Assembly: GCA_029260395.1 (NCBI GenBank)
Contig: JAJDDJ010000013.1
Coordinates: 558,001-622,000 of the forward strand
DNA from: Phycisphaerales bacterium
GTDB taxonomy: Bacteria > Planctomycetota > Phycisphaerae > Phycisphaerales > UBA1924
Reading direction: 5' to 3'
DNA length: 64,000 nt
This document shows, piece by piece, positions 1-64,000 of this stretch (its first letter is position 1; each line of letters opens with the position of its first letter). Under the pieces are notes generated by a model. That model ran no database searches. It worked only from the letters and a program-made list of their open reading frames with translations, and was not told the DNA's origin. The position numbers and the translations under genes are program-made.

Positions 1-542
1 TGGATGCTGCCGATGGCCACGCCCATCGCGATGCCGAGCCGGTCAACGCCGCCATTGGAAACGGTCCGCAGCGTGTTGAGCGGCTGGTCGAGGTCGAGGT
101 CCACCACGGTGTCGGCGGGGGCGTCGTAGTCGAACAGGTTGAAGAGCATGGCGCTTGGGAAGATGAACGGCCCGCGGTCGACGCCGTCGCTCGAGATGTT
201 GATGACGTACTGGTTGAAGTGCAGGCCCGAGTTGATATCGAGCACGTCCGTGCGCACGGTGACGGTGTTACGCATGCCCGCCGGATCGAACGGGAAGCGG
301 ATGCCGTCGACATCGAAGTAGCCGCCCGTCACAGCGCCGTCGTACTGCTTGCGGTCGGCGGACACCTGCGATGCCGCGGTGTCGAGGTTGATCGTGACGA
401 GCACCTCGACGGGCTTGCCGTGGAACGAAGCCCACGGCGTGTTGGTCGCCACGGTGCCGTTGTACAGGTACGAGACCGAGTCCGCTGACGCGAACGACGA
501 GACAGCCACCACCGGGGCCAGAGCCCATGCCAATCGATTCAT
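1..542 (-). CDS. secreted protein of unknown function, 3' end outside window
   Basis: About 180 residues are visible before the window edge. The N-terminus MNRLAWALAPVVAVSSFASA is a clear Sec signal peptide with likely cleavage after ASA. The start is fixed by ATG at 542-540 with a GAGAGGGAG ribosome-binding site at 549-557. The mature part alternates short hydrophobic and polar stretches, as in beta-rich exported proteins, and I recognise no catalytic motif. The C-terminus is not in the window, so it cannot be tested for the sorting tail seen at 44824. Being exported is well supported; the function is unknown. Confidence 0.75.
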   Translation of the reverse strand, partial: MNRLAWALAPVVAVSSFASADSVSYLYNGTVATNTPWASFHGKPVEVLVTINLDTAASQVSADRKQYDGAVTGGYFDVDGIRFPFDPAGMRNTVTVRTDVLDINSGLHFNQYVINISSDGVDRGPFIFPSAMLFNLFDYDAPADTVVDLDLDQPLNTLRTVSNGGVDRLGIAMGVAIGSI

Positions 543-733
543 GATTTACTCCCTCTCAAGCACTCTCTTCGGACCGGTGCCTAACAAGCGGCATCAGCCA
601 ACTATCCAAGGCTAGGAACGGACTTTGAACGATGTCAAACCCATTCGTCGGTGACACTTAGCGTGTTCGATGGGGGTCGCTGAGTTCTCGGACCGCATCT
701 TCCGAGTGCTTGGGTCTCAGGTACGCTCTTGCC

Positions 734-1090
734 ATGGAACCAACCACCAAGGCCACAGCCGGTCGGCTCCGGGGCCACCTAGGCACCGCTTGCCTCACGC
801 TCTCGGTCGCTGCATCCTCGGCTCTGGCAAGCCAGCAGCCACATGGACCGCGCTACGAGCGGCTCGGACCCGAGGGGATGATTCTCTTGGGCGGGCTGCT
901 GCTCGCGGCGGGCGTGTTCTCGATCTACGGCGGGGTGCGCGCGCCCGACTGGTTCATGAACAACCGCCGCGCGCGGCCGCTGGTCGAGGCGCTCGGTCGA
1001 ACCGGCGCGCAGGCGTTCTACGTGCTGGTCGGCGTGTTCGTGATTTTTGTCGGCGCGGTGCTCACGTTGCTCGGCATCAACAAGCTGTGA
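734..1090 (+). CDS. small two-helix membrane protein, Imm17-like
   Basis: 118 residues from ATG 734. A first hydrophobic stretch (about residues 10-30, ending SSALAS) may be a signal sequence. Two membrane helices follow (GMILLGGLLLAAGVFSIYGG and FYVLVGVFVIFVGAVLTLL), separated by a basic segment containing RRARPLVEALGRTGAQ. This helix-RRA-GRTGA-helix layout resembles the small Imm17-type membrane protein family by recollection only. No toxin gene is adjacent, so an immunity role is not supported here. The start at 734 is preferred over 710 because a TACGCT -10-like box lies at 722-727, only 6 nt before the ATG, which would give a leaderless mRNA. It converges with the minus-strand operon, whose last gene ends 4 nt away. 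Confidence 0.65.
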   Translation: MEPTTKATAGRLRGHLGTACLTLSVAASSALASQQPHGPRYERLGPEGMILLGGLLLAAGVFSIYGGVRAPDWFMNNRRARPLVEALGRTGAQAFYVLVGVFVIFVGAVLTLLGINKL

Positions 1091-1093
1091 GCC

Positions 1094-1516
1094 TCACGTA
1101 GCGATCGAGCCCGGCACAAGTTCGCTCATCGGGCTGAGCAGCACAACGCGGCGCGCGCCGTCTGGCCCTTCCGGCTGGTCGCTCCCGGCCAGCAACATGC
1201 CGCGCGATTCCTCGCCCCGGATCTTCCGAGGAGCAAGGTTGGCGACGATGACGATCAGCCTGCCGACCAGTTCCTCGGGCGTGTACGCACCGCGGATGCC
1301 CGCACAGATCTGTCTCGGCGTGCCCGAGCCGTCGTCGAGCTGAAGCCTCAGCAGCTTGTCGGCGTTGGGGTGGTTCTCAGCGACGAGCACCTTGGCCACG
1401 CGCAGGTCGACGCGTGCAAAATCCTCAAACGCGATCTCCGGCTTGAAGAAGCCCTGCGTCTCGGCTGGCTCGTCAGTCACCGGAGGCGTCGCTTGGCTGG
1501 TCGGTTCGTTGGTCAT
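1094..1516 (-). CDS. stand-alone tRNA-binding domain protein (CsaA / MetRS C-terminal type)
   Basis: 140 residues. After about 25 polar residues the protein is a single OB-fold EMAP-type tRNA-binding domain: FEDFARVDLRVAKVL, HPNADKLLRLQLDDG, RQICAGI, VIVANLAPRKIRGEES and SRGMLLAG are the family signatures. These domains occur fused to methionyl-tRNA synthetase (dimerisation, tRNA binding) or alone as Trbp111/CsaA, where a tRNA or chaperone role has been proposed. The ATG at 1516 lies 44 nt inside the end of the upstream gene, so it is probably translated from the same long minus-strand message. The family assignment is firm; the cellular role is not. Confidence 0.85.
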   Translation of the reverse strand: MTNEPTSQATPPVTDEPAETQGFFKPEIAFEDFARVDLRVAKVLVAENHPNADKLLRLQLDDGSGTPRQICAGIRGAYTPEELVGRLIVIVANLAPRKIRGEESRGMLLAGSDQPEGPDGARRVVLLSPMSELVPGSIAT

Positions 1517-2438
1517 CGGCGGGTTCCTGTTGCGATTGGTCTGGCTCTGGTTCGAGAATGGGTTCTGGTGTCGGCTCGCGGACCCACTGGCCATCGCGCC
1601 AGAGCCTCGCGAGCGGGTCCACACCATAGAACCGCTGCAGGCCCGAGACGGACGGCTCGCGCAACGGCTCGCCCCCGTCGAGTTCGAGCTGCGCTCCCCA
1701 AGTGCGAACCGATCCATTCAAAAGCCTTAGCTCGGCGCGCAAATGGGCGGAAAGCTCCTGGCCCGTCATCTCGCGTGGGCCGGGATTACCAAGACACGTC
1801 GGGCAGCGCGAACGCTCGACATCGCCGTCGCGCCTGCGGGCGATCACCCTCTGATTGCCGCACTCCGGGCAGGGCCAGCCCCGGCTCAGCCGCTCGACCA
1901 GCCCGGAAGCGCCACCGCCCCCAGTTATACCGAGCAGAGGCGTCACCTCTGCGAGCACCGCACGCACGCTCGGCTCGTCAAGCCGCTTAACCGCTTCACG
2001 TCCCTCGCCGGCCCGCGCTAATCCCAATGCTTCTGCTGCGAGCAGCCCGACCGACCAATCCCATGCGGGCGGGGCGCTGCCGCGATCTAGACCGCGAGCC
2101 AGTACGGGCTCGAGCGCTCCCGCCATGCTCAAAAGCCATCGACGTTCGGTGGCGGTGCTCGCGTTTTGTGCCAGCGCGAGCGCCGCGCTCGCGCCCAACG
2201 CCCGCTGCTGCGGGTCGTCCGACTCACGCCCGATCTGCAGCGCATACACGAATAGCCGCCTCGCCAACCGAACCTCATCGGGTGTGTCAGCCTCGCCAGC
2301 GACCGACTCACCAAGCCGCAGATAGCCAGCCGCGTCGTGTGGATCGAGCGCCGATAGCTCCGATTCGCTCGGCTGAGCCCAAACGTGCGAGGTCAGCAAC
2401 GCCAGCGAGAACACGCACATCGCCATGGCACACTTCAT
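1473..2438 (-). CDS. exported zinc-ribbon protein of ExbB/ExbD operon
   Basis: 321 residues from ATG 2438, which overlaps the stop of the upstream gene as ATGA. A signal peptide (MKCAMAMCVFSLALLTSHVW, cleavage after WAQ or nearby) is followed by a helical region (about 35-185) with TPR-like amphipathic helices, then a CxxC-x18-CxxC zinc ribbon (C190, C193, C212, C215), and an acidic Pro/Glu-rich tail after 285. A zinc ribbon on an exported protein is unusual, because most cysteine clusters outside the cytoplasm are disulphides. It is the second-last gene of the operon that starts with the vWA protein at 11185. The function is unknown. Confidence 0.75.
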   Translation of the reverse strand: MKCAMAMCVFSLALLTSHVWAQPSESELSALDPHDAAGYLRLGESVAGEADTPDEVRLARRLFVYALQIGRESDDPQQRALGASAALALAQNASTATERRWLLSMAGALEPVLARGLDRGSAPPAWDWSVGLLAAEALGLARAGEGREAVKRLDEPSVRAVLAEVTPLLGITGGGGASGLVERLSRGWPCPECGNQRVIARRRDGDVERSRCPTCLGNPGPREMTGQELSAHLRAELRLLNGSVRTWGAQLELDGGEPLREPSVSGLQRFYGVDPLARLWRDGQWVREPTPEPILEPEPDQSQQEPADDQRTDQPSDASGD

Positions 2439-4813
2439 GACCGGTCCTCCAATCGAAGCAGCCACAGCTCGAACGCCAGTTGCTCGAGTACCTCGATCTG
2501 AGTGAGCACATGCCGGGCGCGGTCGAGCCGCTCGCCCGCGAGTTCCAGCAATTCTGCGGCGCGGGCCGCACGATCGGGGCGTTCAGCTTCCAGCCACAGC
2601 GCCATCGACTCGCCGATCGCTCGCTGATAGCAGACCAACCGCTGTGGATCGCTCCGCGCAATCGCAAGCCTGCGGGCGAGGTTCGCTTCGATCTGCTGAC
2701 GACGATCGGCCCGTTCACCCGAGCCGCCTGAGTCAAGCCGCCTCAGCCATTCCGAAAGCAGAGCCGCAGCCTCGATCACCGGGTCCCCCGAGCCGCTGGC
2801 TGCGCCGGTCCGCTGGGCGTACCGCGTCGCCAACTCGCCCGCAGCCTCATCGATCACAGAGCCGTGCGACCTCAGCCCGATCAGTTCATGGAGCCGTTCG
2901 ACCAGCGTGAGCCTGAGTCTCGCACGCCACTTGGGATCGGACGTCGACAACTGAGGCGTGATCGTGACGTCCGCCACCAGCGAACTGCTCAAGGCCGACC
3001 GTGGCATAGAAGGAGCCGCCTCCAGAAGCGCGTTGACGATCGCCGGCTCAGAGCCCAGCAGCCGAACGCGGTCCGCCGCTGCAGCCCGAACCTGGCTCGA
3101 CGGATCGCGCAATGCCGCCTCGACCAGCACCTCCGAATCCACTGGATCTGGCGTTCCCGGAATCCGCCGGACCATCGTCAGACGTGCGTTCGCGTCGCTG
3201 GCTAAGCTCAGGAACTCCATCGCCCAGCCGCCGCTGAACTCGTCGGTCGCGGGCGAGAACGCCTCGGGTTGGGGATCGTCGGCCTGCGAAGCCCTGCTCT
3301 GCTGGCTGCGAGCCAGTGTCAGCAGCTCATCGGCGAGCTCGTACTCGCCTTCGGCGGCCGCCGACGCCGCAGCACTGAGAGTCGCGAGCATCGCGGCGCG
3401 AACAATCGACCCGCGCGGCTCGGCCTCGCCATCAAACCGTGCGCCCCTCTGCACCGATGACGCGGCCTCCTGCCAACGAGAGGTAAACCCCATCATTTCG
3501 ACCGATGCCGTTAGCCCCCACGCCGACATGAAACGCTCAAGAAACTCCCGACGCTGGCCCGCCCCCGCGTCGCGCGGCACCACCATCGTCGTGTCAACCC
3601 CCGGTGCCGATGACGTCACCATCGCGCCCGTGATCAGATACAACTCTTCCGAGCTCACCGAATCGTCGAGCACCGCTCGCACGAACCACTCACGCTCCGC
3701 TGAACGCTCATCCCACGACATAGCCCCCGCGATGGCCCGGATGGCAGACGTTGCGGCCAAACTTCCCGAGGCATCCGGCGCTTGACGCGTCAGTACGCCT
3801 AGGCCCGACACCAGGAACTCCGAGCGACGGGCGCTGTTGTTGCCCGCAGCAATGTCCACGAGCGAGAGCCACTCGCGCCACGCCGCGTTGGCTCGCTCGA
3901 TGCGGTCGCCCGCGCCCGGCCCGTCCGCAGGCGTGGCAATCGCCTCTGCCCCGGCCCTCATCGCCGACGCGACCAGCCTACGACGATCGCGGTCAGCGCC
4001 CAGCGCCCCCGCCATCGTGCGAATCCGCTGACCGGTCCACGCCGAGAGCCGCCGCTGGTCGAGGCTGTCGAGCACCTCCGCTGCGAGCATGGCAGCGCCA
4101 AGCTCTCTGGCGCTGACCCCGCCACTGTCGCCTAGCTCAACACCAACAATCGGCTCGATCGCTCGCTCCAAAACCTCGACCGCGCGTTCGGCATGCTGCG
4201 GATCAGCCAGCAGCCGTCCCGTCGCGGCTGTCAGCACAGCGAACTGCTCGCGCCGCTTGTCGGCGGATGCCGCAGCGCGCTGGGTTGCCAGTCGATCGAA
4301 CGCCGTCGCCAGATTCCCTGCAACTTCCTCGATGGCTACGCCTGAACCCAGCCCCGCGAGCGCATCGGACTCCTCAGTCCTTGCCCCAGACAGTGCGCCG
4401 GCGCTGGCGATCGGCACCGAACTACCCTCCGGCTCCGGCTTAATCACGGATGGGATGGCCGCTCGTCCCTCGCCCCGCAGCGCCGGCGGCAGCACGATGA
4501 CAGCAATGCCGGCGGTAAGAATCAGCGACACGATCGAGGCCGTAAATAAAACCGTCAACAGTCCCGTGTTGCGGTCTCGCGGCGCGGGCGAACCGCGCAG
4601 CGCCGCTGAACGCGATGTAGACGTTGCTTCCGCGAGCGCCGGTGACTCGATCACGTGCTGGCTGGTGAGCACGCTAGCGATCTCAGCAGCCGGTATGCCG
4701 TGCCGGGCCGCAAGCCAGAGCACCGCTCGCCGCGACCGCGCGTTCCAACCGCCATGCAGCGCAATCAGCCGCGTGGCCCCGCGCCGGAACAGATCCGTCT
4801 CGGCTTGGCTCAT
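2435..4813 (-). CDS. membrane-anchored large helical protein of ExbB/ExbD operon
   Basis: 792 residues. Residues 1-55 form a small basic helical cytoplasmic domain (ARSRRAVLWLAARHG; GIPAAEIASVL). A single membrane helix lies at about 84-109 (LLTVLFTASIVSLILTAGIA). The remaining roughly 680 residues are predicted outside the membrane and are Ala/Leu/Arg-rich helices. One stretch near 560-600 (DPSSQVRAAAADRVRLLGSE) looks like a HEAT repeat. Start and stop overlap both neighbours by 4 nt (ATGA), implying coupled translation and a matched stoichiometry with the motor proteins. I recognise no enzyme motif. It could be a scaffold between inner membrane and periplasm. Confidence 0.75.
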   Translation of the reverse strand: MSQAETDLFRRGATRLIALHGGWNARSRRAVLWLAARHGIPAAEIASVLTSQHVIESPALAEATSTSRSAALRGSPAPRDRNTGLLTVLFTASIVSLILTAGIAVIVLPPALRGEGRAAIPSVIKPEPEGSSVPIASAGALSGARTEESDALAGLGSGVAIEEVAGNLATAFDRLATQRAAASADKRREQFAVLTAATGRLLADPQHAERAVEVLERAIEPIVGVELGDSGGVSARELGAAMLAAEVLDSLDQRRLSAWTGQRIRTMAGALGADRDRRRLVASAMRAGAEAIATPADGPGAGDRIERANAAWREWLSLVDIAAGNNSARRSEFLVSGLGVLTRQAPDASGSLAATSAIRAIAGAMSWDERSAEREWFVRAVLDDSVSSEELYLITGAMVTSSAPGVDTTMVVPRDAGAGQRREFLERFMSAWGLTASVEMMGFTSRWQEAASSVQRGARFDGEAEPRGSIVRAAMLATLSAAASAAAEGEYELADELLTLARSQQSRASQADDPQPEAFSPATDEFSGGWAMEFLSLASDANARLTMVRRIPGTPDPVDSEVLVEAALRDPSSQVRAAAADRVRLLGSEPAIVNALLEAAPSMPRSALSSSLVADVTITPQLSTSDPKWRARLRLTLVERLHELIGLRSHGSVIDEAAGELATRYAQRTGAASGSGDPVIEAAALLSEWLRRLDSGGSGERADRRQQIEANLARRLAIARSDPQRLVCYQRAIGESMALWLEAERPDRAARAAELLELAGERLDRARHVLTQIEVLEQLAFELWLLRLEDRS

Positions 4814-7506
4814 GGTGACCCTTCCGGCTTGCCGGGGGGCACCGTGATGAGCGACTCGATCTCGTCGCGGCGGCGAAGCTGCGCTTGCGTCAATGACTCA
4901 CCATAGAGCAGGTCGAACTGCGCGAGCACCTGGGCAGCCCGAGCCCCATCCACGCGCGCAAGCACCCGCAGCGACTCAAGCCGTGCATCCATCCACGTAT
5001 CGCTCCCAGGGTCGAGAGAACTGAGGACCAGCCGCCAAGACTCGAGAGCCGATTCGAAATCGCCCGCGTGCTCGGCGAGCCGAGCGTGCGCTGCAAGCAC
5101 TTCAGGCGATGCACCCGACTCCGCCCGCAACTCCTCTGCAATACCGATCGCCAGGTCACGCACCACCGTGTCGCCCTTCAAATCGCTTCCCAGCGCTTCG
5201 GCGTGGACCGACTCTGCCGCCAGCACCACACTCGACGCGACGCCTCGTCTCGCTTCTTCACTTGCGCCAGCGAGCAGCCCACTCAGGAGCCGCTGGCCGT
5301 ACAGCACCACGTCGCGCGCTGCGAACAGATCGTCCGCGCTCGCGCGAAGCCGATGGCTCGCACGCTCGAACAGCAGCGATTCGGCGTACTGCAGGTAGTC
5401 CCCTCCCGTGCGCACAAGTTCGGCGAAGCGGGCATCGACCGCGCCGTCGTCGTTCTTGGCAATCGCAAGCTGGAGCTGGCGATACCGCAGTTCACCCACG
5501 AGCGGGTCCTGTTCAGAGAGCTTGGCGACCTCCTGGCCAAGTTCATCGGTCAATCGTTCAGCCACTCGAATACTCGGCGGCTGCGTCGCGAACGCTGCGT
5601 CGAGCATCTGCCGAGCCAGCCGCTGACGCGGCGCTAGCGCTTCCGGCGCTGGCTCGGCCAGCCCATCGGCAAGCTCTTCGCGCAGCGCATCGGCCGTGCG
5701 CACAAACCGGTCCGCCGCCTCTGCCCTCGATGCGCCCTTGCTGGCCCGGTAGTCGTCGAACAGTAAGCCCGCCGCCATCAGACTCGCCGAACGCCTAAGC
5801 GGAGACCCCTCATCGACCGCCAGTAGGATCTCGATCGCCTCTCTCCTCGGTAGAAGCCCCCCTTCGGAGCGCCGAACAAGCAGCTCGGCCGAGCGATCCG
5901 ACGCCGGGAACCGCTGCAAGAACGCCTCAGACGCCGCGTCGCGCCGCTCAGTCAGCGATGCCGCACCCTCAGCGATACCACGATCTAATGCCACCACCAA
6001 GTTCCAAGCGGCTTCTTCGTTCAGCGATGCGCCGCTGGCTTCAATGTCCGAGGCTCGCTCGAACACATCCGCTGCCTGCTCGAACTGCCGGGCGATGTAC
6101 AGGCACCGACCCCATAGCACTGCCGCGTCGCCACGATCGGCTCCGAACCGATCGGCATCGTCCGCATTGACCGCAAGATCAAAAACCGCTGCCGCTTCAA
6201 GGTACCGGTTGGCCACCGCGTCGCTCTCGGTGACAGAGCCGAGCGGCTCTCCCGCATCAGTCTGTGCCGTCTCCGCTCGTTCAACGGCTCGCATCGCGCG
6301 CACATAGTGAACGATGAATCCGCGTTGACCGATCGGCAGCGTCCCGAACCGAGTGACGATCGCGAGCACCTCGCCGAGCTGGTCTTGTTCGATCAGGTCC
6401 GTCAGCGCGACCTGTGCCATCGCTTCAAGCAGCGACCGCCGCGCATCACCCACCGGGCCTCGCATCTCGGTGCTCATCGCCGAGAGCGTCGCCACCGCCA
6501 ACAGCCTCGCTTCGAGCGGGCTGAGCAGCGCCTCTTCTCCCTCACGCGGGTGGTGCGCCTCGTCGACGGCGAGTTGCAGGTCTGCCCACCGCTTGGCCAT
6601 GCTCAACACCACGATGCGGTGCGCGAGCAGTTGCGAACGAACATCGGCGCTGACCGCGTCGCCCGCCTCGACTACGAGATCAAGCCACCGCGTCGCGTTC
6701 ACATCGTCGCCGCGGAGTGCCATCGCACGCGCGCAACCGAGCGCCGAGCGGGCCACGTGGCTGTACCCCAGCAGGCCCGGCGCCACCGCGTCTACGCTCG
6801 GTTCGCGGTCTCCGCCGCCGCCCAAAATCCAGCCGAAGTCCTCGATCGCCCGGTCCGCGTACCTCGATTGACCCGTAAGCCGGCTGAGCTCAACTTGCGC
6901 CCAACCGAGGTAATACTGCGCCTGCGACACGCGCGAGCGCAGAGCCTCAAGCTCGTCGCGCATCGCGGCTTCATCCACGTTAGCCCGGCGTGAACCGAGC
7001 TTGCCTTCGAGGCTCCTGATCGCCCGCTGGGATTCCGCCGCGATGTCCCGCAGATCGGGCAGCATCGCTTGAAACTCACGCGCCAGCCCCTGGTCCTCCT
7101 CGGCCGAGGTTGCGCCGAGAAGCGACGCCTGACTCTGTCGCTCGGCCTGGAAGTACCGTGCCTTGACGATCGTCAGCCGCAGATCATCCACATCATCCGG
7201 CGGCACCAGCTTGAGCAGCGCCCGGCTGCGCTGCTCGATCTCACGCCGAAACACCGGGTCCTTGTCGCTCTCGAGTAGCCTGCCGTACAGCGTCGCGAGC
7301 CGAGTGGCTGCCAGCGCCCGGCTCTCGCCCTCGAGCGCCGAAAGCCTCTGCTCCAGATGCACCGCGCGCAACCGATCAAGCCCGAGCGTTTCCAGGTACT
7401 GCTCGACCGAGTCCTCGCTCGCGACGACGGTGGGCGCATCAATCTGCGCTTGTGCAGGCGACGCGGAGACCAAGATCAAAGCGAGCACGCTACTCCGAGG
7501 GCACAT
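4810..7506 (-). CDS. large exported TPR-like protein of ExbB/ExbD operon
   Basis: 898 residues with a signal peptide (MCPRSSVLALILVSASPAQA). The mature protein is almost entirely helical and rich in Ala, Leu, Arg and Glu, with TPR-like units such as AVLWGRCLYIARQFEQAADV and HARLAEHAGDFESALESWRL. It overlaps the upstream ExbD gene by 17 nt and the downstream gene by 4 nt. Large periplasmic TPR proteins accompany Tol/Exb motors in many bacteria (CpoB in the Tol-Pal system is the known small example), so an adaptor or substrate-binding role is a reasonable inference. No catalytic motif was seen. Confidence 0.75.
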   Translation of the reverse strand: MCPRSSVLALILVSASPAQAQIDAPTVVASEDSVEQYLETLGLDRLRAVHLEQRLSALEGESRALAATRLATLYGRLLESDKDPVFRREIEQRSRALLKLVPPDDVDDLRLTIVKARYFQAERQSQASLLGATSAEEDQGLAREFQAMLPDLRDIAAESQRAIRSLEGKLGSRRANVDEAAMRDELEALRSRVSQAQYYLGWAQVELSRLTGQSRYADRAIEDFGWILGGGGDREPSVDAVAPGLLGYSHVARSALGCARAMALRGDDVNATRWLDLVVEAGDAVSADVRSQLLAHRIVVLSMAKRWADLQLAVDEAHHPREGEEALLSPLEARLLAVATLSAMSTEMRGPVGDARRSLLEAMAQVALTDLIEQDQLGEVLAIVTRFGTLPIGQRGFIVHYVRAMRAVERAETAQTDAGEPLGSVTESDAVANRYLEAAAVFDLAVNADDADRFGADRGDAAVLWGRCLYIARQFEQAADVFERASDIEASGASLNEEAAWNLVVALDRGIAEGAASLTERRDAASEAFLQRFPASDRSAELLVRRSEGGLLPRREAIEILLAVDEGSPLRRSASLMAAGLLFDDYRASKGASRAEAADRFVRTADALREELADGLAEPAPEALAPRQRLARQMLDAAFATQPPSIRVAERLTDELGQEVAKLSEQDPLVGELRYRQLQLAIAKNDDGAVDARFAELVRTGGDYLQYAESLLFERASHRLRASADDLFAARDVVLYGQRLLSGLLAGASEEARRGVASSVVLAAESVHAEALGSDLKGDTVVRDLAIGIAEELRAESGASPEVLAAHARLAEHAGDFESALESWRLVLSSLDPGSDTWMDARLESLRVLARVDGARAAQVLAQFDLLYGESLTQAQLRRRDEIESLITVPPGKPEGSP

Positions 7507-7912
7507 AGCTTACCCTCACAAAGCCGGCGTCTTTGGCTGCCTGGATGCCCGCAGCCGCCGCCCCGACCGGCACCTCGCCCGAAACGCGCACGAATACGCC
7601 CGGATCCTTTGGCAGCGTCGCGAGCAGCTCACGCAGCGGCTCGGTGCTGCGCAGCTCGCGAGCGCCAAGCCGATACAACACGCTGCCGCGGTCCATCACC
7701 ACCTCGACTACCTGAGGTTGAAAGTCCGAGGCGCTGCTCGCGCCGGATTCCTCTTGCGCCCTAAGCGCGGTGGCCAGATCACTCTCCGGGTTGGCCAGCG
7801 TCGTGGACAGCAGAAAGTAGATCAACAGCATGAACACCACATCGATCATGGGCGTCATGGGCAAGCGTGCCTCGGATATGCCGACATCGAGATGGTCGCG
7901 TCCGAATCGCAT
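7490..7912 (-). CDS. ExbD/TolR-family motor subunit, second copy
   Basis: 140 residues. A short cytoplasmic N-terminus leads into the diagnostic helix LPMTPMIDVVFMLLIYFLLS, with the essential proton-carrying aspartate at D24. A periplasmic domain of about 95 residues ends in the usual GIQAAKDAGFVRVSYV segment. ExbD/TolR subunits insert a dimer of this helix into the ExbB pentamer and use the proton gradient. The ATG at 7912 follows the stop of the first exbD after 3 nt. Two different ExbD proteins beside one ExbB suggests a heterodimeric rotor; compare D21 of the neighbour. Confidence 0.93.
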   Translation of the reverse strand: MRFGRDHLDVGISEARLPMTPMIDVVFMLLIYFLLSTTLANPESDLATALRAQEESGASSASDFQPQVVEVVMDRGSVLYRLGARELRSTEPLRELLATLPKDPGVFVRVSGEVPVGAAAAGIQAAKDAGFVRVSYVPSE

Positions 7913-7915
7913 CTG

Positions 7916-8344
7916 TTAGCGCCCCTCCCCGCCCGGCACGGCGGTACCCAAACGCCACAACCGAACGTCGCGCTGCGCCATGACTCCTACCACGCGGTTG
8001 ACCGGTGCCGCGTGGGCCGCCTGATCGGCGCGTACCAACACCTCAACCAGCGATGGATCGCCGAACTTCAGGATCGAGGTCTCAAGTTTTGCCTCGAAGC
8101 CTTCCAGGCTCATTGAAACGCCGTTCACCAGCAGCTTGCCGTCGGTCAACACGTCAACGACCAAGTCAGCGGGCTGGTCGATCGCGCCGTCGCCCGCCTG
8201 CGGCGGCAGATCCATCGGCGTGCGCGCCGTCTCGGTGAATCGGCTGGTGAACAGGAAGAAAATGAGCAACTGAAACACCACATCGATCATGGGCGTCATG
8301 TCGAACACGCGGAGCCGGCGTTTACGTTTGGGCAGCAGGTTCAC
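7916..8344 (-). CDS. ExbD/TolR-family motor subunit, first copy
   Basis: 142 residues starting at GTG 8344, which overlaps the exbB stop as GTGA. The basic N-terminus (LLPKRKRRLRVFD) sets an N-in topology. The helix MTPMIDVVFQLLIFFLFTSR carries the conserved aspartate D21. The periplasmic part (LVVDVLTDGKLLVNG... PSLVEVLVRADQ) matches the ExbD fold, in which a strand-rich domain ends with residues facing the TonB-like partner. Sequence differs clearly from the second ExbD outside the helix, so this is an old duplication and not a recent copy. Confidence 0.94.
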   Translation of the reverse strand: MNLLPKRKRRLRVFDMTPMIDVVFQLLIFFLFTSRFTETARTPMDLPPQAGDGAIDQPADLVVDVLTDGKLLVNGVSMSLEGFEAKLETSILKFGDPSLVEVLVRADQAAHAAPVNRVVGVMAQRDVRLWRLGTAVPGGEGR

Positions 8345-9135
8345 GGGCCGGTCCCGTTGCCCCCGCCCGCGGGCACGGGCTGGCCTGCGGGTGCCGTGGG
8401 CCTGTGAGCCGCGGCAGCGGGCCGTTGGGGCTGGCTTCCCCCCGCCTCGACAACCGCTGCCAGGTCCTCGATAATCTCAGCCACCGAGCCCACGAGCGAT
8501 TCAACCCTGTTGCGCAAGAACGCGTGCACCGCGGTCGAAGGAATCGCCACGATCAGCCCGAGCACGGTGGTAATGAGCGCAACAGAAATATCGCCCGCGA
8601 GCTGGTCGGGCCGGGCTACTCCGCCGCCTGCGCGCAGCGTGTCGAATGCCCCCACCATGCCGATCGTCGTTCCCAAGAGCCCGAGCATCGGCGCGACTGT
8701 TGCGATAACCGCGATGGCATCGACACCCCGGTACAGCCGAGCGGTCTGCAACTGGCCTGCTTCTTCCAGCGCCGTGCGCAGCTCGAGCCCTCCGAAGGGG
8801 CTTCGGCTCACTCTGAGCAGCGCCGCCCCGAACACGCGAGTCAGGAATGACGAGTTCTCTTCCGCCTGGCAGTACACCAGTGCCCCAGCCAAGTCGCGCC
8901 GTCGCAGCGCCTCACCGAGCCGTGCGACCTGCTCGCCCGGCGCGAGCTGTTCACGCTGCAAACGAACCAGTTGGATGATGATCAGCACCACCACGGCGAT
9001 CGACAGGCCGATGATGATGAACCCCACCTGCCGGCCGTCGGCGATGTAGTCCAGCAGCGATCTCGACGATGCGGGGGCATCGGCAGTCGCCTGCATCATC
9101 GCGAGAGTCAGGGGTGAACTCGAAAGTAGATGCAT
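8341..9135 (-). CDS. ExbB/TolQ/MotA-family proton channel
   Basis: 264 residues. Three membrane helices lie at about 37-59 (VGFIIIGLSIAVVVLIIIQL), 140-165 (AVIATVAPMLGLLGTTIGMV) and 185-210 (ISVALITTVLGLIVAIPSTA), the standard ExbB order. The cytoplasmic loop between helices 1 and 2 contains LGEALRRRDLAGALVYC. The APMLGLLGTTIGMV...F motif is the family signature. A Pro/Ala/Gly-rich C-terminal tail of about 35 residues is extra. The ATG at 9135 overlaps the previous stop as TGATG. It forms the pentameric channel with the two downstream ExbD proteins; the energised partner is probably the vWA protein at 10196. Confidence 0.94.
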   Translation of the reverse strand: MHLLSSSPLTLAMMQATADAPASSRSLLDYIADGRQVGFIIIGLSIAVVVLIIIQLVRLQREQLAPGEQVARLGEALRRRDLAGALVYCQAEENSSFLTRVFGAALLRVSRSPFGGLELRTALEEAGQLQTARLYRGVDAIAVIATVAPMLGLLGTTIGMVGAFDTLRAGGGVARPDQLAGDISVALITTVLGLIVAIPSTAVHAFLRNRVESLVGSVAEIIEDLAAVVEAGGSQPQRPAAAAHRPTAPAGQPVPAGGGNGTGP

Positions 9136-10199
9136 CAAGGAACGAACTCCTGTTGAGAATGGCTCGCGAGCCGAAGCCGGCGCAGCTCGGCCTCGATGGC
9201 CTCCTGCCCGGGCCTGTCGCCGAACTGTTCGAGCATACTCGCCGCATCGGCCAGCGACGTGCTCGCCAGCCCGGGCGTCACCATGCTCCACTGCGCCGGT
9301 ACGTGCAGCAGGTGCACCACGCCAAGCTCCTGAGCCGAGCGGTCGGGCTCTGCGATGAGTGACCGCCCCACCGCAGCGTGTATCCACGCCGAGGCCCAAG
9401 AGCCGCGCAGCCCATCGAGTTGATCGAGGAGTCGATCACGCGCAGGACGGGCATCGCGCGGCTGACCCGATTGTGCGAGAACCAGATCGCGCACCAAGAG
9501 CACAGCCGGGTCGCTGCTGGTGGCCTCGGGAAATTCAGCAGGCAGGCCCGCTGCAAGCCGAGCCGACGAACGATACCACGCGAGCAACAGGTCCCCGCGC
9601 GACTCAGTCGCGCCGATCTCGTGCGTTGCAAGCAGTGAGGGCTCCGCAGCCTCGGGCCATATCGGCGGCATCGTTGCGATCAGCACACCAAGGAACGCTC
9701 CGCCGAGTCCGCTGCCTTCGTCGCGGCCGAAACCTCGCGGACGATAGACCGGCGTATCACCCCTGTACGCCGACGCATCGGTCCACGCCGACCATGTCTG
9801 CACCGCCAGATCATCCGCGCCCCGAGCGCGCTGGCAGGTCATCAGCCCCCACAGCGCCGCGGCGGTCGTCGGCCCCTTGCTTTCGCCCAACATCGCTACC
9901 AGCCGCTCGAACATCGGCTCAGCCGTCAGCGTGTCGCGCCGATCCAACCGCAGCGGTGCCCGCCAAGCCAAGTCGGCGATCTCGGCGTACGAGCCGCCGC
10001 CATCAACGCTCAGCACCCGGCCCCAAGGAACCAGCACGGGCGAAACCGTGCCCGACCCGACCGTCACGCCCTGCGCATCGATCGAGACTACCTCGCCTAC
10101 AGGCGGCGGCTCGCTCTGGCGAAGCACCACGCCCTGCGCGCACGCGAAGCCAGCGAACATCGCCAAGACCATCCCTATCAACTGTGCTGGACCGATCAA
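9135..10199 (-). CDS. exported protein of unknown function in ExbB/ExbD operon
   Basis: 354 residues. The likely start is TTG 10199 (TTGA overlap with the vWA stop, AGGGGGCGG just upstream); ATG 10172 is the alternative. The N-terminus is a signal peptide ending GFACAQG. Residues 30-65 look like a small beta domain (VGEVVSIDAQGVTVGSG) that resembles the exported modulator segment seen in some planctomycete operons. The remainder is helical and Trp-rich, with no recognised enzyme motif. Its place between the vWA protein and ExbB argues that it belongs to the motor complex. Confidence 0.72.
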   Translation of the reverse strand: MIGPAQLIGMVLAMFAGFACAQGVVLRQSEPPPVGEVVSIDAQGVTVGSGTVSPVLVPWGRVLSVDGGGSYAEIADLAWRAPLRLDRRDTLTAEPMFERLVAMLGESKGPTTAAALWGLMTCQRARGADDLAVQTWSAWTDASAYRGDTPVYRPRGFGRDEGSGLGGAFLGVLIATMPPIWPEAAEPSLLATHEIGATESRGDLLLAWYRSSARLAAGLPAEFPEATSSDPAVLLVRDLVLAQSGQPRDARPARDRLLDQLDGLRGSWASAWIHAAVGRSLIAEPDRSAQELGVVHLLHVPAQWSMVTPGLASTSLADAASMLEQFGDRPGQEAIEAELRRLRLASHSQQEFVP

Positions 10200-11185
10200 C
10201 GCCGCCCCCTGCCAAGACCGTCGATGTGCGTGTACGTCCCGCCAGAAGACTCCGCGATGCGGCGCATCCTCGCCTCCGCAGACCGGTCGATCAGCGTGAG
10301 GCAGTGGATCGGTATCTTGTGCTTGGAGTTGAGCGCGATGATGCGACCCGTCGATTGGTCCTGATCGCTGAAGTCGCCATCGGTCATAAAGAAGATCGCA
10401 TCGGGCAATGGGCGCAGCGCGAACACCAGCTCGAAGGCGTACACCGGGAACGTCGTGCCCCCGAGTTCGCTCGCTCGGTGCGCGAAGGCCCGGCGTGCCT
10501 CGCGCGTCATCGGCCCGCTGGCATCGGTCCAGCCGTCAAAGCCTTGAAGCGGGTAGCCCGCGCTGTTGTACAGCCCCACAAAGAACTCCATCGGCGGGCG
10601 CAGCTCGGTGAGCGAACGCCCAAGCTCAGCCTGCGCCGCCTCGATCTTGCCGCCCGAGGCCATCGACCCGCTCATGTCGATCACATAGGCGATCCGCCTG
10701 CCCACCGCCTCAGCGCCAAAGAAGCTCACGCTGCCCTCGCCGCCGCCACCGGTGGCCAGCTCGGAACCGCTCGTCAGATCGCCCGCACCGAGCCCCTCGA
10801 TCGCACGCTCCGTGAGCGAGACATCCGATCGGCTGGTATCAAGCTCGGCCAGTTCGATGCTCTCGAGCGCTTCGGGCTCGGGTGTTTCAAAGGTCGGCAC
10901 GGGAACCGTCGGAAGCGCTGCGCTCGACTCCAAAGCCGCAAGCTCGGTCTGCGTGACCACCGCGAGTTGAACCTCACCCGGCGGGCGGTCGCCCTCACCG
11001 GCCACGCTGCCCCGGCCCACCAGCACCAAAGCCGCCAAGACCATCAGCAGCAAGTGCAGCGAGAGCGAGCAGGCAAGCCCGACCGCCAGCGTGCCGCGGA
11101 TGTCGAACCGTCCGAGCACGCGACGGCTTTCGCCAACGGCGGCGTCGACCGGATCTTGCCGAGATGATGGTGTGCTTGATGGCAT
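10196..11185 (-). CDS. membrane vWA-domain protein with TonB-type energising helix
   Basis: 329 residues. A basic cytoplasmic N-terminus (1-30) precedes one membrane helix at 31-56, in which S40-L-S-L-H44 reproduces the Ser-x3-His spacing of the TonB/TolA helix that contacts ExbB/ExbD. A linker of about 90 residues, rich in Glu and Pro, follows. A vWA domain spans about 160-325 with a complete metal-ion site: D170-x-S172-x-S174, T244/T245 in GGTT, and D269 in MTDGD. vWA domains bind ligands through a divalent metal. The protein heads the operon, with the downstream gene overlapping its stop. My inference is that it is the force-transmitting partner of the motor with a vWA head in the periplasm. 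Confidence 0.85.
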   Translation of the reverse strand: MPSSTPSSRQDPVDAAVGESRRVLGRFDIRGTLAVGLACSLSLHLLLMVLAALVLVGRGSVAGEGDRPPGEVQLAVVTQTELAALESSAALPTVPVPTFETPEPEALESIELAELDTSRSDVSLTERAIEGLGAGDLTSGSELATGGGGEGSVSFFGAEAVGRRIAYVIDMSGSMASGGKIEAAQAELGRSLTELRPPMEFFVGLYNSAGYPLQGFDGWTDASGPMTREARRAFAHRASELGGTTFPVYAFELVFALRPLPDAIFFMTDGDFSDQDQSTGRIIALNSKHKIPIHCLTLIDRSAEARMRRIAESSGGTYTHIDGLGRGRR

Positions 11186-11493
11186 CCGGTGGTTCGCTCG
11201 GACAGGCGCTTGCGGCCCGCACGACGAGTAGGAGGTGCAGGGACTCGCCGTGTCGGTCCTTTCCCGCTCAAGTCCAATGGCTCGCCCGTGGCGCTGGCAG
11301 CATCCGTACCGCCGACTCTGCGAGCCCCACTCCCCCGTTCGCTCGGCCAGCGGGGCCCGCGGAGCGTGCTTTCACAGCCCGCAAGCCAAGCCGACCGGGC
11401 CTGTACGCATATGGTACCAAGAGGGCTGCACCGCGTTGCCCGACCTGAACGCACCCTCCCCCGCCACGTCGACAAGAGGGAAAGGCCGAGAGC
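11186..11493. other. divergent intergenic region, vWA operon / pyrH
   Basis: 308 nt between two divergent starts. No credible ORF, RNA gene or strong hairpin is visible. It presumably holds the promoter of the 10-kb minus operon and the pyrH promoter. The pyrH ribosome-binding site is the purine-rich AGAGGGAAAGG just before 11494. I could not pick a convincing -35/-10 pair for either direction. Confidence 0.5.
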
Positions 11494-12240
11494 ATGACCC
11501 AAGCCCCCACCCCAGCCAACCCCGGCGGCCCGCCCAGACGAGTCCTGCTCAAGCTCAGCGGCGAGGCGTTCTGCGAGCCAGGAGGCTTTGGCATCAGCGT
11601 TGACGCGATGGAGACCATCGGCCAGCGCGTCCGCGAGGCCCACGAGGTCGGAGCCGAGTTGGCGGTGGTCGTGGGCGGCGGGAACATCATCCGCGGGGCC
11701 GAACTGGCCAAGCAGGGCCGAATCGAACAGGCCACCGCCGACTACATGGGCATGCTCGGCACGATCATTAACGCCCTTGCCCTCAAGGAGGCTCTGCTCG
11801 CCGGCGGCGTGGATTCAAGGGTGCTCTCGGCCCTCGAAGTCCGCTCGGTGGCGGAGCCATTCATCCGGGCTCGGGCGCTACGACACCTCGCCAAGGGCAG
11901 AGTGGTGATCCTGGCTGCGGGCGTCGGCAGCCCGTTTTTCACCACCGACACCTGCGCCGCGCTCCGCGCCCGTGAGCTCGACTGCGATGTGCTGCTCAAG
12001 GCCACCAAGGTCGACGGCGTGTACACCGCCGACCCCAAGAAAGACCCGACGGCCACCCGCTACGAGCAGCTGTCGTTTAGCGAAGCCCTCGACCGCCAGC
12101 TCCGCGTGATGGACATGACAGCCCTGGCCATGTGCCGAGAGCACAAGATCCCGCTGATCGTCTTCGACTTCAAGGAAGAGGGCGCTATCCGCCGGGTCGT
12201 CCGGGGCGAGCGTGTCGGCACATTGGTCACCGCGGACTGA
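11494..12240 (+). CDS. pyrH: UMP kinase
   Basis: 248 residues of the amino-acid-kinase fold, hexameric bacterial UMP kinase, which phosphorylates UMP to UDP with ATP. Signatures are RVLLKLSGEAF at the N-terminus (phosphate loop), VVVGGGNIIRG, the MGMLGTIINALAL helix, GSPFFTTDTCAALRA, and the LLKATKVDGVYTADPKKDP metal/nucleotide segment. Length is normal. About 12 N-terminal residues (Pro/Ala-rich) precede the domain. It is followed 52 nt later by frr, the classic pyrH-frr pair found in most bacteria, although here rpsB and tsf are not in the window. Confidence 0.97.
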   Translation: MTQAPTPANPGGPPRRVLLKLSGEAFCEPGGFGISVDAMETIGQRVREAHEVGAELAVVVGGGNIIRGAELAKQGRIEQATADYMGMLGTIINALALKEALLAGGVDSRVLSALEVRSVAEPFIRARALRHLAKGRVVILAAGVGSPFFTTDTCAALRARELDCDVLLKATKVDGVYTADPKKDPTATRYEQLSFSEALDRQLRVMDMTALAMCREHKIPLIVFDFKEEGAIRRVVRGERVGTLVTAD

Positions 12241-12292
12241 TCCCCGCTTCTACCATGCCCGGCGAGCCCCGGCCCCGCGTAAGGAGAACCCG

Positions 12293-12865
12293 ATGAGTAC
12301 CGATCCCGACACCATCCTGCTCGAACTCGAAGACCATATGGCCAAAGCGGTCGAGTACCTCGAAAAAGAGTTCCAGGGCCTCCGCGCCGGCCGGGCCTCG
12401 CCGTCGCTCATCGAGTACATCAAGGTCGATTACTACGGCTCGCCCACCGACCTCAAGGCCATCGCTGCGGTCAGCGTGCCCGAGCCCACTCAACTCCACG
12501 TCAAGCCTTTCGATGTCGGCGCCCTGGGCGAGATCCGCAAAGCGATCGAGGCGTCGGGCCTCGGGCTCAATCCGATGACCGAAGGTAAGACGCTGCGGAT
12601 CAACATCCCGACGCTCAGCAGGGACCGCCGCCAGCAGCTCGCCGCTCAGGCCAAGAAGCTCGCCGAGGAACAGAAGGTGGTGCTCCGCAACGCTCGCCGT
12701 GACGCGAACAAGCTGGCCGACTCGCTCGCCAAGCAGGAGGGCAAGCACTACGCCGAGGACGAGATCGACGTGCTGAAGAAGGAAATCCAGGAGCTCCTCA
12801 AGACGAACGAAGCGAAGATGGACAAGGCCTACGAATCCAAATCCGTCGAGATCATGGAAGTCTGA
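12293..12865 (+). CDS. frr: ribosome recycling factor
   Basis: 190 residues; splits post-termination ribosomes together with EF-G. Recognised by MAKAVEYLEKEFQGLRAGRA near residue 15, the VPEPTQLHVKPFD segment, SGLGLNPMTEG, and the C-terminal coiled coil RRDANKLADSLAKQEG...DEIDVLKKEIQ. The start at 12293 is set by AAGGAG at 12281-12286; the longer in-frame N-terminus upstream is not conserved in the family. It is co-directional with pyrH and probably on the same transcript. Confidence 0.97.
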   Translation: MSTDPDTILLELEDHMAKAVEYLEKEFQGLRAGRASPSLIEYIKVDYYGSPTDLKAIAAVSVPEPTQLHVKPFDVGALGEIRKAIEASGLGLNPMTEGKTLRINIPTLSRDRRQQLAAQAKKLAEEQKVVLRNARRDANKLADSLAKQEGKHYAEDEIDVLKKEIQELLKTNEAKMDKAYESKSVEIMEV

Positions 12866-12933
12866 ATCCGCGAGCCCCGCAAACCCGAACCAGGCCCGTA
12901 ACGTCGATCACCCAAACTCTCGGGATGTGACCC

Positions 12934-14364
12934 ATGCGCGCGCTCGTCTGGTTTCGTAGCGACCTCCGCATTAACGACAACCCGGCGCTGTCGCACGCCT
13001 CGCGAGACGCGACCAAGGGCGTCATCGCGGTGTTCGTGGCCAGCCCAACGCAGTGGCGCGACGAGCACGATCTGTCCGATGCCAAAGCCGATCTGATCCT
13101 CCGCACGCTCAGCGTGCTGAGCGCGGATCTCAAACGCCTCAACATCCCGTTGAAGATCGTGCGTGCTGACCCGTTCGACCGGGTGCCCGATGCGCTCCAA
13201 GCGCTGGCACGCGAGCACGAGATCGACTCGCTGTACTTTAACGACGAGTACGAGCTCAATGAACGCAACCGTGACGAAGCCGTGCGCAGCACGTTCGAGG
13301 ATGCGGGCCTTGTTGTGCACACGTTCAGGGACCAAATCGGGATGGACACGGCCTCCATCCGCACGCAGCAGGGCGGGTTCTACAGCGTGTTCACGCCGTT
13401 CAAAAAGTCATGGATCGCTGCCCACCAAGACGGCAAAGCCCGCGAGATCGCCCCCAAGCCAAAGAAACAGCCAGCACTTGCGATAAAGCCCGATCCGATC
13501 CCAAACCAATTGCATGGCTTTGCTCCCACCGAGCATCTGCACAACCTCTGGCCCGCTGGTGAGCACCACGCCGCCAAGCTGCTTAGTGAATTTTGCGCCG
13601 GCCCGATCCACTCCTACAAAGACGACCGCGACACGCCCAGCCTCGATGCCACCAGCAGCCTCTCGCCTTACCTCGCGTGCGGCAGCATCTCATCGATGCA
13701 GTGCATCACCGCCGCGACCGAGGCCAACGATGGCAAGCTCGACTCCGGCTCAGCGAGCGCCGCCCACTGGATCTCCGAGGTGGTCTGGCGCGAGTTCTAC
13801 CGCCACATCCTTGTAGGCTTCCCCCGCGTATGCAGGCACCAGCCGTTCAAACCCGAGACCGACCGCATCAAATGGGTAGACAACGACGATCACTTCAAGG
13901 CCTGGTGCGAGGGCCGGACGGGCGTGCCTATTGTTGATGCAGCGATGCGCCAGCTCCTCGCTACCGGCTGGATGCACAACCGGCTGCGCATGGTCGCTGC
14001 GATGTACCTGACCAAGGATCTCTTCCTTGATTGGCGAAAGGGTGAGCGGTTCTTCTCGCGCCACCTGATCGACTGCGACCTCGCGAACAACAACGGCGGC
14101 TGGCAGTGGTCCGCCTCCACCGGCGTCGATGCAGCCCCGTACTTTCGCATCTTCAACCCGTACTCGCAGTCCAAGAAGTGCGACCCAGACGGAACGTTCA
14201 TCGGCCGGTACGTTCCCGAACTCGCGGACCTCGAAGGCCCCAATCTCCACGATCCCAGCAAGCTGCCAGGCCTGCTGCGCTCACAGCTCGAGTACCCCGA
14301 GCCGCTCGTTGATCACAAAGCTGCACGCGAGCGAGCCATCCAAGCGTTCAAGGCCATCCGATAG
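12934..14364 (+). CDS. phrB: deoxyribodipyrimidine photolyase / cryptochrome family
   Basis: 476 residues. Uses FAD and blue light to split cyclobutane pyrimidine dimers. The N-terminal alpha/beta antenna domain begins ALVWFRSDLRINDNPAL. The C-terminal FAD domain shows LSPYLACGSIS, WREFYRHIL, GVPIVDAAMRQL, GWMHNRLRMV and the hallmark NNNGGWQWSASTGVDAAPYF with RIFNP. These place it in class I CPD photolyases, not (6-4) or DASH forms, though photolyase versus cryptochrome cannot be decided from sequence alone. It ends 20 nt before the bidirectional hairpin at 14384. No strong Shine-Dalgarno is visible. Confidence 0.95.
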   Translation: MRALVWFRSDLRINDNPALSHASRDATKGVIAVFVASPTQWRDEHDLSDAKADLILRTLSVLSADLKRLNIPLKIVRADPFDRVPDALQALAREHEIDSLYFNDEYELNERNRDEAVRSTFEDAGLVVHTFRDQIGMDTASIRTQQGGFYSVFTPFKKSWIAAHQDGKAREIAPKPKKQPALAIKPDPIPNQLHGFAPTEHLHNLWPAGEHHAAKLLSEFCAGPIHSYKDDRDTPSLDATSSLSPYLACGSISSMQCITAATEANDGKLDSGSASAAHWISEVVWREFYRHILVGFPRVCRHQPFKPETDRIKWVDNDDHFKAWCEGRTGVPIVDAAMRQLLATGWMHNRLRMVAAMYLTKDLFLDWRKGERFFSRHLIDCDLANNNGGWQWSASTGVDAAPYFRIFNPYSQSKKCDPDGTFIGRYVPELADLEGPNLHDPSKLPGLLRSQLEYPEPLVDHKAARERAIQAFKAIR

Positions 14365-14383
14365 AACCGAGCCCGCCAACGAA

Positions 14384-14410
14384 AACGCCCGAGCTTTGTG
14401 CTCGGGCGTT
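14384..14410 (-). terminator. intrinsic terminator of sppA, shared with photolyase gene
   Basis: Perfect 11-bp inverted repeat AACGCCCGAGC / GCTCGGGCGTT with a 5-nt loop, lying between convergent genes. On the minus strand the stem runs directly into TTTT, so it is a Rho-independent terminator for the minus-strand gene ending at 14435. In the plus direction the T-run is absent, so termination of the photolyase message is weaker or structure-based. Confidence 0.85.
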
Positions 14411-14434
14411 CGAGAAGTGCGAGGACGCTTTCAA

Positions 14435-16216
14435 TTAGCGAAACAGCAGCACGCGCGGCATCACCAGTTGCACCGGCTGCGTGCGGAAGCGAACGGTCGC
14501 TTCGAGCGAAGCCGCCACCGCGTCCCACCGCTGGGGGCCGATCAGCTCGCGTGCCGCGGTCAGCATCGGGAACGGTCCGGCGATCTGGCTCTGCCCCGCC
14601 CCCGGCGCTGAGGCCATGCCGAACATCTCGCTGAATATCTCTTCGAGCCCCTTGGGTGCGGGGTAGTGGACCACCTCGAACTCGCCCAAGTCGAGATCTA
14701 CGGCGAGGTCGAGCACCGCGTCGTCTAGTCCGCCGATAGCGTCGGCCATGTTCAACGCGATCGCCTGGTTGCCCGTAAACAGCCGGCCCTCGGCGGTCTT
14801 CGATAGATCGATCCCGTCGCGGCCTTGGGTCACCCGGCTGGTGAACAGGTCGTAGGTCTCAGTCATCTTCTTGCGGACCTCGGCGAGTTCGCTCTCACCC
14901 CAGGCCTTGTCGCTGGCGAACATCGCCGAGCGCGGCCCGCGCGACCGCGAATGCACGTTGAGCTTGACGTGGTCAAACGCCTCGTTCATGGTCAGCTTGC
15001 CGCCAACCACACCGATGGAGCCCACGATGCTCGAAGGGCTCACGTATATCTTGTCGCCGCCGACTGCTGTGTAGTAGCCGCCCGAGGCCGCCATCGACCC
15101 GACACTCACCCACACGGGCTTCACATCGGACAACCGCTGGAGCCCCTGCCACATGACTTCGCTCGCGGTAGCCGACCCACCGGGTGAATCGATACGCACG
15201 ACCACGCCCTTGATGTCGGTCGCCTTGATGATGTCCTCGATTGCGTTGCGGATGGTTCGGCTGCCGACCGTGCCCGCGCCACCAAACAACCCGCCCGCCG
15301 ATGACTCACCATCGACGATCGCTCCATTCACATGGAGCACAGCAATCGCCGGTCCGTCCGGCCCGTGGTTGGGCTTGGCCGAGAGAATCTTGAACAGCGC
15401 AAATGGGTCGCTCGTATCGAGCCCGCCGCTCCGCGCCACGAGCAGGCCGGTGTCGAACGTCACCGTACCGCCGTAGGCGGATTCGAGATGGTCTTTGATG
15501 TCCGGCAGATCAATCACCGAGTCGATCAATCCGTGCGTGACCGCGGCCTCGGCCTGGGCCATCCATAGATCGCTCATCGCCTCATCGAGCTGCGCATCGC
15601 TCAGGTCTCGGCCGCCTTTGAGCGTCGAACGTAGGTTCGCGTACAGCCCGTCGAGCAGGCGGTTGATGTTGCGGTCCCACTCGGGGCTGGGCTCGGAGCG
15701 CATCATCGTCTCGTTGGCGCCCTTGTACGCGCCCACCTGCACGAGCTGCGGCTTCACCCCGATCCACGCCATCGTGTCGGCGAGGTACATCTCTTCCATG
15801 TACATGCCCGAGAGGTACACCCCGCCGCCGGTCTGGATCATTGCCTCGTCCGCGTGCGACGCGACCAGGAACTCGGACGTCGTGTATGCCTCGGCAAATA
15901 CATGCACCTTCTTGCCCGCATCGCGTACGAGCTTCATCGCTTTGCCGAGCTCTTCGATCTGCGTGAAGCCGAGCTGAGCGTCCTTGAGGCGCACGAGCAC
16001 GCCGTCGATCGAATCATTCTCGGCCGCATCCTCGAACGCCGCGAGCAGGTCGCCGAACGTGTGCGCATCGGGGTTCAGCCAGTCAAACGGCCCGGGCGAA
16101 TCGGGCATCGCCCCGCTGATCTCGATCCAGCCGAGCTTGGCGTCGTCCGCGATCGCGAGTGGGGCCGCCAAGCCGACCGTGGCAAGAGCGAGCAGTGCAG
16201 TCATCCGTGTGCGCAT
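14435..16216 (-). CDS. sppA: signal peptide peptidase SppA, long (double-domain) type
   Basis: 593 residues, matching the 67-kDa class with two ClpP-like halves. An N-terminal signal/anchor (MTALLALATVGLAAPLAIA) precedes the N-half (about 30-250), which supplies the catalytic lysine in VGAYKGANET (K165). The C-half (about 285-480) supplies the serine in SMAASGGYY (S378). IDSPGGS is the usual motif before it. SppA degrades cleaved signal peptides in the inner membrane. The ATG at 16216 has AGAGAGGA upstream. The last 40 residues are an unusual tail. It is a single-gene unit, closed by the hairpin at 14384. Confidence 0.94.
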   Translation of the reverse strand: MRTRMTALLALATVGLAAPLAIADDAKLGWIEISGAMPDSPGPFDWLNPDAHTFGDLLAAFEDAAENDSIDGVLVRLKDAQLGFTQIEELGKAMKLVRDAGKKVHVFAEAYTTSEFLVASHADEAMIQTGGGVYLSGMYMEEMYLADTMAWIGVKPQLVQVGAYKGANETMMRSEPSPEWDRNINRLLDGLYANLRSTLKGGRDLSDAQLDEAMSDLWMAQAEAAVTHGLIDSVIDLPDIKDHLESAYGGTVTFDTGLLVARSGGLDTSDPFALFKILSAKPNHGPDGPAIAVLHVNGAIVDGESSAGGLFGGAGTVGSRTIRNAIEDIIKATDIKGVVVRIDSPGGSATASEVMWQGLQRLSDVKPVWVSVGSMAASGGYYTAVGGDKIYVSPSSIVGSIGVVGGKLTMNEAFDHVKLNVHSRSRGPRSAMFASDKAWGESELAEVRKKMTETYDLFTSRVTQGRDGIDLSKTAEGRLFTGNQAIALNMADAIGGLDDAVLDLAVDLDLGEFEVVHYPAPKGLEEIFSEMFGMASAPGAGQSQIAGPFPMLTAARELIGPQRWDAVAASLEATVRFRTQPVQLVMPRVLLFR

Positions 16217-16336
16217 GATGGGGTCCTCTCTGTGTTCGTGTCCGCGCTTCAGGCCGCGGTAAGCGCCAGCCTACCCCAGCTTCTACCAGCCCGCTCGTAG
16301 ATTGGTTGAGCCTCAATAGTGCCCGGTCGGCCCTGA

Positions 16337-16759
16337 CTAGGCGTACCCGAGTTCCTCCAGTTCGTCTTCATCGAGGCCGAACTGATGCCCGAGTTCGTGC
16401 AAGAGCGTGATTCGGATTTCCTTGCTGAGTCTTTTCTGGGCCGATTCGTCCTGCCAGTCCCAGCCCGCAGCGTGGTTGAGAATCCCAACCCGAAACAGAT
16501 GAATCTGGTTGAGGGCGTGAGCTTCGGGCACCTCGATCGAGCGGTCCGTCAGCGAGACACCCGTGTGCAGGCCGCAGAGCTGCTCGCGAAGCTGCTTGTG
16601 CTCGAACGGCTCATCGCTTAGGTCATCGAGCATCGCGGCTGTAGGCCCATCGAGCACCACGACCGGCACTTCCTGTATCCAGCCCTGAACGGTCTCGGGA
16701 AGCTCGCCGATGGCTTCCTCGACCAGCGCATCGAACCGCTCTCGGTCCTCATCCACCAC
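16337..16759 (-). CDS. zincin-like metallopeptidase family protein
   Basis: 141 residues from GTG 16759; the GTG is preceded by AGGAG at ideal spacing and overlaps the end of the upstream gene. A longer reading from ATG 16843 would overlap that gene by 95 nt and adds unconserved residues. The core HELGHQFGLDEDELEELG is the HExxH...E zinc motif of the small minimal-zincin family (Pfam Zincin_1 type). The N-terminal half (FDALVEEAIGELPE... VPVVVLDGP) also fits that family. It is cytoplasmic with no signal peptide. The physiological substrate of the family is unknown. Confidence 0.88.
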   Translation of the reverse strand: MVDEDRERFDALVEEAIGELPETVQGWIQEVPVVVLDGPTAAMLDDLSDEPFEHKQLREQLCGLHTGVSLTDRSIEVPEAHALNQIHLFRVGILNHAAGWDWQDESAQKRLSKEIRITLLHELGHQFGLDEDELEELGYA

Positions 16760-17771
16760 GGCGCGGCTCCTGATCGCCCCGGCCGCCCCACCACCTGCGG
16801 CGTGTACCCCGCCGATCCCGGCTGGGCATGAACACATCTTCAAGGCTCCTGGGCCTACGGAGCACGACAGGCATCAGCAGGCAAGTGTCGTACACCGCAG
16901 CCGTCGCGGCCATCGTCAGCAGCACCGAGCCAAGCCCCACCATCACCGTGCCGAGCGATCCCAAGCCCTCGGGCGCGACCCAAAGCGAGGTCATGCTCAG
17001 AAACAAAAGCAACTGGCCCACCGACGCGATCGTCAGCGACGCGATCAGCATCAGCAGCGCCTGCCGATCGACCGCCTTGCGCCTCAGCACCGCCGATCGC
17101 TTCACCAGCAGCCTCGCCGAAGGCCTCAGCAGCACGACGATCACCGCGAGCAAACCGTTGAACGCCAGCGCGAAAAGCGCGCGGTCGGCGCCCCGCTCAC
17201 CCCCGTACGCCGCATCAAAGTACGGCAGCGGGAACATCGCGTCTTGCAACACATGAATCTGCCAGTAGAGCCACGCCAATGGCACGTGCAGCACCGAAGC
17301 CAGCAGAGCCGTCAAGCAAAGCCGGCGTGTCGCCGCCGCCGTAGCACCAACAAAGCCCAGCGTGCCGAGCCCCGCCGCAATCACCGCCGCCGATCCGATC
17401 GGCGTCAGCCACCGGAGCTGTCGCGAGCCGTTCGAGAGCACCGTCATCGCGTCATCCAGCCGAAGCCCCCACGTCAGCACAACAAGGAACACCCCCGCTG
17501 CGGCCCAAAGCGACAGCGCCGCGACTCGCAGCCTCGGCCGATGCACCGGCGACAGTTCCGGGGCCAGCGGATCAACGATCGCCAGCAGCGTCGCTCGCAC
17601 CGGCAAACTGCACTCCGGGCAGGACTCACGGATCGATAGCCCCCGCAGCTCGTACCCACAAGCAATGCACGGCATCGATCCTCTCAGATCGAGCGCCGGG
17701 CTGCCGTAGAGCACCACACTGCGCGTCCCCTCCGGCCCTGAATCGGGCTCTGCTTGAAACGTTCCTTCCAC
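16749..17771 (-). CDS. polytopic membrane protein with N-terminal zinc ribbon
   Basis: 340 residues. A cytoplasmic zinc ribbon at about 35-58 (CIACGYELRGL... SCPECSLPVRAT) is followed by about six membrane helices (for example VAALSLWAAAGVFLVVLTWG; SLTIASVGQLLLFLSM) and a very basic C-terminus rich in Arg, Gly and Trp. Zinc-ribbon plus multi-helix proteins of this style are common and uncharacterised in planctomycetes. It is co-transcribed with the zincin gene, whose start overlaps its stop. No transporter motif is recognised. Confidence 0.8.
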   Translation of the reverse strand: MEGTFQAEPDSGPEGTRSVVLYGSPALDLRGSMPCIACGYELRGLSIRESCPECSLPVRATLLAIVDPLAPELSPVHRPRLRVAALSLWAAAGVFLVVLTWGLRLDDAMTVLSNGSRQLRWLTPIGSAAVIAAGLGTLGFVGATAAATRRLCLTALLASVLHVPLAWLYWQIHVLQDAMFPLPYFDAAYGGERGADRALFALAFNGLLAVIVVLLRPSARLLVKRSAVLRRKAVDRQALLMLIASLTIASVGQLLLFLSMTSLWVAPEGLGSLGTVMVGLGSVLLTMAATAAVYDTCLLMPVVLRRPRSLEDVFMPSRDRRGTRRRWWGGRGDQEPRRGG

Positions 17772-17966
17772 GATGAGCCCAGTGTACCCGCTGCCATCGC
17801 CTTTGCTCTATGCTTCCAGCAGGGTCGCGACGCCCCGCGGAGTACCGGTCGCGTCATCGGTTGAGCATCCAACCAAGGCTCATGAAACCGGGCGCCCACA
17901 CGCCCCATAACAGAAGTCCCATCGCGCTCGACGCACCACTGGACTTCAAGCGAGAACCTCACGCCC

Positions 17967-18896
17967 ATGACCGACAGCATCCATCGGCTCAGAGAGAACA
18001 TCGCCAGGGTCTACCTAGGCCCGGTCGACGCGATCGATCAGCTCATCTGCTGCCTGCTCGCACGGGGTCACGCCCTAGTCGAAGACGTGCCGGGCGTCGG
18101 CAAGACCGTGCTCGCCTCAGCCCTCGCCAAGAGCGTGGACGCCTCGTTCTCCCGCATCCAGCTCACTCCCGACCTGCTGCCCAGCGACGTTCTCGGCGTC
18201 TCGATCTTCGATCGCCAGACCTCCGACTTCATCTTCAAGCCGGGCCCGATCTTCGCCAACATGGTGCTCGCCGACGAGATCAACCGCACCACGCCCCGCA
18301 CCCAGACCGCGCTGCTCGAAGCGATGAACGAGGGCACTGTTTCGACCGACGGCGTCGTCCGCAAGCTCGATCAGCCGTTCATGCTGCTCGCCACCCAGAA
18401 TCCCTACGACTTCGAAGGCACCTACGCACTGCCCGAGAACCAGCTTGACCGGTTCCTGATTCGGCTCCGCCTGGGGTACCCCTCGGCCGAAGCCGAGCGC
18501 CGGGTGCTCGAGGTTCGCCCCGCAGCCAGCGTCCTCGACACGCTGCCCACGGTCCTCTCCGCGCAGGCCGTCATCGAGCTTCAGCAGGCCACCGACGCGG
18601 TCAAGGCCGACCGCCAACTGCTCGACTACGTCGTCACCCTCGCCACCGCCACACGCGAGCACCCCGAGATCCGTGTCGGCCTCTCGCCCCGGGGCTCGCT
18701 CGCGCTCGTCCAATGCGCCCGGGGCCGAGCGCTCATGGCGGGCCGCGACTATTTGATTCCAGATGACATCTCCCGCTCGGTAGACGCCGTGTGCCTGCAC
18801 CGGCTGGTGCTCCGCGACACACCGCTCACGGGCGACGATGCTCGCGCCAAGAGCGTCTTGGACGATGTGGTGCGGTCGCTGGTCATTCCTCGCTAA
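17967..18896 (+). CDS. MoxR-family AAA+ ATPase
   Basis: 309 residues. Walker A is VPGVGKT (41-47), Walker B is MVLADEINR (99-107), and sensor motifs appear in LLATQNPYDFEGTYALPENQLDRFL. The C-terminal lid contains VGLSPRGSLALVQCARG. MoxR ATPases act as chaperones for maturation of protein complexes and are usually encoded next to a DUF58 and vWA-domain gene. Here no DUF58 gene follows; the only vWA protein in the window is at 10196, on the other strand. No clear ribosome-binding site precedes ATG 17967. Confidence 0.93.
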   Translation: MTDSIHRLRENIARVYLGPVDAIDQLICCLLARGHALVEDVPGVGKTVLASALAKSVDASFSRIQLTPDLLPSDVLGVSIFDRQTSDFIFKPGPIFANMVLADEINRTTPRTQTALLEAMNEGTVSTDGVVRKLDQPFMLLATQNPYDFEGTYALPENQLDRFLIRLRLGYPSAEAERRVLEVRPAASVLDTLPTVLSAQAVIELQQATDAVKADRQLLDYVVTLATATREHPEIRVGLSPRGSLALVQCARGRALMAGRDYLIPDDISRSVDAVCLHRLVLRDTPLTGDDARAKSVLDDVVRSLVIPR

Positions 18897-19020
18897 TTTG
18901 CTCGAACTTGCAAGTCGTAAGTACATGACTTCACTGCAATTGTGAAGTTCGTACAAGAAACCCACGAAAACCGAGGAAACCCCGCCAGCGACTTCCCCAT
19001 TCAACATCTCTGCTAGGTGC

Positions 19021-22000
19021 ATGAACCTCATCCGCCGGAGAGAACCGTTGACCAATCCCGACGCTGCCCTTTCGCCCGTCCGGCCCGCTCGAAGCCCGAA
19101 CCGGATGCGGGGGCGCATCCTCGCCTTGGCGATCGGGATCGCGGTTTGTGCTGTTCCCTCGGCTCACGGCCAGTCCGACAAGGCCACCCGTGCCTACTTC
19201 AGCGCCAACGGCTTTCTGAATCGTGGTCTCTACCAAGAAGCCGCAGCCGAGTACCGCGCCTTCCTCGATGCACAAGACGACGCCCCCGCCGACCAGCTCA
19301 ACACTGCCCGCTACGGCCTGGCCGTCTCGCTCGCGCACACCGGCAGCGCCGACGCCGCTCTCGCCCAGCTGGACCTCATTGGGGGCGATGATTTCGCCTT
19401 CACGTTCGATGCCAAGTTCCTACAGGGCCAGCTCCGCTACGCCAAGGGCGAATTCGACGATGCAGCCCGCGACTTCCGCAGGATTGCCAACGCCGACCAC
19501 GCCCGTGCGCCAGAGGCCGCCAGCTTGTGGGTCGAGTGTCTCTATCGCACCGGCAAGCACGAGTCAGCGGTGCGCGCCTGGCGAGAGTCTCTCGACCACC
19601 ACGACGCTCGCCCAACAGACTTGCCCCGCGCCACGCTCTTTGCTGGCCTCTCGCTCGCTGAAGAGAGCGAACACCGCGAGGCAGCCTCAGCCCTGGCCGC
19701 GCTTGCAGATCGCAAAGACGACATCGGCAAGCAAGCCGCTATGGCCTGCGCAGGTTCCATGCTCGCCCTCGAACGAAACGACGACGCTGCCCGCCTCTAC
19801 GCGTCGCTTGCCACGCTCGATGAACCGCAGTGGGCGCTGCCCTCGACGCTCGGACTCGCCCGTCTGATGCGTGCAGCAGGTGAGCCGGGCCAAGCCGTGC
19901 GCGCCATCCGCCACCTGCAAGCTCGGCTACCAGAAGCACGAAATGACCTTCAGCTGGCCCTCGAACTCGGCATAGCGCTGATCGATTCAGGCGAGCACGA
20001 ACCCGGTAGAACCGTGCTCGCCTCAATGAACGCGGGCGGCACCGACCTTGCTGCGACCATCGAGTACTGGACCGCCAAGTCCTACCTCCGCAGCGGCGAC
20101 TCCAAACGGGCCATCACCCTGCTCGCTTCCGCAACCGACGCGCACAAAGGCTCGCCGTTGCACGCCGAGATGCTCTACGACCTGGGCGTCGCGCTCTACG
20201 AACAGGGCGAGAGCGAGCGTGCGCTCGAGCGGTTCGACCGTGTCATCCTCGAACACCCGGACTCCGTCATCGCCGACCATGCCCAGCTTGCCTCGGCCAA
20301 AACACTCGTGACTCTCGAACGCTACAACGATGCTGCCATCCGCGTAGGGCTTGTCCAGCGCAGCGATTTGCAAGCAGACGCCCAGCTCATCGTCGCGCAG
20401 ACAGCGGGCCTCAGCGACAACCCACGCCGGGGCGTGCAAGCCCTCAAGCGGTGGCTCCACAGCAACCCCGACCATCCGTCGAGCGATCAGGCCCGCTACC
20501 AGCTCGGTCTCGCCCAAGCCCAGAGCGGCGATCTCGACGACGCGGCTCAAACGCTCGATCCGCTGTTTGAAGATGGCGTGCCAGACTTCGCGCTACCCGG
20601 GCTGCTCGTGCTGGGCGATGCCGCTGCTGAGACCGGGCAATGGGACGCCGCCGAGCGTTGGTACCACATGGCGATCGATCGCGGAGCGCCGCAGGCGGAC
20701 CTTGCGGCCCTCAAGCTCGGGCTCGCGCTCTCCCGTCAAGGCCGCGCAACCGACGCCTTGCCACTGTTCGAGCAGGCATCGCGCTCGGCCGACCAACAAG
20801 TCGCTCAGCACGGGCTATTCGAGCTTGGGCAGACGCGGTTGCTCAGCGACCAACCCCGCGAAGCCCGTGCGACACTCGAACAACTGTTAGACGCTGCGCC
20901 CGGATGCGAGTTCGCTGGCTACGCGATGCTGCACTTGGGCGACATGGCCGAGCGCGAGGGGGACGCCACGCTCGCTGCATCTTGGTACAACCGGGCCGCG
21001 GATGCGGCCGATGACCCTGAGACACGGGCCGCAGCGCTGCGAAGCAGAACGCGCGTGCAGCTCGGGGCGGGCGATCTTGAATCCGTCGCCGAGGCCTCGC
21101 GTTCAGCCGATCCCGACGTGCGCGCCTACGCGGCGATCGCGAATGCGCGCATGGGCGAGTGCGATGAGGCTGCCACGGACCTGGAACGCCTGATCCGTTC
21201 GGACGATCTTTCGTTCGAGGCCGAGCGAGCAGCCCGTTACGAACTCCTCTGGTGCGCGCGCCAAGCCGGGCAACTCGATGCAGCGCTCGAGCTGGTATCG
21301 GGCCTCACCCGCGAGCCCGCTGACCGTTTCAGCCTGTTCGCAGCACTTGAGGGCGCAGCGATCGAGCTTCAGCGCGACAACCTCGCCGAGAGCGAGGACT
21401 GGCTGAACCAAGCACAGGCGATGATCGATGCCGACGGCTCGCTCGCTGATGCAGGCATCCGCGCGACGCTGGTCTACCGCCTCGCGCGCCTCGCATCGGC
21501 TCGCAGCGAGCATGAACTGGTTGTCGACCTGCTCGACGGCTTTGCACATGCACACGCGGACCACGACCTCAGAACGACGGCCGACGTCCTGCTGGGCGAC
21601 TCCCTGCTCGCTCTGGGCCGGGCGCGAGACGCCGCCGCCGCCTATGAACGTGCCCTGCCCGAGATAAGCGAGGACCTGCTCGGACCGCTCCTGCTCAGGC
21701 TCGGCGATGCGCACGCCACAAACCAGGCGTGGGACAAGAGTCGTCAAGCGTATGAACGCTACCTGCGTGAGAGCGCAGAAGCATCTGACGCCGATGTGTT
21801 CGAGTACGAAGCCCGCTTCGGCCTCGGCTGGGCGCTCGAGAACCTTGGCCATCTCGACGACGCCAAAGAGCAGTACGTCCGAGTCGTCAGTGGCCACGAT
21901 GGCCCCACCGCGGCGCGTGCGCAGTTCCAGATCGGCGAGTGCCTTTTCGCACAGGAGCACTTTGACGACGCGGTCCGCGAACTCCTTCGTGTGGACATCC

Positions 22001-22170
22001 TCTACGACTACCCGCAGTGGAACGCGGCGGCTCTCTACGAAGCAGGCCGGGCGTTCGAACAGCTCCGCAAGATCGGTGAGGCCCGCGCCCAGTACCGCGA
22101 CGTCATCGAACGCTTTGAAGATACCGAGTGGGCGCCGCTCGCCCGCGAACGCCTCGACCGTCTCAACTAA
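19021..22170 (+). CDS. giant TPR protein heading the second ExbB/ExbD locus
   Basis: 1049 residues. An N-terminal cytoplasmic stretch and a hydrophobic signal (LALAIGIAVCAVPSAHG, about 34-50) are followed by about 20 or more TPR/Sel1-like units, for example QEAAAEYRAFLDAQ, ALERFDRVILEHPDS and AKEQYVRVVSGHDG. The last repeats (PQWNAAALYEAGRAFEQL) resemble the CpoB/YbgF C-terminus that accompanies Tol-Pal. It is followed at 48 nt by exbB, so it is probably in the same operon. I infer a periplasmic adaptor or peptidoglycan-synthesis link. The exact start is uncertain because the first 30 residues are not conserved-looking. Confidence 0.85.
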   Translation: MNLIRRREPLTNPDAALSPVRPARSPNRMRGRILALAIGIAVCAVPSAHGQSDKATRAYFSANGFLNRGLYQEAAAEYRAFLDAQDDAPADQLNTARYGLAVSLAHTGSADAALAQLDLIGGDDFAFTFDAKFLQGQLRYAKGEFDDAARDFRRIANADHARAPEAASLWVECLYRTGKHESAVRAWRESLDHHDARPTDLPRATLFAGLSLAEESEHREAASALAALADRKDDIGKQAAMACAGSMLALERNDDAARLYASLATLDEPQWALPSTLGLARLMRAAGEPGQAVRAIRHLQARLPEARNDLQLALELGIALIDSGEHEPGRTVLASMNAGGTDLAATIEYWTAKSYLRSGDSKRAITLLASATDAHKGSPLHAEMLYDLGVALYEQGESERALERFDRVILEHPDSVIADHAQLASAKTLVTLERYNDAAIRVGLVQRSDLQADAQLIVAQTAGLSDNPRRGVQALKRWLHSNPDHPSSDQARYQLGLAQAQSGDLDDAAQTLDPLFEDGVPDFALPGLLVLGDAAAETGQWDAAERWYHMAIDRGAPQADLAALKLGLALSRQGRATDALPLFEQASRSADQQVAQHGLFELGQTRLLSDQPREARATLEQLLDAAPGCEFAGYAMLHLGDMAEREGDATLAASWYNRAADAADDPETRAAALRSRTRVQLGAGDLESVAEASRSADPDVRAYAAIANARMGECDEAATDLERLIRSDDLSFEAERAARYELLWCARQAGQLDAALELVSGLTREPADRFSLFAALEGAAIELQRDNLAESEDWLNQAQAMIDADGSLADAGIRATLVYRLARLASARSEHELVVDLLDGFAHAHADHDLRTTADVLLGDSLLALGRARDAAAAYERALPEISEDLLGPLLLRLGDAHATNQAWDKSRQAYERYLRESAEASDADVFEYEARFGLGWALENLGHLDDAKEQYVRVVSGHDGPTAARAQFQIGECLFAQEHFDDAVRELLRVDILYDYPQWNAAALYEAGRAFEQLRKIGEARAQYRDVIERFEDTEWAPLARERLDRLN

Positions 22171-22218
22171 TTGCCCTGACTGACAGCGCAACGCGCGACG
22201 CTCAAAGGACCGCTGCTT

Positions 22219-22992
22219 ATGTTCACCATCCCGATCACGACGATTGCGCAGGCCACGCCCGTAAACGATGTTGCGGTGCAATCCGCCTGGGACTTCGTCG
22301 AGAAGGGTGGGATCATGATGGTCCCGCTGGCGCTGTGCTCGCTGGCCGCCATCGCGGTGGTCGCCGAGCGACTTACGGTGCTGCGCCGGCACAAGGTCAT
22401 CCCCCCGAAGATCGCGCAAAGATCCGAGGACGCGATCGAAGCCGGCACCGATGCCGCGGCGTTTGCCAAGCAGGAGCCCAGCCCCGCCGGGCAGATGCTC
22501 GCCGCGGGCATCGAGCGCGTGGGCCAGAGCACCGCCACGCTCGAACGCCACCTGACCGCCGAGGGCGAGCACCAGGTGTTCGCGATGCGCCGCAGGCTCC
22601 GCGTGCTCGTGGTTATCACCGCGGTCGCCCCGCTGATCGGCCTGACGGGCACCATCTTCGGCATGATCCGTGCGTTCCAGACCGTCGCGCTCTCGAGCGA
22701 AGCCCTCGGCAAGGCCGAACTGCTCGCGACTGGCATCTACGAAGCCATGATCACGACCGCAGCGGGCATGCTCGTAGCCATGCCCACGCTCGTGCTGTAC
22801 CACTTGCTTGCGGGCCGGGTCGAGCACCTGACCCATGAGCTCGACCGCATGGCCATTGAGTTTGTCAACAACCATGCGCGCGATGCCCTGCCCGCGCGCA
22901 CCGCCGAAGCCAAGCCCGATACCATTTCCAACGCCATCAACAACGGCGACGGCTCGCCCACGTCCGCTGCCAGCGAGGGCGCACGATGCTGA
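22219..22992 (+). CDS. ExbB/TolQ-family proton channel, second locus
   Basis: 257 residues. Helix 1 (MMVPLALCSLAAIAVVAERL) lies near 33-53. The cytoplasmic domain is followed by helix 2 (VLVVITAVAPLIGLTGTIFG) and helix 3 (AMITTAAGMLVAMPTLVLYH). APLIGLTGTIFGMIRAF is the family signature. The C-terminal tail of 35 residues is polar. Its stop overlaps the start of the following exbD by 7 nt. It differs from the first-locus ExbB across most of its length, so the two loci are not a recent duplication. Confidence 0.94.
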   Translation: MFTIPITTIAQATPVNDVAVQSAWDFVEKGGIMMVPLALCSLAAIAVVAERLTVLRRHKVIPPKIAQRSEDAIEAGTDAAAFAKQEPSPAGQMLAAGIERVGQSTATLERHLTAEGEHQVFAMRRRLRVLVVITAVAPLIGLTGTIFGMIRAFQTVALSSEALGKAELLATGIYEAMITTAAGMLVAMPTLVLYHLLAGRVEHLTHELDRMAIEFVNNHARDALPARTAEAKPDTISNAINNGDGSPTSAASEGARC

Positions 22993-23399
22993 TTGGTTCC
23001 AAGGCTGCATCCTCCGGCCCCACCATCGAGATGACCCCCATCATCGACATGGTCTTCCTGCTGCTCATCTTCTTTCTCGTCACCACGACCTACCACCAGA
23101 TCGAGCGCGAGATCAAGATCGGCCTGCCCGAGGCCGAGAGCGGCTCGCCCATCTCGGTGGCGCTCCGCGAGCTGATCGTCAACGTTACCAGCGCCGGCAC
23201 GGTCTTCGTCAGCGGCCAGGAGATCACCGTCGACCAGCTCAGGACCATCATCGTGGATGCCCTCGAACAGAACCCCAAGCAGAAGGTCACGATTCGAGGC
23301 GACAAAGATGCTTCTTACGGCCAGGTTGCAACCGTCCTCGATGCCTGCAAGGGCGCGGGCGTCGATGAGCCGTTCCTCGATACCGTACCCGCCAACTAA
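22986..23399 (+). CDS. ExbD/TolR-family motor subunit, second locus
   Basis: 137 residues. The helix IEMTPIIDMVFLLLIFFLVT carries the conserved aspartate D21. The periplasmic domain includes LIVNVTSAGTVFVSGQEITV and KVTIRGDKDASYGQVATVLD, typical of ExbD. The start lies inside the end of exbB (7-nt overlap). Only one ExbD is present in this locus, against two in the first. The partner is probably the 996-aa protein that begins 26 nt downstream. Confidence 0.95.
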   Translation: MLIGSKAASSGPTIEMTPIIDMVFLLLIFFLVTTTYHQIEREIKIGLPEAESGSPISVALRELIVNVTSAGTVFVSGQEITVDQLRTIIVDALEQNPKQKVTIRGDKDASYGQVATVLDACKGAGVDEPFLDTVPAN

Positions 23400-23425
23400 C
23401 GCGCCCTTCGCAGAGAGCCCCTCCC

Positions 23426-26416
23426 GTGCGACCATCTCTTGGCTCCATTCTGATCGGCGCAGCCGTGCTCCTCGGCGGGCTCGGTGCGTTCGCGTGGTAC
23501 GCGGGCAGCACCACCGTCGAGGTCCTCACCGACGACGCGACCATCGACCTCGCCACCGACGATGCCAAGCCCCGTGACATCCTCTGGCAGCCGCCCGAGC
23601 AGCTCGAGCCGGAATCGCTGCCGCAAGGCGCTCAAGGCGGCAGCTTTAGCGCCGACGGCTCACGCTTCGCCTTTGCAGCACCCGGGCCCGATGGAGACCT
23701 CGATCTCTACGAATCCCTTGTCGCCGGCGGCCAGTGGTCAGCGCCGCGCCGACTGCTCATCGCATCGAGCCAAGACCACGACATATCTCCCGCGTACGCG
23801 CCCACCGGCGAACTCTGGTTCGCCAGCGACCGTGCAGGGGGCCAAGGCGGCTACGACCTCTGGATCGCGCCGAGCACCGACGCAGGCTGGTCGCCCGCCA
23901 AGCCCGCAGCAAGCGTCTATCCGCAGCTAGGCGCTTCCGCCATCGACGAACGCTCGCCCGCCATTTCGCCGGACGGCTCGCTTCTCTGCTTCGTCGAACA
24001 ATCTGATAGCAACAGCCCGAGCAGCCTCGCGCTGTTCGACTTGCGAGCAGGCAAACGAACGATCGCCATCGAGGCACCGGCTGAAGCTGACGCCCCGCCC
24101 GTCAGCAACTGCTCGCCCGCGTTCAGCCCTTCGGGCGATTTTCTCTACTTCGCCTCTGACCGCCCGGGCGGCGAAGGCGGGTTCGATCTCTACCGCGCAC
24201 GCATGACCGTTGGCTCGCCCGGCCCCGCGTGGTGGCTCGGCAAAGAGGTCAACACCGCAAGCGACGAACTCGACCCTGCCCTTGACCTGGCGGGCTTCAG
24301 GCTCCGCTTCCGCCGGAGCGACTACGAGGGCGCGCCATCCACCGCCACCTACCAGCAGACCACCGCACGCGAGGTCTACAAGACCGTTCGCACGCGCTGG
24401 GCTTCGCTCGCTGTGCTCGCGGACTTGCTCCGCATCCTGCCCTGGCTGCTGCTCGCGCTGGCGCTCGTGCTGCTGTTCGCGGGCCTTCAGCGAAGCGTGC
24501 GCTCTGGCGACTGGCAGCAGCGGTTCAGCACGCTCGGCCTCATGGCCCGATGCGTTCTCGCGTCCATCGCTATTCACGCCCTACTCGCTGTGCTGCTTGG
24601 GCTTTGGGACATTCACGCGGGCGTGCCCGGCGAAACCGGCACCGAGCAGACCCGCGTCGCGCTCACCACCAATCGATCGGCCGCCGCCGCGGCCAACCAG
24701 TTGCAAGCCTCCGCAGCCAGCGCGAAGCAGCCCGTTGCCGAGGCTGCACGCCAGCTGCCCGCGCCCACCGCTCAACCCACGGTCGAGCATCGCACGCAGG
24801 CACCCGCTGCGCGCGCTGCCCCGGCGCCCTCTCGCATGACCGCTGCCACGCCCAGCGCGATCATGAACGCAGTGCCAGCGCCCGCTGCCAGCTCAGCAGA
24901 GGTCGCCATCGAACCATCCTCGATGCCCACACATGCGCGGTCTGCGACGAGTGAGCAGCGTTCGACCGACGCACTCCTGACCGACACCGCTCGGCCCACC
25001 GCTGCCCCGAGCCCGACCGGGGCGACCGCTTCCACCATCGAGACCAATGCTCCCTCAGCTACAGCGCCCGCAGCCCGGCAGGCTGTCGCGGACGCGCCCT
25101 CGCCATCATCCGCCCAGCCCGTTGCCGCTGCCTCCGCCCCTGCACGGACAGCGATCGAACTCCCGCAGAGCGTGCCGGGTGCACTGCCCACCGTGGAGCG
25201 CTCAGCGAGCGCTGAGTCCAGCTCACGCGACGCGCAGGCCCCCACGGATGCCCCGCTCATGGATCGGCCCGATGCGCCAGCGCCAGCGACGAGCCGGGCG
25301 TTCGCGACCCAAGCCCCCGACGCGCCAGCTGCGCGAACGGCTCAGGCACCCTCCATCGAGCCATCGCTCTCGCCATCAGCCGCGCCCGCTCAGCCGGTCG
25401 CCGCCGCCGTGCCGCTGCCGACGCTCGATCTTGGCGAACTGGCCGCTCCCGCTATGCCCACCGGCGAGCGTTTGTCCGAACGTGAACGAGACAACGCCGC
25501 CAGCTCGCAAGCAACTATCGCTGAGCCCGCGTCGCGGGCTGCAGTCTCCGTCCAGCCCGGCGAGAGCCACCTTATCGAGACAGTGAGCCAAGCTGTCGCC
25601 CCCCAGCAAACCCCCGCGCCGACGATGACCGATGCCCCCGCAGCGCCCAGCATCGAAGCGCCTCAGCCGCTCGCGGCGCTGGCCGTGCCCACCTTTGCGA
25701 CGCCGGTCATGCCCGTCGCCCGCGTGATCTCGGGCTTGGTGCTCGATGCTCGCACCGATGAGCCCATCACCGAGGCCACCGTGCTGCTCGACGGCCACGA
25801 CCGCCAGATCCGCGAGACCACAACCAGCGAGGACGGACGGTTCGCCATCACGCCCGATCGGCTTCCCGAGTTCGCAGCCCTCACCGCGTCCGCCGATGGC
25901 TACCTGTCCGAGTCGGTCAACATCGCCGAAGCTGACGTAGGTGATGACGGCGCGTCGGTCACGTTCCGACTCAACCCTCGCAGCCGATCGATCATCGCGC
26001 TCGAAAACGACCCGCAAGTCCGTCACCTCGGCAACGACGAATTCAGCGGCCGGATCAACAGCCAGTTCCAGGTCGACAGCGAGGGCCTGACCTACGAGCG
26101 CACGTTCGTGCTCGCGCCGGATCAGCTCCCGCCGGTGATCGATATGGCAGCCATCCGCATGATGGCACGCGGCGTGCAGAACCCCAACCTCATCTTTATC
26201 AACGGACGGGAGCTGCCCACCCGGCTCGATGAATCACCGGGTGACGGCAGCTTCGGCGAGTTCGTCGCCCGCGTGCCCGCCGACTGGCTGCGAGAGGGCG
26301 AGAACACGATTCTCATTCGGGCGGTCAAACGCGCCAACACGGACATCGACGACTTCGAATTCGTCAACCCCCAGCTGTACCTCCGCAGAACCCAACGGTC
26401 AGAACGCGCGCAATAG
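23426..26416 (+). CDS. beta-propeller / TonB-like / carboxypeptidase-regulatory fusion protein
   Basis: 996 residues from GTG 23426. Domain order: membrane helix 1 (7-27); PD40/WD40-type propeller repeats (about 68-260; GGSFSADGSRFAFAA, ERSPAISPDGSLLCFVE, FSPSGDFLYFASDRPGG) as in TolB; helix 2 (about 332-353); a basic cytoplasmic loop; helix 3 (about 373-393) with S380-I-A-I-H384, the Ser-x3-His of TonB/TolA; a disordered Ala/Pro/Ser/Thr linker of about 350 residues; a carboxypeptidase-D-regulatory-like beta sandwich (about 765-835; VISGLVLDARTDEPI); and a C-terminal domain (about 850-990) of unknown type. The topology fits an energised envelope-spanning protein that combines TolA-like and TolB-like parts. 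Confidence 0.85.
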   Translation: MRPSLGSILIGAAVLLGGLGAFAWYAGSTTVEVLTDDATIDLATDDAKPRDILWQPPEQLEPESLPQGAQGGSFSADGSRFAFAAPGPDGDLDLYESLVAGGQWSAPRRLLIASSQDHDISPAYAPTGELWFASDRAGGQGGYDLWIAPSTDAGWSPAKPAASVYPQLGASAIDERSPAISPDGSLLCFVEQSDSNSPSSLALFDLRAGKRTIAIEAPAEADAPPVSNCSPAFSPSGDFLYFASDRPGGEGGFDLYRARMTVGSPGPAWWLGKEVNTASDELDPALDLAGFRLRFRRSDYEGAPSTATYQQTTAREVYKTVRTRWASLAVLADLLRILPWLLLALALVLLFAGLQRSVRSGDWQQRFSTLGLMARCVLASIAIHALLAVLLGLWDIHAGVPGETGTEQTRVALTTNRSAAAAANQLQASAASAKQPVAEAARQLPAPTAQPTVEHRTQAPAARAAPAPSRMTAATPSAIMNAVPAPAASSAEVAIEPSSMPTHARSATSEQRSTDALLTDTARPTAAPSPTGATASTIETNAPSATAPAARQAVADAPSPSSAQPVAAASAPARTAIELPQSVPGALPTVERSASAESSSRDAQAPTDAPLMDRPDAPAPATSRAFATQAPDAPAARTAQAPSIEPSLSPSAAPAQPVAAAVPLPTLDLGELAAPAMPTGERLSERERDNAASSQATIAEPASRAAVSVQPGESHLIETVSQAVAPQQTPAPTMTDAPAAPSIEAPQPLAALAVPTFATPVMPVARVISGLVLDARTDEPITEATVLLDGHDRQIRETTTSEDGRFAITPDRLPEFAALTASADGYLSESVNIAEADVGDDGASVTFRLNPRSRSIIALENDPQVRHLGNDEFSGRINSQFQVDSEGLTYERTFVLAPDQLPPVIDMAAIRMMARGVQNPNLIFINGRELPTRLDESPGDGSFGEFVARVPADWLREGENTILIRAVKRANTDIDDFEFVNPQLYLRRTQRSERAQ

Positions 26417-26501
26417 CGGGGCTCACCCCAAGCTCGGCGCACAAAGAAGGCCACCCCGCCAAGCGTGATGGCCCGTCCCTGTCATGGGGATTGCCCCCAA
26501 A

Positions 26502-26586
26502 AGGCCGCGGTGGGATTCGAACCCACGATTGGCTTTCGCACAACGGATTTGCAATCCGTCCCCTTAGTCCACTCGGGCACACGGCC
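26502..26586 (-). tRNA. tRNA with Cys anticodon (GCA) and long variable arm
   Basis: 85 nt without encoded CCA. Acceptor GGCCGTG pairs with CGCGGCC. D-arm CCC/GGG. Anticodon arm ACGGA-TTGCAAA-TCCGT gives anticodon GCA. The T-arm is GTGGG-TTCGAAT-CCCAC. The discriminator is U73, the universal Cys identity base. The variable region has 16 nt (TGTGCGAAAGCCAATC) and can form a small hairpin with a GAAA loop, as in class II tRNAs (Ser, Leu, Tyr). Ordinary tRNA-Cys has 4-5 nt there. U73 plus GCA argues for Cys, while the body is Ser-like. It lies in the 267-nt gap between the propeller gene and the gene at 26684. Confidence 0.88.
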
Positions 26587-26683
26587 GGCCAAAGGACGGG
26601 CATCGGTGCCCCGGCCTTTAGCCAGACCGTATCGGTGGCCGATGGCGTGGTCAATGCGCCCGCGAACTCTCCGAGGTACCCTG

Positions 26684-27715
26684 ATGCCCATGCCCACCCT
26701 TCACAGCGCCACTTTGCTGAGCACACTCCTGGCCATAACTGGCCTGCCGCTTGCCGCCGCCAGCGCTCAGGATGCCCCACCATCGCTTGACCCCCCCAGT
26801 CAAACGGAACGCCTGCCCAAGCCAGATGTCGACCCCCGGTACCTCCCGACCCCGCCCGAGCGAGTCATCCCCGTCGTGCCACAGCTTGAGGCGCTCGACA
26901 TCCCCAAACCGGGCGGCAAGACCGCTGCCGAGGGCAGCTTTCTTATCCGCAGGCTCGGCGTGATGCACCTTATTGAGACCGGCGACCTGATCTTCGCGCC
27001 CGCTGTCGAGCCCGGCGAGCAGAAATCGCCCGTGTTCCTGATCTCGCCCTCGAACCAGAGCGACCGGCTTCGCGCGCAGATCGACGGCTCCTACCGCTGG
27101 ACCGGCCGAGTGAGCGGCGAGGTGTTCGTCTATAAGGGCCGCAACCTGCTCGTGGTGTCCGCGTTCGCACCAGAGGCCCTCGACCAGCCGATGGAATCCG
27201 CTGATCCTGCACCGACTCAGCCCGCAGAGGCTCAGCCCGAGGATGCCGACGCTCCTGGTGACCCCGAACCCACCGACCCGACCCGGCCCAACACGACCGA
27301 CCCAACATCCGTGCTCGACCCGCGCGTGACGGCTCTCACCGAGCAACTGCTCTCGGAGAACCGTTCGCCGCGCGCGCTCGATCCATCCATGAACGACCCG
27401 CGCCTCGATGCGCAGGAACAGGCCGCCACGCCTCTGACGACCGGCACACAGATCATCCGCCGGCGTGCGCGCATGGTGCGTGACCTAGGCGGCCGCTGGC
27501 AGATCCGGTTCGATCAAGACGGCGACAACCACGAGCCCCCTCTTACCATCGTGCCCTGCCAGCTTCTTGAACTCATGGAGCGGCAGGCCTCGATGAAGGG
27601 CGAGTCGTGGACGTTCCACGTCAGCGGCAGGGCCGTTGCGAGCCACCAAGGCGGCTACATCATCCCAACGCTGTTCATCTCAGAACAGCCCAGCGACGTG
27701 CTGCCCCGCCAGTAG
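26684..27715 (+). CDS. exported proline-rich protein of unknown function
   Basis: 343 residues. A signal peptide (about residues 3-25, ending AAASAQD) is followed by a first domain (about 60-170; FLIRRLGVMHLIETGDLIFA, GRVSGEVFVYKGRNLLVVSA), an acidic Pro-rich linker, and a C-terminal domain (about 245-343) containing MVRDLGGRWQIRFDQDGD and SWTFHVSGRAVASHQGGYII, which repeats the fold pattern of the first. Two ATGs (26684 and 26690) are possible; a TACCCT box at 26677-26682 lies 7 nt before the second, compatible with a leaderless mRNA. I recognise no family. Confidence 0.7.
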   Translation: MPMPTLHSATLLSTLLAITGLPLAAASAQDAPPSLDPPSQTERLPKPDVDPRYLPTPPERVIPVVPQLEALDIPKPGGKTAAEGSFLIRRLGVMHLIETGDLIFAPAVEPGEQKSPVFLISPSNQSDRLRAQIDGSYRWTGRVSGEVFVYKGRNLLVVSAFAPEALDQPMESADPAPTQPAEAQPEDADAPGDPEPTDPTRPNTTDPTSVLDPRVTALTEQLLSENRSPRALDPSMNDPRLDAQEQAATPLTTGTQIIRRRARMVRDLGGRWQIRFDQDGDNHEPPLTIVPCQLLELMERQASMKGESWTFHVSGRAVASHQGGYIIPTLFISEQPSDVLPRQ

Positions 27716-27753
27716 AGCCCAGACAGTAAGCGCCCCGTCAGGAGAGCCCGACT

Positions 27754-29115
27754 TCACACCGCCCGCGGAGCGGTCCCCTGCTCGGGACGGTCTTCGAGCG
27801 CGGTCGGGTCCGTGGGACGGGTGTTCACAAACTCGCCAGGCACGGGATTGAAGCGCGAGCCGTAGAGCGGAAGCTTGGCATTGGTGTTGGTCACGGGCAT
27901 GAACGCCTGCGCCACCAAGATGCCCAGCACGATCACGAGGTTAAGCCCGAGCATCGGGAGCACGCCTGTATGGCCCAGGTAGATCATCACCGCGGTCGCG
28001 ACAACCACGATCAGCGAGATCGGGATCACGCTCTGCCACGCCAGCGTCATCACCTGGTCGTACCGCAGTCGGGGCAGCGTCCAGCGGATCACCATCATGA
28101 ACGCGATCAGCAGGACCACTTTGCCCATGAACACGCCGAACTTGGCGAGCACCGCCCAGAAACTCACCGCTCCGGGGCTCGTCAGCGGATCACCAACGAA
28201 TGGCAGCAACTGATAACCGCCCAGGAACATCAGCGCGAAGAACGCGCTGCTCGTCACCATGTGCGCGTATTCCGCGAGGAAGAACAGCGCGAACCGCATC
28301 GAGCTGTACTCAGTGTGGTACCCGCCTACGAGTTCCTGTTCGGCCTCGGCGTTATCGAACGGCGCCCGGTTGGCCTCAGCCAGAATCGCCATAAAGAAGA
28401 TCACCGCCGCCACCGGCTGGCTGAAGATCAGCCACCCGTTGTCCGCCTGGTATCGGATGATCCCCTCGGGCATCACCGTGCCCGTCAGCAGCAAGGCCGC
28501 CAAGAGGCTCAAGCCAAGCGGTATCTCATAGCTGATCATCTGAGCCGTCGCACGCAGGCCGCCGATGAACGAGAACTTGCTGTTGGATGCCCAGCCGCCG
28601 AGCGTCACGCCGTACACACCAAGCGAGGCGATCGCCAGCAGGTAGATAATGCCCACGTTGACCGCTGCGCCCGTCACGTGGACCGGCCCGCCCGCGACAT
28701 CGATCCCGATAATCGGAATCGTGAAGCCCGGCATGTCCCAGACGCCGCCCCAGGGGATGATCACGAAGCCCATCAGCGCCGGCACAATGATGATGATCGG
28801 GGCCAGCGTGAACAACGCCTTGTCCACCCGGCTCGGGGCGTAGTCCTCTTTGAGTAGGAATTTGAGCCCGTCGGCGAGCGGCTGACCGAGACCCAGACAG
28901 CCCTTGAGAAAGCTCAGAAACGGCAATCCGAAGTCAAAGCCCACCCGGTTGGGGCCGAGCCGATCCTGGATGTACGCCGACAGCTTTCGCTCGACATAGA
29001 TCAGGTACGCGACCGTCAGCAGAATGACGTGTACCACCAGCAGAATGGTGACCACGCTCACGATGAACTGAGCGGTCAGCAGGCTTTCGAGCTGGGCCGT
29101 GATGAACTCTGGCAT
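27754..29115 (-). CDS. nuoH: NADH-quinone oxidoreductase subunit H
   Basis: 453 residues with about 8-9 membrane helices. NuoH (Nqo8/ND1) forms the quinone-binding chamber of complex I in the inner membrane. Signatures are YVERKLSAYIQDRLGPNRVG near residue 40, LADGLKFLLKEDYAPSR, the GGLRATAQMISYEIPLGLS segment, LAEANRAPFDNAEAEQELVGGYHTEYS split across helix 6, and LRYDQVM near the C-terminus. Length is longer than the usual 320-350 because of an extended C-terminal part with two extra helices. Complex I subunits normally sit together, but no other nuo gene is in the window. Confidence 0.96.
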   Translation of the reverse strand: MPEFITAQLESLLTAQFIVSVVTILLVVHVILLTVAYLIYVERKLSAYIQDRLGPNRVGFDFGLPFLSFLKGCLGLGQPLADGLKFLLKEDYAPSRVDKALFTLAPIIIIVPALMGFVIIPWGGVWDMPGFTIPIIGIDVAGGPVHVTGAAVNVGIIYLLAIASLGVYGVTLGGWASNSKFSFIGGLRATAQMISYEIPLGLSLLAALLLTGTVMPEGIIRYQADNGWLIFSQPVAAVIFFMAILAEANRAPFDNAEAEQELVGGYHTEYSSMRFALFFLAEYAHMVTSSAFFALMFLGGYQLLPFVGDPLTSPGAVSFWAVLAKFGVFMGKVVLLIAFMMVIRWTLPRLRYDQVMTLAWQSVIPISLIVVVATAVMIYLGHTGVLPMLGLNLVIVLGILVAQAFMPVTNTNAKLPLYGSRFNPVPGEFVNTRPTDPTALEDRPEQGTAPRAV

Positions 29116-29151
29116 GGGCAGAGCGTAGCAACCCTGACCCCCATCGGACAG

Positions 29152-29970
29152 TCATCGGTGGGCAGCGCCCGCGGCCTCCGCCTTGCGTAGATCGCTCATT
29201 CGGCGTCCCGCCTCAGCACCATCGGGCGAGTGCCGCCGAACCAGCGCCAACTGCTCCGCGGTCTCCTCGATCAACCGAGTCGAGAGGGCTGCAGCTCGGC
29301 CCTCGATCTCGATGACGCTCACGCTGACGGTCCGTGCCCCCGCTCGACTCATCAGCACGCTCTCGGCCCAAGCCCTGCGGTCATGTTTCAGCGGGTCCCA
29401 GCCGTATGCGTGGAATCGGTCCTGAGCCTCGAAGGTTGGATTGGGCTTGACCAGCCGCTCGAACACGCCGAGCCTGGGTTCGACCACTCCATCGCCCAAC
29501 CCCGAACTGGCGAACGCTACAGGCCCAGATTCGTACCAAGTTAAGTCGGCCCCCCTGCCGTCCCAGCGCAGATCGCCGACCGCGAAGCCGGTCAGAGCGT
29601 CCGCTGCTACCAGCCGAAAGGGTGAGAATCGGCGAAGGTCCAGCCCCGCAGCCCGCTCCAACGCCTCGGCGGCGCTTCCAGCATCCGCCACCGCTGGGAT
29701 CACCATCCCCCGCGAGGCCTCGCCCACAATGCCCCAGTGGTTGTTCACGTTAAGCAGCGTTAGCGCGAGCCCTCGGTCCGTCGCCGCGATCCACGTGCCA
29801 CCGCCCTGCGGATCGGTGGGCCAGATCGCTCGTACCCCGCCTGTAAGTTGGTGCCACTGCTCAGGTATCGCCTCGGGCCGGTCCCGGCCCTCATCGCGAT
29901 TGCTCACCAGCCGCAGACCGATCACCGCGCCGCTCGCATCGCGCTTCGGGATCACGCTGACCGTGCACAC
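29152..29970 (-). CDS. NRDE-domain protein
   Basis: 272 residues from GTG 29970, with AAGGGG about 9 nt upstream. Residue 2 is cysteine, as expected for the N-terminal nucleophile-type NRDE (TANGO2-like) family. The name-giving motif is present as SNRDEGRDRP near 28-37. Further conserved pieces are IWPTDPQGGGTWIAAT and LTLLNVN. Family members in eukaryotes affect Golgi or lipid homeostasis; bacterial roles are unknown. Starts 12 nt after the DinB-like gene and is probably the last gene of the operon from 35500. Confidence 0.88.
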   Translation of the reverse strand: MCTVSVIPKRDASGAVIGLRLVSNRDEGRDRPEAIPEQWHQLTGGVRAIWPTDPQGGGTWIAATDRGLALTLLNVNNHWGIVGEASRGMVIPAVADAGSAAEALERAAGLDLRRFSPFRLVAADALTGFAVGDLRWDGRGADLTWYESGPVAFASSGLGDGVVEPRLGVFERLVKPNPTFEAQDRFHAYGWDPLKHDRRAWAESVLMSRAGARTVSVSVIEIEGRAAALSTRLIEETAEQLALVRRHSPDGAEAGRRMSDLRKAEAAGAAHR

Positions 29971-29982
29971 CGCTGATGCCCC

Positions 29983-30537
29983 TTATCCGCAGGCCTCGCC
30001 GCGATGCCGAAGCGTGTCCGGCGCCACGCCAAAGTCATCGGGCACATCCGCGCCGAGTTCCGTGGCGATGGCCCGCATCATGGCCTGGTGGTGGATCGCG
30101 TGGTGCATGGCAAACGCCAGCTCTCGGCCGAGCGTCGAACCCATCTCCGCTTGCTCACCCGCGCCCGACAGCATGCACCGCACACGCACCGGCCGGTCCA
30201 GATCGCGGGCATCAAGCGAACGCAATCGGCCGCACACATCCGCGATGGCTTTCGCGGCTTCGGCTCGATCGCTCTCGACGCAGCCGCCACGCTGACGATG
30301 GTCGTAATCGATGGGCTGGTTTGCACCGGCTGCGCCCACCGCTGCCGCCACATGGTCGAGCGTGTGGCGCAGGTGCTTGCCAATGGTCCCGCCTTTGAGC
30401 AGCTTGGATTCAGCGGTGTACGAACCGTCCTCGAGCTTGCAAGCCAGCGACGCGCACTGCCCAAGGATGCACTCGCAAGCCCGCACCACCTCGGCGCAGC
30501 TGGCCGTGGCTTTCTCATTGCTGTCGGTCATCGTCAT
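29983..30537 (-). CDS. DinB-like four-helix protein
   Basis: 184 residues from ATG 30537, which overlaps the GH3 stop as ATGA. Four-helix architecture with the DinB-family metal histidines plausible at H-x-x-H (KHLRHTLDH near 52-60) and the C-terminal HHAIHHQAM (about 143-150). The DinB superfamily includes thiol-dependent transferases and metal-dependent enzymes of varied function. No signal peptide. The gene is co-transcribed with the GH3 enzyme and the alpha/beta hydrolase upstream, which suggests a small-molecule role. Substrate not predictable. Confidence 0.78.
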   Translation of the reverse strand: MTMTDSNEKATASCAEVVRACECILGQCASLACKLEDGSYTAESKLLKGGTIGKHLRHTLDHVAAAVGAAGANQPIDYDHRQRGGCVESDRAEAAKAIADVCGRLRSLDARDLDRPVRVRCMLSGAGEQAEMGSTLGRELAFAMHHAIHHQAMMRAIATELGADVPDDFGVAPDTLRHRGEACG

Positions 30538-32183
30538 GATTCGGCTTCTCCTGCAAGAGACGATAGCACCCCTCCGCCCACCGCCGACCCGCCCGCCAGA
30601 GCCAGCACGCCATCCACGTAATCGCGGTGATTCGCACACCTGGGGCACTTGTGCTGGCCGCCCAGTTTGCCCCGGGATTCCATCCAGCGGTGGAAGCTGC
30701 CCATCGGTACCGGGCTCACGTGGGGCACTCCCATGCCGCGATCAGCGGTGCGTTTGGTCGTGTAGTCCACGTTGCACGCCTTGACCGCTGCATCGAATGC
30801 CCGAGCGAAGCCCTCGACCGAATCGGGCGGCCTGCGGAACTCAACAGCCAATTCCAGCGCCCCAGTCCGACCCGGCTGGGGGTACACCGGGCAGGCACTG
30901 AACTCGCCGACCTCCGCGCCGGTCGTGCGGGCAGCCTCGCTCACGCCCCGTTCGATGTGCTCGACGATGATGTTCTCGCCAAAGGCGTTGATGAAGTGCC
31001 GGTGTCGGCCCACGATCCGCAGCCTCGCGGGGTTGCCCTGCGCGGGGACGGAATCAAACTCGACCACGTCGCCCAGCACGTACCGCCACAAGCCGGCGCA
31101 CGTCGTGAGCACCACGACGTAGCGCACGCCCGGCTCCACCTCGTGGGCCGCGAACGCGCTCGGCTGGTCGTCGTCTATCTCATCAAGCGGCACGAACTCG
31201 AAGACCAAGCCGATGTCGGTGTTGAGCCGCATGCTCGGCTGCATGAAGCCGTCACCCTTGGGATTGGGCGCGTCTTGCATCGCGACAAAGCCCTCGCTCG
31301 CCGGGTACAACTCGAGCCGGTCGGGGAGTGCGAGCGCCACATTCGTACCGCGCCAAAGCTCGGTGAACCTCGGCATAAACGGCTCGAACCGCACCCCGCC
31401 GTGAACAAACAGCCGCAGGTTGGGCCACACCTCGGCCATGCAAGATTTGCCCGTTATCTCGAGGATCCGCTCGAACAACACGCCCGCCCAGCTCGGCATG
31501 CCGCTGACCATCCGTACATCCCGCTGCGCGCACAAATCGGCCATCGCGTCGATCTTCGCGGGCCAGTCGTCCATCAGTGCGATGCGCGCGCCGGGCAGGT
31601 ACACCTGCGAGATCGGCCAGCGGATCAGCCGGGTGCTCAAGCCCGAGAGATCGCCCGTGCGCACACCGCCGGGGCCCATGGTCAGCTTGGTCGAGCCACC
31701 CAGGAACAGCGCCCCGCCCGTGAATAGATCGGGCAGCGACAACCCGAACCGCTGGGCGTGCGCAAATATATCGAGCCCTGCCCGGTAGTTGGACCGCATC
31801 ATCTCGCGCGAGATTGGGATGAACTTGTCGCCCGACGTCGTGCCGCTGGTCTGGGCAAAGTCGCGGACAAGACCGGGCCAGAGCACATCGGGCTCGGTGC
31901 CCTCACGCATCGAGGCGATGTCGTCGGCAAAGCCGTACCAATCGCGGATCGGAACCGCTTGGCGGTAGGCATTCCATAGTTCATTATCATCGCAGCGTGC
32001 GATTCGGGCGAAGCCGTGCGCGCGACCGAACCGTGTGCGGGCTGCCTTCTTGAGGAGCGATCGAAGCGAAGCCGCCTGGATGCGCCCCGTGTTCGCGCCC
32101 CACCATGCGGCACCGCCGAGTGAACGCGCTCGGGCCGAAACCCGCAGCGACACCGCCCGGCCCACGAGCGAGGTCAGGGCCAC
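30534..32183 (-). CDS. GH3-family acyl-acid adenylating enzyme
   Basis: 549 residues from GTG 32183, overlapping the hydrolase stop as TAGTG. GH3 proteins adenylate carboxylic acids and, in plants, conjugate hormones to amino acids. Signatures are FAQTSGTTSGDKFIPIS (about 109-125, the phosphate loop), LELYPASEGFVAMQ, LCAGLWRYVLGDVVEF split as TTCAGLWRYVLGDVV, and RLRIVGRHRHFINAFGENI. The C-terminus carries a lone CPRC pair. Bacterial GH3 enzymes are poorly characterised. The gene sits between an alpha/beta hydrolase and a DinB-like gene, forming a plausible conjugate synthesis/hydrolysis pair. Confidence 0.9.
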   Translation of the reverse strand: MALTSLVGRAVSLRVSARARSLGGAAWWGANTGRIQAASLRSLLKKAARTRFGRAHGFARIARCDDNELWNAYRQAVPIRDWYGFADDIASMREGTEPDVLWPGLVRDFAQTSGTTSGDKFIPISREMMRSNYRAGLDIFAHAQRFGLSLPDLFTGGALFLGGSTKLTMGPGGVRTGDLSGLSTRLIRWPISQVYLPGARIALMDDWPAKIDAMADLCAQRDVRMVSGMPSWAGVLFERILEITGKSCMAEVWPNLRLFVHGGVRFEPFMPRFTELWRGTNVALALPDRLELYPASEGFVAMQDAPNPKGDGFMQPSMRLNTDIGLVFEFVPLDEIDDDQPSAFAAHEVEPGVRYVVVLTTCAGLWRYVLGDVVEFDSVPAQGNPARLRIVGRHRHFINAFGENIIVEHIERGVSEAARTTGAEVGEFSACPVYPQPGRTGALELAVEFRRPPDSVEGFARAFDAAVKACNVDYTTKRTADRGMGVPHVSPVPMGSFHRWMESRGKLGGQHKCPRCANHRDYVDGVLALAGGSAVGGGVLSSLAGEAES

Positions 32184-33091
32184 TAGCTGGCCTCCGGGTC
32201 GATCTCGGCGATAAACGCCAGCAGCGCCTCAGCAAAGTCGTCGGGCTTCTCCACCATCGGTACGTGCCCGCACTGGTCGAACCAGATAATCCGTGCGTCG
32301 GGCAGCAGCCTGTAGAACTCGCGTGCTGCCTCGGGCGGCGTGACCACGTCCTGGTTGCCCCAGATTAGCAGCGTCGGCGCCGCAAGCTCCCCGATGCGCG
32401 CGCCCAAGTGGTTCTTACGCGCCGAGCGAGACAGCCGAACCATCGCCCGCGCCCGCCGACGGTGGCTCAGCGCCTCGTGCGCGCGATCGATGTCCGACTC
32501 GCGCACGTGCTTTGGATCAAAGAACAGCTCGCCGATTTTCTCTTCAAGCCAAGCCCGGCTCGGGCGAACCTGCACATCACGCACGGTCGACCGCTCGATC
32601 AGGCCGCTCGAGCCCGCCAGCACCAGCCCGCGGACCAGCTCCGGGTGGCTCAGCGCGAGGTGCAGCGCGACATGCCCGCCGAAGGAGTTGCCCACCACGA
32701 TCGCGGGTTGACCGCCGAGGTGCGCGCGCAGCGCTTGCTGGGTGAGCGCCGCCACGCCCAAGATCGAGCAGTCATCGCCCTTGAGATCGAGCAGCGGCAG
32801 TTCCATGAGCACGCATCGCGCCCGCGACTGGATGCGTGAGGCGGCGTCCTCCCAGTGGTCGTTGAGGCCGACAAGCCCGTGCAGGAACACGATCGGCGTG
32901 CCGGTGCCGACGTCCACGACCTTGCACTCGATCGCCTTGCCGTCCTCGCCGTGTAGCGTGATCGCACCCGTGGAGCCGCTTGGGGCTTCGTTGGGTCGCT
33001 GGGCATGGGCGGGCTGGGTCAGGCTCAAAGCGAGAACATCCTCTGCAATACGTTTAGTGGGATAGGGCTCGGATTCGATGATAGTACGCAC
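32183..33091 (-). CDS. alpha/beta hydrolase
   Basis: 302 residues from GTG 33091, 38 nt after the ABC ATPase stop. An upstream reading would overlap that gene by about 150 nt. The fold is shown by PIVFLHGLVGLNDHWEDAAS (oxyanion region), the nucleophile elbow VVGNSFGGHVALH with serine in GNSFGG, an acid in LLIWGNQDVVTPPEA, and the catalytic histidine in FDQCGHVPMVEKPDDFAEAL. This is the epoxide-hydrolase/esterase-like branch. No clear signal peptide. The overlap with GH3 suggests coordinated function, perhaps hydrolysing GH3-type conjugates. Confidence 0.87.
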   Translation of the reverse strand: MRTIIESEPYPTKRIAEDVLALSLTQPAHAQRPNEAPSGSTGAITLHGEDGKAIECKVVDVGTGTPIVFLHGLVGLNDHWEDAASRIQSRARCVLMELPLLDLKGDDCSILGVAALTQQALRAHLGGQPAIVVGNSFGGHVALHLALSHPELVRGLVLAGSSGLIERSTVRDVQVRPSRAWLEEKIGELFFDPKHVRESDIDRAHEALSHRRRARAMVRLSRSARKNHLGARIGELAAPTLLIWGNQDVVTPPEAAREFYRLLPDARIIWFDQCGHVPMVEKPDDFAEALLAFIAEIDPEAS

Positions 33092-33128
33092 AAGCTTCCA
33101 GCCCGAAGGTACGGAGCTGACTTCCGCC

Positions 33129-33947
33129 TTAGACCGATCCAAGAGCCTGTTGGGGATCCGCCTTCGGCTCTGTCGGTGCAGGGCCAGAGCCATTCGGGGC
33201 CGATTGGCCCGCACGCTCGGCGACCTTGCCATCGACCAGTTGCACCACCCGGTCCGCCCGGGCCGCGATCGAGGCATCGTGCGTCACCATGACCAGCGTC
33301 TGGCCCATCGAGGCCCGGAGTTCTTCAAGCACTCCGATGATCTCGCTGCCCGTTTTCTGGTCTAGATTGCCTGTCGGTTCATCTGCGAGCAGCACGACCG
33401 GCTCGTTGACCAGAGCCCGCGCGATCGCGACTCGTTGGCGTTCACCGCCCGAGAGCTGGCTGGGCTTGTGCTTAAGCCTGTGCCCAAGCCCGAAGCGGTC
33501 GAGCAATGACCGAGCGCGATCCCTAGCCGCGCTGGGCACGCTCGAAATAGGCCCGGCCTTGACCCTCGACGCCAGCAGCACGTTCTCCACCACGCTCAGC
33601 TCTGGCAGCAGGTGATAGAACTGAAACACGAACCCAACCGAGCCCGAGCGGAAGGCATTGCGGTCGCGTTCGGGCATGGATGCGAGCGAGGTGCCGCGGA
33701 ACTCGATGCACCCTCCTTCGCGCCGGTCTGGCTTGTCAAGCCCGCCGAGAAGGTGCAACAGGGTGCTTTTGCCCGAGCCCGAAGCGCCGAGAATCGTCAG
33801 CCATTCGCCCGAGGTGACATCCAGCGAAACGCCCTTGAGCACCGGCACCTTGACCTTGCCCATGCGGTACGTCTTGCGAATGTCCACAGCGCGCAGCACG
33901 GGTGTGCTATCAGAACCGATCGAATTGGAACGGTCAGCGTTGGTCAT
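33129..33947 (-). CDS. ABC transporter ATP-binding protein, LolD/MacB type
   Basis: 272 residues. Walker A GASGSGKSTLL (about 54-64), Q-loop VFQFYHLLPELSVVENVLL, signature QLSGGERQRVAIARAL, Walker B VVLLADEPTGNLD, and switch His in VTHD. These define the MacB/LolD subgroup. The extra C-terminal 30 residues are Pro/Ala-rich. It overlaps the permease stop as ATGA. With the permease it forms a LolCDE-like complex, and the presence of lptD at 41130 makes an outer-membrane lipoprotein-export role plausible. Confidence 0.93.
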   Translation of the reverse strand: MTNADRSNSIGSDSTPVLRAVDIRKTYRMGKVKVPVLKGVSLDVTSGEWLTILGASGSGKSTLLHLLGGLDKPDRREGGCIEFRGTSLASMPERDRNAFRSGSVGFVFQFYHLLPELSVVENVLLASRVKAGPISSVPSAARDRARSLLDRFGLGHRLKHKPSQLSGGERQRVAIARALVNEPVVLLADEPTGNLDQKTGSEIIGVLEELRASMGQTLVMVTHDASIAARADRVVQLVDGKVAERAGQSAPNGSGPAPTEPKADPQQALGSV

Positions 33948-35500
33948 TCGAATCGGAGCGCTCGCACGGGGTCCATCCAGGCGGCTCGCACAGCAGGCAC
34001 CAGCGCCCCGATCAGGCAGCTCAGCACGCCGCCAGCGAGCACGTACGCAGCGTGCACCGGGTCGATCTCGTCGGGGATGCTCTTGAAGACGTACACGCTC
34101 GGATCCCAGACATAAAGCCCGAGCGACTCTCCCATCCAGTCGTGGATCGCGTTGATGTTACTGACGACTGAGTAGGCGATGACCCCACCCAGAACCGAGC
34201 CGATCGCGCCAATGGCTGAGCCGTAGGCGAGCCAAACGCAGGCGATGCCGCTTCGCCCTGCGCCGATGGCGCGGAGCACGCCGATATCGCGGGTTTTCTC
34301 GGAGATCATCGACCAGAAGATCGAGACGACCAGGAACACCGCCGTCAGCGAGATGAACGTGAAGATGAAGAGGACGAGCATCGTCTCCTTCTTGATGGCT
34401 GCGATCATGGTCGCGTTGGCCTGCTCCCATGTCTCGATCAGCATCAGCTCGGCGGCGGGCACCTCGCCCTTGTGGTCGTCGGCAAACTCCGCGTAGACAG
34501 CCTTGCAAAGCTCCCGCAGCGCGCGCACATCGCCGGCGTCCTCGGCATGGCGCACAAGCACGGTCGTCACGCGAGCGGGATCAACGATCAGCGGCGGGGG
34601 CGGATCGCCTGAGAGCGGGTCATACGCCTCGGCGTACCGGGTGCCCTCGCCCATGCTCAGCATCTGCTGCAACGCATCAAGCCGAACGAGCACGTTCGAG
34701 CGGTCGATGTCGAACAGCCCGGTCTCGAACTCGTTGGCGATGGGCATGAGCCGGGCGACCGAGTCGCGGGGCCGGCCCTGGCTGTCGAGCGGGAAGACCC
34801 GGAGCACGAGTTCGCCGTTGATCGGCAGGAACTGGTCGAGGTAGGTGACCTCGCCGTTCGCGCCCTGCTCGGGGATCATCAGCGGCGAGTAGTACCCCCC
34901 CCGCTCACGCCGATTGAACATCGTCACGCCGATGCCCAGCACCATGGCCGCCTCGGGCTCGCCCGTCAGAAAGTCAGGCCGAGAGAGCGTCAGGCCGTTC
35001 CTTTGAAGATCGCCCCATGTCGGCGGGACATCACCGGCAGTGCGCGCGCGCAGGCGGGGGTCCATCTTTTCCTTGTCTCTCGGCAGGGGCTCGGCGATGG
35101 GCTTCCACCAGAGCGTCTCGGCGAACGTCGTGACTCGCGCGAAAGATGGCCCATCGATTCCACGGATCTGCACGCCCTCGGTGCGTCCATCGGGCAGGCG
35201 GATCGCCCCGAAAGAGTCGATCACGGGGGTAGCAGCACCGATGTCGCCCTCGGCTTCGAGCCGATCGATCAGGTCCTGATAATGCGGGAAGCCGGTGTTG
35301 GGCCAGGCGATGCGGACATCCCCGATGAGCGACCGGCCGGACTCGCTGAGGGTCTTGAGAAACCCGCCCATGACCGACCAGGTGATGAGGACCATCGCCG
35401 TGCTGAGCCCCACGCCGAGCGATGCCAGCAGGGGCATGATCTTGGTGGTCAGGTATCGGCGGGTCAGCAGAGTCTGGTACACGCGGAGAGTGTAGAGCAC
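33944..35500 (-). CDS. ABC transporter permease, LolC/LolE-like
   Basis: 518 residues from GTG 35500; GTG 35482 is an alternative start. The longer reading would run over the divergent dusB promoter. N-terminal YQTLLTRRYLTTKIMPLLAS followed by a helix (GVGLSTAMVLITWSVMGGF) is the LolC/E pattern. A large periplasmic domain (about 60-360) follows, then three helices (LFIFTFISLTAVFLVVSIFW; SGIACVWLAYGSAIGAIGSV; VHAAYVLAGGVLSCLIGALV) with the FtsX-like cytoplasmic motif RDIGVLRAIGAGRSGI. Only one permease is present, so the complex would be a homodimer plus two copies of the ATPase. Confidence 0.9.
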   Translation of the reverse strand: MLYTLRVYQTLLTRRYLTTKIMPLLASLGVGLSTAMVLITWSVMGGFLKTLSESGRSLIGDVRIAWPNTGFPHYQDLIDRLEAEGDIGAATPVIDSFGAIRLPDGRTEGVQIRGIDGPSFARVTTFAETLWWKPIAEPLPRDKEKMDPRLRARTAGDVPPTWGDLQRNGLTLSRPDFLTGEPEAAMVLGIGVTMFNRRERGGYYSPLMIPEQGANGEVTYLDQFLPINGELVLRVFPLDSQGRPRDSVARLMPIANEFETGLFDIDRSNVLVRLDALQQMLSMGEGTRYAEAYDPLSGDPPPPLIVDPARVTTVLVRHAEDAGDVRALRELCKAVYAEFADDHKGEVPAAELMLIETWEQANATMIAAIKKETMLVLFIFTFISLTAVFLVVSIFWSMISEKTRDIGVLRAIGAGRSGIACVWLAYGSAIGAIGSVLGGVIAYSVVSNINAIHDWMGESLGLYVWDPSVYVFKSIPDEIDPVHAAYVLAGGVLSCLIGALVPAVRAAWMDPVRALRFE

Positions 35501-35555
35501 CCGCTGGCAGAGGTTGCTTGGAGCCGGAGCCTGCAGCTCATATCCTTGGCTTGAA

Positions 35556-36635
35556 ATGCTCGGCGTTCCCTTGACATTTGGCCCGGTGACGCTCGCGTCC
35601 AACCTGCTTCTCGCGCCCATCGCGGGGTGGTGCGAGCTGGCGTGGCGCATCAGCGTTCGCGAACTGGGCGGCGTGGGCCTTGCCTTCACAGACCTGCTGA
35701 GCCCCGAGGGCCTGCTTCGGGGCTCGATGGCCAGCAGCGATATCGCGCGCACGAACGAGCGCGATCGGCCCGTGGGGATGCAGCTCTACGGCTCTGACCC
35801 GGCGTTGATGGCCGAGGGAGCTGTCTGGGCCGCCGACCACGGCGCGACGGTCGTCGATATCAACATGGGGTGCCCGGTCGACAAGGTCACCAAAAAGGAC
35901 GGCGGATCCAAGCTGATGTGCGATGTGAGCCGAGCTGCAAAGATCGCCCGTGCCGTGCGCACTGCATTGCCTGGCTCCATCCCGCTCACCGCCAAGATGC
36001 GGCTCGGATGGGACGAACAGGCGAGTGCCGATGGGTGTGCCGCGAGGCTCGCGTGCGAGCTCGTGAGCGAGGGGGTCGCCGGGATCACGGTGCACGGTCG
36101 GACGACCGAGCAGCGGTTCAAGGGCGAGTGCCGGCGTGAGGGCATCCGCCGAGTGGTCGAGGCCATCGGTGAGGCCTCGGGCCACCCGAGCGGAGGCGGC
36201 GTCCCGGTGCTGGGCAACGGCGATGTGCGCTCGGCACACGACGCCATCAACATGATGACCGAGACCGGTTGCGCGGGCGTGATGATCGGGCGGGGATCGT
36301 TCGCCAGGCCGTGGGTATTCCACGAGGCATGGATGCTCCAGACCACCGGCGTGCTGCCCGAGACGATGACCGAGCAGGACAAGGCAGCGTTTCTTCGGCG
36401 GTTTTTCGGCCTGCTCCGCGAATACCGAGGCGACCACCACGCCATGCATGTGATGCGTTCGAAGATCGCTTGGCTGGGCAAATCAATGGGGCAAGGCGAG
36501 CGGGAGGGCCACAGCAGGCCTCTGAAGGACGGGATTCGGCTCGCCAAGAACCCGACGGAGGTTCTGATGGCGCTGGATGCATGGCCCGACCAGCACGCCG
36601 AGGATGTCGCCAGCAGGTGCCGAGAACGAGTCTGA
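35556..36635 (+). CDS. dusB: tRNA-dihydrouridine synthase
   Basis: 359 residues from ATG 35556. Reduces uridines in the tRNA D-loop with FMN and NADPH. The FMN TIM barrel shows LASNLLLAPIAGWCEL, PVGMQLYGSDP, INMGCPVDKVTKKDGGSKLM with the catalytic cysteine in NMGCP, and ITVHGRTTEQRFKGE. VPVLGNGDVRSAHDA and GVMIGRGSFARPWVF bind the FMN phosphate. The order of motifs fits the DusB subgroup. The gene is divergent from the Lol-like operon with 55 nt between the starts. Confidence 0.93.
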   Translation: MLGVPLTFGPVTLASNLLLAPIAGWCELAWRISVRELGGVGLAFTDLLSPEGLLRGSMASSDIARTNERDRPVGMQLYGSDPALMAEGAVWAADHGATVVDINMGCPVDKVTKKDGGSKLMCDVSRAAKIARAVRTALPGSIPLTAKMRLGWDEQASADGCAARLACELVSEGVAGITVHGRTTEQRFKGECRREGIRRVVEAIGEASGHPSGGGVPVLGNGDVRSAHDAINMMTETGCAGVMIGRGSFARPWVFHEAWMLQTTGVLPETMTEQDKAAFLRRFFGLLREYRGDHHAMHVMRSKIAWLGKSMGQGEREGHSRPLKDGIRLAKNPTEVLMALDAWPDQHAEDVASRCRERV

Positions 36636-36877
36636 GCCGGGCACGCCCTAGAAGCCAGAAACTCAAACCAGGGAAACCCCTTGCAAACGAGCTACTCTCC
36701 TCGATCCGAGCCGATCCGCAGCCGATGAGCGTCCGTATGGTAATGAGTGGTAGAGCTAGGGCCCTGGCTGTTGTTGCCGGGTAACTGGCTGGTAGGAACG
36801 TGCATCGATCAATCGAGAGGTGGACCGCTGCCTCTCTCACGCCGCTCCGGCGATGGATGAACCTGGGAGGATTTGCT

Positions 36878-38056
36878 GTGAATCGACGAATCACCGCGTG
36901 TGCTGTACTTGGACTGGTTGGACTTGTTGGCGGGACCGCTACGGGGCAAGTGCTCCAAGAATCAGCGAGCCCGCTGGTCGCGAGCAACGCGGCACCTCCA
37001 TCGGTAGTGTTTACGGAGACCGGAGTCGATTTCGGCAAGATCGGTGACGAAAGCCGAGTCGAGCACAACTTCGAGTTCAAGAACGTCGGCAAGGGCGAGC
37101 TTGTGATCCGCGAAGCACGCGGCAGCTGCGGCTGCACGGTGCCCACGCTCTCCAAGAAGACCTACGCGCCGGGTGAATCCGGCACGCTGCAGGTGTTCTT
37201 CAACCCCGCCAACCGTAGTGGAACGCAGCACCAGACCGTCACGGTCCAGACCAACGACCCCAAGCATCCGACGATCCGACTCACTGTAAATGCTGAAGTG
37301 CAGCCCAGGACGATGGCCGACCGGCAGTCCATGTCATTCGGCTTCGTCGCCAAGGGCCTTGGCCCGACGATGGACGTGACCGTGTCAGGGATCGAAGAAG
37401 GCTTCGATGTCACCAAAGCCTGGGTCGAGCTGACACCCGTTCCGGACTCGATGAAGGACCAGCTCCCCGAGTGGGACCCGGCCAAGGTATTTACCGTGAC
37501 CATGGGTGAGCGCGCGCCCAAGGCTGTCGATGGGCGGACGTACCAGGAGCGCATCGTCCACGTGACGATGGCCAAGGATGCGCCGATCGGGCTGCTCCGC
37601 AACGTGCGGCTGGTCGTCGAGCACAACGACGGGCAGGCCAAGCGGTTCGAGCTGCCGATCTTGGCGACCCAGCTCGGCGATGTGACCATGACCCCGGCCA
37701 GGCTGAGCCTGGGACGGGTTACGCCCGACACGCCGTTCGAGAAGGTTGTCATCATCCGCTCGTCGACGAACACGCCGTTCGAGATCACCAAACTCGAGCA
37801 CCTGACGACCTCGGGTCAGGCTATTGAGCACTTCCTTGAACCGATCAGCGGCTCCGAAGGCGCGGCGTACAAGCTCACGCTCAAGAGCGACGGCATCAGC
37901 AGTCAGGGCGCGGTTCGCGGCCAGTTCCGCATCCATACCAACGTAAAGGATGAAGAGATCATCAACTACAACTACGTTGGCGCGGTGATGCCCACGCGAG
38001 CCGCCAATCTCGTGCCCACGCAGCCCATGACCCCCGTCAAGCCGGCGGGCGGGTAA
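36878..38056 (+). CDS. DUF1573 exported protein
   Basis: 392 residues from GTG 36878, fixed by GGGAGG at 36865-36870. A signal peptide (about 1-24, ending ATGQV) precedes the DUF1573 Ig-like domain (about 42-145), recognised by FGKIGDESRVEHNFEFKNVG, the paired cysteines in GSCGCTVPTL, YAPGESGTL and TVTVQTNDPKHP. The remaining 230 residues contain two further beta domains with no cysteines. DUF1573 proteins are numerous in planctomycetes and unassigned. It heads an operon whose next genes are rhodanese and MauE-like, suggesting thiol or sulphur chemistry in the periplasm. Confidence 0.9.
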   Translation: MNRRITACAVLGLVGLVGGTATGQVLQESASPLVASNAAPPSVVFTETGVDFGKIGDESRVEHNFEFKNVGKGELVIREARGSCGCTVPTLSKKTYAPGESGTLQVFFNPANRSGTQHQTVTVQTNDPKHPTIRLTVNAEVQPRTMADRQSMSFGFVAKGLGPTMDVTVSGIEEGFDVTKAWVELTPVPDSMKDQLPEWDPAKVFTVTMGERAPKAVDGRTYQERIVHVTMAKDAPIGLLRNVRLVVEHNDGQAKRFELPILATQLGDVTMTPARLSLGRVTPDTPFEKVVIIRSSTNTPFEITKLEHLTTSGQAIEHFLEPISGSEGAAYKLTLKSDGISSQGAVRGQFRIHTNVKDEEIINYNYVGAVMPTRAANLVPTQPMTPVKPAGG

Positions 38057-38694
38057 TGGCCGAGTCCTGGTTTCGGCCGCTGCGGTTCGGGCCCACGGGC
38101 GGCATCATCACGCAGGCGCTGAGCATCATCGGGCTGGCCGCCATCGCGGCGACTGTCCACGCGGCGTTTACTCCGGAGCGTAAGGTCTGGATCGACCCTG
38201 CTGAGGGCATCACGGCACGCGCGCCAGCAACCAACGGAGAGGTCTTGCAACCCGCAGCCGAGCGGAAGCCCCCCGAACCTGTTGCATCCGACCCCATCAA
38301 GTCGAATGATCCCTCCAACGAGGCGCTCGGCTCGAACATTTCGGGAGATCAGGCGTTCGCGCTGTTCGCTGCGGGCGAGGCGGAGTTTCTCGATGCCCGT
38401 TACGCCGAGGACTACGAGGCGGGCCACATCGAGAATGCCATGTCCGTCCCCTACGAGGACGCGGCCCAGCGGGTGATCCAACTCGTCGCTGACGGGTGGA
38501 TCTCGCCGGCGCGGCGGGTCGTTGTGTACTGCATCGGCGGGCTTTGCAACGAGAGCAAGTTCGTCGTGCGCGCGCTGCTTGAAGCGGGCTTTGATCCGGC
38601 GATGGTGCACATCGACGACGGCGGCTACCCGGCGTGGGAAGCATCGGGCCACCCGACGCAGACCGGCCCGGACTTCACGCAGGAGACGCCATAA
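38056..38694 (+). CDS. membrane-anchored rhodanese-domain protein
   Basis: 212 residues; start overlaps the DUF1573 stop by 1 nt (TAATG). A membrane helix at about 18-37 (ITQALSIIGLAAIAATVHAA) anchors a linker and a rhodanese domain (about 95-205) with FLDARYAEDYEAGHIENAMS and an active-site loop VYCIGGLCNESKF, in which the first cysteine is the sulphur acceptor. The second cysteine three residues on is less common. Single-domain rhodaneses carry persulfide sulphur. It likely faces the periplasm and is coupled to the MauE-like protein. Confidence 0.92.
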   Translation: MAESWFRPLRFGPTGGIITQALSIIGLAAIAATVHAAFTPERKVWIDPAEGITARAPATNGEVLQPAAERKPPEPVASDPIKSNDPSNEALGSNISGDQAFALFAAGEAEFLDARYAEDYEAGHIENAMSVPYEDAAQRVIQLVADGWISPARRVVVYCIGGLCNESKFVVRALLEAGFDPAMVHIDDGGYPAWEASGHPTQTGPDFTQETP

Positions 38695-38696
38695 AC

Positions 38697-39182
38697 GTGT
38701 TCATGAACTTCTCCGCGATGGTGCTCCGGCTCGCGCTGGCGGTGGTCTTTGGCTTCGCGGCTTACGTCAAGCTGGACAACCCGCAGGCGTTCATGCTGAG
38801 CATCGATGCGTTCGACCTTGTGCCCGAGCACGTGACCAAGTTCTTGGCGTTCTTCATGCCATGGACCGAGATGGTGTGCGCGGCCTTGCTGCTCATCGGC
38901 TGGCGTTCGCGGGCGGCGGCCTTGGTGCTCTGGGGCACGCTGATCGTGTTCATCGGAGCGATCATCTCGGCGATGTACCGGGACATGGTGCTCAAGTGCG
39001 GGTGCTTCGGCGAGTATGGGCTGATGTGCGAGCCCGGGCTGATCGGCTGGTGCAACGTGCTTCAGAACTGCCTGTTGGCAGCCGCGTGCGTCGTGGTGCT
39101 CTTCTGGGGGCCTGGGTACCTCTCGGTCGACGAGCCCGGCGGCCGGCCCAAGAGCTCCAAAGCGGACGATTTGGACGACTGA
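38697..39182 (+). CDS. MauE/DoxX-like membrane protein
   Basis: 161 residues from GTG 38697, with AGGAGA at 38681-38686; ATG 38703 is an alternative. Four membrane helices: MVLRLALAVVFGFAAYVKLD, FFMPWTEMVCAALLLIGWRS, AALVLWGTLIVFIGAIISAM and WCNVLQNCLLAAACVVVLFW. The conserved MauE features CGCFG (KCGCFGEYGL) and further cysteines are present. MauE/DoxX relatives work with thiol-disulphide chemistry. Part of the DUF1573-rhodanese-MauE operon. The small tail is polar and cytoplasmic. Confidence 0.86.
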   Translation: MFMNFSAMVLRLALAVVFGFAAYVKLDNPQAFMLSIDAFDLVPEHVTKFLAFFMPWTEMVCAALLLIGWRSRAAALVLWGTLIVFIGAIISAMYRDMVLKCGCFGEYGLMCEPGLIGWCNVLQNCLLAAACVVVLFWGPGYLSVDEPGGRPKSSKADDLDD

Positions 39183-39228
39183 GGCTGCTCGCGAGAGTTG
39201 ATCTCTCGGACCCCGAACGCCTACCATC

Positions 39229-39312
39229 GTGGCCCCATCCCCGTCGCCCGTGGTGGTTTGCCCGAGTGGGCGCATCGCGGGCCGATACGACCGAGACGGA
39301 GCCCCGCCATGA
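39229..39312 (+). CDS. possible leader ORF upstream of rpsR
   Basis: A 27-codon reading frame begins at GTG 39229 immediately after a TACCAT -10-like box (39222-39227) and ends in TGA at 39310-39312, overlapping the rpsR ATG as ATGA. The peptide (VAPSPSPVVVCPSG then IAGRYDRDGAPP) has no homologue I recognise. The exact stop/start overlap suggests translational coupling to the ribosomal protein. It could be chance in GC-rich DNA. Confidence 0.35.
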   Translation: MAPSPSPVVVCPSGRIAGRYDRDGAPP

Positions 39313-39569
39313 GCAACGGCCGCAACGACCGCAGCAACGACCGCTTCAGCCCCCCCAGTAAGCCGACCATCATCCGCGAGTCCGCCGAAGGGCTGATGTG
39401 GGTGGATTACAAAGACATCGAGCCGCTCCGCCGCATGATGAGCCCCAACGGCAAGATCTACGGACGCAAGCGGCTTGGCAGCACCGCCCGCGAGCAGAAA
39501 CTGATCGCTCAGGCGATCAAGCGAGCACGGTTCATGGGCCTCCTGCCGTTCACCTCGGCGACGGTCTGA
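39309..39569 (+). CDS. rpsR: 30S ribosomal protein bS18
   Basis: 86 residues from ATG 39309. The conserved core is WVDYKDIEPLRRMMSPNGKI, followed by GRKRLGSTAREQKLIAQAIKRARFMGLLPF, split as RKRLGSTAREQK and IKRARFMGLLPF. bS18 sits at the platform of the small subunit with bS6. The N-terminus is an unusual Asn/Arg/Ser-rich stretch of about 18 residues. In most bacteria rpsR is grouped with rpsF and ssb or rplI; here neither neighbour is present. The upstream leader frame overlaps its start. Confidence 0.95.
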   Translation: MSNGRNDRSNDRFSPPSKPTIIRESAEGLMWVDYKDIEPLRRMMSPNGKIYGRKRLGSTAREQKLIAQAIKRARFMGLLPFTSATV

Positions 39570-39592
39570 GCCCGAGGCCCACCAAGGCCCCG

Positions 39593-40090
39593 ATGTCTGA
39601 CCTGAATCGCGACTACCAGAGCATCTCGATCGACCTGCCTGCCGATGCGGGCAGGTACCTTCGCATGCGCACGCTGTGCGATGCGCTGTGGACGGCGTTC
39701 GGCGGGAACGATGCCGGTTACTCGTGGTGCGGGTTCTATGTGCGTGATTCGGATTCGGACGAACTTATCCTCGCGGCCCGCCAGCCCAAACCGGCGTGTT
39801 CGCCGATCGGGCTCAACGGCATCTGCGGGCAGTCACTCACTCGCAGAGAATCGCTGATCGTGCGGGATGTGCGCACGCTCAGCGGCGGCTCGTACATCGC
39901 GTGCGACCCTCGCGATCTGAGCGAAGTGGTCGTGCCGATGCTCTTAGGTGGCCGGTGCTGGGGCGTGCTGGACGTGGACAGCTTCGCGGTCGGCGCGTTC
40001 GACGAGCACGATGCGCTTGGGCTGCTCGATGCCGCCCACCGAGCAGGCTTGTGCGATCATGTAGAGCTTGCTTCGGTTCACGTTGAATAG
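39593..40090 (+). CDS. msrC: GAF-domain free methionine-(R)-sulfoxide reductase-like
   Basis: 165 residues from ATG 39593. A single GAF domain containing all three conserved cysteines of fRMsr: PACSPIGLNGICGQSL holds two and SYIACDPRDLSEVVVPML the third. VRDVRTLSGG and GVLDVDSFAVGAFDEHDALG match the family. The enzyme reduces free methionine-R-sulfoxide with thioredoxin. The gene follows rpsR by 23 nt. Assignment is by motif order; a non-catalytic GAF protein is less likely because the cysteines are kept. Confidence 0.85.
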   Translation: MSDLNRDYQSISIDLPADAGRYLRMRTLCDALWTAFGGNDAGYSWCGFYVRDSDSDELILAARQPKPACSPIGLNGICGQSLTRRESLIVRDVRTLSGGSYIACDPRDLSEVVVPMLLGGRCWGVLDVDSFAVGAFDEHDALGLLDAAHRAGLCDHVELASVHVE

Positions 40091-40141
40091 ACCTCAGGCG
40101 AGCGCCGTGCATTTTGCACGGGCTCTGCTGGTCTTCTCCAA

Positions 40142-41083
40142 TCACCGCCTCAGCACCACCGCCGACTGGAAGCTGTAGGCATTGGGCACATCTTCCAGCA
40201 CTTCCATCACCTGCGAACACACCTGATGGAAGTGGGCACGATCGAACACCGCGTGCTGCCACGGCTCGCGCCCGACGATGAGCCGCCGATACGCGCGGGT
40301 CCGCTGCTCGGGCGTGGTTGCCGCTGCCACCTCCCGGCTGAACTGCACATCGGGCCATTCGGCCAGGTACCGCTCGATCGCTTCCCTTGGAACGTACGTC
40401 AGGTACGCCCGTCCGCCGGGCCGGAGCACGCGCGCAATCTCGCACACCCACGCCTCGGTCAGCTCGCCAAGGTGGCTGAACACCGAACCCGCGTAGAGCA
40501 GGTCAAACGAGCCATCGGCAAACGGCAGGTGCGGCGCGGTCGTCACCGATGCAAACCGCAGAGGCGGCGACAGGTGCCCCAGGCACCACGCAATGTGCAC
40601 CTGCGAGATATCCACGCCCCACGCAGAACCCCGGAACGGCCCGCCACCGCGACCGCCCCCCTGCTCGCGCCCCGCGTTCGCATGGGCCGCGAAGCACCGG
40701 AGCATCGGCCCCGAGGCGCACCCGAGTTCGAGCACGCTGTGCTCGGGTTCGAGCGACCAGCCGGTGCGCGCGAGCGCCTCGTGCATCGTGCGCACGTGGG
40801 CTATGCCCGCATCGAGAAAAACCGCCTCGTCGTCCGCGTACTCCCACCAAAGCTCTTTGGGCGGCACGGCGAGACCGTCGGAGGCAAGCCGAGGAGAATC
40901 TTCGACCGCATCCATCAGATAGCTGTCGCGGTCGGGTTCGATCGGCAGCGTCTTGGCGGATAGGTGCGCGCCCCCCATCGTCTCGTGGCGGACCACCCAC
41001 CGGATCATCGGCGCGAGCGAACGCTTGATGCGCGTGCGCACGAACGTTGGAACCAACCTAAACGCGCCGGGCCTGCGGTCCAT
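40142..41083 (-). CDS. SAM-dependent methyltransferase
   Basis: 313 residues from ATG 41083. About 100 N-terminal residues precede a class I Rossmann methyltransferase (about 115-260) with VLELGCASGPMLRCFA (motif I), SAWGVDISQVHIAWC (motif II), FADGSFDLLYAGSVFSHLGE (motif IV) and IARVLRPGGRAYLTYVP (motif V/VI). Substrate is unknown. A glycine-rich insert follows motif I. The start lies 46 nt beyond the lptD stop, so it may be co-transcribed with lptD; sugar or lipid modification of the envelope is one possibility but is not shown. Confidence 0.88.
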   Translation of the reverse strand: MDRRPGAFRLVPTFVRTRIKRSLAPMIRWVVRHETMGGAHLSAKTLPIEPDRDSYLMDAVEDSPRLASDGLAVPPKELWWEYADDEAVFLDAGIAHVRTMHEALARTGWSLEPEHSVLELGCASGPMLRCFAAHANAGREQGGGRGGGPFRGSAWGVDISQVHIAWCLGHLSPPLRFASVTTAPHLPFADGSFDLLYAGSVFSHLGELTEAWVCEIARVLRPGGRAYLTYVPREAIERYLAEWPDVQFSREVAAATTPEQRTRAYRRLIVGREPWQHAVFDRAHFHQVCSQVMEVLEDVPNAYSFQSAVVLRR

Positions 41084-41129
41084 CGCGGTCAGCCCTGCCT
41101 CTCCGGACCCACTTGTGGGCAAGCCGCGC

Positions 41130-44100
41130 TCACTGGCCCACGCTCCGGCTTCCCTCTTCCCCGCCAACACCCGAGAAGCCAAAGCCCCCGCCCGGAACGC
41201 CCTTGGGCGCGAGCGTGAACCCGAAGCTTGTGTCGCCCCGAACGCTGTCGTGGCGGATCGAGCCACGCAGACTGACGTTGGGGAACGACCGTTCCACGCC
41301 CGCTGTAATCCGCTCGAAGTCGCCCTGCACGGTGTCGTAGTTCGCGGAGGTGAACGCCCGGTACTTGCTCGTCAGCGCGAACGAGGCGTTGGTTCCGAGC
41401 ACCGTCGCGTCGATGGCCTCGACCCGGCGCACATCGAAGCTCGTGTAGAACTCCCCGCCGTGATCGAGCACCACGCCGCCCGTGATGTACGACGACTCGC
41501 GGTTGTCGATGTCGTGCACCAGTCGGCCCGCGAGCCCAACCGCCTCGCTCACCTGCCACAGCGCTTCGATGTTGTAGAACTCGCCCGGGTTCGAGTACTC
41601 GGGGCGGTCCTCGAAGTACCGACCGATCGGGCTCTGCTCATCGACATCGTCCGAAGACCACACCCACTCGGTGCGCAGCGTGAGCACGTCCACGCTCCGC
41701 CAACGCCCGGGCCCGCCCCGCTGCGTCTGCCATTTCTGATCAAGCCCGACCCGCAACATCGTGCCCTCGACCAGCGACTCGACTTCCTCGTCGTAGACCG
41801 GCAGGTTGTCCTGCTCGATCGAAGTGCCCGCGTGCCACAGCGTGATGCCCGGCTCCAGCACGTGTCGAAGCCTGTGCAGATCGAGCGTTCGGCTCTCGAT
41901 CCCGTCATCGGTTCGGCTGATGGTTGTCGAGAGACGCACGCCCGCAGCACCCCACAGACGCGTGCGGTCTTCTTCGTCCGGGCTGTACCCGCTGAAGCTC
42001 GTGTCGTACGTCGTCATCCGGCCGACCACAAATGGCGTTACGTTGATCGCATCGTCTGCGCCAAAGTGCAACGGCATCGCTAGCTCGTGGCGTGTATCGA
42101 ACCGCCAGATCTCTTTCTCGTTGAATCCTTCCGTCCGCAGTCGGTCGCCCACCGACATCTCGGGCGTCACACCCAAGATGCTCATCGACTGGAACGTCCG
42201 CTCCATGCCGCGCTCGGATGCGCGTACATCGTCGAAGTTCAATCCGAGCATGCCCCCGCGCACCTCAGCGTTGTACGTCAGAAGGCCGGGCGCAAAGTCT
42301 CGCAGCGGGTCGGCGGTCAGCCGGGTGAACCGGATCTCGGGCAGCCGATCAACCGTGTAGCCCCGGCTCTGCAACAGGTACTCGTTCGTCAGAAAGTCAT
42401 CGAAGCTGTTCGCCAGTTCCACCTCAAACAGCGTCTGCTCACCCCGCCGGGTCAGGACACCCCGCGTGGTCAGCTCGCGCCGATCGCGGAACTCCTCATC
42501 GAAGACCGACTCCAGCAGCCTCGGGTCGCTGACGTGCGCGCCCTCAAGCCGGAGCGTCCAGTTGTTATCGATATCCCACCGGTTCTCGGCGATCACCGTG
42601 CCCCGCAGCTCGCCGCCGACATCGACCTCTTCGCCCGTGCGCAGATCGTCCACCCCGTCGTCGTTCGGCAAAATGTACCCGAACACGTTGCCCTCGAACG
42701 TCGGCCGCTTCCACTTCGCAAACGTGCCGAGCCCGAGGCCCCGCTTCTCGTACACGTCCACCAGCAGTTCCGTTTCCACCCCGGTAGGCGGCTCGATGCC
42801 CGCCAACACCCAAGCATCCCAAGCCGTCTTTACCGCGAAGCCCTCCGTGCTGCTCGAATCAAACCCGAGCCCCCGAAGCGGCACCCGCTCGGGATCGCCC
42901 ACCCAGCGCGGGAACCAAAGCACGGGCACTGAACCTGCTTCGAGTGTCAGGTTGCGCGCATCAACCCGGTTGCCCGTCACGATGTCGTCGCCCACTTGCC
43001 GCTGGTATTGCTCGATCGTCACCTCGCGCGAACCGATCGCAAAGTGCGGCCTCGCAAAGCTCGTGTTGGCAACCGTCGCGCGAGTCGCCACGAACTGCCG
43101 CTCGCCCTCTTTGCGGACCGTGTCGGCGCGCACATAGAGCGGCACTCCGCTTCGCGGGTCGCGTGTGCTCATCGCGGCATCGAGCACCATCGCCCGGTCC
43201 GCCGCCACGTCGTAGTACAGCCGGCTGCCGCGTTGCGTCGAGCGGTCATCCTGCATCACCGCTTCGCCTTCGAGGTAGATGCCGACCACGTCCTCACGCG
43301 ATACCCGACCGAGTTCAGCGAGCGTGCCCGGCGTCAGAAACACCACCGCGCGCTGGGCCGTCATCGTCAGGCCCTGCTGCTCGCGGTTCTTGCTGAGTTC
43401 CATCCCAACCCCGCCGCTCATCAGGATCGTTCGCTCGCTCGTTTCGTTCTGGCTACCGACGACCGCGATGTCCTCCGCCGAGAACGTCAGCACACCCGCT
43501 TTGCCCAGATCGCCCTGGCCGGGCAGCAGGATCGTGCCAAGATCTGAACGCGACTCAGGCAGCACCCGGCCGCGCGAAGCTTCCGCATCGCGCAATCTCG
43601 CGCCCGGCACTGCCGCGCTGTCAGGACTAGCTGGCGGCCATTTCGCTGTGCGCGCAGGTATCGTCGCCGAACGCGGCTCCATGGCGGGCACAACTCCGGG
43701 TGCTGGCGCACCGGCCGATCGGCCATCGGTCGGTGCCATCTCCGCTGGTCGAGGGGTAGCGGGCGTCGTCGCACCACTCGTAGCGGCCGACTCGCCCTCG
43801 CGGCCTTGGCGACTCGGCTCGTCGGCGCTCGCTACGGGCCCATCCGCTGGCCTGCGCTCGCTGCTATCGCTCACAACCGCTCCTGGCGGCGGCGTGGGCC
43901 TGCGAGCGGTTACCCGCCTCGGGGGTGCGGTCGGCGTTTGCTCATCCGCAGCGCCCTCTGGCTCGCCAGCATCCTCGACTGCTAGCTCCACCTTCGGAAG
44001 CGGGTCGGGCCACCGCGCGGGCACTCGGTTCGATCGGCTGAACGCGCGCCTGCCCCGCGTCGGTGCTTCAGTGATCTTGGGCTCGTAGTACGACCTCAGC

Positions 44101-44627
44101 GCCTCATCCGCTCGCGCGACGAGTTCGGTCAATCCCTTGTCAGTCGATGGCCCCTCACCGCGCTCGCGCACCGCGCCCGCGACCAGCCGAACCGGGCCGC
44201 GCACCACGCCGCTGATCGTCAGCTCTTCGGCGGACGAGCTTGGCGGGCCCTGCCGTGCGCCGACGCTCTCTAGATGCGCGAAGACCTGCTTGGCATCCTC
44301 ACCCGGCACCGTCCGGATCCAGAGAACGGCCCGCTCGGCTTCGAACGAGCTGCCACCGATCTCAAGCTGCACCGCATGGTCAAGCACCACCCGCTGCACG
44401 AGGCCAGCAGCTGTCTGCTCGGTCCACACCGTCGCCACGTCCGCCGCCATGCCCAGCCCGCCAGCCACCGCCTGCGAGGGCAGCCGCTCGGCGGCGAACC
44501 GCGCAAGCGGGTCCGCAACGGGCGCACGCTGGGCCCATGCCCCGGGCAGCCCGATGCACATGCCCGCGACCGCTGCGATCACGCTGGTCCAACCTGCCGA
44601 GTCCTCTCGGGCCAACATCGTCTCCAT
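41130..44627 (-). CDS. lptD: LPS-assembly outer-membrane protein LptD
   Basis: 1165 residues. A signal (SVIAAVAGMCIGLPGAWAQ near 16-34) is followed by an OstA-like periplasmic beta-jellyroll region and a disordered Pro/Ala/Thr/Glu linker of about 200 residues (about 195-375). A second jellyroll stretch contains LTISGVVRGP and GVGMELSKN. The C-terminal barrel (about 600-1150) shows PVLWFPRWVGDPERVP, NRWDIDNNWTLRLEG, GLLTYNAEVRGGMLGLNF and LRHVLEPGITLWHAG, typical of LptD, including the RH-LEP strand. LptD inserts LPS in the outer membrane. The length exceeds the usual 780 because of the linker. Confidence 0.9.
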   Translation of the reverse strand: METMLAREDSAGWTSVIAAVAGMCIGLPGAWAQRAPVADPLARFAAERLPSQAVAGGLGMAADVATVWTEQTAAGLVQRVVLDHAVQLEIGGSSFEAERAVLWIRTVPGEDAKQVFAHLESVGARQGPPSSSAEELTISGVVRGPVRLVAGAVRERGEGPSTDKGLTELVARADEALRSYYEPKITEAPTRGRRAFSRSNRVPARWPDPLPKVELAVEDAGEPEGAADEQTPTAPPRRVTARRPTPPPGAVVSDSSERRPADGPVASADEPSRQGREGESAATSGATTPATPRPAEMAPTDGRSAGAPAPGVVPAMEPRSATIPARTAKWPPASPDSAAVPGARLRDAEASRGRVLPESRSDLGTILLPGQGDLGKAGVLTFSAEDIAVVGSQNETSERTILMSGGVGMELSKNREQQGLTMTAQRAVVFLTPGTLAELGRVSREDVVGIYLEGEAVMQDDRSTQRGSRLYYDVAADRAMVLDAAMSTRDPRSGVPLYVRADTVRKEGERQFVATRATVANTSFARPHFAIGSREVTIEQYQRQVGDDIVTGNRVDARNLTLEAGSVPVLWFPRWVGDPERVPLRGLGFDSSSTEGFAVKTAWDAWVLAGIEPPTGVETELLVDVYEKRGLGLGTFAKWKRPTFEGNVFGYILPNDDGVDDLRTGEEVDVGGELRGTVIAENRWDIDNNWTLRLEGAHVSDPRLLESVFDEEFRDRRELTTRGVLTRRGEQTLFEVELANSFDDFLTNEYLLQSRGYTVDRLPEIRFTRLTADPLRDFAPGLLTYNAEVRGGMLGLNFDDVRASERGMERTFQSMSILGVTPEMSVGDRLRTEGFNEKEIWRFDTRHELAMPLHFGADDAINVTPFVVGRMTTYDTSFSGYSPDEEDRTRLWGAAGVRLSTTISRTDDGIESRTLDLHRLRHVLEPGITLWHAGTSIEQDNLPVYDEEVESLVEGTMLRVGLDQKWQTQRGGPGRWRSVDVLTLRTEWVWSSDDVDEQSPIGRYFEDRPEYSNPGEFYNIEALWQVSEAVGLAGRLVHDIDNRESSYITGGVVLDHGGEFYTSFDVRRVEAIDATVLGTNASFALTSKYRAFTSANYDTVQGDFERITAGVERSFPNVSLRGSIRHDSVRGDTSFGFTLAPKGVPGGGFGFSGVGGEEGSRSVGQ

Positions 44628-44823
44628 AGAGGTTTAGCCAGTCGCTGATCGGGCTCCGGTGCCCGCTGCTCTGGCCTCGCCTGAGGCGAGTGGAGACTAA
44701 CCACCTGGACCCCCAGCCGCCACCGGGCCGGCCCGATTCAGCCCGTCTTCTGCGCGCACAAGAACAGCCCAAGCACTCGCCCGAGCCGTTGAGCTGGTGG
44801 CTATTCGACTTATGAGCCGCGGC

Positions 44824-45408
44824 TCAACGCCGGCGTCGGCAGGCCATTACGCCCATCGAGCCGAGCACCGCGGCGGTCCCGGGAGCGGGAACTCGCATGG
44901 TGAACGTGTAGGTCTCGCTGTCGCCGTGGATCCCGTTGGAGTCACGGAGATGGAAACTCGCCGACCACAGACCCTGATAGGTGTAATCAGGGTGGGTCGT
45001 ATCCAGGTGCCACCAGGGCCGCGTGAGAAAGCCGGTCCCGGAACTGCCTATGGCGAGCGATCCGCCCGGATCGTGCAGCCCGGTCATCGGGTCTTTGTCA
45101 TCGCGGAGGAAGAGGGCATCGTCGAACCCATCGATAACAAGCTCGATCTTGCCACCCGGATCGAGCGTGTAGAGGTTCATCGGCGGGTTGTCTACTGGGA
45201 ATTCCTCGAAGCCCAGGTCGCGGTCAGCGATGCCCGGCAGGCCGGGGATCGAGTCATTCAGGTGGTGGCTCATGCCCCAGAGAAAGTCGACGGTCAGATC
45301 GCCGTCAATCGTCTGACCGACCCGCCACCCATAGGGATGGGCGATCGCGGCCGAGGCCGCCATCAGAACGCTTGCCACCGACACCGCACGCACGCTTCGC
45401 ATCTGCAT
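44824..45408 (-). CDS. secreted protein with sorting-tail (PEP-CTERM-like) C-terminus
   Basis: 194 residues from ATG 45408, preceded by GGGAG at correct spacing. A signal peptide (SVASVLMAASAAIAHP, cleavage after IAH or nearby) is followed by an unrecognised beta-rich domain and the C-terminus VPAPGTAAVLGSMGVMACRR plus RR. The VPAPG-hydrophobic-RRR pattern is the PEP-CTERM-type tail of planctomycetes, recognised by exosortase-linked sorting. It is divergent from the STAS gene. Confidence 0.85.
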   Translation of the reverse strand: MQMRSVRAVSVASVLMAASAAIAHPYGWRVGQTIDGDLTVDFLWGMSHHLNDSIPGLPGIADRDLGFEEFPVDNPPMNLYTLDPGGKIELVIDGFDDALFLRDDKDPMTGLHDPGGSLAIGSSGTGFLTRPWWHLDTTHPDYTYQGLWSASFHLRDSNGIHGDSETYTFTMRVPAPGTAAVLGSMGVMACRRRR

Positions 45409-45564
45409 ACTGCCAGCTCCCTTTTGGCTCAAACCATGGTTTCCGAGCCAGTCTGCCACAACGCCAGTCCCGATGCCAGCAAACGGGACCTTTTTGGGGG
45501 TATCCCCGTAACCGGGCTCTCGGGGTCCAGCAAGTCCCGATCGCTCGGGTTACACTCTCGCATC

Positions 45565-45915
45565 GTGAGCGCATCCAATTTTGTCAGTATGAGCGTAGTG
45601 GGCAGGGGCGTGGTCGCCCGTGTGCTCACCCCCAAGATTACCGAACGGGAGGCGGACATCGTCTCGTCCGAGATCGGTGAGGCCGCCCAGGCCTCCGGTT
45701 GGCGGGTCGCCGTGGACATGACCGAGGTCGGGTTCTTGGCCTCGGCCGGGATTGGGGCTTTGGTCAACCTGCACCAGCAGGCCAAACAGAGCGGCGGCAA
45801 AATGGTCGTCTTTGGGCTCAACGACCAGCTCGCCCAAGTTCTCAAGATCTCCCGTCTCGACAAGCTCTTTCCGATCAAGCCCGACCTCGATTCGGCCAGC
45901 AAGCTCATCAAGTAG
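45565..45915 (+). CDS. STAS-domain anti-sigma factor antagonist-like
   Basis: 116 residues from GTG 45565; ATG 45589 is an alternative. STAS fold with VARVLTPKITERE, WRVAVDMTEVGFLASAGIGA (phospho-acceptor serine in FLASAGIGAL), and KMVVFGLNDQLAQVLKISRL. Partner-switching regulators of this type are controlled by serine phosphorylation by an anti-sigma kinase, but no kinase or sigma factor is next to it. A TACACT box at 45551-45556 lies 8 nt before the GTG, which suggests a leaderless message. Confidence 0.88.
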   Translation: MSASNFVSMSVVGRGVVARVLTPKITEREADIVSSEIGEAAQASGWRVAVDMTEVGFLASAGIGALVNLHQQAKQSGGKMVVFGLNDQLAQVLKISRLDKLFPIKPDLDSASKLIK

Positions 45916-45944
45916 CCGAGCATTCAGCCACTACGATCTATCCG

Positions 45945-46538
45945 ATGAGTGGCCAACCTCCAGCCCGACTCGCGGTCTTCGTCTCCGGCACGGGCCGAAG
46001 CTTGATGAATCTCGTCGACTGGGCGCCCGACCTGCCCGCGAGCGTCGAACTCGTCGTCGCTAATCGGCCATGCCTAGGTGAAGCACTCGCCCGCGAGCGT
46101 GGCATCAACACCCGCGTGATCCCGGGCGACTTGACCGAGACCGAACTGCTCGAACTCAAAACCGAGCACGCGATCGACGTGATCGTGCTGGCGGGCTATT
46201 TGCGCCGCGTAGCGGTGCCACTCTCGCTTGCGGGCCGAATCGTGAACATCCACCCAGCGCTGCTGCCGAAGTTCGGCGGGCCGGGCATGTACGGCTGGCG
46301 CGTCCATTCGGCGGTGCTCAAAGAGGCGCACGAGCAGGGCCTCGCCGAGTCCGGGTGCACGGTACACCTGTGCGATGCGCACTATGACACCGGTCCGATC
46401 CTGCTCCAGCGAACATGCCCCGTCCTTTCCTCGGACACACCCGAGTCACTGGCTGCCAGGGTCTTCGAGCAGGAACTGATCGCCTACCCACAGGCCCTGC
46501 GCGCGCTTATCGAGTCCTTACGCCAGAGCAGTCCGTAA
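45945..46538 (+). CDS. purN: phosphoribosylglycinamide formyltransferase
   Basis: 197 residues from ATG 45945. GAR transformylase of purine synthesis, using 10-formyl-THF. The N-terminus RLAVFVSGTGRSLMNLVD binds GAR phosphate. The catalytic triad is present as NIHPALLP (Asn, His) and HYDTGPIL (Asp). The GRN variant of E. coli (GxGxN) is here GTGRSLMN. Length normal. A TACGAT box ends 7 nt before the ATG. It follows the STAS gene by 29 nt and may be in the same transcript. No other pur gene is in the window. Confidence 0.93.
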   Translation: MSGQPPARLAVFVSGTGRSLMNLVDWAPDLPASVELVVANRPCLGEALARERGINTRVIPGDLTETELLELKTEHAIDVIVLAGYLRRVAVPLSLAGRIVNIHPALLPKFGGPGMYGWRVHSAVLKEAHEQGLAESGCTVHLCDAHYDTGPILLQRTCPVLSSDTPESLAARVFEQELIAYPQALRALIESLRQSSP

Positions 46539-46570
46539 GCTCGAGCGAGCGCACTCCCCTACCATCGCTC

Positions 46571-46903
46571 ATGGCCCCGCCCAAGAAAGCCCCATCGACC
46601 CCCGCCGTCCTTGAGACCGTCGAGCCGCTCGGCGAGCGCGTTCTGGTGCGCAAAGACGAGGACAAGAAACAGACCAAGAGCGGTATCCACCTGCCTGACA
46701 AGATCGAGATCCCGACGCTCACCGGTCGCATCGTGGCGGTGTCGGCACAGATCGCCGCCGACAGCGACTACCCGATCGAGCAGTACGACCGCGTGCTCTT
46801 TAACCCCAAGCACGCGATTCCAGTGGATTTTGAGGGCGACAACCGGCTGTTCGTCATCCCGGTCGAGGACGTGGTCGCGGTGATCCGCAAGGCCAAGGGC
46901 TAG
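46571..46903 (+). CDS. groES: GroES-type co-chaperonin
   Basis: 110 residues from ATG 46571. Core EPLGERVLVRKDEDKKQTKS, KIEIPTLTGRIVAVSAQ, QYDRVLFNPKHAIPVDFEGD and FVIPVEDVVAVI fit the Hsp10 fold; the family mobile loop lies around KQTKSGIHLPD. The N-terminus has an extra Pro/Lys-rich 15 residues. The groEL gene normally adjacent is absent. TACCAT (46560-46565) is 5 nt before the ATG, suggesting a leaderless transcript. A second, longer groES elsewhere would be expected. Confidence 0.88.
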   Translation: MAPPKKAPSTPAVLETVEPLGERVLVRKDEDKKQTKSGIHLPDKIEIPTLTGRIVAVSAQIAADSDYPIEQYDRVLFNPKHAIPVDFEGDNRLFVIPVEDVVAVIRKAKG

Positions 46904-46918
46904 CACTTCAGTCCAGCC

Positions 46919-47683
46919 CTAGTCCAGCACCGCTCCCTGCGCGCGGTAGACGCCCGCGAGTGCTGGCCGAGCGACCCTGCCGAGCTTGCTGGCCATCGCG
47001 CCGCTCCACGAGCCGTTTACCGCCTGCTCTGGCGCGCCTCGCTGGCGCAGGTACTCGCGGTAGCTGGTGTCGTACGCTTTAAGCTGCGCTTCGATCGTCG
47101 AGTCATCGGGGTAGGCGCCGTCGAATAGTACGCTTTCTAGAGGAAACCTAGGCCGGAGCGTTGGCGACTCGGCGGGCGTGCCCACGCACAGGCCGAAGAC
47201 CGGGTACACGCCCGATGGCAGCCCGAGCACCTCGATCACCCGGCCCACATCGTTGCGAAGCCCGCCGATGTAGCAGGTACCGAGGCCCATTGCCTCAAAC
47301 GCGAGCACAAGGTTCTGAGCGAACAACGCTGCGTCGATCACCGAGATCATGAACCCCTCAAGCTTCTGGTCGTAGGCACCGCCCGCCATCTCGCAGGCGA
47401 TGCGATGGCGCCGGGCATCGCCGCAGATCACGAAAAACTCGGGCGCGATCGCCACCTTCTCTTGCGGCCCGGCCAACTCCGCGAGTTTGTCTCGATGGGC
47501 CGGGTTGCTCACCCGGATACAGCAGTATGCCTGCACCGATGAACTCGTCGCGGCGGCCTGGCCCGCTCGCACCGCCGCCTCAATGGCCTCGGGCGAAACC
47601 GGCTCATCGGTGAACGTGCGGATGCTCCGGTGCGCACGCATCAGGTCGATCGCGGGATGCTCTGCCGATTCGGTCGATGTCAT
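46919..47683 (-). CDS. NADPH-dependent nitroreductase, NfsA-like
   Basis: 254 residues. FMN-dependent nitroreductase fold: LMRAHRSIRTFTDEPVSPEAI (N-terminal signature), QAAATSSSVQAYCCIRV, FAQNLVLAFEAMGLGTCYIG (about 118-137) and YPVFGLCVGTP are typical of the NfsA/Frp subgroup, which reduces nitroaromatics and flavins two electrons at a time. C-terminal residues 205-254 form the usual extra helices. Single gene, convergent with groES, with 15 nt between the two stops. Confidence 0.92.
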   Translation of the reverse strand: MTSTESAEHPAIDLMRAHRSIRTFTDEPVSPEAIEAAVRAGQAAATSSSVQAYCCIRVSNPAHRDKLAELAGPQEKVAIAPEFFVICGDARRHRIACEMAGGAYDQKLEGFMISVIDAALFAQNLVLAFEAMGLGTCYIGGLRNDVGRVIEVLGLPSGVYPVFGLCVGTPAESPTLRPRFPLESVLFDGAYPDDSTIEAQLKAYDTSYREYLRQRGAPEQAVNGSWSGAMASKLGRVARPALAGVYRAQGAVLD

Positions 47684-47692
47684 GCCAGCAGG

Positions 47693-48868
47693 CTAGCGCC
47701 AGTCGAGCCCGTCGTGCAGCGTGTTGAGGTTCTCGCAGCCGGCCCCACCGATCACGACCATGTCTTCAAGCCGAACGCCGCCAAGACCCGGGGCGTAGAG
47801 CCCCGGCTCGACCGTGACCACGTCACGAACGACCAACTCGGGGCCGCCGATATCGAGCAGCGGCAGTTCCTTGAGTTCGAGCCCGAGCCCGTGGCCCGTG
47901 CCGTGGGGCATGGAGCAGAACCCCGTCGGCGAGCGCGCCGAAAGGTCCGCATCGGGAGGCGGGCCCAGCGTGAACCCCGCATCGGTCAGTACCTGAACGG
48001 TCGCGCGGTGGACATCTTCGCCCGTCGCGCCCGCTCGGCATGCGGCGATGCCCGCCCGCTTGGCTTCGACGACGGCCATGTGCATCCGTGCGCACTCGGC
48101 GGGCACCTCGCCATGCGCGACGGTGCGCGTGCAGTCGCCGTGGTACCCACTCGCACGGTCGCGGGGGAAGATGTCCACGATCACCAGCTCACCCGTCCGC
48201 AGCTCGCCGGATCCTGCGTGGTGGCAGTCCGCGCCGATGGGTCCGCCCGCGACGATCGCGCCCTTGTGTTCGTAGCCATCCTCCGCGAGCCAACCGTCGA
48301 TCATCGCCTTGAGCCGTTCGCTCGTGAGCGCCGAGCTTTCATGCATCAGCACGCCGCCTGCGACGGCGCTAGCGCGGGCGATGAGTCGGCAAGTGCGTTC
48401 GATGGCTCGCTCAGCGGCCTGTTGGGCTTTGCGCATGAGTTCGATCTCGCGGTCTGTCTTGCGCCGGCGGTCATCGACCCCTAGACCGAGATCAAGCACG
48501 ACCGCGATGCCCGCGTCCTCCAGTGCGCGCACGAACACGAACGCGAGCGAACGGTCGGCGCGCACACTGGTGATGCCCTCCCGACGGAGGCACTCGGCGG
48601 CCGCCCGCGCAGCGCGGACCGCTCGGTCGCCGCTGAGCCCGCCAGAGGGCGCGAAGTCCTCATAGCAATAGACCGAGTCGACCGGGATCTCGGTGCGGGC
48701 ACGCGGTAGCTCGACATCGCGAACGATTACGAGCGTTCGACCGGTCGGCAGCTCGACCCAGATCACGGGGTCGCCCGCAGCAAAGCGGGTACGGTGGTAG
48801 ACCGCCATCGAGGTGTTGGGCACGCCAGCCAGGAGCACAGCGGGTTCGGGTTTGAGGGTCGGCATCAT
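47693..48868 (-). CDS. M24-family metallopeptidase (Xaa-Pro peptidase type)
   Basis: 391 residues from ATG 48868 (AAGGAA upstream). An N-terminal creatinase-like domain (about 1-135) is followed by a pita-bread domain. Metal ligands are visible: VDIFPRDRASGYHGDCTRTV (two aspartates), HGTGHGLGLE (histidine), VTVEPGLYAPG (glutamate) and VRLEDMVVI (glutamate). Typical function is removal of N-terminal residues before proline; prolidase or creatinase activity is possible. Cytoplasmic. It is followed after 9 nt by the nitroreductase gene. Confidence 0.92.
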   Translation of the reverse strand: MMPTLKPEPAVLLAGVPNTSMAVYHRTRFAAGDPVIWVELPTGRTLVIVRDVELPRARTEIPVDSVYCYEDFAPSGGLSGDRAVRAARAAAECLRREGITSVRADRSLAFVFVRALEDAGIAVVLDLGLGVDDRRRKTDREIELMRKAQQAAERAIERTCRLIARASAVAGGVLMHESSALTSERLKAMIDGWLAEDGYEHKGAIVAGGPIGADCHHAGSGELRTGELVIVDIFPRDRASGYHGDCTRTVAHGEVPAECARMHMAVVEAKRAGIAACRAGATGEDVHRATVQVLTDAGFTLGPPPDADLSARSPTGFCSMPHGTGHGLGLELKELPLLDIGGPELVVRDVVTVEPGLYAPGLGGVRLEDMVVIGGAGCENLNTLHDGLDWR

Positions 48869-49007
48869 GGGTTCCTTGGGGGCGTGTGCCCCACCCTACG
48901 CACGGATCAGCGGGCGGCGCATAGGGCCTTGGACCGAAAACAACCCTGATTAAGACCAACGGGGGCGTTTCGCGGATCCTGCTTGCCTGCGCTGCCGGAT
49001 ATGATGC

Positions 49008-49019
49008 TATACTCGGTCA
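49008..49019 (+). promoter_or_regulatory. candidate extended -10 promoter of short transcript
   Basis: TATACT at 49008-49013 is preceded by TGC, giving an extended -10, and TTGCCT at 48983-48988 is a possible -35 with a long 19-bp spacer. Transcription would begin near 49019-49021, and the strong terminator at 49038-49077 lies just downstream. Position and motif quality make this one of the better promoter calls in the window. Confidence 0.6.
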
Positions 49020-49077
49020 ACAACCAGCCCCCCCCTACGCCCCCAGAGCGCACCCCCCGCGCTCGGGGGCGGTTTTT
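49020..49077 (+). ncRNA. candidate short RNA or attenuated leader
   Basis: About 58 nt between a good promoter and a strong intrinsic terminator with no ORF between them. It contains a C-rich 5' part (CAACAACCAGCC) and the terminator stem. It could be a short stand-alone RNA or a leader that attenuates the 2Fe-2S gene at 49124. Function unknown. Confidence 0.5.
49038..49077 (+). terminator. strong Rho-independent terminator
   Basis: CGCCCCC-A-GAGCGC pairs with GCGCTC-GGGGGCG: 13 bp with one bulged A and a 7-nt loop, followed by GTTTTT. It lies 46 nt before the next plus-strand gene and there is no upstream plus-strand gene within 2 kb, so it ends the short transcript or works as an attenuator. 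Confidence 0.9.
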
Positions 49078-49123
49078 ATGGACTGCGGCTGTCAGAGACG
49101 GCCGGCAAGACTAAGGCGGCCCG

Positions 49124-49345
49124 ATGCCTGTTGACCGGTGCGTGTGCCACTTCATTTCGTTCGCGGCCCTCAAGGCCGAGGCCGAGCGGCAGGGGCCATG
49201 CGCCACGGTTGAATCGCTGAGCGCAGCGACCGGCGCTGGCACGGACTGCGGCACGTGCGTGCCCTACCTGAGGCTCGTGCTCAAGACAGGCCAAACGAGC
49301 TTCCCTGTGCTGCCGATCGTCGGGCGTGAACCGCCAGCTAGGTAG
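49124..49345 (+). CDS. BFD-like [2Fe-2S] binding protein
   Basis: 73 residues from ATG 49124. Four cysteines in the BFD pattern: C6-V-C8-H and C42-G-T-C45, with a 33-residue spacing, typical of bacterioferritin-associated ferredoxin-like domains that bind a 2Fe-2S cluster. BFD releases iron from bacterioferritin in other bacteria, but no bfr gene is in the window and the sequence after C45 is short. It starts just after the terminator at 49038, so iron- or RNA-based control is possible. Confidence 0.8.
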   Translation: MPVDRCVCHFISFAALKAEAERQGPCATVESLSAATGAGTDCGTCVPYLRLVLKTGQTSFPVLPIVGREPPAR

Positions 49346-49348
49346 TGG

Positions 49349-49378
49349 AAAAAACAGCCGGGCTGTGAAGCCCGGCTG
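49349..49378 (-). terminator. terminator of rpoBC operon
   Basis: On the minus strand, CAGCCGGGC pairs with GCCCGGCTG (9 bp, 6-nt loop) and is followed by TTTTTT. It lies about 70 nt past the rpoC stop. Between it and rpoC is a second 8-bp palindrome (49416-49434). Confidence 0.9.
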
Positions 49379-49415
49379 GGTGTGGTGATTTGGTTGGAGG
49401 CCGTGAGCGGGAAGA

Positions 49416-49434
49416 CACAGGCTAAAAGCCTGTG
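49416..49434. repeat. 8-bp palindrome CACAGGCT-AAA-AGCCTGTG
   Basis: Perfect inverted repeat with a 3-nt loop, just after the rpoC stop, without a T-run. The text CACAGGCT...AGCCTGTGCCAC is a palindrome type I recall from intergenic spaces in planctomycete genomes; this is recollection, not a search result. It may add to transcription ending or mRNA 3' stability. Confidence 0.6.
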
Positions 49435-49449
49435 CCACCAAAGAGCCGC

Positions 49450-53838
<4,389 letters not shown>

Positions 53839-53877
53839 GGTTCGTATCCCATCTCAACGGGCAAGGCCCGAGGGTCA

Positions 53878-54219
53878 TCAACTCAAAGCAAAGATCAGGC
53901 CCGCGACGACACCAACCACTGCGTAAAACGCGAGCAGGTCGAAAATCGTGTGATGCTCAGTCCCGATCTCATCTGCATTCTCTTTCGTGACTCGGACACC
54001 CGCATGAGCCAGATCCTGCGGAAAGCGCCCTAATCCGTCAACCATCGAGATCACTCGCCCAAAGATCGCAGCGGCGGTTACCGCGATCACGATTTGTAAT
54101 GCCGTGTGAAGGTTCGGGAAAGCGGCTCTCACCGCAGCAATCATCCCGACTGGCGTGAGCAACAAGAACGCGATCGTGTAGAACGGTTCCAGTCGCCATC
54201 GCCATCTCCTGACGGACAT
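53878..54219 (-). CDS. small membrane protein between rpoB and rpoC
   Basis: 113 residues from ATG 54219 (AAGGGA upstream), 9 nt after the rpoB stop and 39 nt before rpoC. Helices: FYTIAFLLLTPVGMIAAVRA, LQIVIAVTAAAIFGRVISMV, and AFYAVVGVVAGLIFALS. The loop between helices 2 and 3 is polar. No family recognised. Placement inside the rpoBC message is highly unusual because these genes are normally directly adjacent; it would be expressed with RNA polymerase. Confidence 0.8.
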   Translation of the reverse strand: MSVRRWRWRLEPFYTIAFLLLTPVGMIAAVRAAFPNLHTALQIVIAVTAAAIFGRVISMVDGLGRFPQDLAHAGVRVTKENADEIGTEHHTIFDLLAFYAVVGVVAGLIFALS

Positions 54220-54228
54220 CTCAATCCC

Positions 54229-57200
54229 TTACAACAAGCTCCCGCTCTCGAGTTCCTTCTTCTCCATCGTGATGTTCATGCCGAGGCCTCGCAGCTCGTT
54301 GCACAGCACATCAAACGCGACGGGCATGCCCGCTTCGAGCTTGTTGTGGCCCTTGACCATGGACTCGTAGATCTTGGTTCGGCCCTCAACATCGTCGCTC
54401 TTGACGGTGAGGAGTTCCTGCAAGATGTACGCCGCGCCATAAGCCTCGAGCGCCCAGACTTCCATCTCGCCGAATCGCTGGCCGCCGGTGCGGGCCTTGC
54501 CGCCGAGGGGCTGCTGGGTGATGAGCGAGTACGGCCCGGTGGCACGCGCGTGGATTTTGTCGTCCACGAGGTGGTGCAGCTTGAGCAGGTACATAAAGCC
54601 GACCGAGGTCCGCTGGTGGAACTTGTCGCCGGTTCGGCCGTCCATGAGCTGGATCTTGCCGCCCTTGGGCATCTGTGCCAGCAGCTCGCGCGGCTGGGGG
54701 TAGGTGCCCTTCTCCTCGTACTCGGCGAGGCGACGGCGCACATCCACGTTGGCTTCTTCGATGGCGTCGTGGACCTCCTGCTCGGTCGCGCCGTCGAACA
54801 CGGGCGTGACCGCCTGGAAGCCGAGGACCTGCGCGGCCCATCCAAGGTGGAGCTCGAGAATCTGCCCGACGTTCATGCGGCTGGGCACGCCCAGCGGGTT
54901 GAGCATGACGTCCACGGGCGTGCCGTCTTCCATGAACGGCATGTCCTCTTCGGGCACGATGCGGGCGACGACGCCCTTGTTGCCGTGGCGGCCCGCGAAC
55001 TTGTCGCCGACGCTGAGCTGACGCTTGGTGGCGAGGTAGACCTTCACCATTTCCAGCACTCCGCTGGGCAACTCGTCGCCTCGCTTCATGTGCGAGACCT
55101 TGCGCAGCTTCTCGGCCTCGACGGCCTCGACGCGCGGCCAGTACTGACCGTGCACCACGGCTGCCTGCTCGCGGGCCTCCGCTGAACCCTTGACCCACTT
55201 GAGGTTGAAGGTCTGGATCTGCTCGAGCACAACCTCGCGGATGTCCGACTGAGCGACCTTCTGACGGGTCATGGGGTCGACCATCTCGGAGCCTGTGATC
55301 TCGTTGATCGTGCCGATGAGTTCGCGGAACAGCGCGATGGCGCGGTCGTCCATCGACAGCTCATAGGCATCGATCTGCACCTTGAGCTGCTTCTTCTGGT
55401 CCTCGTTCATGTGCATCCGGCGGCTGAACTTCCGCGCGGCGACCACCACGCCCGAGCCGCCCGCGGGCACCTCAAGCGAGTCATTCTTCACGTCTTCGCC
55501 AGCACGACCGAAGATCGCGTGCAGCAGCTTCTCTTCGGGCGTCAGCTCGGTCTTGCTCTTGGGGCTGACCTTGCCGACAAGAATGTCGCCCGGGCCAACG
55601 TGCGCCCCGACGCGGATGATCCCGCTCTCGTCGAGGTTGCGGAGCATGCGCTCGCTGACGTTCGGGATGTCGCGGGTGAATTCTTCGCGGCCGAGCTTGG
55701 TCTCGCGGATCTCCACATCGTACGAATCGATGTGGATGCTCGTGAAGGTGTCGTCCTTGACGAGGCGTTCGTTGATGACGATCGCGTCCTCGAAGTTGTT
55801 GCCGTCGTAGGTGTTGAACGCGACCAGCGCGTTCTTGCCGATGGCCAGCTCGCCATCAACGGTGCTCGCGCCGTCGGCGATGACGTCGCCTTCCTTGACC
55901 ACATCGCCCGGGCGGACCCGTGCCTTCTGGTTGAGGCAGGTGCGCTCGTTGAGGCCCTGGAACTTGCGGAGGTCGTACTCATCGGCGTTGTCGATGACGA
56001 TGCGCTCGCCGTCGACGTAGGTCACCTCACCGCCGCGTTTGGCCTTGACGACCATGCCGCTGTTCGTGCCGATCGCGGTCTCCATGCCGGTCGCCACGCA
56101 GGGCGGATCGACCTTGATGAGCGGCACCGCCTGACGCTGCATGTTCGAACCCATGAGCGCACGGTTTGCGTCGTCGTGCTCGAGGAACGGGATGAGCGCC
56201 GCCGAGATGCCGACGATCTGCTTGGGGCTGATGTCGAGGTAGTCGACCTCACCCGGCTTGACCTCGGCGAGATCGCCGTCGATGCGTGCGAGCACTGTGT
56301 CGCGCCATGTGCCGTCGGCGTTGACCGAGTCGGCGGGCGCGAGCACGAGGCGTGCCTCTTCATCGGCGCGGAGCTGCACGACCTCGTCGGTCACCTTGCC
56401 GTTTTTGACGACGCGGTACGACGTGCGCAGGAAGCCGTACTCATCGACATCGCTGAAGATGCCCAGCGAGCAGATAAGACCGATGTTGGTGCCCTCGGGC
56501 GTCTCGATCGGGCACACCCGGCCGTAGTGGCTGATGTGAACGTCGCGGACCTCAAAGCCCGCACGCTTGCGGTTGAGACCGCCCGGCCCGAGCGCCGAAA
56601 GTCGCCGCTCGTGCACAAGCGTGCTCAGCGGGTTGGTCTGGTCAACGACTTGGCTCAGCTCGCTTCGACCGAAGAAGAAATCGATCGCGCTGCTGATACT
56701 CTTGGAGTTCACTAGATCCGCGATCTTCGTGACCTCTTCGGGGTCCTTGACGCTCATGCGTTCCTGGACGGTGCGCCGCAGCTTCAGGAAGCCCTTGCGG
56801 AGTTCCTCGACCGCCAGCTCATCGAGCGTGCGCAGCCGGCGGTTACCCAAGTGGTCGATGTCGTCGATCGTCGCGACCGGCTGGTTCGTGACGGGGTCGG
56901 TGCGGTTGCTGCGGAGGTCGAGCACGTATTGCACAACGCGCAGGAAGTCCTCGGCGGACAGGAACATCTGATCCTGGGGCGCATCGAGTCCGAACTTGCG
57001 GTTGAGACGGAAGCGACCGACCTTGCCGAGCCGGTAGCGGTTGGCGTCGTAGAACTTCTCGACGAACAGCTGCTTGGCCTTCTCGACCTGCGGCGGGTTA
57101 CCGGGGCGGAGCTTGGTGTAGACCTTGAGCATTGCCGCGTCGTACTCGCTGTCGACCTCGAACTGGTCGAGGCGTTCCTCGGCCACGGTGTTGAGGATGA

Positions 57201-58050
57201 GCGCGTCCGACGGGTTCTGCACCACGCGGACCTTCTTGAGGTTCGATGCGATGATCGCCTCGACACCCGTCTCGCCAAGCTGACGCCCGACGTGGACCAG
57301 CTCTTCGCCGGTCTCGGTGTCGATGATCGTCGCCGCAGCCCAGTCCTCGGGACGGAGCTTGGCGACGGCCACGTCGCTCACCTCGTAAAACAGGCTGATG
57401 ATCGCATCGGTCGAGGCGACCGATTCATCGAGGCAACGCAGGAAGGTCGTCGCGGCGAGCTTGGTCGACTGGTCGATCCGCATCGCCAGGACATCTTTCT
57501 TGGTGACTTCGAGCTCGATCCATGAGCCGCGCTCGGGGATCACACGCGCTGAATGCAACGGCCTATCGCCCTCACTGCTGAGGATCGAGAGGTCGGCACC
57601 GGGCGAGCGGTGGAGCTGGCTAACGATCACGCGTTCGGCGCCGTTGACGATAAACTCGCCGCCGCCCATCATGATCGGGAACTCGCCGAGGTAGATGTCT
57701 TCCTCGGGCAGGTCGGGGTGGTGCTCGCGCCCGAGCCTGAGCCTCAGCCTGAACGGCATGCCGTAGGTGAGACGCAGCTCCCGGCACTCGTCGGGCGTGT
57801 AGCGCGGCGGGTCGAGTTCGTACGAGATGTACTCGAGGTGCATCGTCCCGTCGTAGCTCTCGATCGGGAAAATCTCCCGCAAGAGCGACTCAAGGCCGTA
57901 CTCCGTGTTGCGGCTGTCCGCTTTCTGCTCCACCTGCAGGAACCGGTCGTAGCCGGCCTGCTGGAGGATGGTCAGATTCGGAATGTCCATCACGTCGCCG
58001 CGCTTCACAAAGCTGCGCACCGTCCGCTCACGCGATCCGTGTCTCGCCAT
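54229..58050 (-). CDS. rpoB: RNA polymerase subunit beta
   Basis: 1273 residues from ATG 58050, with GAGGGG upstream; an upstream in-frame ATG gives unconserved residues. The rifampicin region reads [20 protein letters not shown] then [21 protein letters not shown]516, H526 and S531 equivalents are kept, while F514 is V and N518 is T. The SWI and flap motifs and the C-terminal [18 protein letters not shown] are typical. Starts 279 nt after rplL; RNA structures in that gap may attenuate. Confidence 0.98.
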
Positions 58051-58222
58051 GGAGCCCCTCAACTTGACTGTGCCGATGTTCGCCGCGACCCAACCGAGCG
58101 AACAAACACCGGTCACCAGCTAGGTTACGCCTGATCCGTCAGTACCGTCATGATCTGTGGAGAATCACTGACTGTAGCCAACCTCAGTGCATCACTGCTC
58201 ACCAAAGATTCAAAAACAATGG

Positions 58223-58286
58223 ATAACCCCTGCAAATAGGCTCTGGAGTGCAAAGAAACCCCACCCGTTTACCGGGCAGGGGTTAT
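58223..58286 (-). promoter_or_regulatory. candidate attenuator between rplL and rpoB
   Basis: On the minus strand the first segment (58286-58276, reading ATAACCCCTGC) can pair either with CGGGTGGGGTT at 58267-58257 (stems AACCCC/GGGGTT and CCCG/CGGG, then TTTCTTTG) or with GCAGGGGTTAT at 58233-58223 (11 bp perfect, then a TTTTT run 6 nt on). The two pairings exclude each other. It lies 44-107 nt beyond rplL and well before rpoB, the place where attenuation controls beta/beta' dosage in E. coli. Confidence 0.65.
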
Positions 58287-58329
58287 TCACAGCCCTGATC
58301 CAGCCAGATCAAGCCTTTGCAGGCTGAAC

Positions 58330-58731
58330 TTACTTGATCTCGACGTCGGCGCCGACTTCGCCAAACTTCGCCTTGAGCTCCTCGGCCTCCTCCTTGGAGA
58401 CGCCTTCTTTGAGCGTCGAGGGGACGTTGTCGACCATGTCCTTGGCCTCTTTGAGACCGAGGCCTGTCAGCTCGCGGACGATCTTGATGACCTTGATCTT
58501 CTCACCCTGTGACTTGAGGATGACGTCGAACTCGGTCTGCTCCTCGACTGCCGCAGCGCCGTCGCCGGCCGCCGCCGCCATCATCACGCCGCCGCCAGCC
58601 GCGGCCTCGATGCCGTAGGCGTCCTTCATGTAGTCGCCCAGGTCCACGGCCTGCTTGAGGGTCAGCTCGGCGAGCTTGTCGCCCAGGCTCTTGATCGCTG
58701 AGTCGAACTCTTTGACTGCTTCATCGCTCAT
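58330..58731 (-). CDS. rplL: 50S ribosomal protein bL12
   Basis: 133 residues from ATG 58731. N-terminal dimerisation domain (about 10-40), Ala/Gly-rich hinge ([17 protein letters not shown]) and C-terminal domain with [40 protein letters not shown] and [16 protein letters not shown]. Forms the stalk that recruits translational GTPases. The hinge is extended compared with E. coli. An intergenic gap of 175 nt from rplJ is longer than usual. Downstream is the candidate attenuator. Confidence 0.97.
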
Positions 58732-58906
58732 AGTGTTCCAACCTTTACTCGTGTTGCCAAACTCACCCGAGAGGGACCGAACCATTCGGCGCTTTACCCC
58801 GGAAAAAGCCGGGCCAGTCGGGTGTCGTTGCCTCGTTCATCGCCCCGATGCTCGCAGCAGGGGGCGCTGTAGCTGATACTTGCAGACCGATCGTGCCGAC
58901 TCGGTC

Positions 58907-59452
58907 TTACGAAACCTTCGCGATGGACTCGCCCTTCTCGAGCTTGTCCTCGATGGTCTTAACGATGCCCGCGATCTTGGAGCCGGGGCCCTTGATCGCG
59001 CCCACGAGCTTGCGGGCGGGGCTGACGACGAGCGTCACGACCTGAGCGATCGCCTCGTCGCGCGTCGGGTACTTGCTCAGCGCCTCGACGCCGGCCTCCC
59101 CCTCGAAGAGCAGGCCATCGAGCACCGCACCCTTGAGCTGGATGTCCGGGTACTTCTTGACCAGAGCGACGATCTCGCGGGCCACATCGACTACGGACTC
59201 CGCGCCGTACGTCAGCGTGCTCGATCCCTCGAGCAGCGGGCCGAGGGACTCGAGGCCCGTGCCCTCGAATGCCTTCTTGGCCAGCGCGTTGCGGACCATC
59301 GTCACACGGATGTCCTTGGCGAGCAGCCCCGAACGGATTTCGTTGGTGTCGATCGCGCCGATGCCCCGGATGGAGATCAGCAGCGCGTCCTCGACCCCTT
59401 CAAGCCGCGACTCGTAGTCGCGGATCAGCATGCCTTTGACCAGCTTTGACAT
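58907..59452 (-). CDS. rplJ: 50S ribosomal protein uL10
   Basis: 181 residues. Base of the L12 stalk. The rRNA-binding domain contains MLIRDYESRLEGVEDALLIS, RVTMVRNALAKKAFEGTGL and LEGSSTLTYG. The C-terminal helix (about 140-181) binds bL12 dimers. Follows rplA in the classic order. The N-terminal sequence reads MSKLVKGMLI and is slightly extended. Autogenous control of the leader is known in other bacteria; no leader element is evident here. Confidence 0.95.
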   Translation of the reverse strand: MSKLVKGMLIRDYESRLEGVEDALLISIRGIGAIDTNEIRSGLLAKDIRVTMVRNALAKKAFEGTGLESLGPLLEGSSTLTYGAESVVDVAREIVALVKKYPDIQLKGAVLDGLLFEGEAGVEALSKYPTRDEAIAQVVTLVVSPARKLVGAIKGPGSKIAGIVKTIEDKLEKGESIAKVS

Positions 59453-59498
59453 CGCTGCGTCCTCCCGGCCTCAATGGCCGAACCCGACCTGCCTGGTA

Positions 59499-60200
59499 TC
59501 AGGCGGTCGCCGCCTCGGCGGTTTCGTAATACACCTGCACACCGGGCGTCATCGTCCCGCTCAGACAGATCTTCTTGACGTACACACCCCGCAGCGAGGA
59601 AGGCTTGGCCTTCTCGATGGTCTGCACGAAGAACTCGAGGTTCTCCAGCAGGTCGGGGTTGGGGAAGCTCATCTTGCCGATCACGCCGTGGATGTTCCCG
59701 CCCTTGTCGGTGCGGTACTCCAGCTTGCCCGCTGCGAACTCTTGCACCGCCCTGACGACCTCGGTGGTGACCGTGCCGTTCTTGGGGCTGGGCATCAGGC
59801 CTTTAGGCCCGAGCACCCGGCCGAGCTTGCTGATGACCCGCATCATGTCCGGGCTGGTCACCGCGACATCAAAGTCGAAGAACCCGCCCTCGATCTCGCT
59901 GACGAGATCCTCGCCGCCGGCCTTGATAGCACCCGCCGCCATAGCTTCACGGGCCACGTCCGGCTGGCAGAACGCCACGACCCGCTTGGCCTTGCCGATG
60001 CCTTTAGGCAGCGACACCGAGCCACGGATCATCTGGTCCGCCTGCTTCACATCAACGCCCAGGTGCATCACGACGTTGACCGTCTGATCGAACTTGGGGC
60101 CTTTGAACTGCTTGAGGGCCGCGATCGCCTTGGCGGCGGGCAGAGCCTCCTCCACCACAAGCTTCTCGTTCATTCTCGCACGCTTGTTGAGCTTTGTCAT
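59499..60200 (-). CDS. rplA: 50S ribosomal protein uL1
   Basis: 233 residues. Two-domain L1 with the family pattern FDQTVNVVMHLGVDVKQADQ near 38-57, RVLGPKGLMPSPKNGTVT and YRTDKGGNIHGVIGKMSF. L1 forms the mobile L1 stalk that releases E-site tRNA and, in other bacteria, can repress its own operon by binding the leader mRNA. Starts 3 nt after the rplK stop. Length normal. Confidence 0.97.
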   Translation of the reverse strand: MTKLNKRARMNEKLVVEEALPAAKAIAALKQFKGPKFDQTVNVVMHLGVDVKQADQMIRGSVSLPKGIGKAKRVVAFCQPDVAREAMAAGAIKAGGEDLVSEIEGGFFDFDVAVTSPDMMRVISKLGRVLGPKGLMPSPKNGTVTTEVVRAVQEFAAGKLEYRTDKGGNIHGVIGKMSFPNPDLLENLEFFVQTIEKAKPSSLRGVYVKKICLSGTMTPGVQVYYETAEAATA

Positions 60201-60203
60201 CGT

Positions 60204-60629
60204 TCAGCCCTCCACCGCAATGCCCATGGAACGGGCCTGGCCTTCGATGATCTTCATCGCCGCTTCGATCGTGTTCGCGTTCAGATCCTCGAACTTCTCC
60301 TGAGCGATCTTGCGGACATGGTCGCGGTTGATCTTGCCGACGATGTTCTGAGGCTCGCCCGAGGCCTTCTCCAGACCCGCGGCCTCTTTGATGAGCACCG
60401 AGGCCGGGCTCGACTTGATGAGCATCTCGAACGAGCGGTCGCTGTAGACCGTCACGATCACGCCCACGAGCTTGCCGTTGAGGTGGCCCGTCTGGGCGTT
60501 GAACTGCTGGATGAACTGGCCCGGGTTGACGCCGTTGGCACCCAGCACCGGCCCGATCGGGGGTGCGGGCGTCGCCGTGCCACCGGGGGCCATCATCTTG
60601 AACGATTTGACTACTTCACGCTTGGCCAT
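60204..60629 (-). CDS. rplK: 50S ribosomal protein uL11
   Basis: 141 residues from ATG 60629 (GGGAGGTGGAG upstream). Signatures GTATPAPPIGPVLGANGVNP and IQQFNAQTGHLNGKLVGVIV, with KEAAGLEKASGEPQNIVGKI. uL11 forms the GTPase-associated centre with 23S rRNA. It is the first gene of the rplKAJL-rpoBC operon. secE and nusG, which usually precede it, are not present; upstream lies a repeat-rich spacer. Confidence 0.97.
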   Translation of the reverse strand: MAKREVVKSFKMMAPGGTATPAPPIGPVLGANGVNPGQFIQQFNAQTGHLNGKLVGVIVTVYSDRSFEMLIKSSPASVLIKEAAGLEKASGEPQNIVGKINRDHVRKIAQEKFEDLNANTIEAAMKIIEGQARSMGIAVEG

Positions 60630-61253
60630 CGATCTCCACCTCCCACCGCCCTCGGGCCGTTGCCCATTCCCCGCCGCGGCCAAGCACACGGGGAGGTCGG
60701 TGGTTCAATCGGTTCACGTTGTTCGCCCCGCCGAGCCATCGGCCGGGAGCCCCATCGAGAGGGCCCCAAGTCTAGGCCCGGCCCATCCGCGGTTTCAAGA
60801 GCCGCCGCGACAGACCGGCTCGAACGCAGAGCCGCAGAGAGCAGACGCAGAGACCGCAGAGAAGCAACGACGGCTCGAGCCCGGGGCGGGAGCCCCGTGG
60901 CCTCTTGAAGAGCTCGTACCACAGAGGCACAAAGATCACTGAGAAGAGAGTGCAATGGGGAGTGGGCAATGGGAAAGCAGGGAGCCAGAGGGAAGAGGGG
61001 AGAAAGACCATGAGCTTGATGGGGTGGCATGCCCACCTGCCGAGCGGACCCTGCTTTATGGGATCGATCGATGGTGCGCGGCACCGGCTTGAGCGAAAGC
61101 ACACAACTTATGTTCGTTTGCGACCATCGGTGGACCGACAACGATCATCGATGTGAAGAGGGCTGGGGTGAGGGGGGAAGAGGGGTGAAGATTGCCCTTG
61201 GCCGCACCCGCCGATTCGGGTAAGCTGGGCGGCGAACCTCAAAGGAACCGGCG
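60630..61253. other. repeat-rich spacer upstream of rplK
   Basis: 624 nt without a credible gene. It contains closely spaced CGCAGAG/GCAGAG units around 60825-60863, an ACCACAGAGGCACAAAG-like stretch around 60919-60935, a purine-rich run (about 60940-61010), and an imperfect palindrome GGTGGCATGCCCACC at 61023-61037. These look like degenerate intergenic repeats. The rplK operon promoter and the promoter of the gene at 61254 must lie at the two edges. Confidence 0.55.
61198..61226 (+). promoter_or_regulatory. promoter of FG-GAP protein gene
   Basis: TTGGCC (61198-61203), exactly 17 bp, TAAGCT (61221-61226). The same layout with 17-bp spacing appears upstream of the next gene at 62722-62750, and the surrounding sequence is near-identical, so this is a shared promoter. 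ATG follows 27 nt later, with AAAGGA as the ribosome-binding site. Confidence 0.7.
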
Positions 61254-62666
61254 ATGAACAAAGCGTACGCCATGATCGCCCTTTGCCTTGCCACCGCCGC
61301 CTTGCCCGCCGCAGGTCAGGTGATCAGCGAGGACTTCAAGCTCCTGCCCAGGCACGGGGCAGCGGGTGATGTGTTCGGCTGGTCCGTCGCGGTCAGCGGC
61401 ACCACGGCCGTGGTTGGGGCTGCTGAGGACGACGGCAATGGTGCCTCCTCCGGTTCCGCGTACCTCTTCGACACCATCACCGGCCGGCAGCTCTTCAACC
61501 TCCTGCCCGGCGACGGGGAAACGGCAGATCAATTCGGCATCTCAGTCGCGATCAGCGGCACCACGGCCGTGGTTGGAGCAATCTGGGACGACGACAACGG
61601 CGCTTCCTCAGGTTCCGCGTACCTCTTCGACACGACCACCGGCCGGCAGCTCTTCAAACTCCTGCCCGGCGACGGTGAAGCGGGTGATCAGTTCGGCGCG
61701 TCCGTCGCGATATGCGGCACCAGGGCCGTTGTTGGAGCTAGGGCGGACGACGACAACGGCGACCGTTCCGGTTCCGCGTACCTCTTCGACACCACCAGCG
61801 GCCAGCAGCTCTTCAAACTCCTGTCCGCCGACGGGGAAGCGGGTGATCAGTTCGGCGAGTCCGTCGCGATCAGCGGCACCACGGCGGTGGTCGGAGCTTT
61901 TTTTGACTACGACAACGGCAGCGGTTCCGGTTCGGCGTACGTCTTCGACACCACCACCGGCCAGCAGCTCTTCAAACTCCTGCCCCGCGACGGGGAAGCG
62001 GGTGATCGGTTCGGCGAGTCCGTCGCGATCAGCGGCACCACGGCGGTGGTTGGGGCTGCCGGGGACGACGACAACGGCGACGCTTCCGGTTCGGTGTACG
62101 TCTTCGACACCATCACCGGCCAACAACTCGCCAAACTCCTGCCCAGCGATGGGGCAGAAGAGAATTTTTTCGGCGGCTCCGTTGCGATCAGCGGCGCCAC
62201 GGCCGTGGTTGGGGCTGAAGCGGACAATGACAACGGCGCCTTCTCCGGTTCGGCGTACGTCTTCGACACCATCACCGGCCAACAACTCGCCAAACTCCTG
62301 CCCAGCGATGGGGCACCGAATGATCTTGTCGGCTGGTCCGTCGCGATCAGCGGCACCACGGCCGTGGTTGGGGCAATCTGGGACGACGACAACGGCAACT
62401 CGTCCGGTTCCGCGTACGCCTTCAGCATGCCGGCTCCCTGCCCCGGCGACATCGCCGATGACTTCGGCACTCCCGGCGCTGATGGCATGATCAGCTTCGG
62501 CGACTTCCTCGCCCTGCTCGGATTAATCGGGCCGTGCCCCGGCGGCACGCCCGGCTGCGATGGCGACATCGCGGACGACTTCGGCTCGCTCAACGGCGGC
62601 GACGGCATGGTGAGCTTCGGCGATTTCCTCGCGCTGCTCGGGCTCATCGGGCCCTGCCCGTCATGA
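61254..62666 (+). CDS. secreted FG-GAP repeat protein with duplicated C-terminal module
   Basis: 470 residues. Signal peptide (1-20 approximately, ending LPAAGQ). Seven tandem units of about 52-53 residues, each with FG-SVAISGTTAVVGA-DDDNG-SGSAYLFDT: the FG-GAP/integrin-type beta-propeller repeat with Ca-binding DDDNG. The C-terminus has two copies of a planctomycete dockerin-like or EF-hand-like module (GDIADDFG...DGMISFGDFLALL). It is preceded by a promoter shared with the following gene. Likely cell-surface or secreted. Confidence 0.88.
   Translation: MNKAYAMIALCLATAALPAAGQVISEDFKLLPRHGAAGDVFGWSVAVSGTTAVVGAAEDDGNGASSGSAYLFDTITGRQLFNLLPGDGETADQFGISVAISGTTAVVGAIWDDDNGASSGSAYLFDTTTGRQLFKLLPGDGEAGDQFGASVAICGTRAVVGARADDDNGDRSGSAYLFDTTSGQQLFKLLSADGEAGDQFGESVAISGTTAVVGAFFDYDNGSGSGSAYVFDTTTGQQLFKLLPRDGEAGDRFGESVAISGTTAVVGAAGDDDNGDASGSVYVFDTITGQQLAKLLPSDGAEENFFGGSVAISGATAVVGAEADNDNGAFSGSAYVFDTITGQQLAKLLPSDGAPNDLVGWSVAISGTTAVVGAIWDDDNGNSSGSAYAFSMPAPCPGDIADDFGTPGADGMISFGDFLALLGLIGPCPGGTPGCDGDIADDFGSLNGGDGMVSFGDFLALLGLIGPCPS
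61330..62430 (+). repeat. seven tandem 156-159-bp coding repeats
   Basis: DNA repeats behind the FG-GAP units. Adjacent copies keep long identical blocks such as GGCACCACGGC and GGTTCCGCGTAC, indicating recent homogenisation or amplification, and the third unit has slightly divergent codons (CGGCACCAGG). Copy number could vary between strains. Confidence 0.85.
62443..62664 (+). repeat. C-terminal module, copy 1
   Basis: About 222 nt, matching 63553-63773 at well over 90 percent by eye. It encodes two tandem GDIADDFG...FGDFLALLGLIGPCP units. Third-position differences are few, so gene conversion or recent copying is likely. Confidence 0.85.
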
Positions 62667-62721
62667 GAGCAACGGGCATTGACGGCCGAGGGCTGGGGTG
62701 GAGGGGAGCGAAGCAAAGCCC

Positions 62722-62750
62722 TTGGCCGCACCCGCCGCTTCGGGTAGGCT
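62722..62750 (+). promoter_or_regulatory. promoter of second secreted protein, matching 61198
   Basis: TTGGCC, 17-bp spacer, TAGGCT at 62745-62750, the same arrangement as 61198-61226 with 2 changes over the 29-bp block. The ATG follows at 62785 after GAGAGGAG. Confidence 0.7.
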
Positions 62751-62784
62751 GGGCGCTCCCCCCGCCCCGAGAGGAGACTCTGCT

Positions 62785-63774
62785 ATGAAGCCACTCATGA
62801 CCCTGTTGCTGCTCTCGGCAGTCAGCCACCCCGTATTGGCACAGTCCATCCGTGTGCTAACGCTGGACCAATCCAGAACGAGTGTCTGCCAGACCGTGGA
62901 TTTCAACATTGCCGTGGGGAACGCCTTCGCGAGCGTGCGTGGCTTGCTGCTTAGCAACAGCAACTTCGGGCCGGGTGGCATCATCCCAAGAGACATCGAA
63001 CTGCTGGCGTCGGTTCCGGCGATCACGCCGTCGGCACTCGAGGGTGCCGACATTGTGCTGCTCGCAAACGCCGTGGCGGACGCGCCGCTCACTGAATGCG
63101 AGCTGCGCTTGCTGGGCGACTTCGTCGAGGCGGGCGGGGGCGTGTTTATGTTTGTGAATAACGCGGCAGCGGTTCTCGGTCCCGAGTTAGGTGCTGATGG
63201 CGGAGTTGCTGCGTCAGGAAGCGCGACAGTCTCCAACACCATGAATCCTGTGACTGATGGTCCGTTCGGCCAAGCGAGCGGGACGTTCCCTATGGGCTTT
63301 CACCAAGGTTTCGAATTGGTGGGCCCGAACGGATCCGTGTTCCTCACATCCACATCGGACATAGCGGCAAGCTTCGAGTTTGGACTGGGCCGCGCGGTGC
63401 TGTACTGCGACGAGGAGGGGTTCCTAGACCTCACCGTCAGCCCTTGCGGAGCGAACCGCATCTTCTCTCAAACCACGACCATGTTTCTGAATGCGGTGGC
63501 GTTCGTCACCCCTCCGACAAGCTTTTCATTTCCTGGAGCACCCGGCTGCTGCCCCGGCGACATCGCCGACGACTTCGGCACATTGGGCGCTGACGGCATG
63601 ATCAGCTTCGGCGACTTCCTCGCCCTGCTCGGATTGATCGGGCCATGTCCCGGCGGCACACCGGGCTGCGTTGGCGACATCGCGGATGACTTCGGCTCGC
63701 TCAACGGCGGCGACGGCATGGTGAGCTTCGGCGACTTCCTCGCGCTGCTCGGCCTCATCGGGCCGTGCCCGTAA
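62785..63774 (+). CDS. secreted protein with C-terminal GDIADDFG/FGDFLALLG module
   Basis: 329 residues from ATG 62785. A signal peptide (ending SHPVLAQ) and a region of about 240 residues with SVRGLLLSNSNFG, LEGADIVLLANAVADAP, LLGDFVEAGGGVFMFV and FELVGPNGSVFLT, reminiscent of glutamine-amidotransferase-like or ThuA-type surface proteins though no catalytic pattern is clear. The C-terminus (about 252-329) is nearly the same as that of the FG-GAP protein. Downstream to 64000 no further gene starts. Confidence 0.85.
   Translation: MKPLMTLLLLSAVSHPVLAQSIRVLTLDQSRTSVCQTVDFNIAVGNAFASVRGLLLSNSNFGPGGIIPRDIELLASVPAITPSALEGADIVLLANAVADAPLTECELRLLGDFVEAGGGVFMFVNNAAAVLGPELGADGGVAASGSATVSNTMNPVTDGPFGQASGTFPMGFHQGFELVGPNGSVFLTSTSDIAASFEFGLGRAVLYCDEEGFLDLTVSPCGANRIFSQTTTMFLNAVAFVTPPTSFSFPGAPGCCPGDIADDFGTLGADGMISFGDFLALLGLIGPCPGGTPGCVGDIADDFGSLNGGDGMVSFGDFLALLGLIGPCP
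63553..63773 (+). repeat. C-terminal module, copy 2
   Basis: Copy of the cassette at 62443-62664. The first internal unit differs most (TLGAD against TPGAD); the second is almost unchanged, reading SLNGGDGMVSFGDFLALLG in both. Confidence 0.85.
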
Positions 63775-64000
63775 GAGGGAGCGGTCGGGAATGGGCCACG
63801 GTGGACAAAGTCCCCTCGCTCACTCGAAGGGCTCGCTAGAAGGCACACAGGCGGGCCGCAAGGGGCTTGCGCCGCTAAGAGAGCACGCAGGCGGGCTGCC
63901 GCTGGATGCGGCCTCTCGCATAGCGAGCCCAGGCGGCGCCAAGCCTGCTTAGATTCGAACGCCATCTGCGATCGGCTCTGGATCGTGCACGGTGAGGCGT
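63775..64000. other. intergenic, no gene seen to window end
   Basis: 226 nt with no convincing start or ribosome-binding site on either strand. It holds a degenerate direct repeat (GGCACACAGGCGGGCCGC near 63841 and GAGCACGCAGGCGGGCTGCC near 63881), similar to intergenic repeats elsewhere. A long minus-strand frame across it is a shadow of the gene before it. Confidence 0.5.

Follow-up and report, generated by a model that had tools for sequence, protein, structure and literature searches.

A beta-propeller protein with an internal TonB/TolA-like helix, encoded beside ExbB and ExbD in Planctomycetota and related phyla

Background

Few kinds of arm driven from the inner membrane are known: TonB, TolA and, as recently proposed, the vWA force transducers of PVC bacteria, in which an SHLS helix is encoded behind TPR-tolQ-tolR genes (Williams-Jones et al. 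2025, PMC12204202). In TonB, strand addition joins the D-box to the ExbD dimer (PMC10907165). Two propeller proteins of the cell envelope also matter here. TolB is soluble and periplasmic, with six blades and an extra N-terminal domain. PorE of the Bacteroidota, a lipoprotein of the outer membrane, carries an OmpA domain and is described as a CpoB-TolB-CRD-Pal fusion (PMC12204202) in which the propeller has five blades and is followed by the CRD (PMC7192894).

We analyzed a 996-residue protein of a Phycisphaerales bacterium in which a propeller and a TonB/TolA-type helix appear in one chain. The window, i.e., the whole stretch of DNA that was analyzed, comprises 64,000 nucleotides of contig JAJDDJ010000013.1, and positions below refer to it unless a homologous locus is named. 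We consider it likely (probability roughly 0.7) that the fusion is a force transducer of the TonB/TolA kind, driven by the proton motive force and with its own motor. No description of a propeller-TonB fusion in planctomycetes was found in the open-licence literature, and the fusion apparently belongs to a widespread, undescribed family of bacterial envelope proteins. What is new is a well-bounded family in several PVC phyla that has an internal drive helix, a PorE/TolB-type propeller placed on the drive, and an exchangeable end.

Results and discussion

The operon and the architecture of the fusion protein

The fusion gene is the last of four genes on the same strand (Table 1). The ExbD gene overlaps the ExbB gene and the fusion gene starts 26 bp past ExbD. 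Both motor genes, which the initial annotation had noted as neighbors, lie directly upstream of the fusion (Pfam). All 11 strong homologous loci that were found among related genomes keep the order TPR-ExbB-ExbD-fusion, each with a TPR ortholog immediately 5' of ExbB. A MoxR gene (17967-18896) was dropped as an operon member because it is absent from the homologous loci. To judge from alignments, the key motor residues are intact: ExbD D21, invariant in 11 of 11 family members, aligns with the position of the proton-carrying Asp of E. coli ExbD/TolR, and ExbB T145 and T180, invariant in 12 of 12, align with the channel threonines of E. coli ExbB/TolQ. The fusion gene is followed by a tRNA-Cys on the opposite strand (26502-26586, -). 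An ORF at 26465-27715 (+) overlaps this antisense tRNA with its N-terminal part; its true start is probably an internal ATG at about 26684.

Table 1. Features of the operon and of the fusion protein, in window coordinates
Feature	Position	Strand	Basis or remark
TPR protein of 1049 aa with an apparent Sec signal and CpoB/YbgF-like repeats	19021..22170	+	Pfam TPR; NCBIfam TIGR02795 tol_pal_ybgF 1.1e-48
ExbB/TolQ-type motor subunit	22219..22992	+	PF01618 7.7e-26
ExbD/TolR-type motor subunit	22986..23399	+	PF02472 1.4e-29
Propeller/proposed energized-helix/linker/CRD/jelly-roll fusion, 996 aa	23426..26416	+	GTG start, ORF intact
Helix 1, residues 5-26, N-terminal membrane anchor or signal sequence	23438..23503	+	hydropathy, AlphaFold2
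PD40 beta-propeller, residues ~51-320, probably about five blades	23576..24385	+	Pfam PD40, AlphaFold2 strands, Foldseek, NCBIfam
Helix 2, residues 326-359, periplasm to cytoplasm	24401..24502	+	hydropathy, AlphaFold2
Short cytoplasmic loop with basic residues, 360-371	24503..24538	+	sequence
Helix 3, residues 372-398, proposed energized helix	24539..24619	+	hydropathy, AlphaFold2, conservation
S380-x3-H384 motif	24563..24577	+	H in 79/79, S in 71/79
Ala/Pro-rich linker, residues 399-764, D-box-like strand near start	24620..25717	+	composition
D-box-like strand TRVALTT, 409-415 (H384+25 to +31)	24650..24670	+	E. coli TonB ISVTMVT equally spaced
CRD/transthyretin-like domain, residues ~766-853	25721..25984	+	PF13620 2.2e-9; structure matches
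C-terminal jelly roll, CBM-like, residues ~854-991	25985..26398	+	AlphaFold2 pLDDT 91; structure matches

The initial annotation described three helices, PD40 repeats, an Ala/Pro linker, a CRD and a C-terminal domain, and this layout was borne out by three lines of analysis. Pfam matches PD40 (2.7e-13) and CarboxypepD_reg at residues 768-849; hydropathy places the helices at ~5-26, ~327-352 and ~370-395; and an AlphaFold2 model built with ten homologs (mean pLDDT 77.7) gives the helix and propeller boundaries of Table 1. The linker (about residues 398-764, ~367 aa) is 27% Ala and 14% Pro. Helices 2 and 3 are joined by a basic loop and the propeller is acidic, a charge pattern that fits, and so supports, the topology put forward at the outset (N-terminus in, propeller out, loop in, linker out). 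Removal of helix 1 as a cleaved signal peptide would not alter the way in which helices 2 and 3 are oriented.

Helix 3 and the strand that follows it

S380xxxH384 is the sole S-x3-H within a hydrophobic helix of the fusion. Loss of these two residues among homologs had been named beforehand as an outcome that would refute an energized helix; the conservation analysis found H384 invariant in all 79 distinct helix-3 sequences and residue 380 nearly so (Ser in 71, Ala in 8). Across the ~400-residue core, only seven columns are invariant (77 members; mean column identity 48%), and H384 is one of them. This invariance, the rarity of such columns and the linkage to motor genes together argue that the motif is not due to chance.

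In comparison with E. coli TonB and TolA (sequences from the MG1655 record), the S-x3-H and the Leu at H+7 (L391) match. The Ser at H+11 is missing, its place being taken by D395 at a position that is not conserved among members, so that the SHLS motif, which calls for both the Leu and this Ser, is incomplete in the fusion. The alignment with E. coli TonB runs free of gaps from the S-x3-H through the Leu to the D-box, whose place is occupied by TRVALTT. An amphipathic strand begins between H+24 and H+34 in 67 of 77 members, mostly at +26 to +28; that of the fusion itself is a weaker D-box than those of most members. We regard the strand as D-box- or motor-box-like, and predict from its sequence and spacing that it binds ExbD. 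A cysteine eight residues ahead of H384 (Cys376, 24551-24553), outside the TonB motif, is found in 94% of members.

Further traits that the fusion has in common with TonB and TolA are an Ala/Pro linker, a distal binding domain and adjacent motor genes. It differs from them in that the energized helix is the third and internal instead of N-terminal, with the propeller before it, and in having neither TonB_C nor TolA domain III.

Might helices 2 and 3 be only an anchoring hairpin, in a protein that joins or regulates ExbBD as a scaffold or sensor but is not pulled? Propellers and TPRs often function as scaffolds, members differ in their C-terminal modules, and both the missing Ser at H+11 and the Ala found in eight members at position 380 are in keeping with such a role. 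It would, however, leave unexplained an invariant His inside a membrane helix, a D-box-like strand at TonB spacing and a long disordered linker that ends in binding domains, and we think it rather improbable.

The propeller

The initial annotation called the propeller TolB-like, which holds for its fold but not for its sequence. The best NCBIfam matches are PorE (1.1e-26) and the CHU_0125 OmpA-like outer-membrane integrity protein (3.6e-26), ahead of TolB (2.6e-10). In bits, the PorE model NF052230 scores 93.4 against a cut-off of 600, and the TolB model TIGR02800 39.8 against a cut-off of 343; membership of the TolB family was rejected on this score. With the propeller model as a Foldseek query, TolB structures rank first (E 3e-13), and strands in the model suggest about five blades. 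We therefore describe the domain as a PorE-type propeller with a TolB-like fold. In VIA-align, GH43/GH62 enzymes reach Z scores of up to 19.7 and TolB 17.8; we read the high Z scores of the enzymes as a shared five-bladed shape rather than as a sign of enzymatic activity.

With PorE and CHU_0125 of the Bacteroidota the fusion shares the PD40 propeller, the CRD and a TPR partner, although the TPR is fused in PorE and is encoded by a separate gene here. PorE has no energized helix, and Pfam finds no OmpA domain in the fusion. That PorE, with its TPR, five-bladed propeller and CRD, is the best NCBIfam match might suggest a motor with PorE-like parts that drives type 9-like secretion or gliding-like surface movement. 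We consider this very improbable given an ExbBD-type motor, the absence of the OmpA domain and a PorE score so far under its cut-off.

The C-terminal module

The model of residues 756-996 is confident (AlphaFold2, pLDDT 91) and all-beta, a CRD followed by a CBM-like jelly roll, and as modeled it is neither TolA nor TonB domain III. Pfam likewise detects no TonB_C domain in the fusion, and a vWA domain was ruled out by Pfam and by the all-beta model. Structures similar to the CRD are carboxypeptidase D (Z 13.3) and the SusC N-terminal-extension domain 9hfj (Z 11.0); those similar to the jelly roll are BcsB (Z 10.4), Xyn30D (Z 9.2) and also CBM35. Rhamnogalacturonan lyase matches the two domains together across the whole C-terminal model (E 2e-9). 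Within the jelly roll, the segment HHLGNDxFxGRINSQFQ is nearly invariant in the family alignment and may form a binding loop.

Other members end differently, in a squalene-cyclase-like alpha/alpha toroid or in a toroid followed by CRD and jelly roll. Among the 43 complete members that could be classified, 22 have the toroid, 11 the CRD and jelly roll, and 10 both. On a quick tree these states need about 10 changes, a figure to be read with the many weak and some long branches of that tree, on which the starred branches force only one or two changes per group; repeated swapping of modules is likely.

What would such ends hold? Planctomycetes take dextran into the periplasm by a route that is CCCP-sensitive and unexplained (PMC5394234). 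One could imagine an uptake arm for polysaccharides or other macromolecules, in which the CBM-like end binds glycan at the outer membrane for the motor to draw into the periplasm. The lyase, BcsB and CBM35 matches agree with this, as would the CCCP-sensitive import if the dextran-importing species use the operon. Against it, our survey of neighboring genes shows no recurrent carbohydrate-enzyme or receptor family around the operon, the toroid-only members have no CBM-like domain, and CBM-like folds have other roles too, all of which makes an uptake arm unlikely. More broadly, and with similarly slim odds, the family could represent a whole class of periplasmic arms that PVC bacteria power by a motor, all sharing the propeller-bearing core as drive unit and carrying exchangeable ends (CBM-like, toroid or both); the CBM-like versions would pull polysaccharide or wall glycan and so explain energy-dependent handling of macromolecules in planctomycetes.

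Distribution of the family

A genome scan combined with a phylum search found members in Planctomycetota (mostly Phycisphaerae, also Gemmatales), Kiritimatiellota (Kiritimatiellia) and Verrucomicrobiota (Opitutae, Verrucomicrobiales, Pedosphaera). The scan of named genomes used a propeller-helix alignment, and its DNA patterns came from the propeller alone; a scan of genome contigs with just the fusion as query gave no matches, whereas the alignment query succeeded. Although motor genes played no part in the choice of loci, which were picked on propeller sequence, ExbB and ExbD lie immediately upstream in 77 of 78 non-redundant three-helix members, and the lone exception (L100) has a TPR gene. 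Forty propeller homologs, mainly PorE/OmpA types of Bacteroidota, have neither a motor nor the helix-2/3 unit. Twelve further homologs are truncated, split into two genes (in Kiritimatiellia/Verrucomicrobia) or missed by the helix filter. Since it is present in only 10 of 36 sampled relatives of the same family, the system is not a universal housekeeping device.

Two unusual arrangements deserve mention. In the two-gene form of Kiritimatiellia/Verrucomicrobia (loci L082, L087, L089 and L092), a propeller protein of ~790 aa, which in L087 has toroid-like matches, comes first after ExbD, and a second propeller protein carries helices 2 and 3 and the SxxxH. On a Phycisphaerae contig (L122, 3017-9486), several related propeller ORFs stand in tandem with no motor nearby.

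Genome context

In the source genome, which is 93% complete so that missing genes are no proof of absence, we found no TonB_C domain, no TonB-dependent receptor plug and no TolB that passes its cut-off. We rejected a classic TonB receptor as partner because the Plug domain is missing here and because, among genomes of the same family with the fusion, only three (G008, G010 and G011) have one. In all, 7 of 41 genomes of the family have a plug domain, with no systematic overlap with the fusion.

A search for a Pal-like partner, which the initial annotation had proposed, turned up two lipoproteins with a lipobox and an OmpA domain, both of them unlinked to the operon. A third OmpA match, located immediately after a MotA/ExbB gene, is probably MotB. 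Is the operon, then, a compact analog of Tol-Pal, with the TPR protein as CpoB, ExbBD as TolQR, the propeller as TolB and the arm as TolA, acting on an unlinked Pal-like OmpA lipoprotein and holding the outer membrane during cell division? This is a more specific version of the force-transducer explanation. One operon does carry the Tol-Pal part list, TolB structures lead the Foldseek ranking, and the genome pairs two Pal-like proteins with the apparent lack of TonB_C and TolB just described. Yet the propeller sequence is nearer to PorE/CHU_0125, the TolB N-terminal domain and TolA domain III are absent, the Pal-like genes are unlinked, the operon is absent from most sampled genomes of the same family, and the C-termini vary in a manner unlike TolA. 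We hold the analogy to be possible but doubtful. Overall, the idea of a propeller and an energized TonB/TolA-type helix in one chain, beside its own motor, was supported; the sequence kinship of the propeller and the nature of the C-terminus needed correction, and no link to Tol-Pal emerged.

Neighboring genes give a hint of another sort. Upstream DNA of at least 2.5 kb is available for 40 homologous loci, and in 26 of them a gene for a BlaR1-type M56 peptidase precedes the TPR gene (examples are L034 3075-5483, L036 12593-15271, L060 585-3317 and L068 225-2993), accompanied in about half of these by a BlaI-type repressor. No such neighbors occur near the fusion in the window. BlaI/BlaR1-type pairs typically control responses to wall damage. 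Their presence may hint at cell-wall stress control, and the wall-damage role tilts our guess about the purpose of the system toward envelope maintenance.

Proposed function and comparison with vWA force transducers

If the fusion is a force transducer as proposed above, ExbB and ExbD would form its motor in the inner membrane. Helix 3 would dock on the exterior of ExbB via S380 and H384, and the periplasmic ExbD dimer would hold the TRVALTT strand the way it holds the D-box of TonB. The linker would span the periplasm and carry the pull to the CRD and jelly roll, which would act as the gripping end, with a cell-wall or outer-membrane glycan or glycoprotein as the probable target. Helices 1 and 2 would hold the propeller at the periplasmic face of the inner membrane, beside the motor; there it would probably bind the TPR protein, a PorE- or Pal-like partner, or both. 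Envelope maintenance would be the likeliest purpose of the system, i.e., tethering of the outer membrane to the wall or wall remodeling, and the swappable grasping ends suggest how the family might perform mechanical work on the distal side of the envelope. The operon, the architecture, the conservation, the D-box spacing and the variation of modules are seen in sequences and models, whereas docking to ExbB, pulling, the part played by the propeller, the glycan target and the purpose are inferred. Against this reading speak the missing Ser at H+11, the Ala at position 380 in eight members, the weaker D-box of the fusion itself, the patchy distribution, the lack of BlaR1 neighbors in the window and the toroid ends, for which an envelope target is not obvious. 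Two questions become testable with this family: how work at the outer membrane is energized in bacteria without TonB-type receptors and classic Tol-Pal, and by what route propeller proteins came to pair with ExbBD/TolQR motors.

The vWA transducers (PMC12204202) share with the fusion their PVC hosts, an operon with TPR, tolQ-like and tolR-like genes, an SHLS-type helix, a motor box and a non-TonB C-terminus. The fusion differs in lacking vWA, in having a propeller and helix 2, and in its end, which is CRD/jelly roll or toroid; its system also has one ExbD instead of two. The architecture of the fusion is matched neither by these transducers nor by PorE.

The window contains a second motor cluster, at 4810-11185 (-). 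It comprises a vWA protein (10196-11185) whose SxxxH helix (H44) is accompanied by the D-box-like sequence EVQLAVV, a 354-aa protein, an ExbB, two ExbD-like ORFs (7916-8344 and 7490-7912) and an 898-aa protein. This cluster fits the vWA force-transducer family of PMC12204202. As a sister system in the same window, with an SxxxH helix, a D-box, an ExbB and two ExbDs, it speaks for the force-transducer reading of the fusion.
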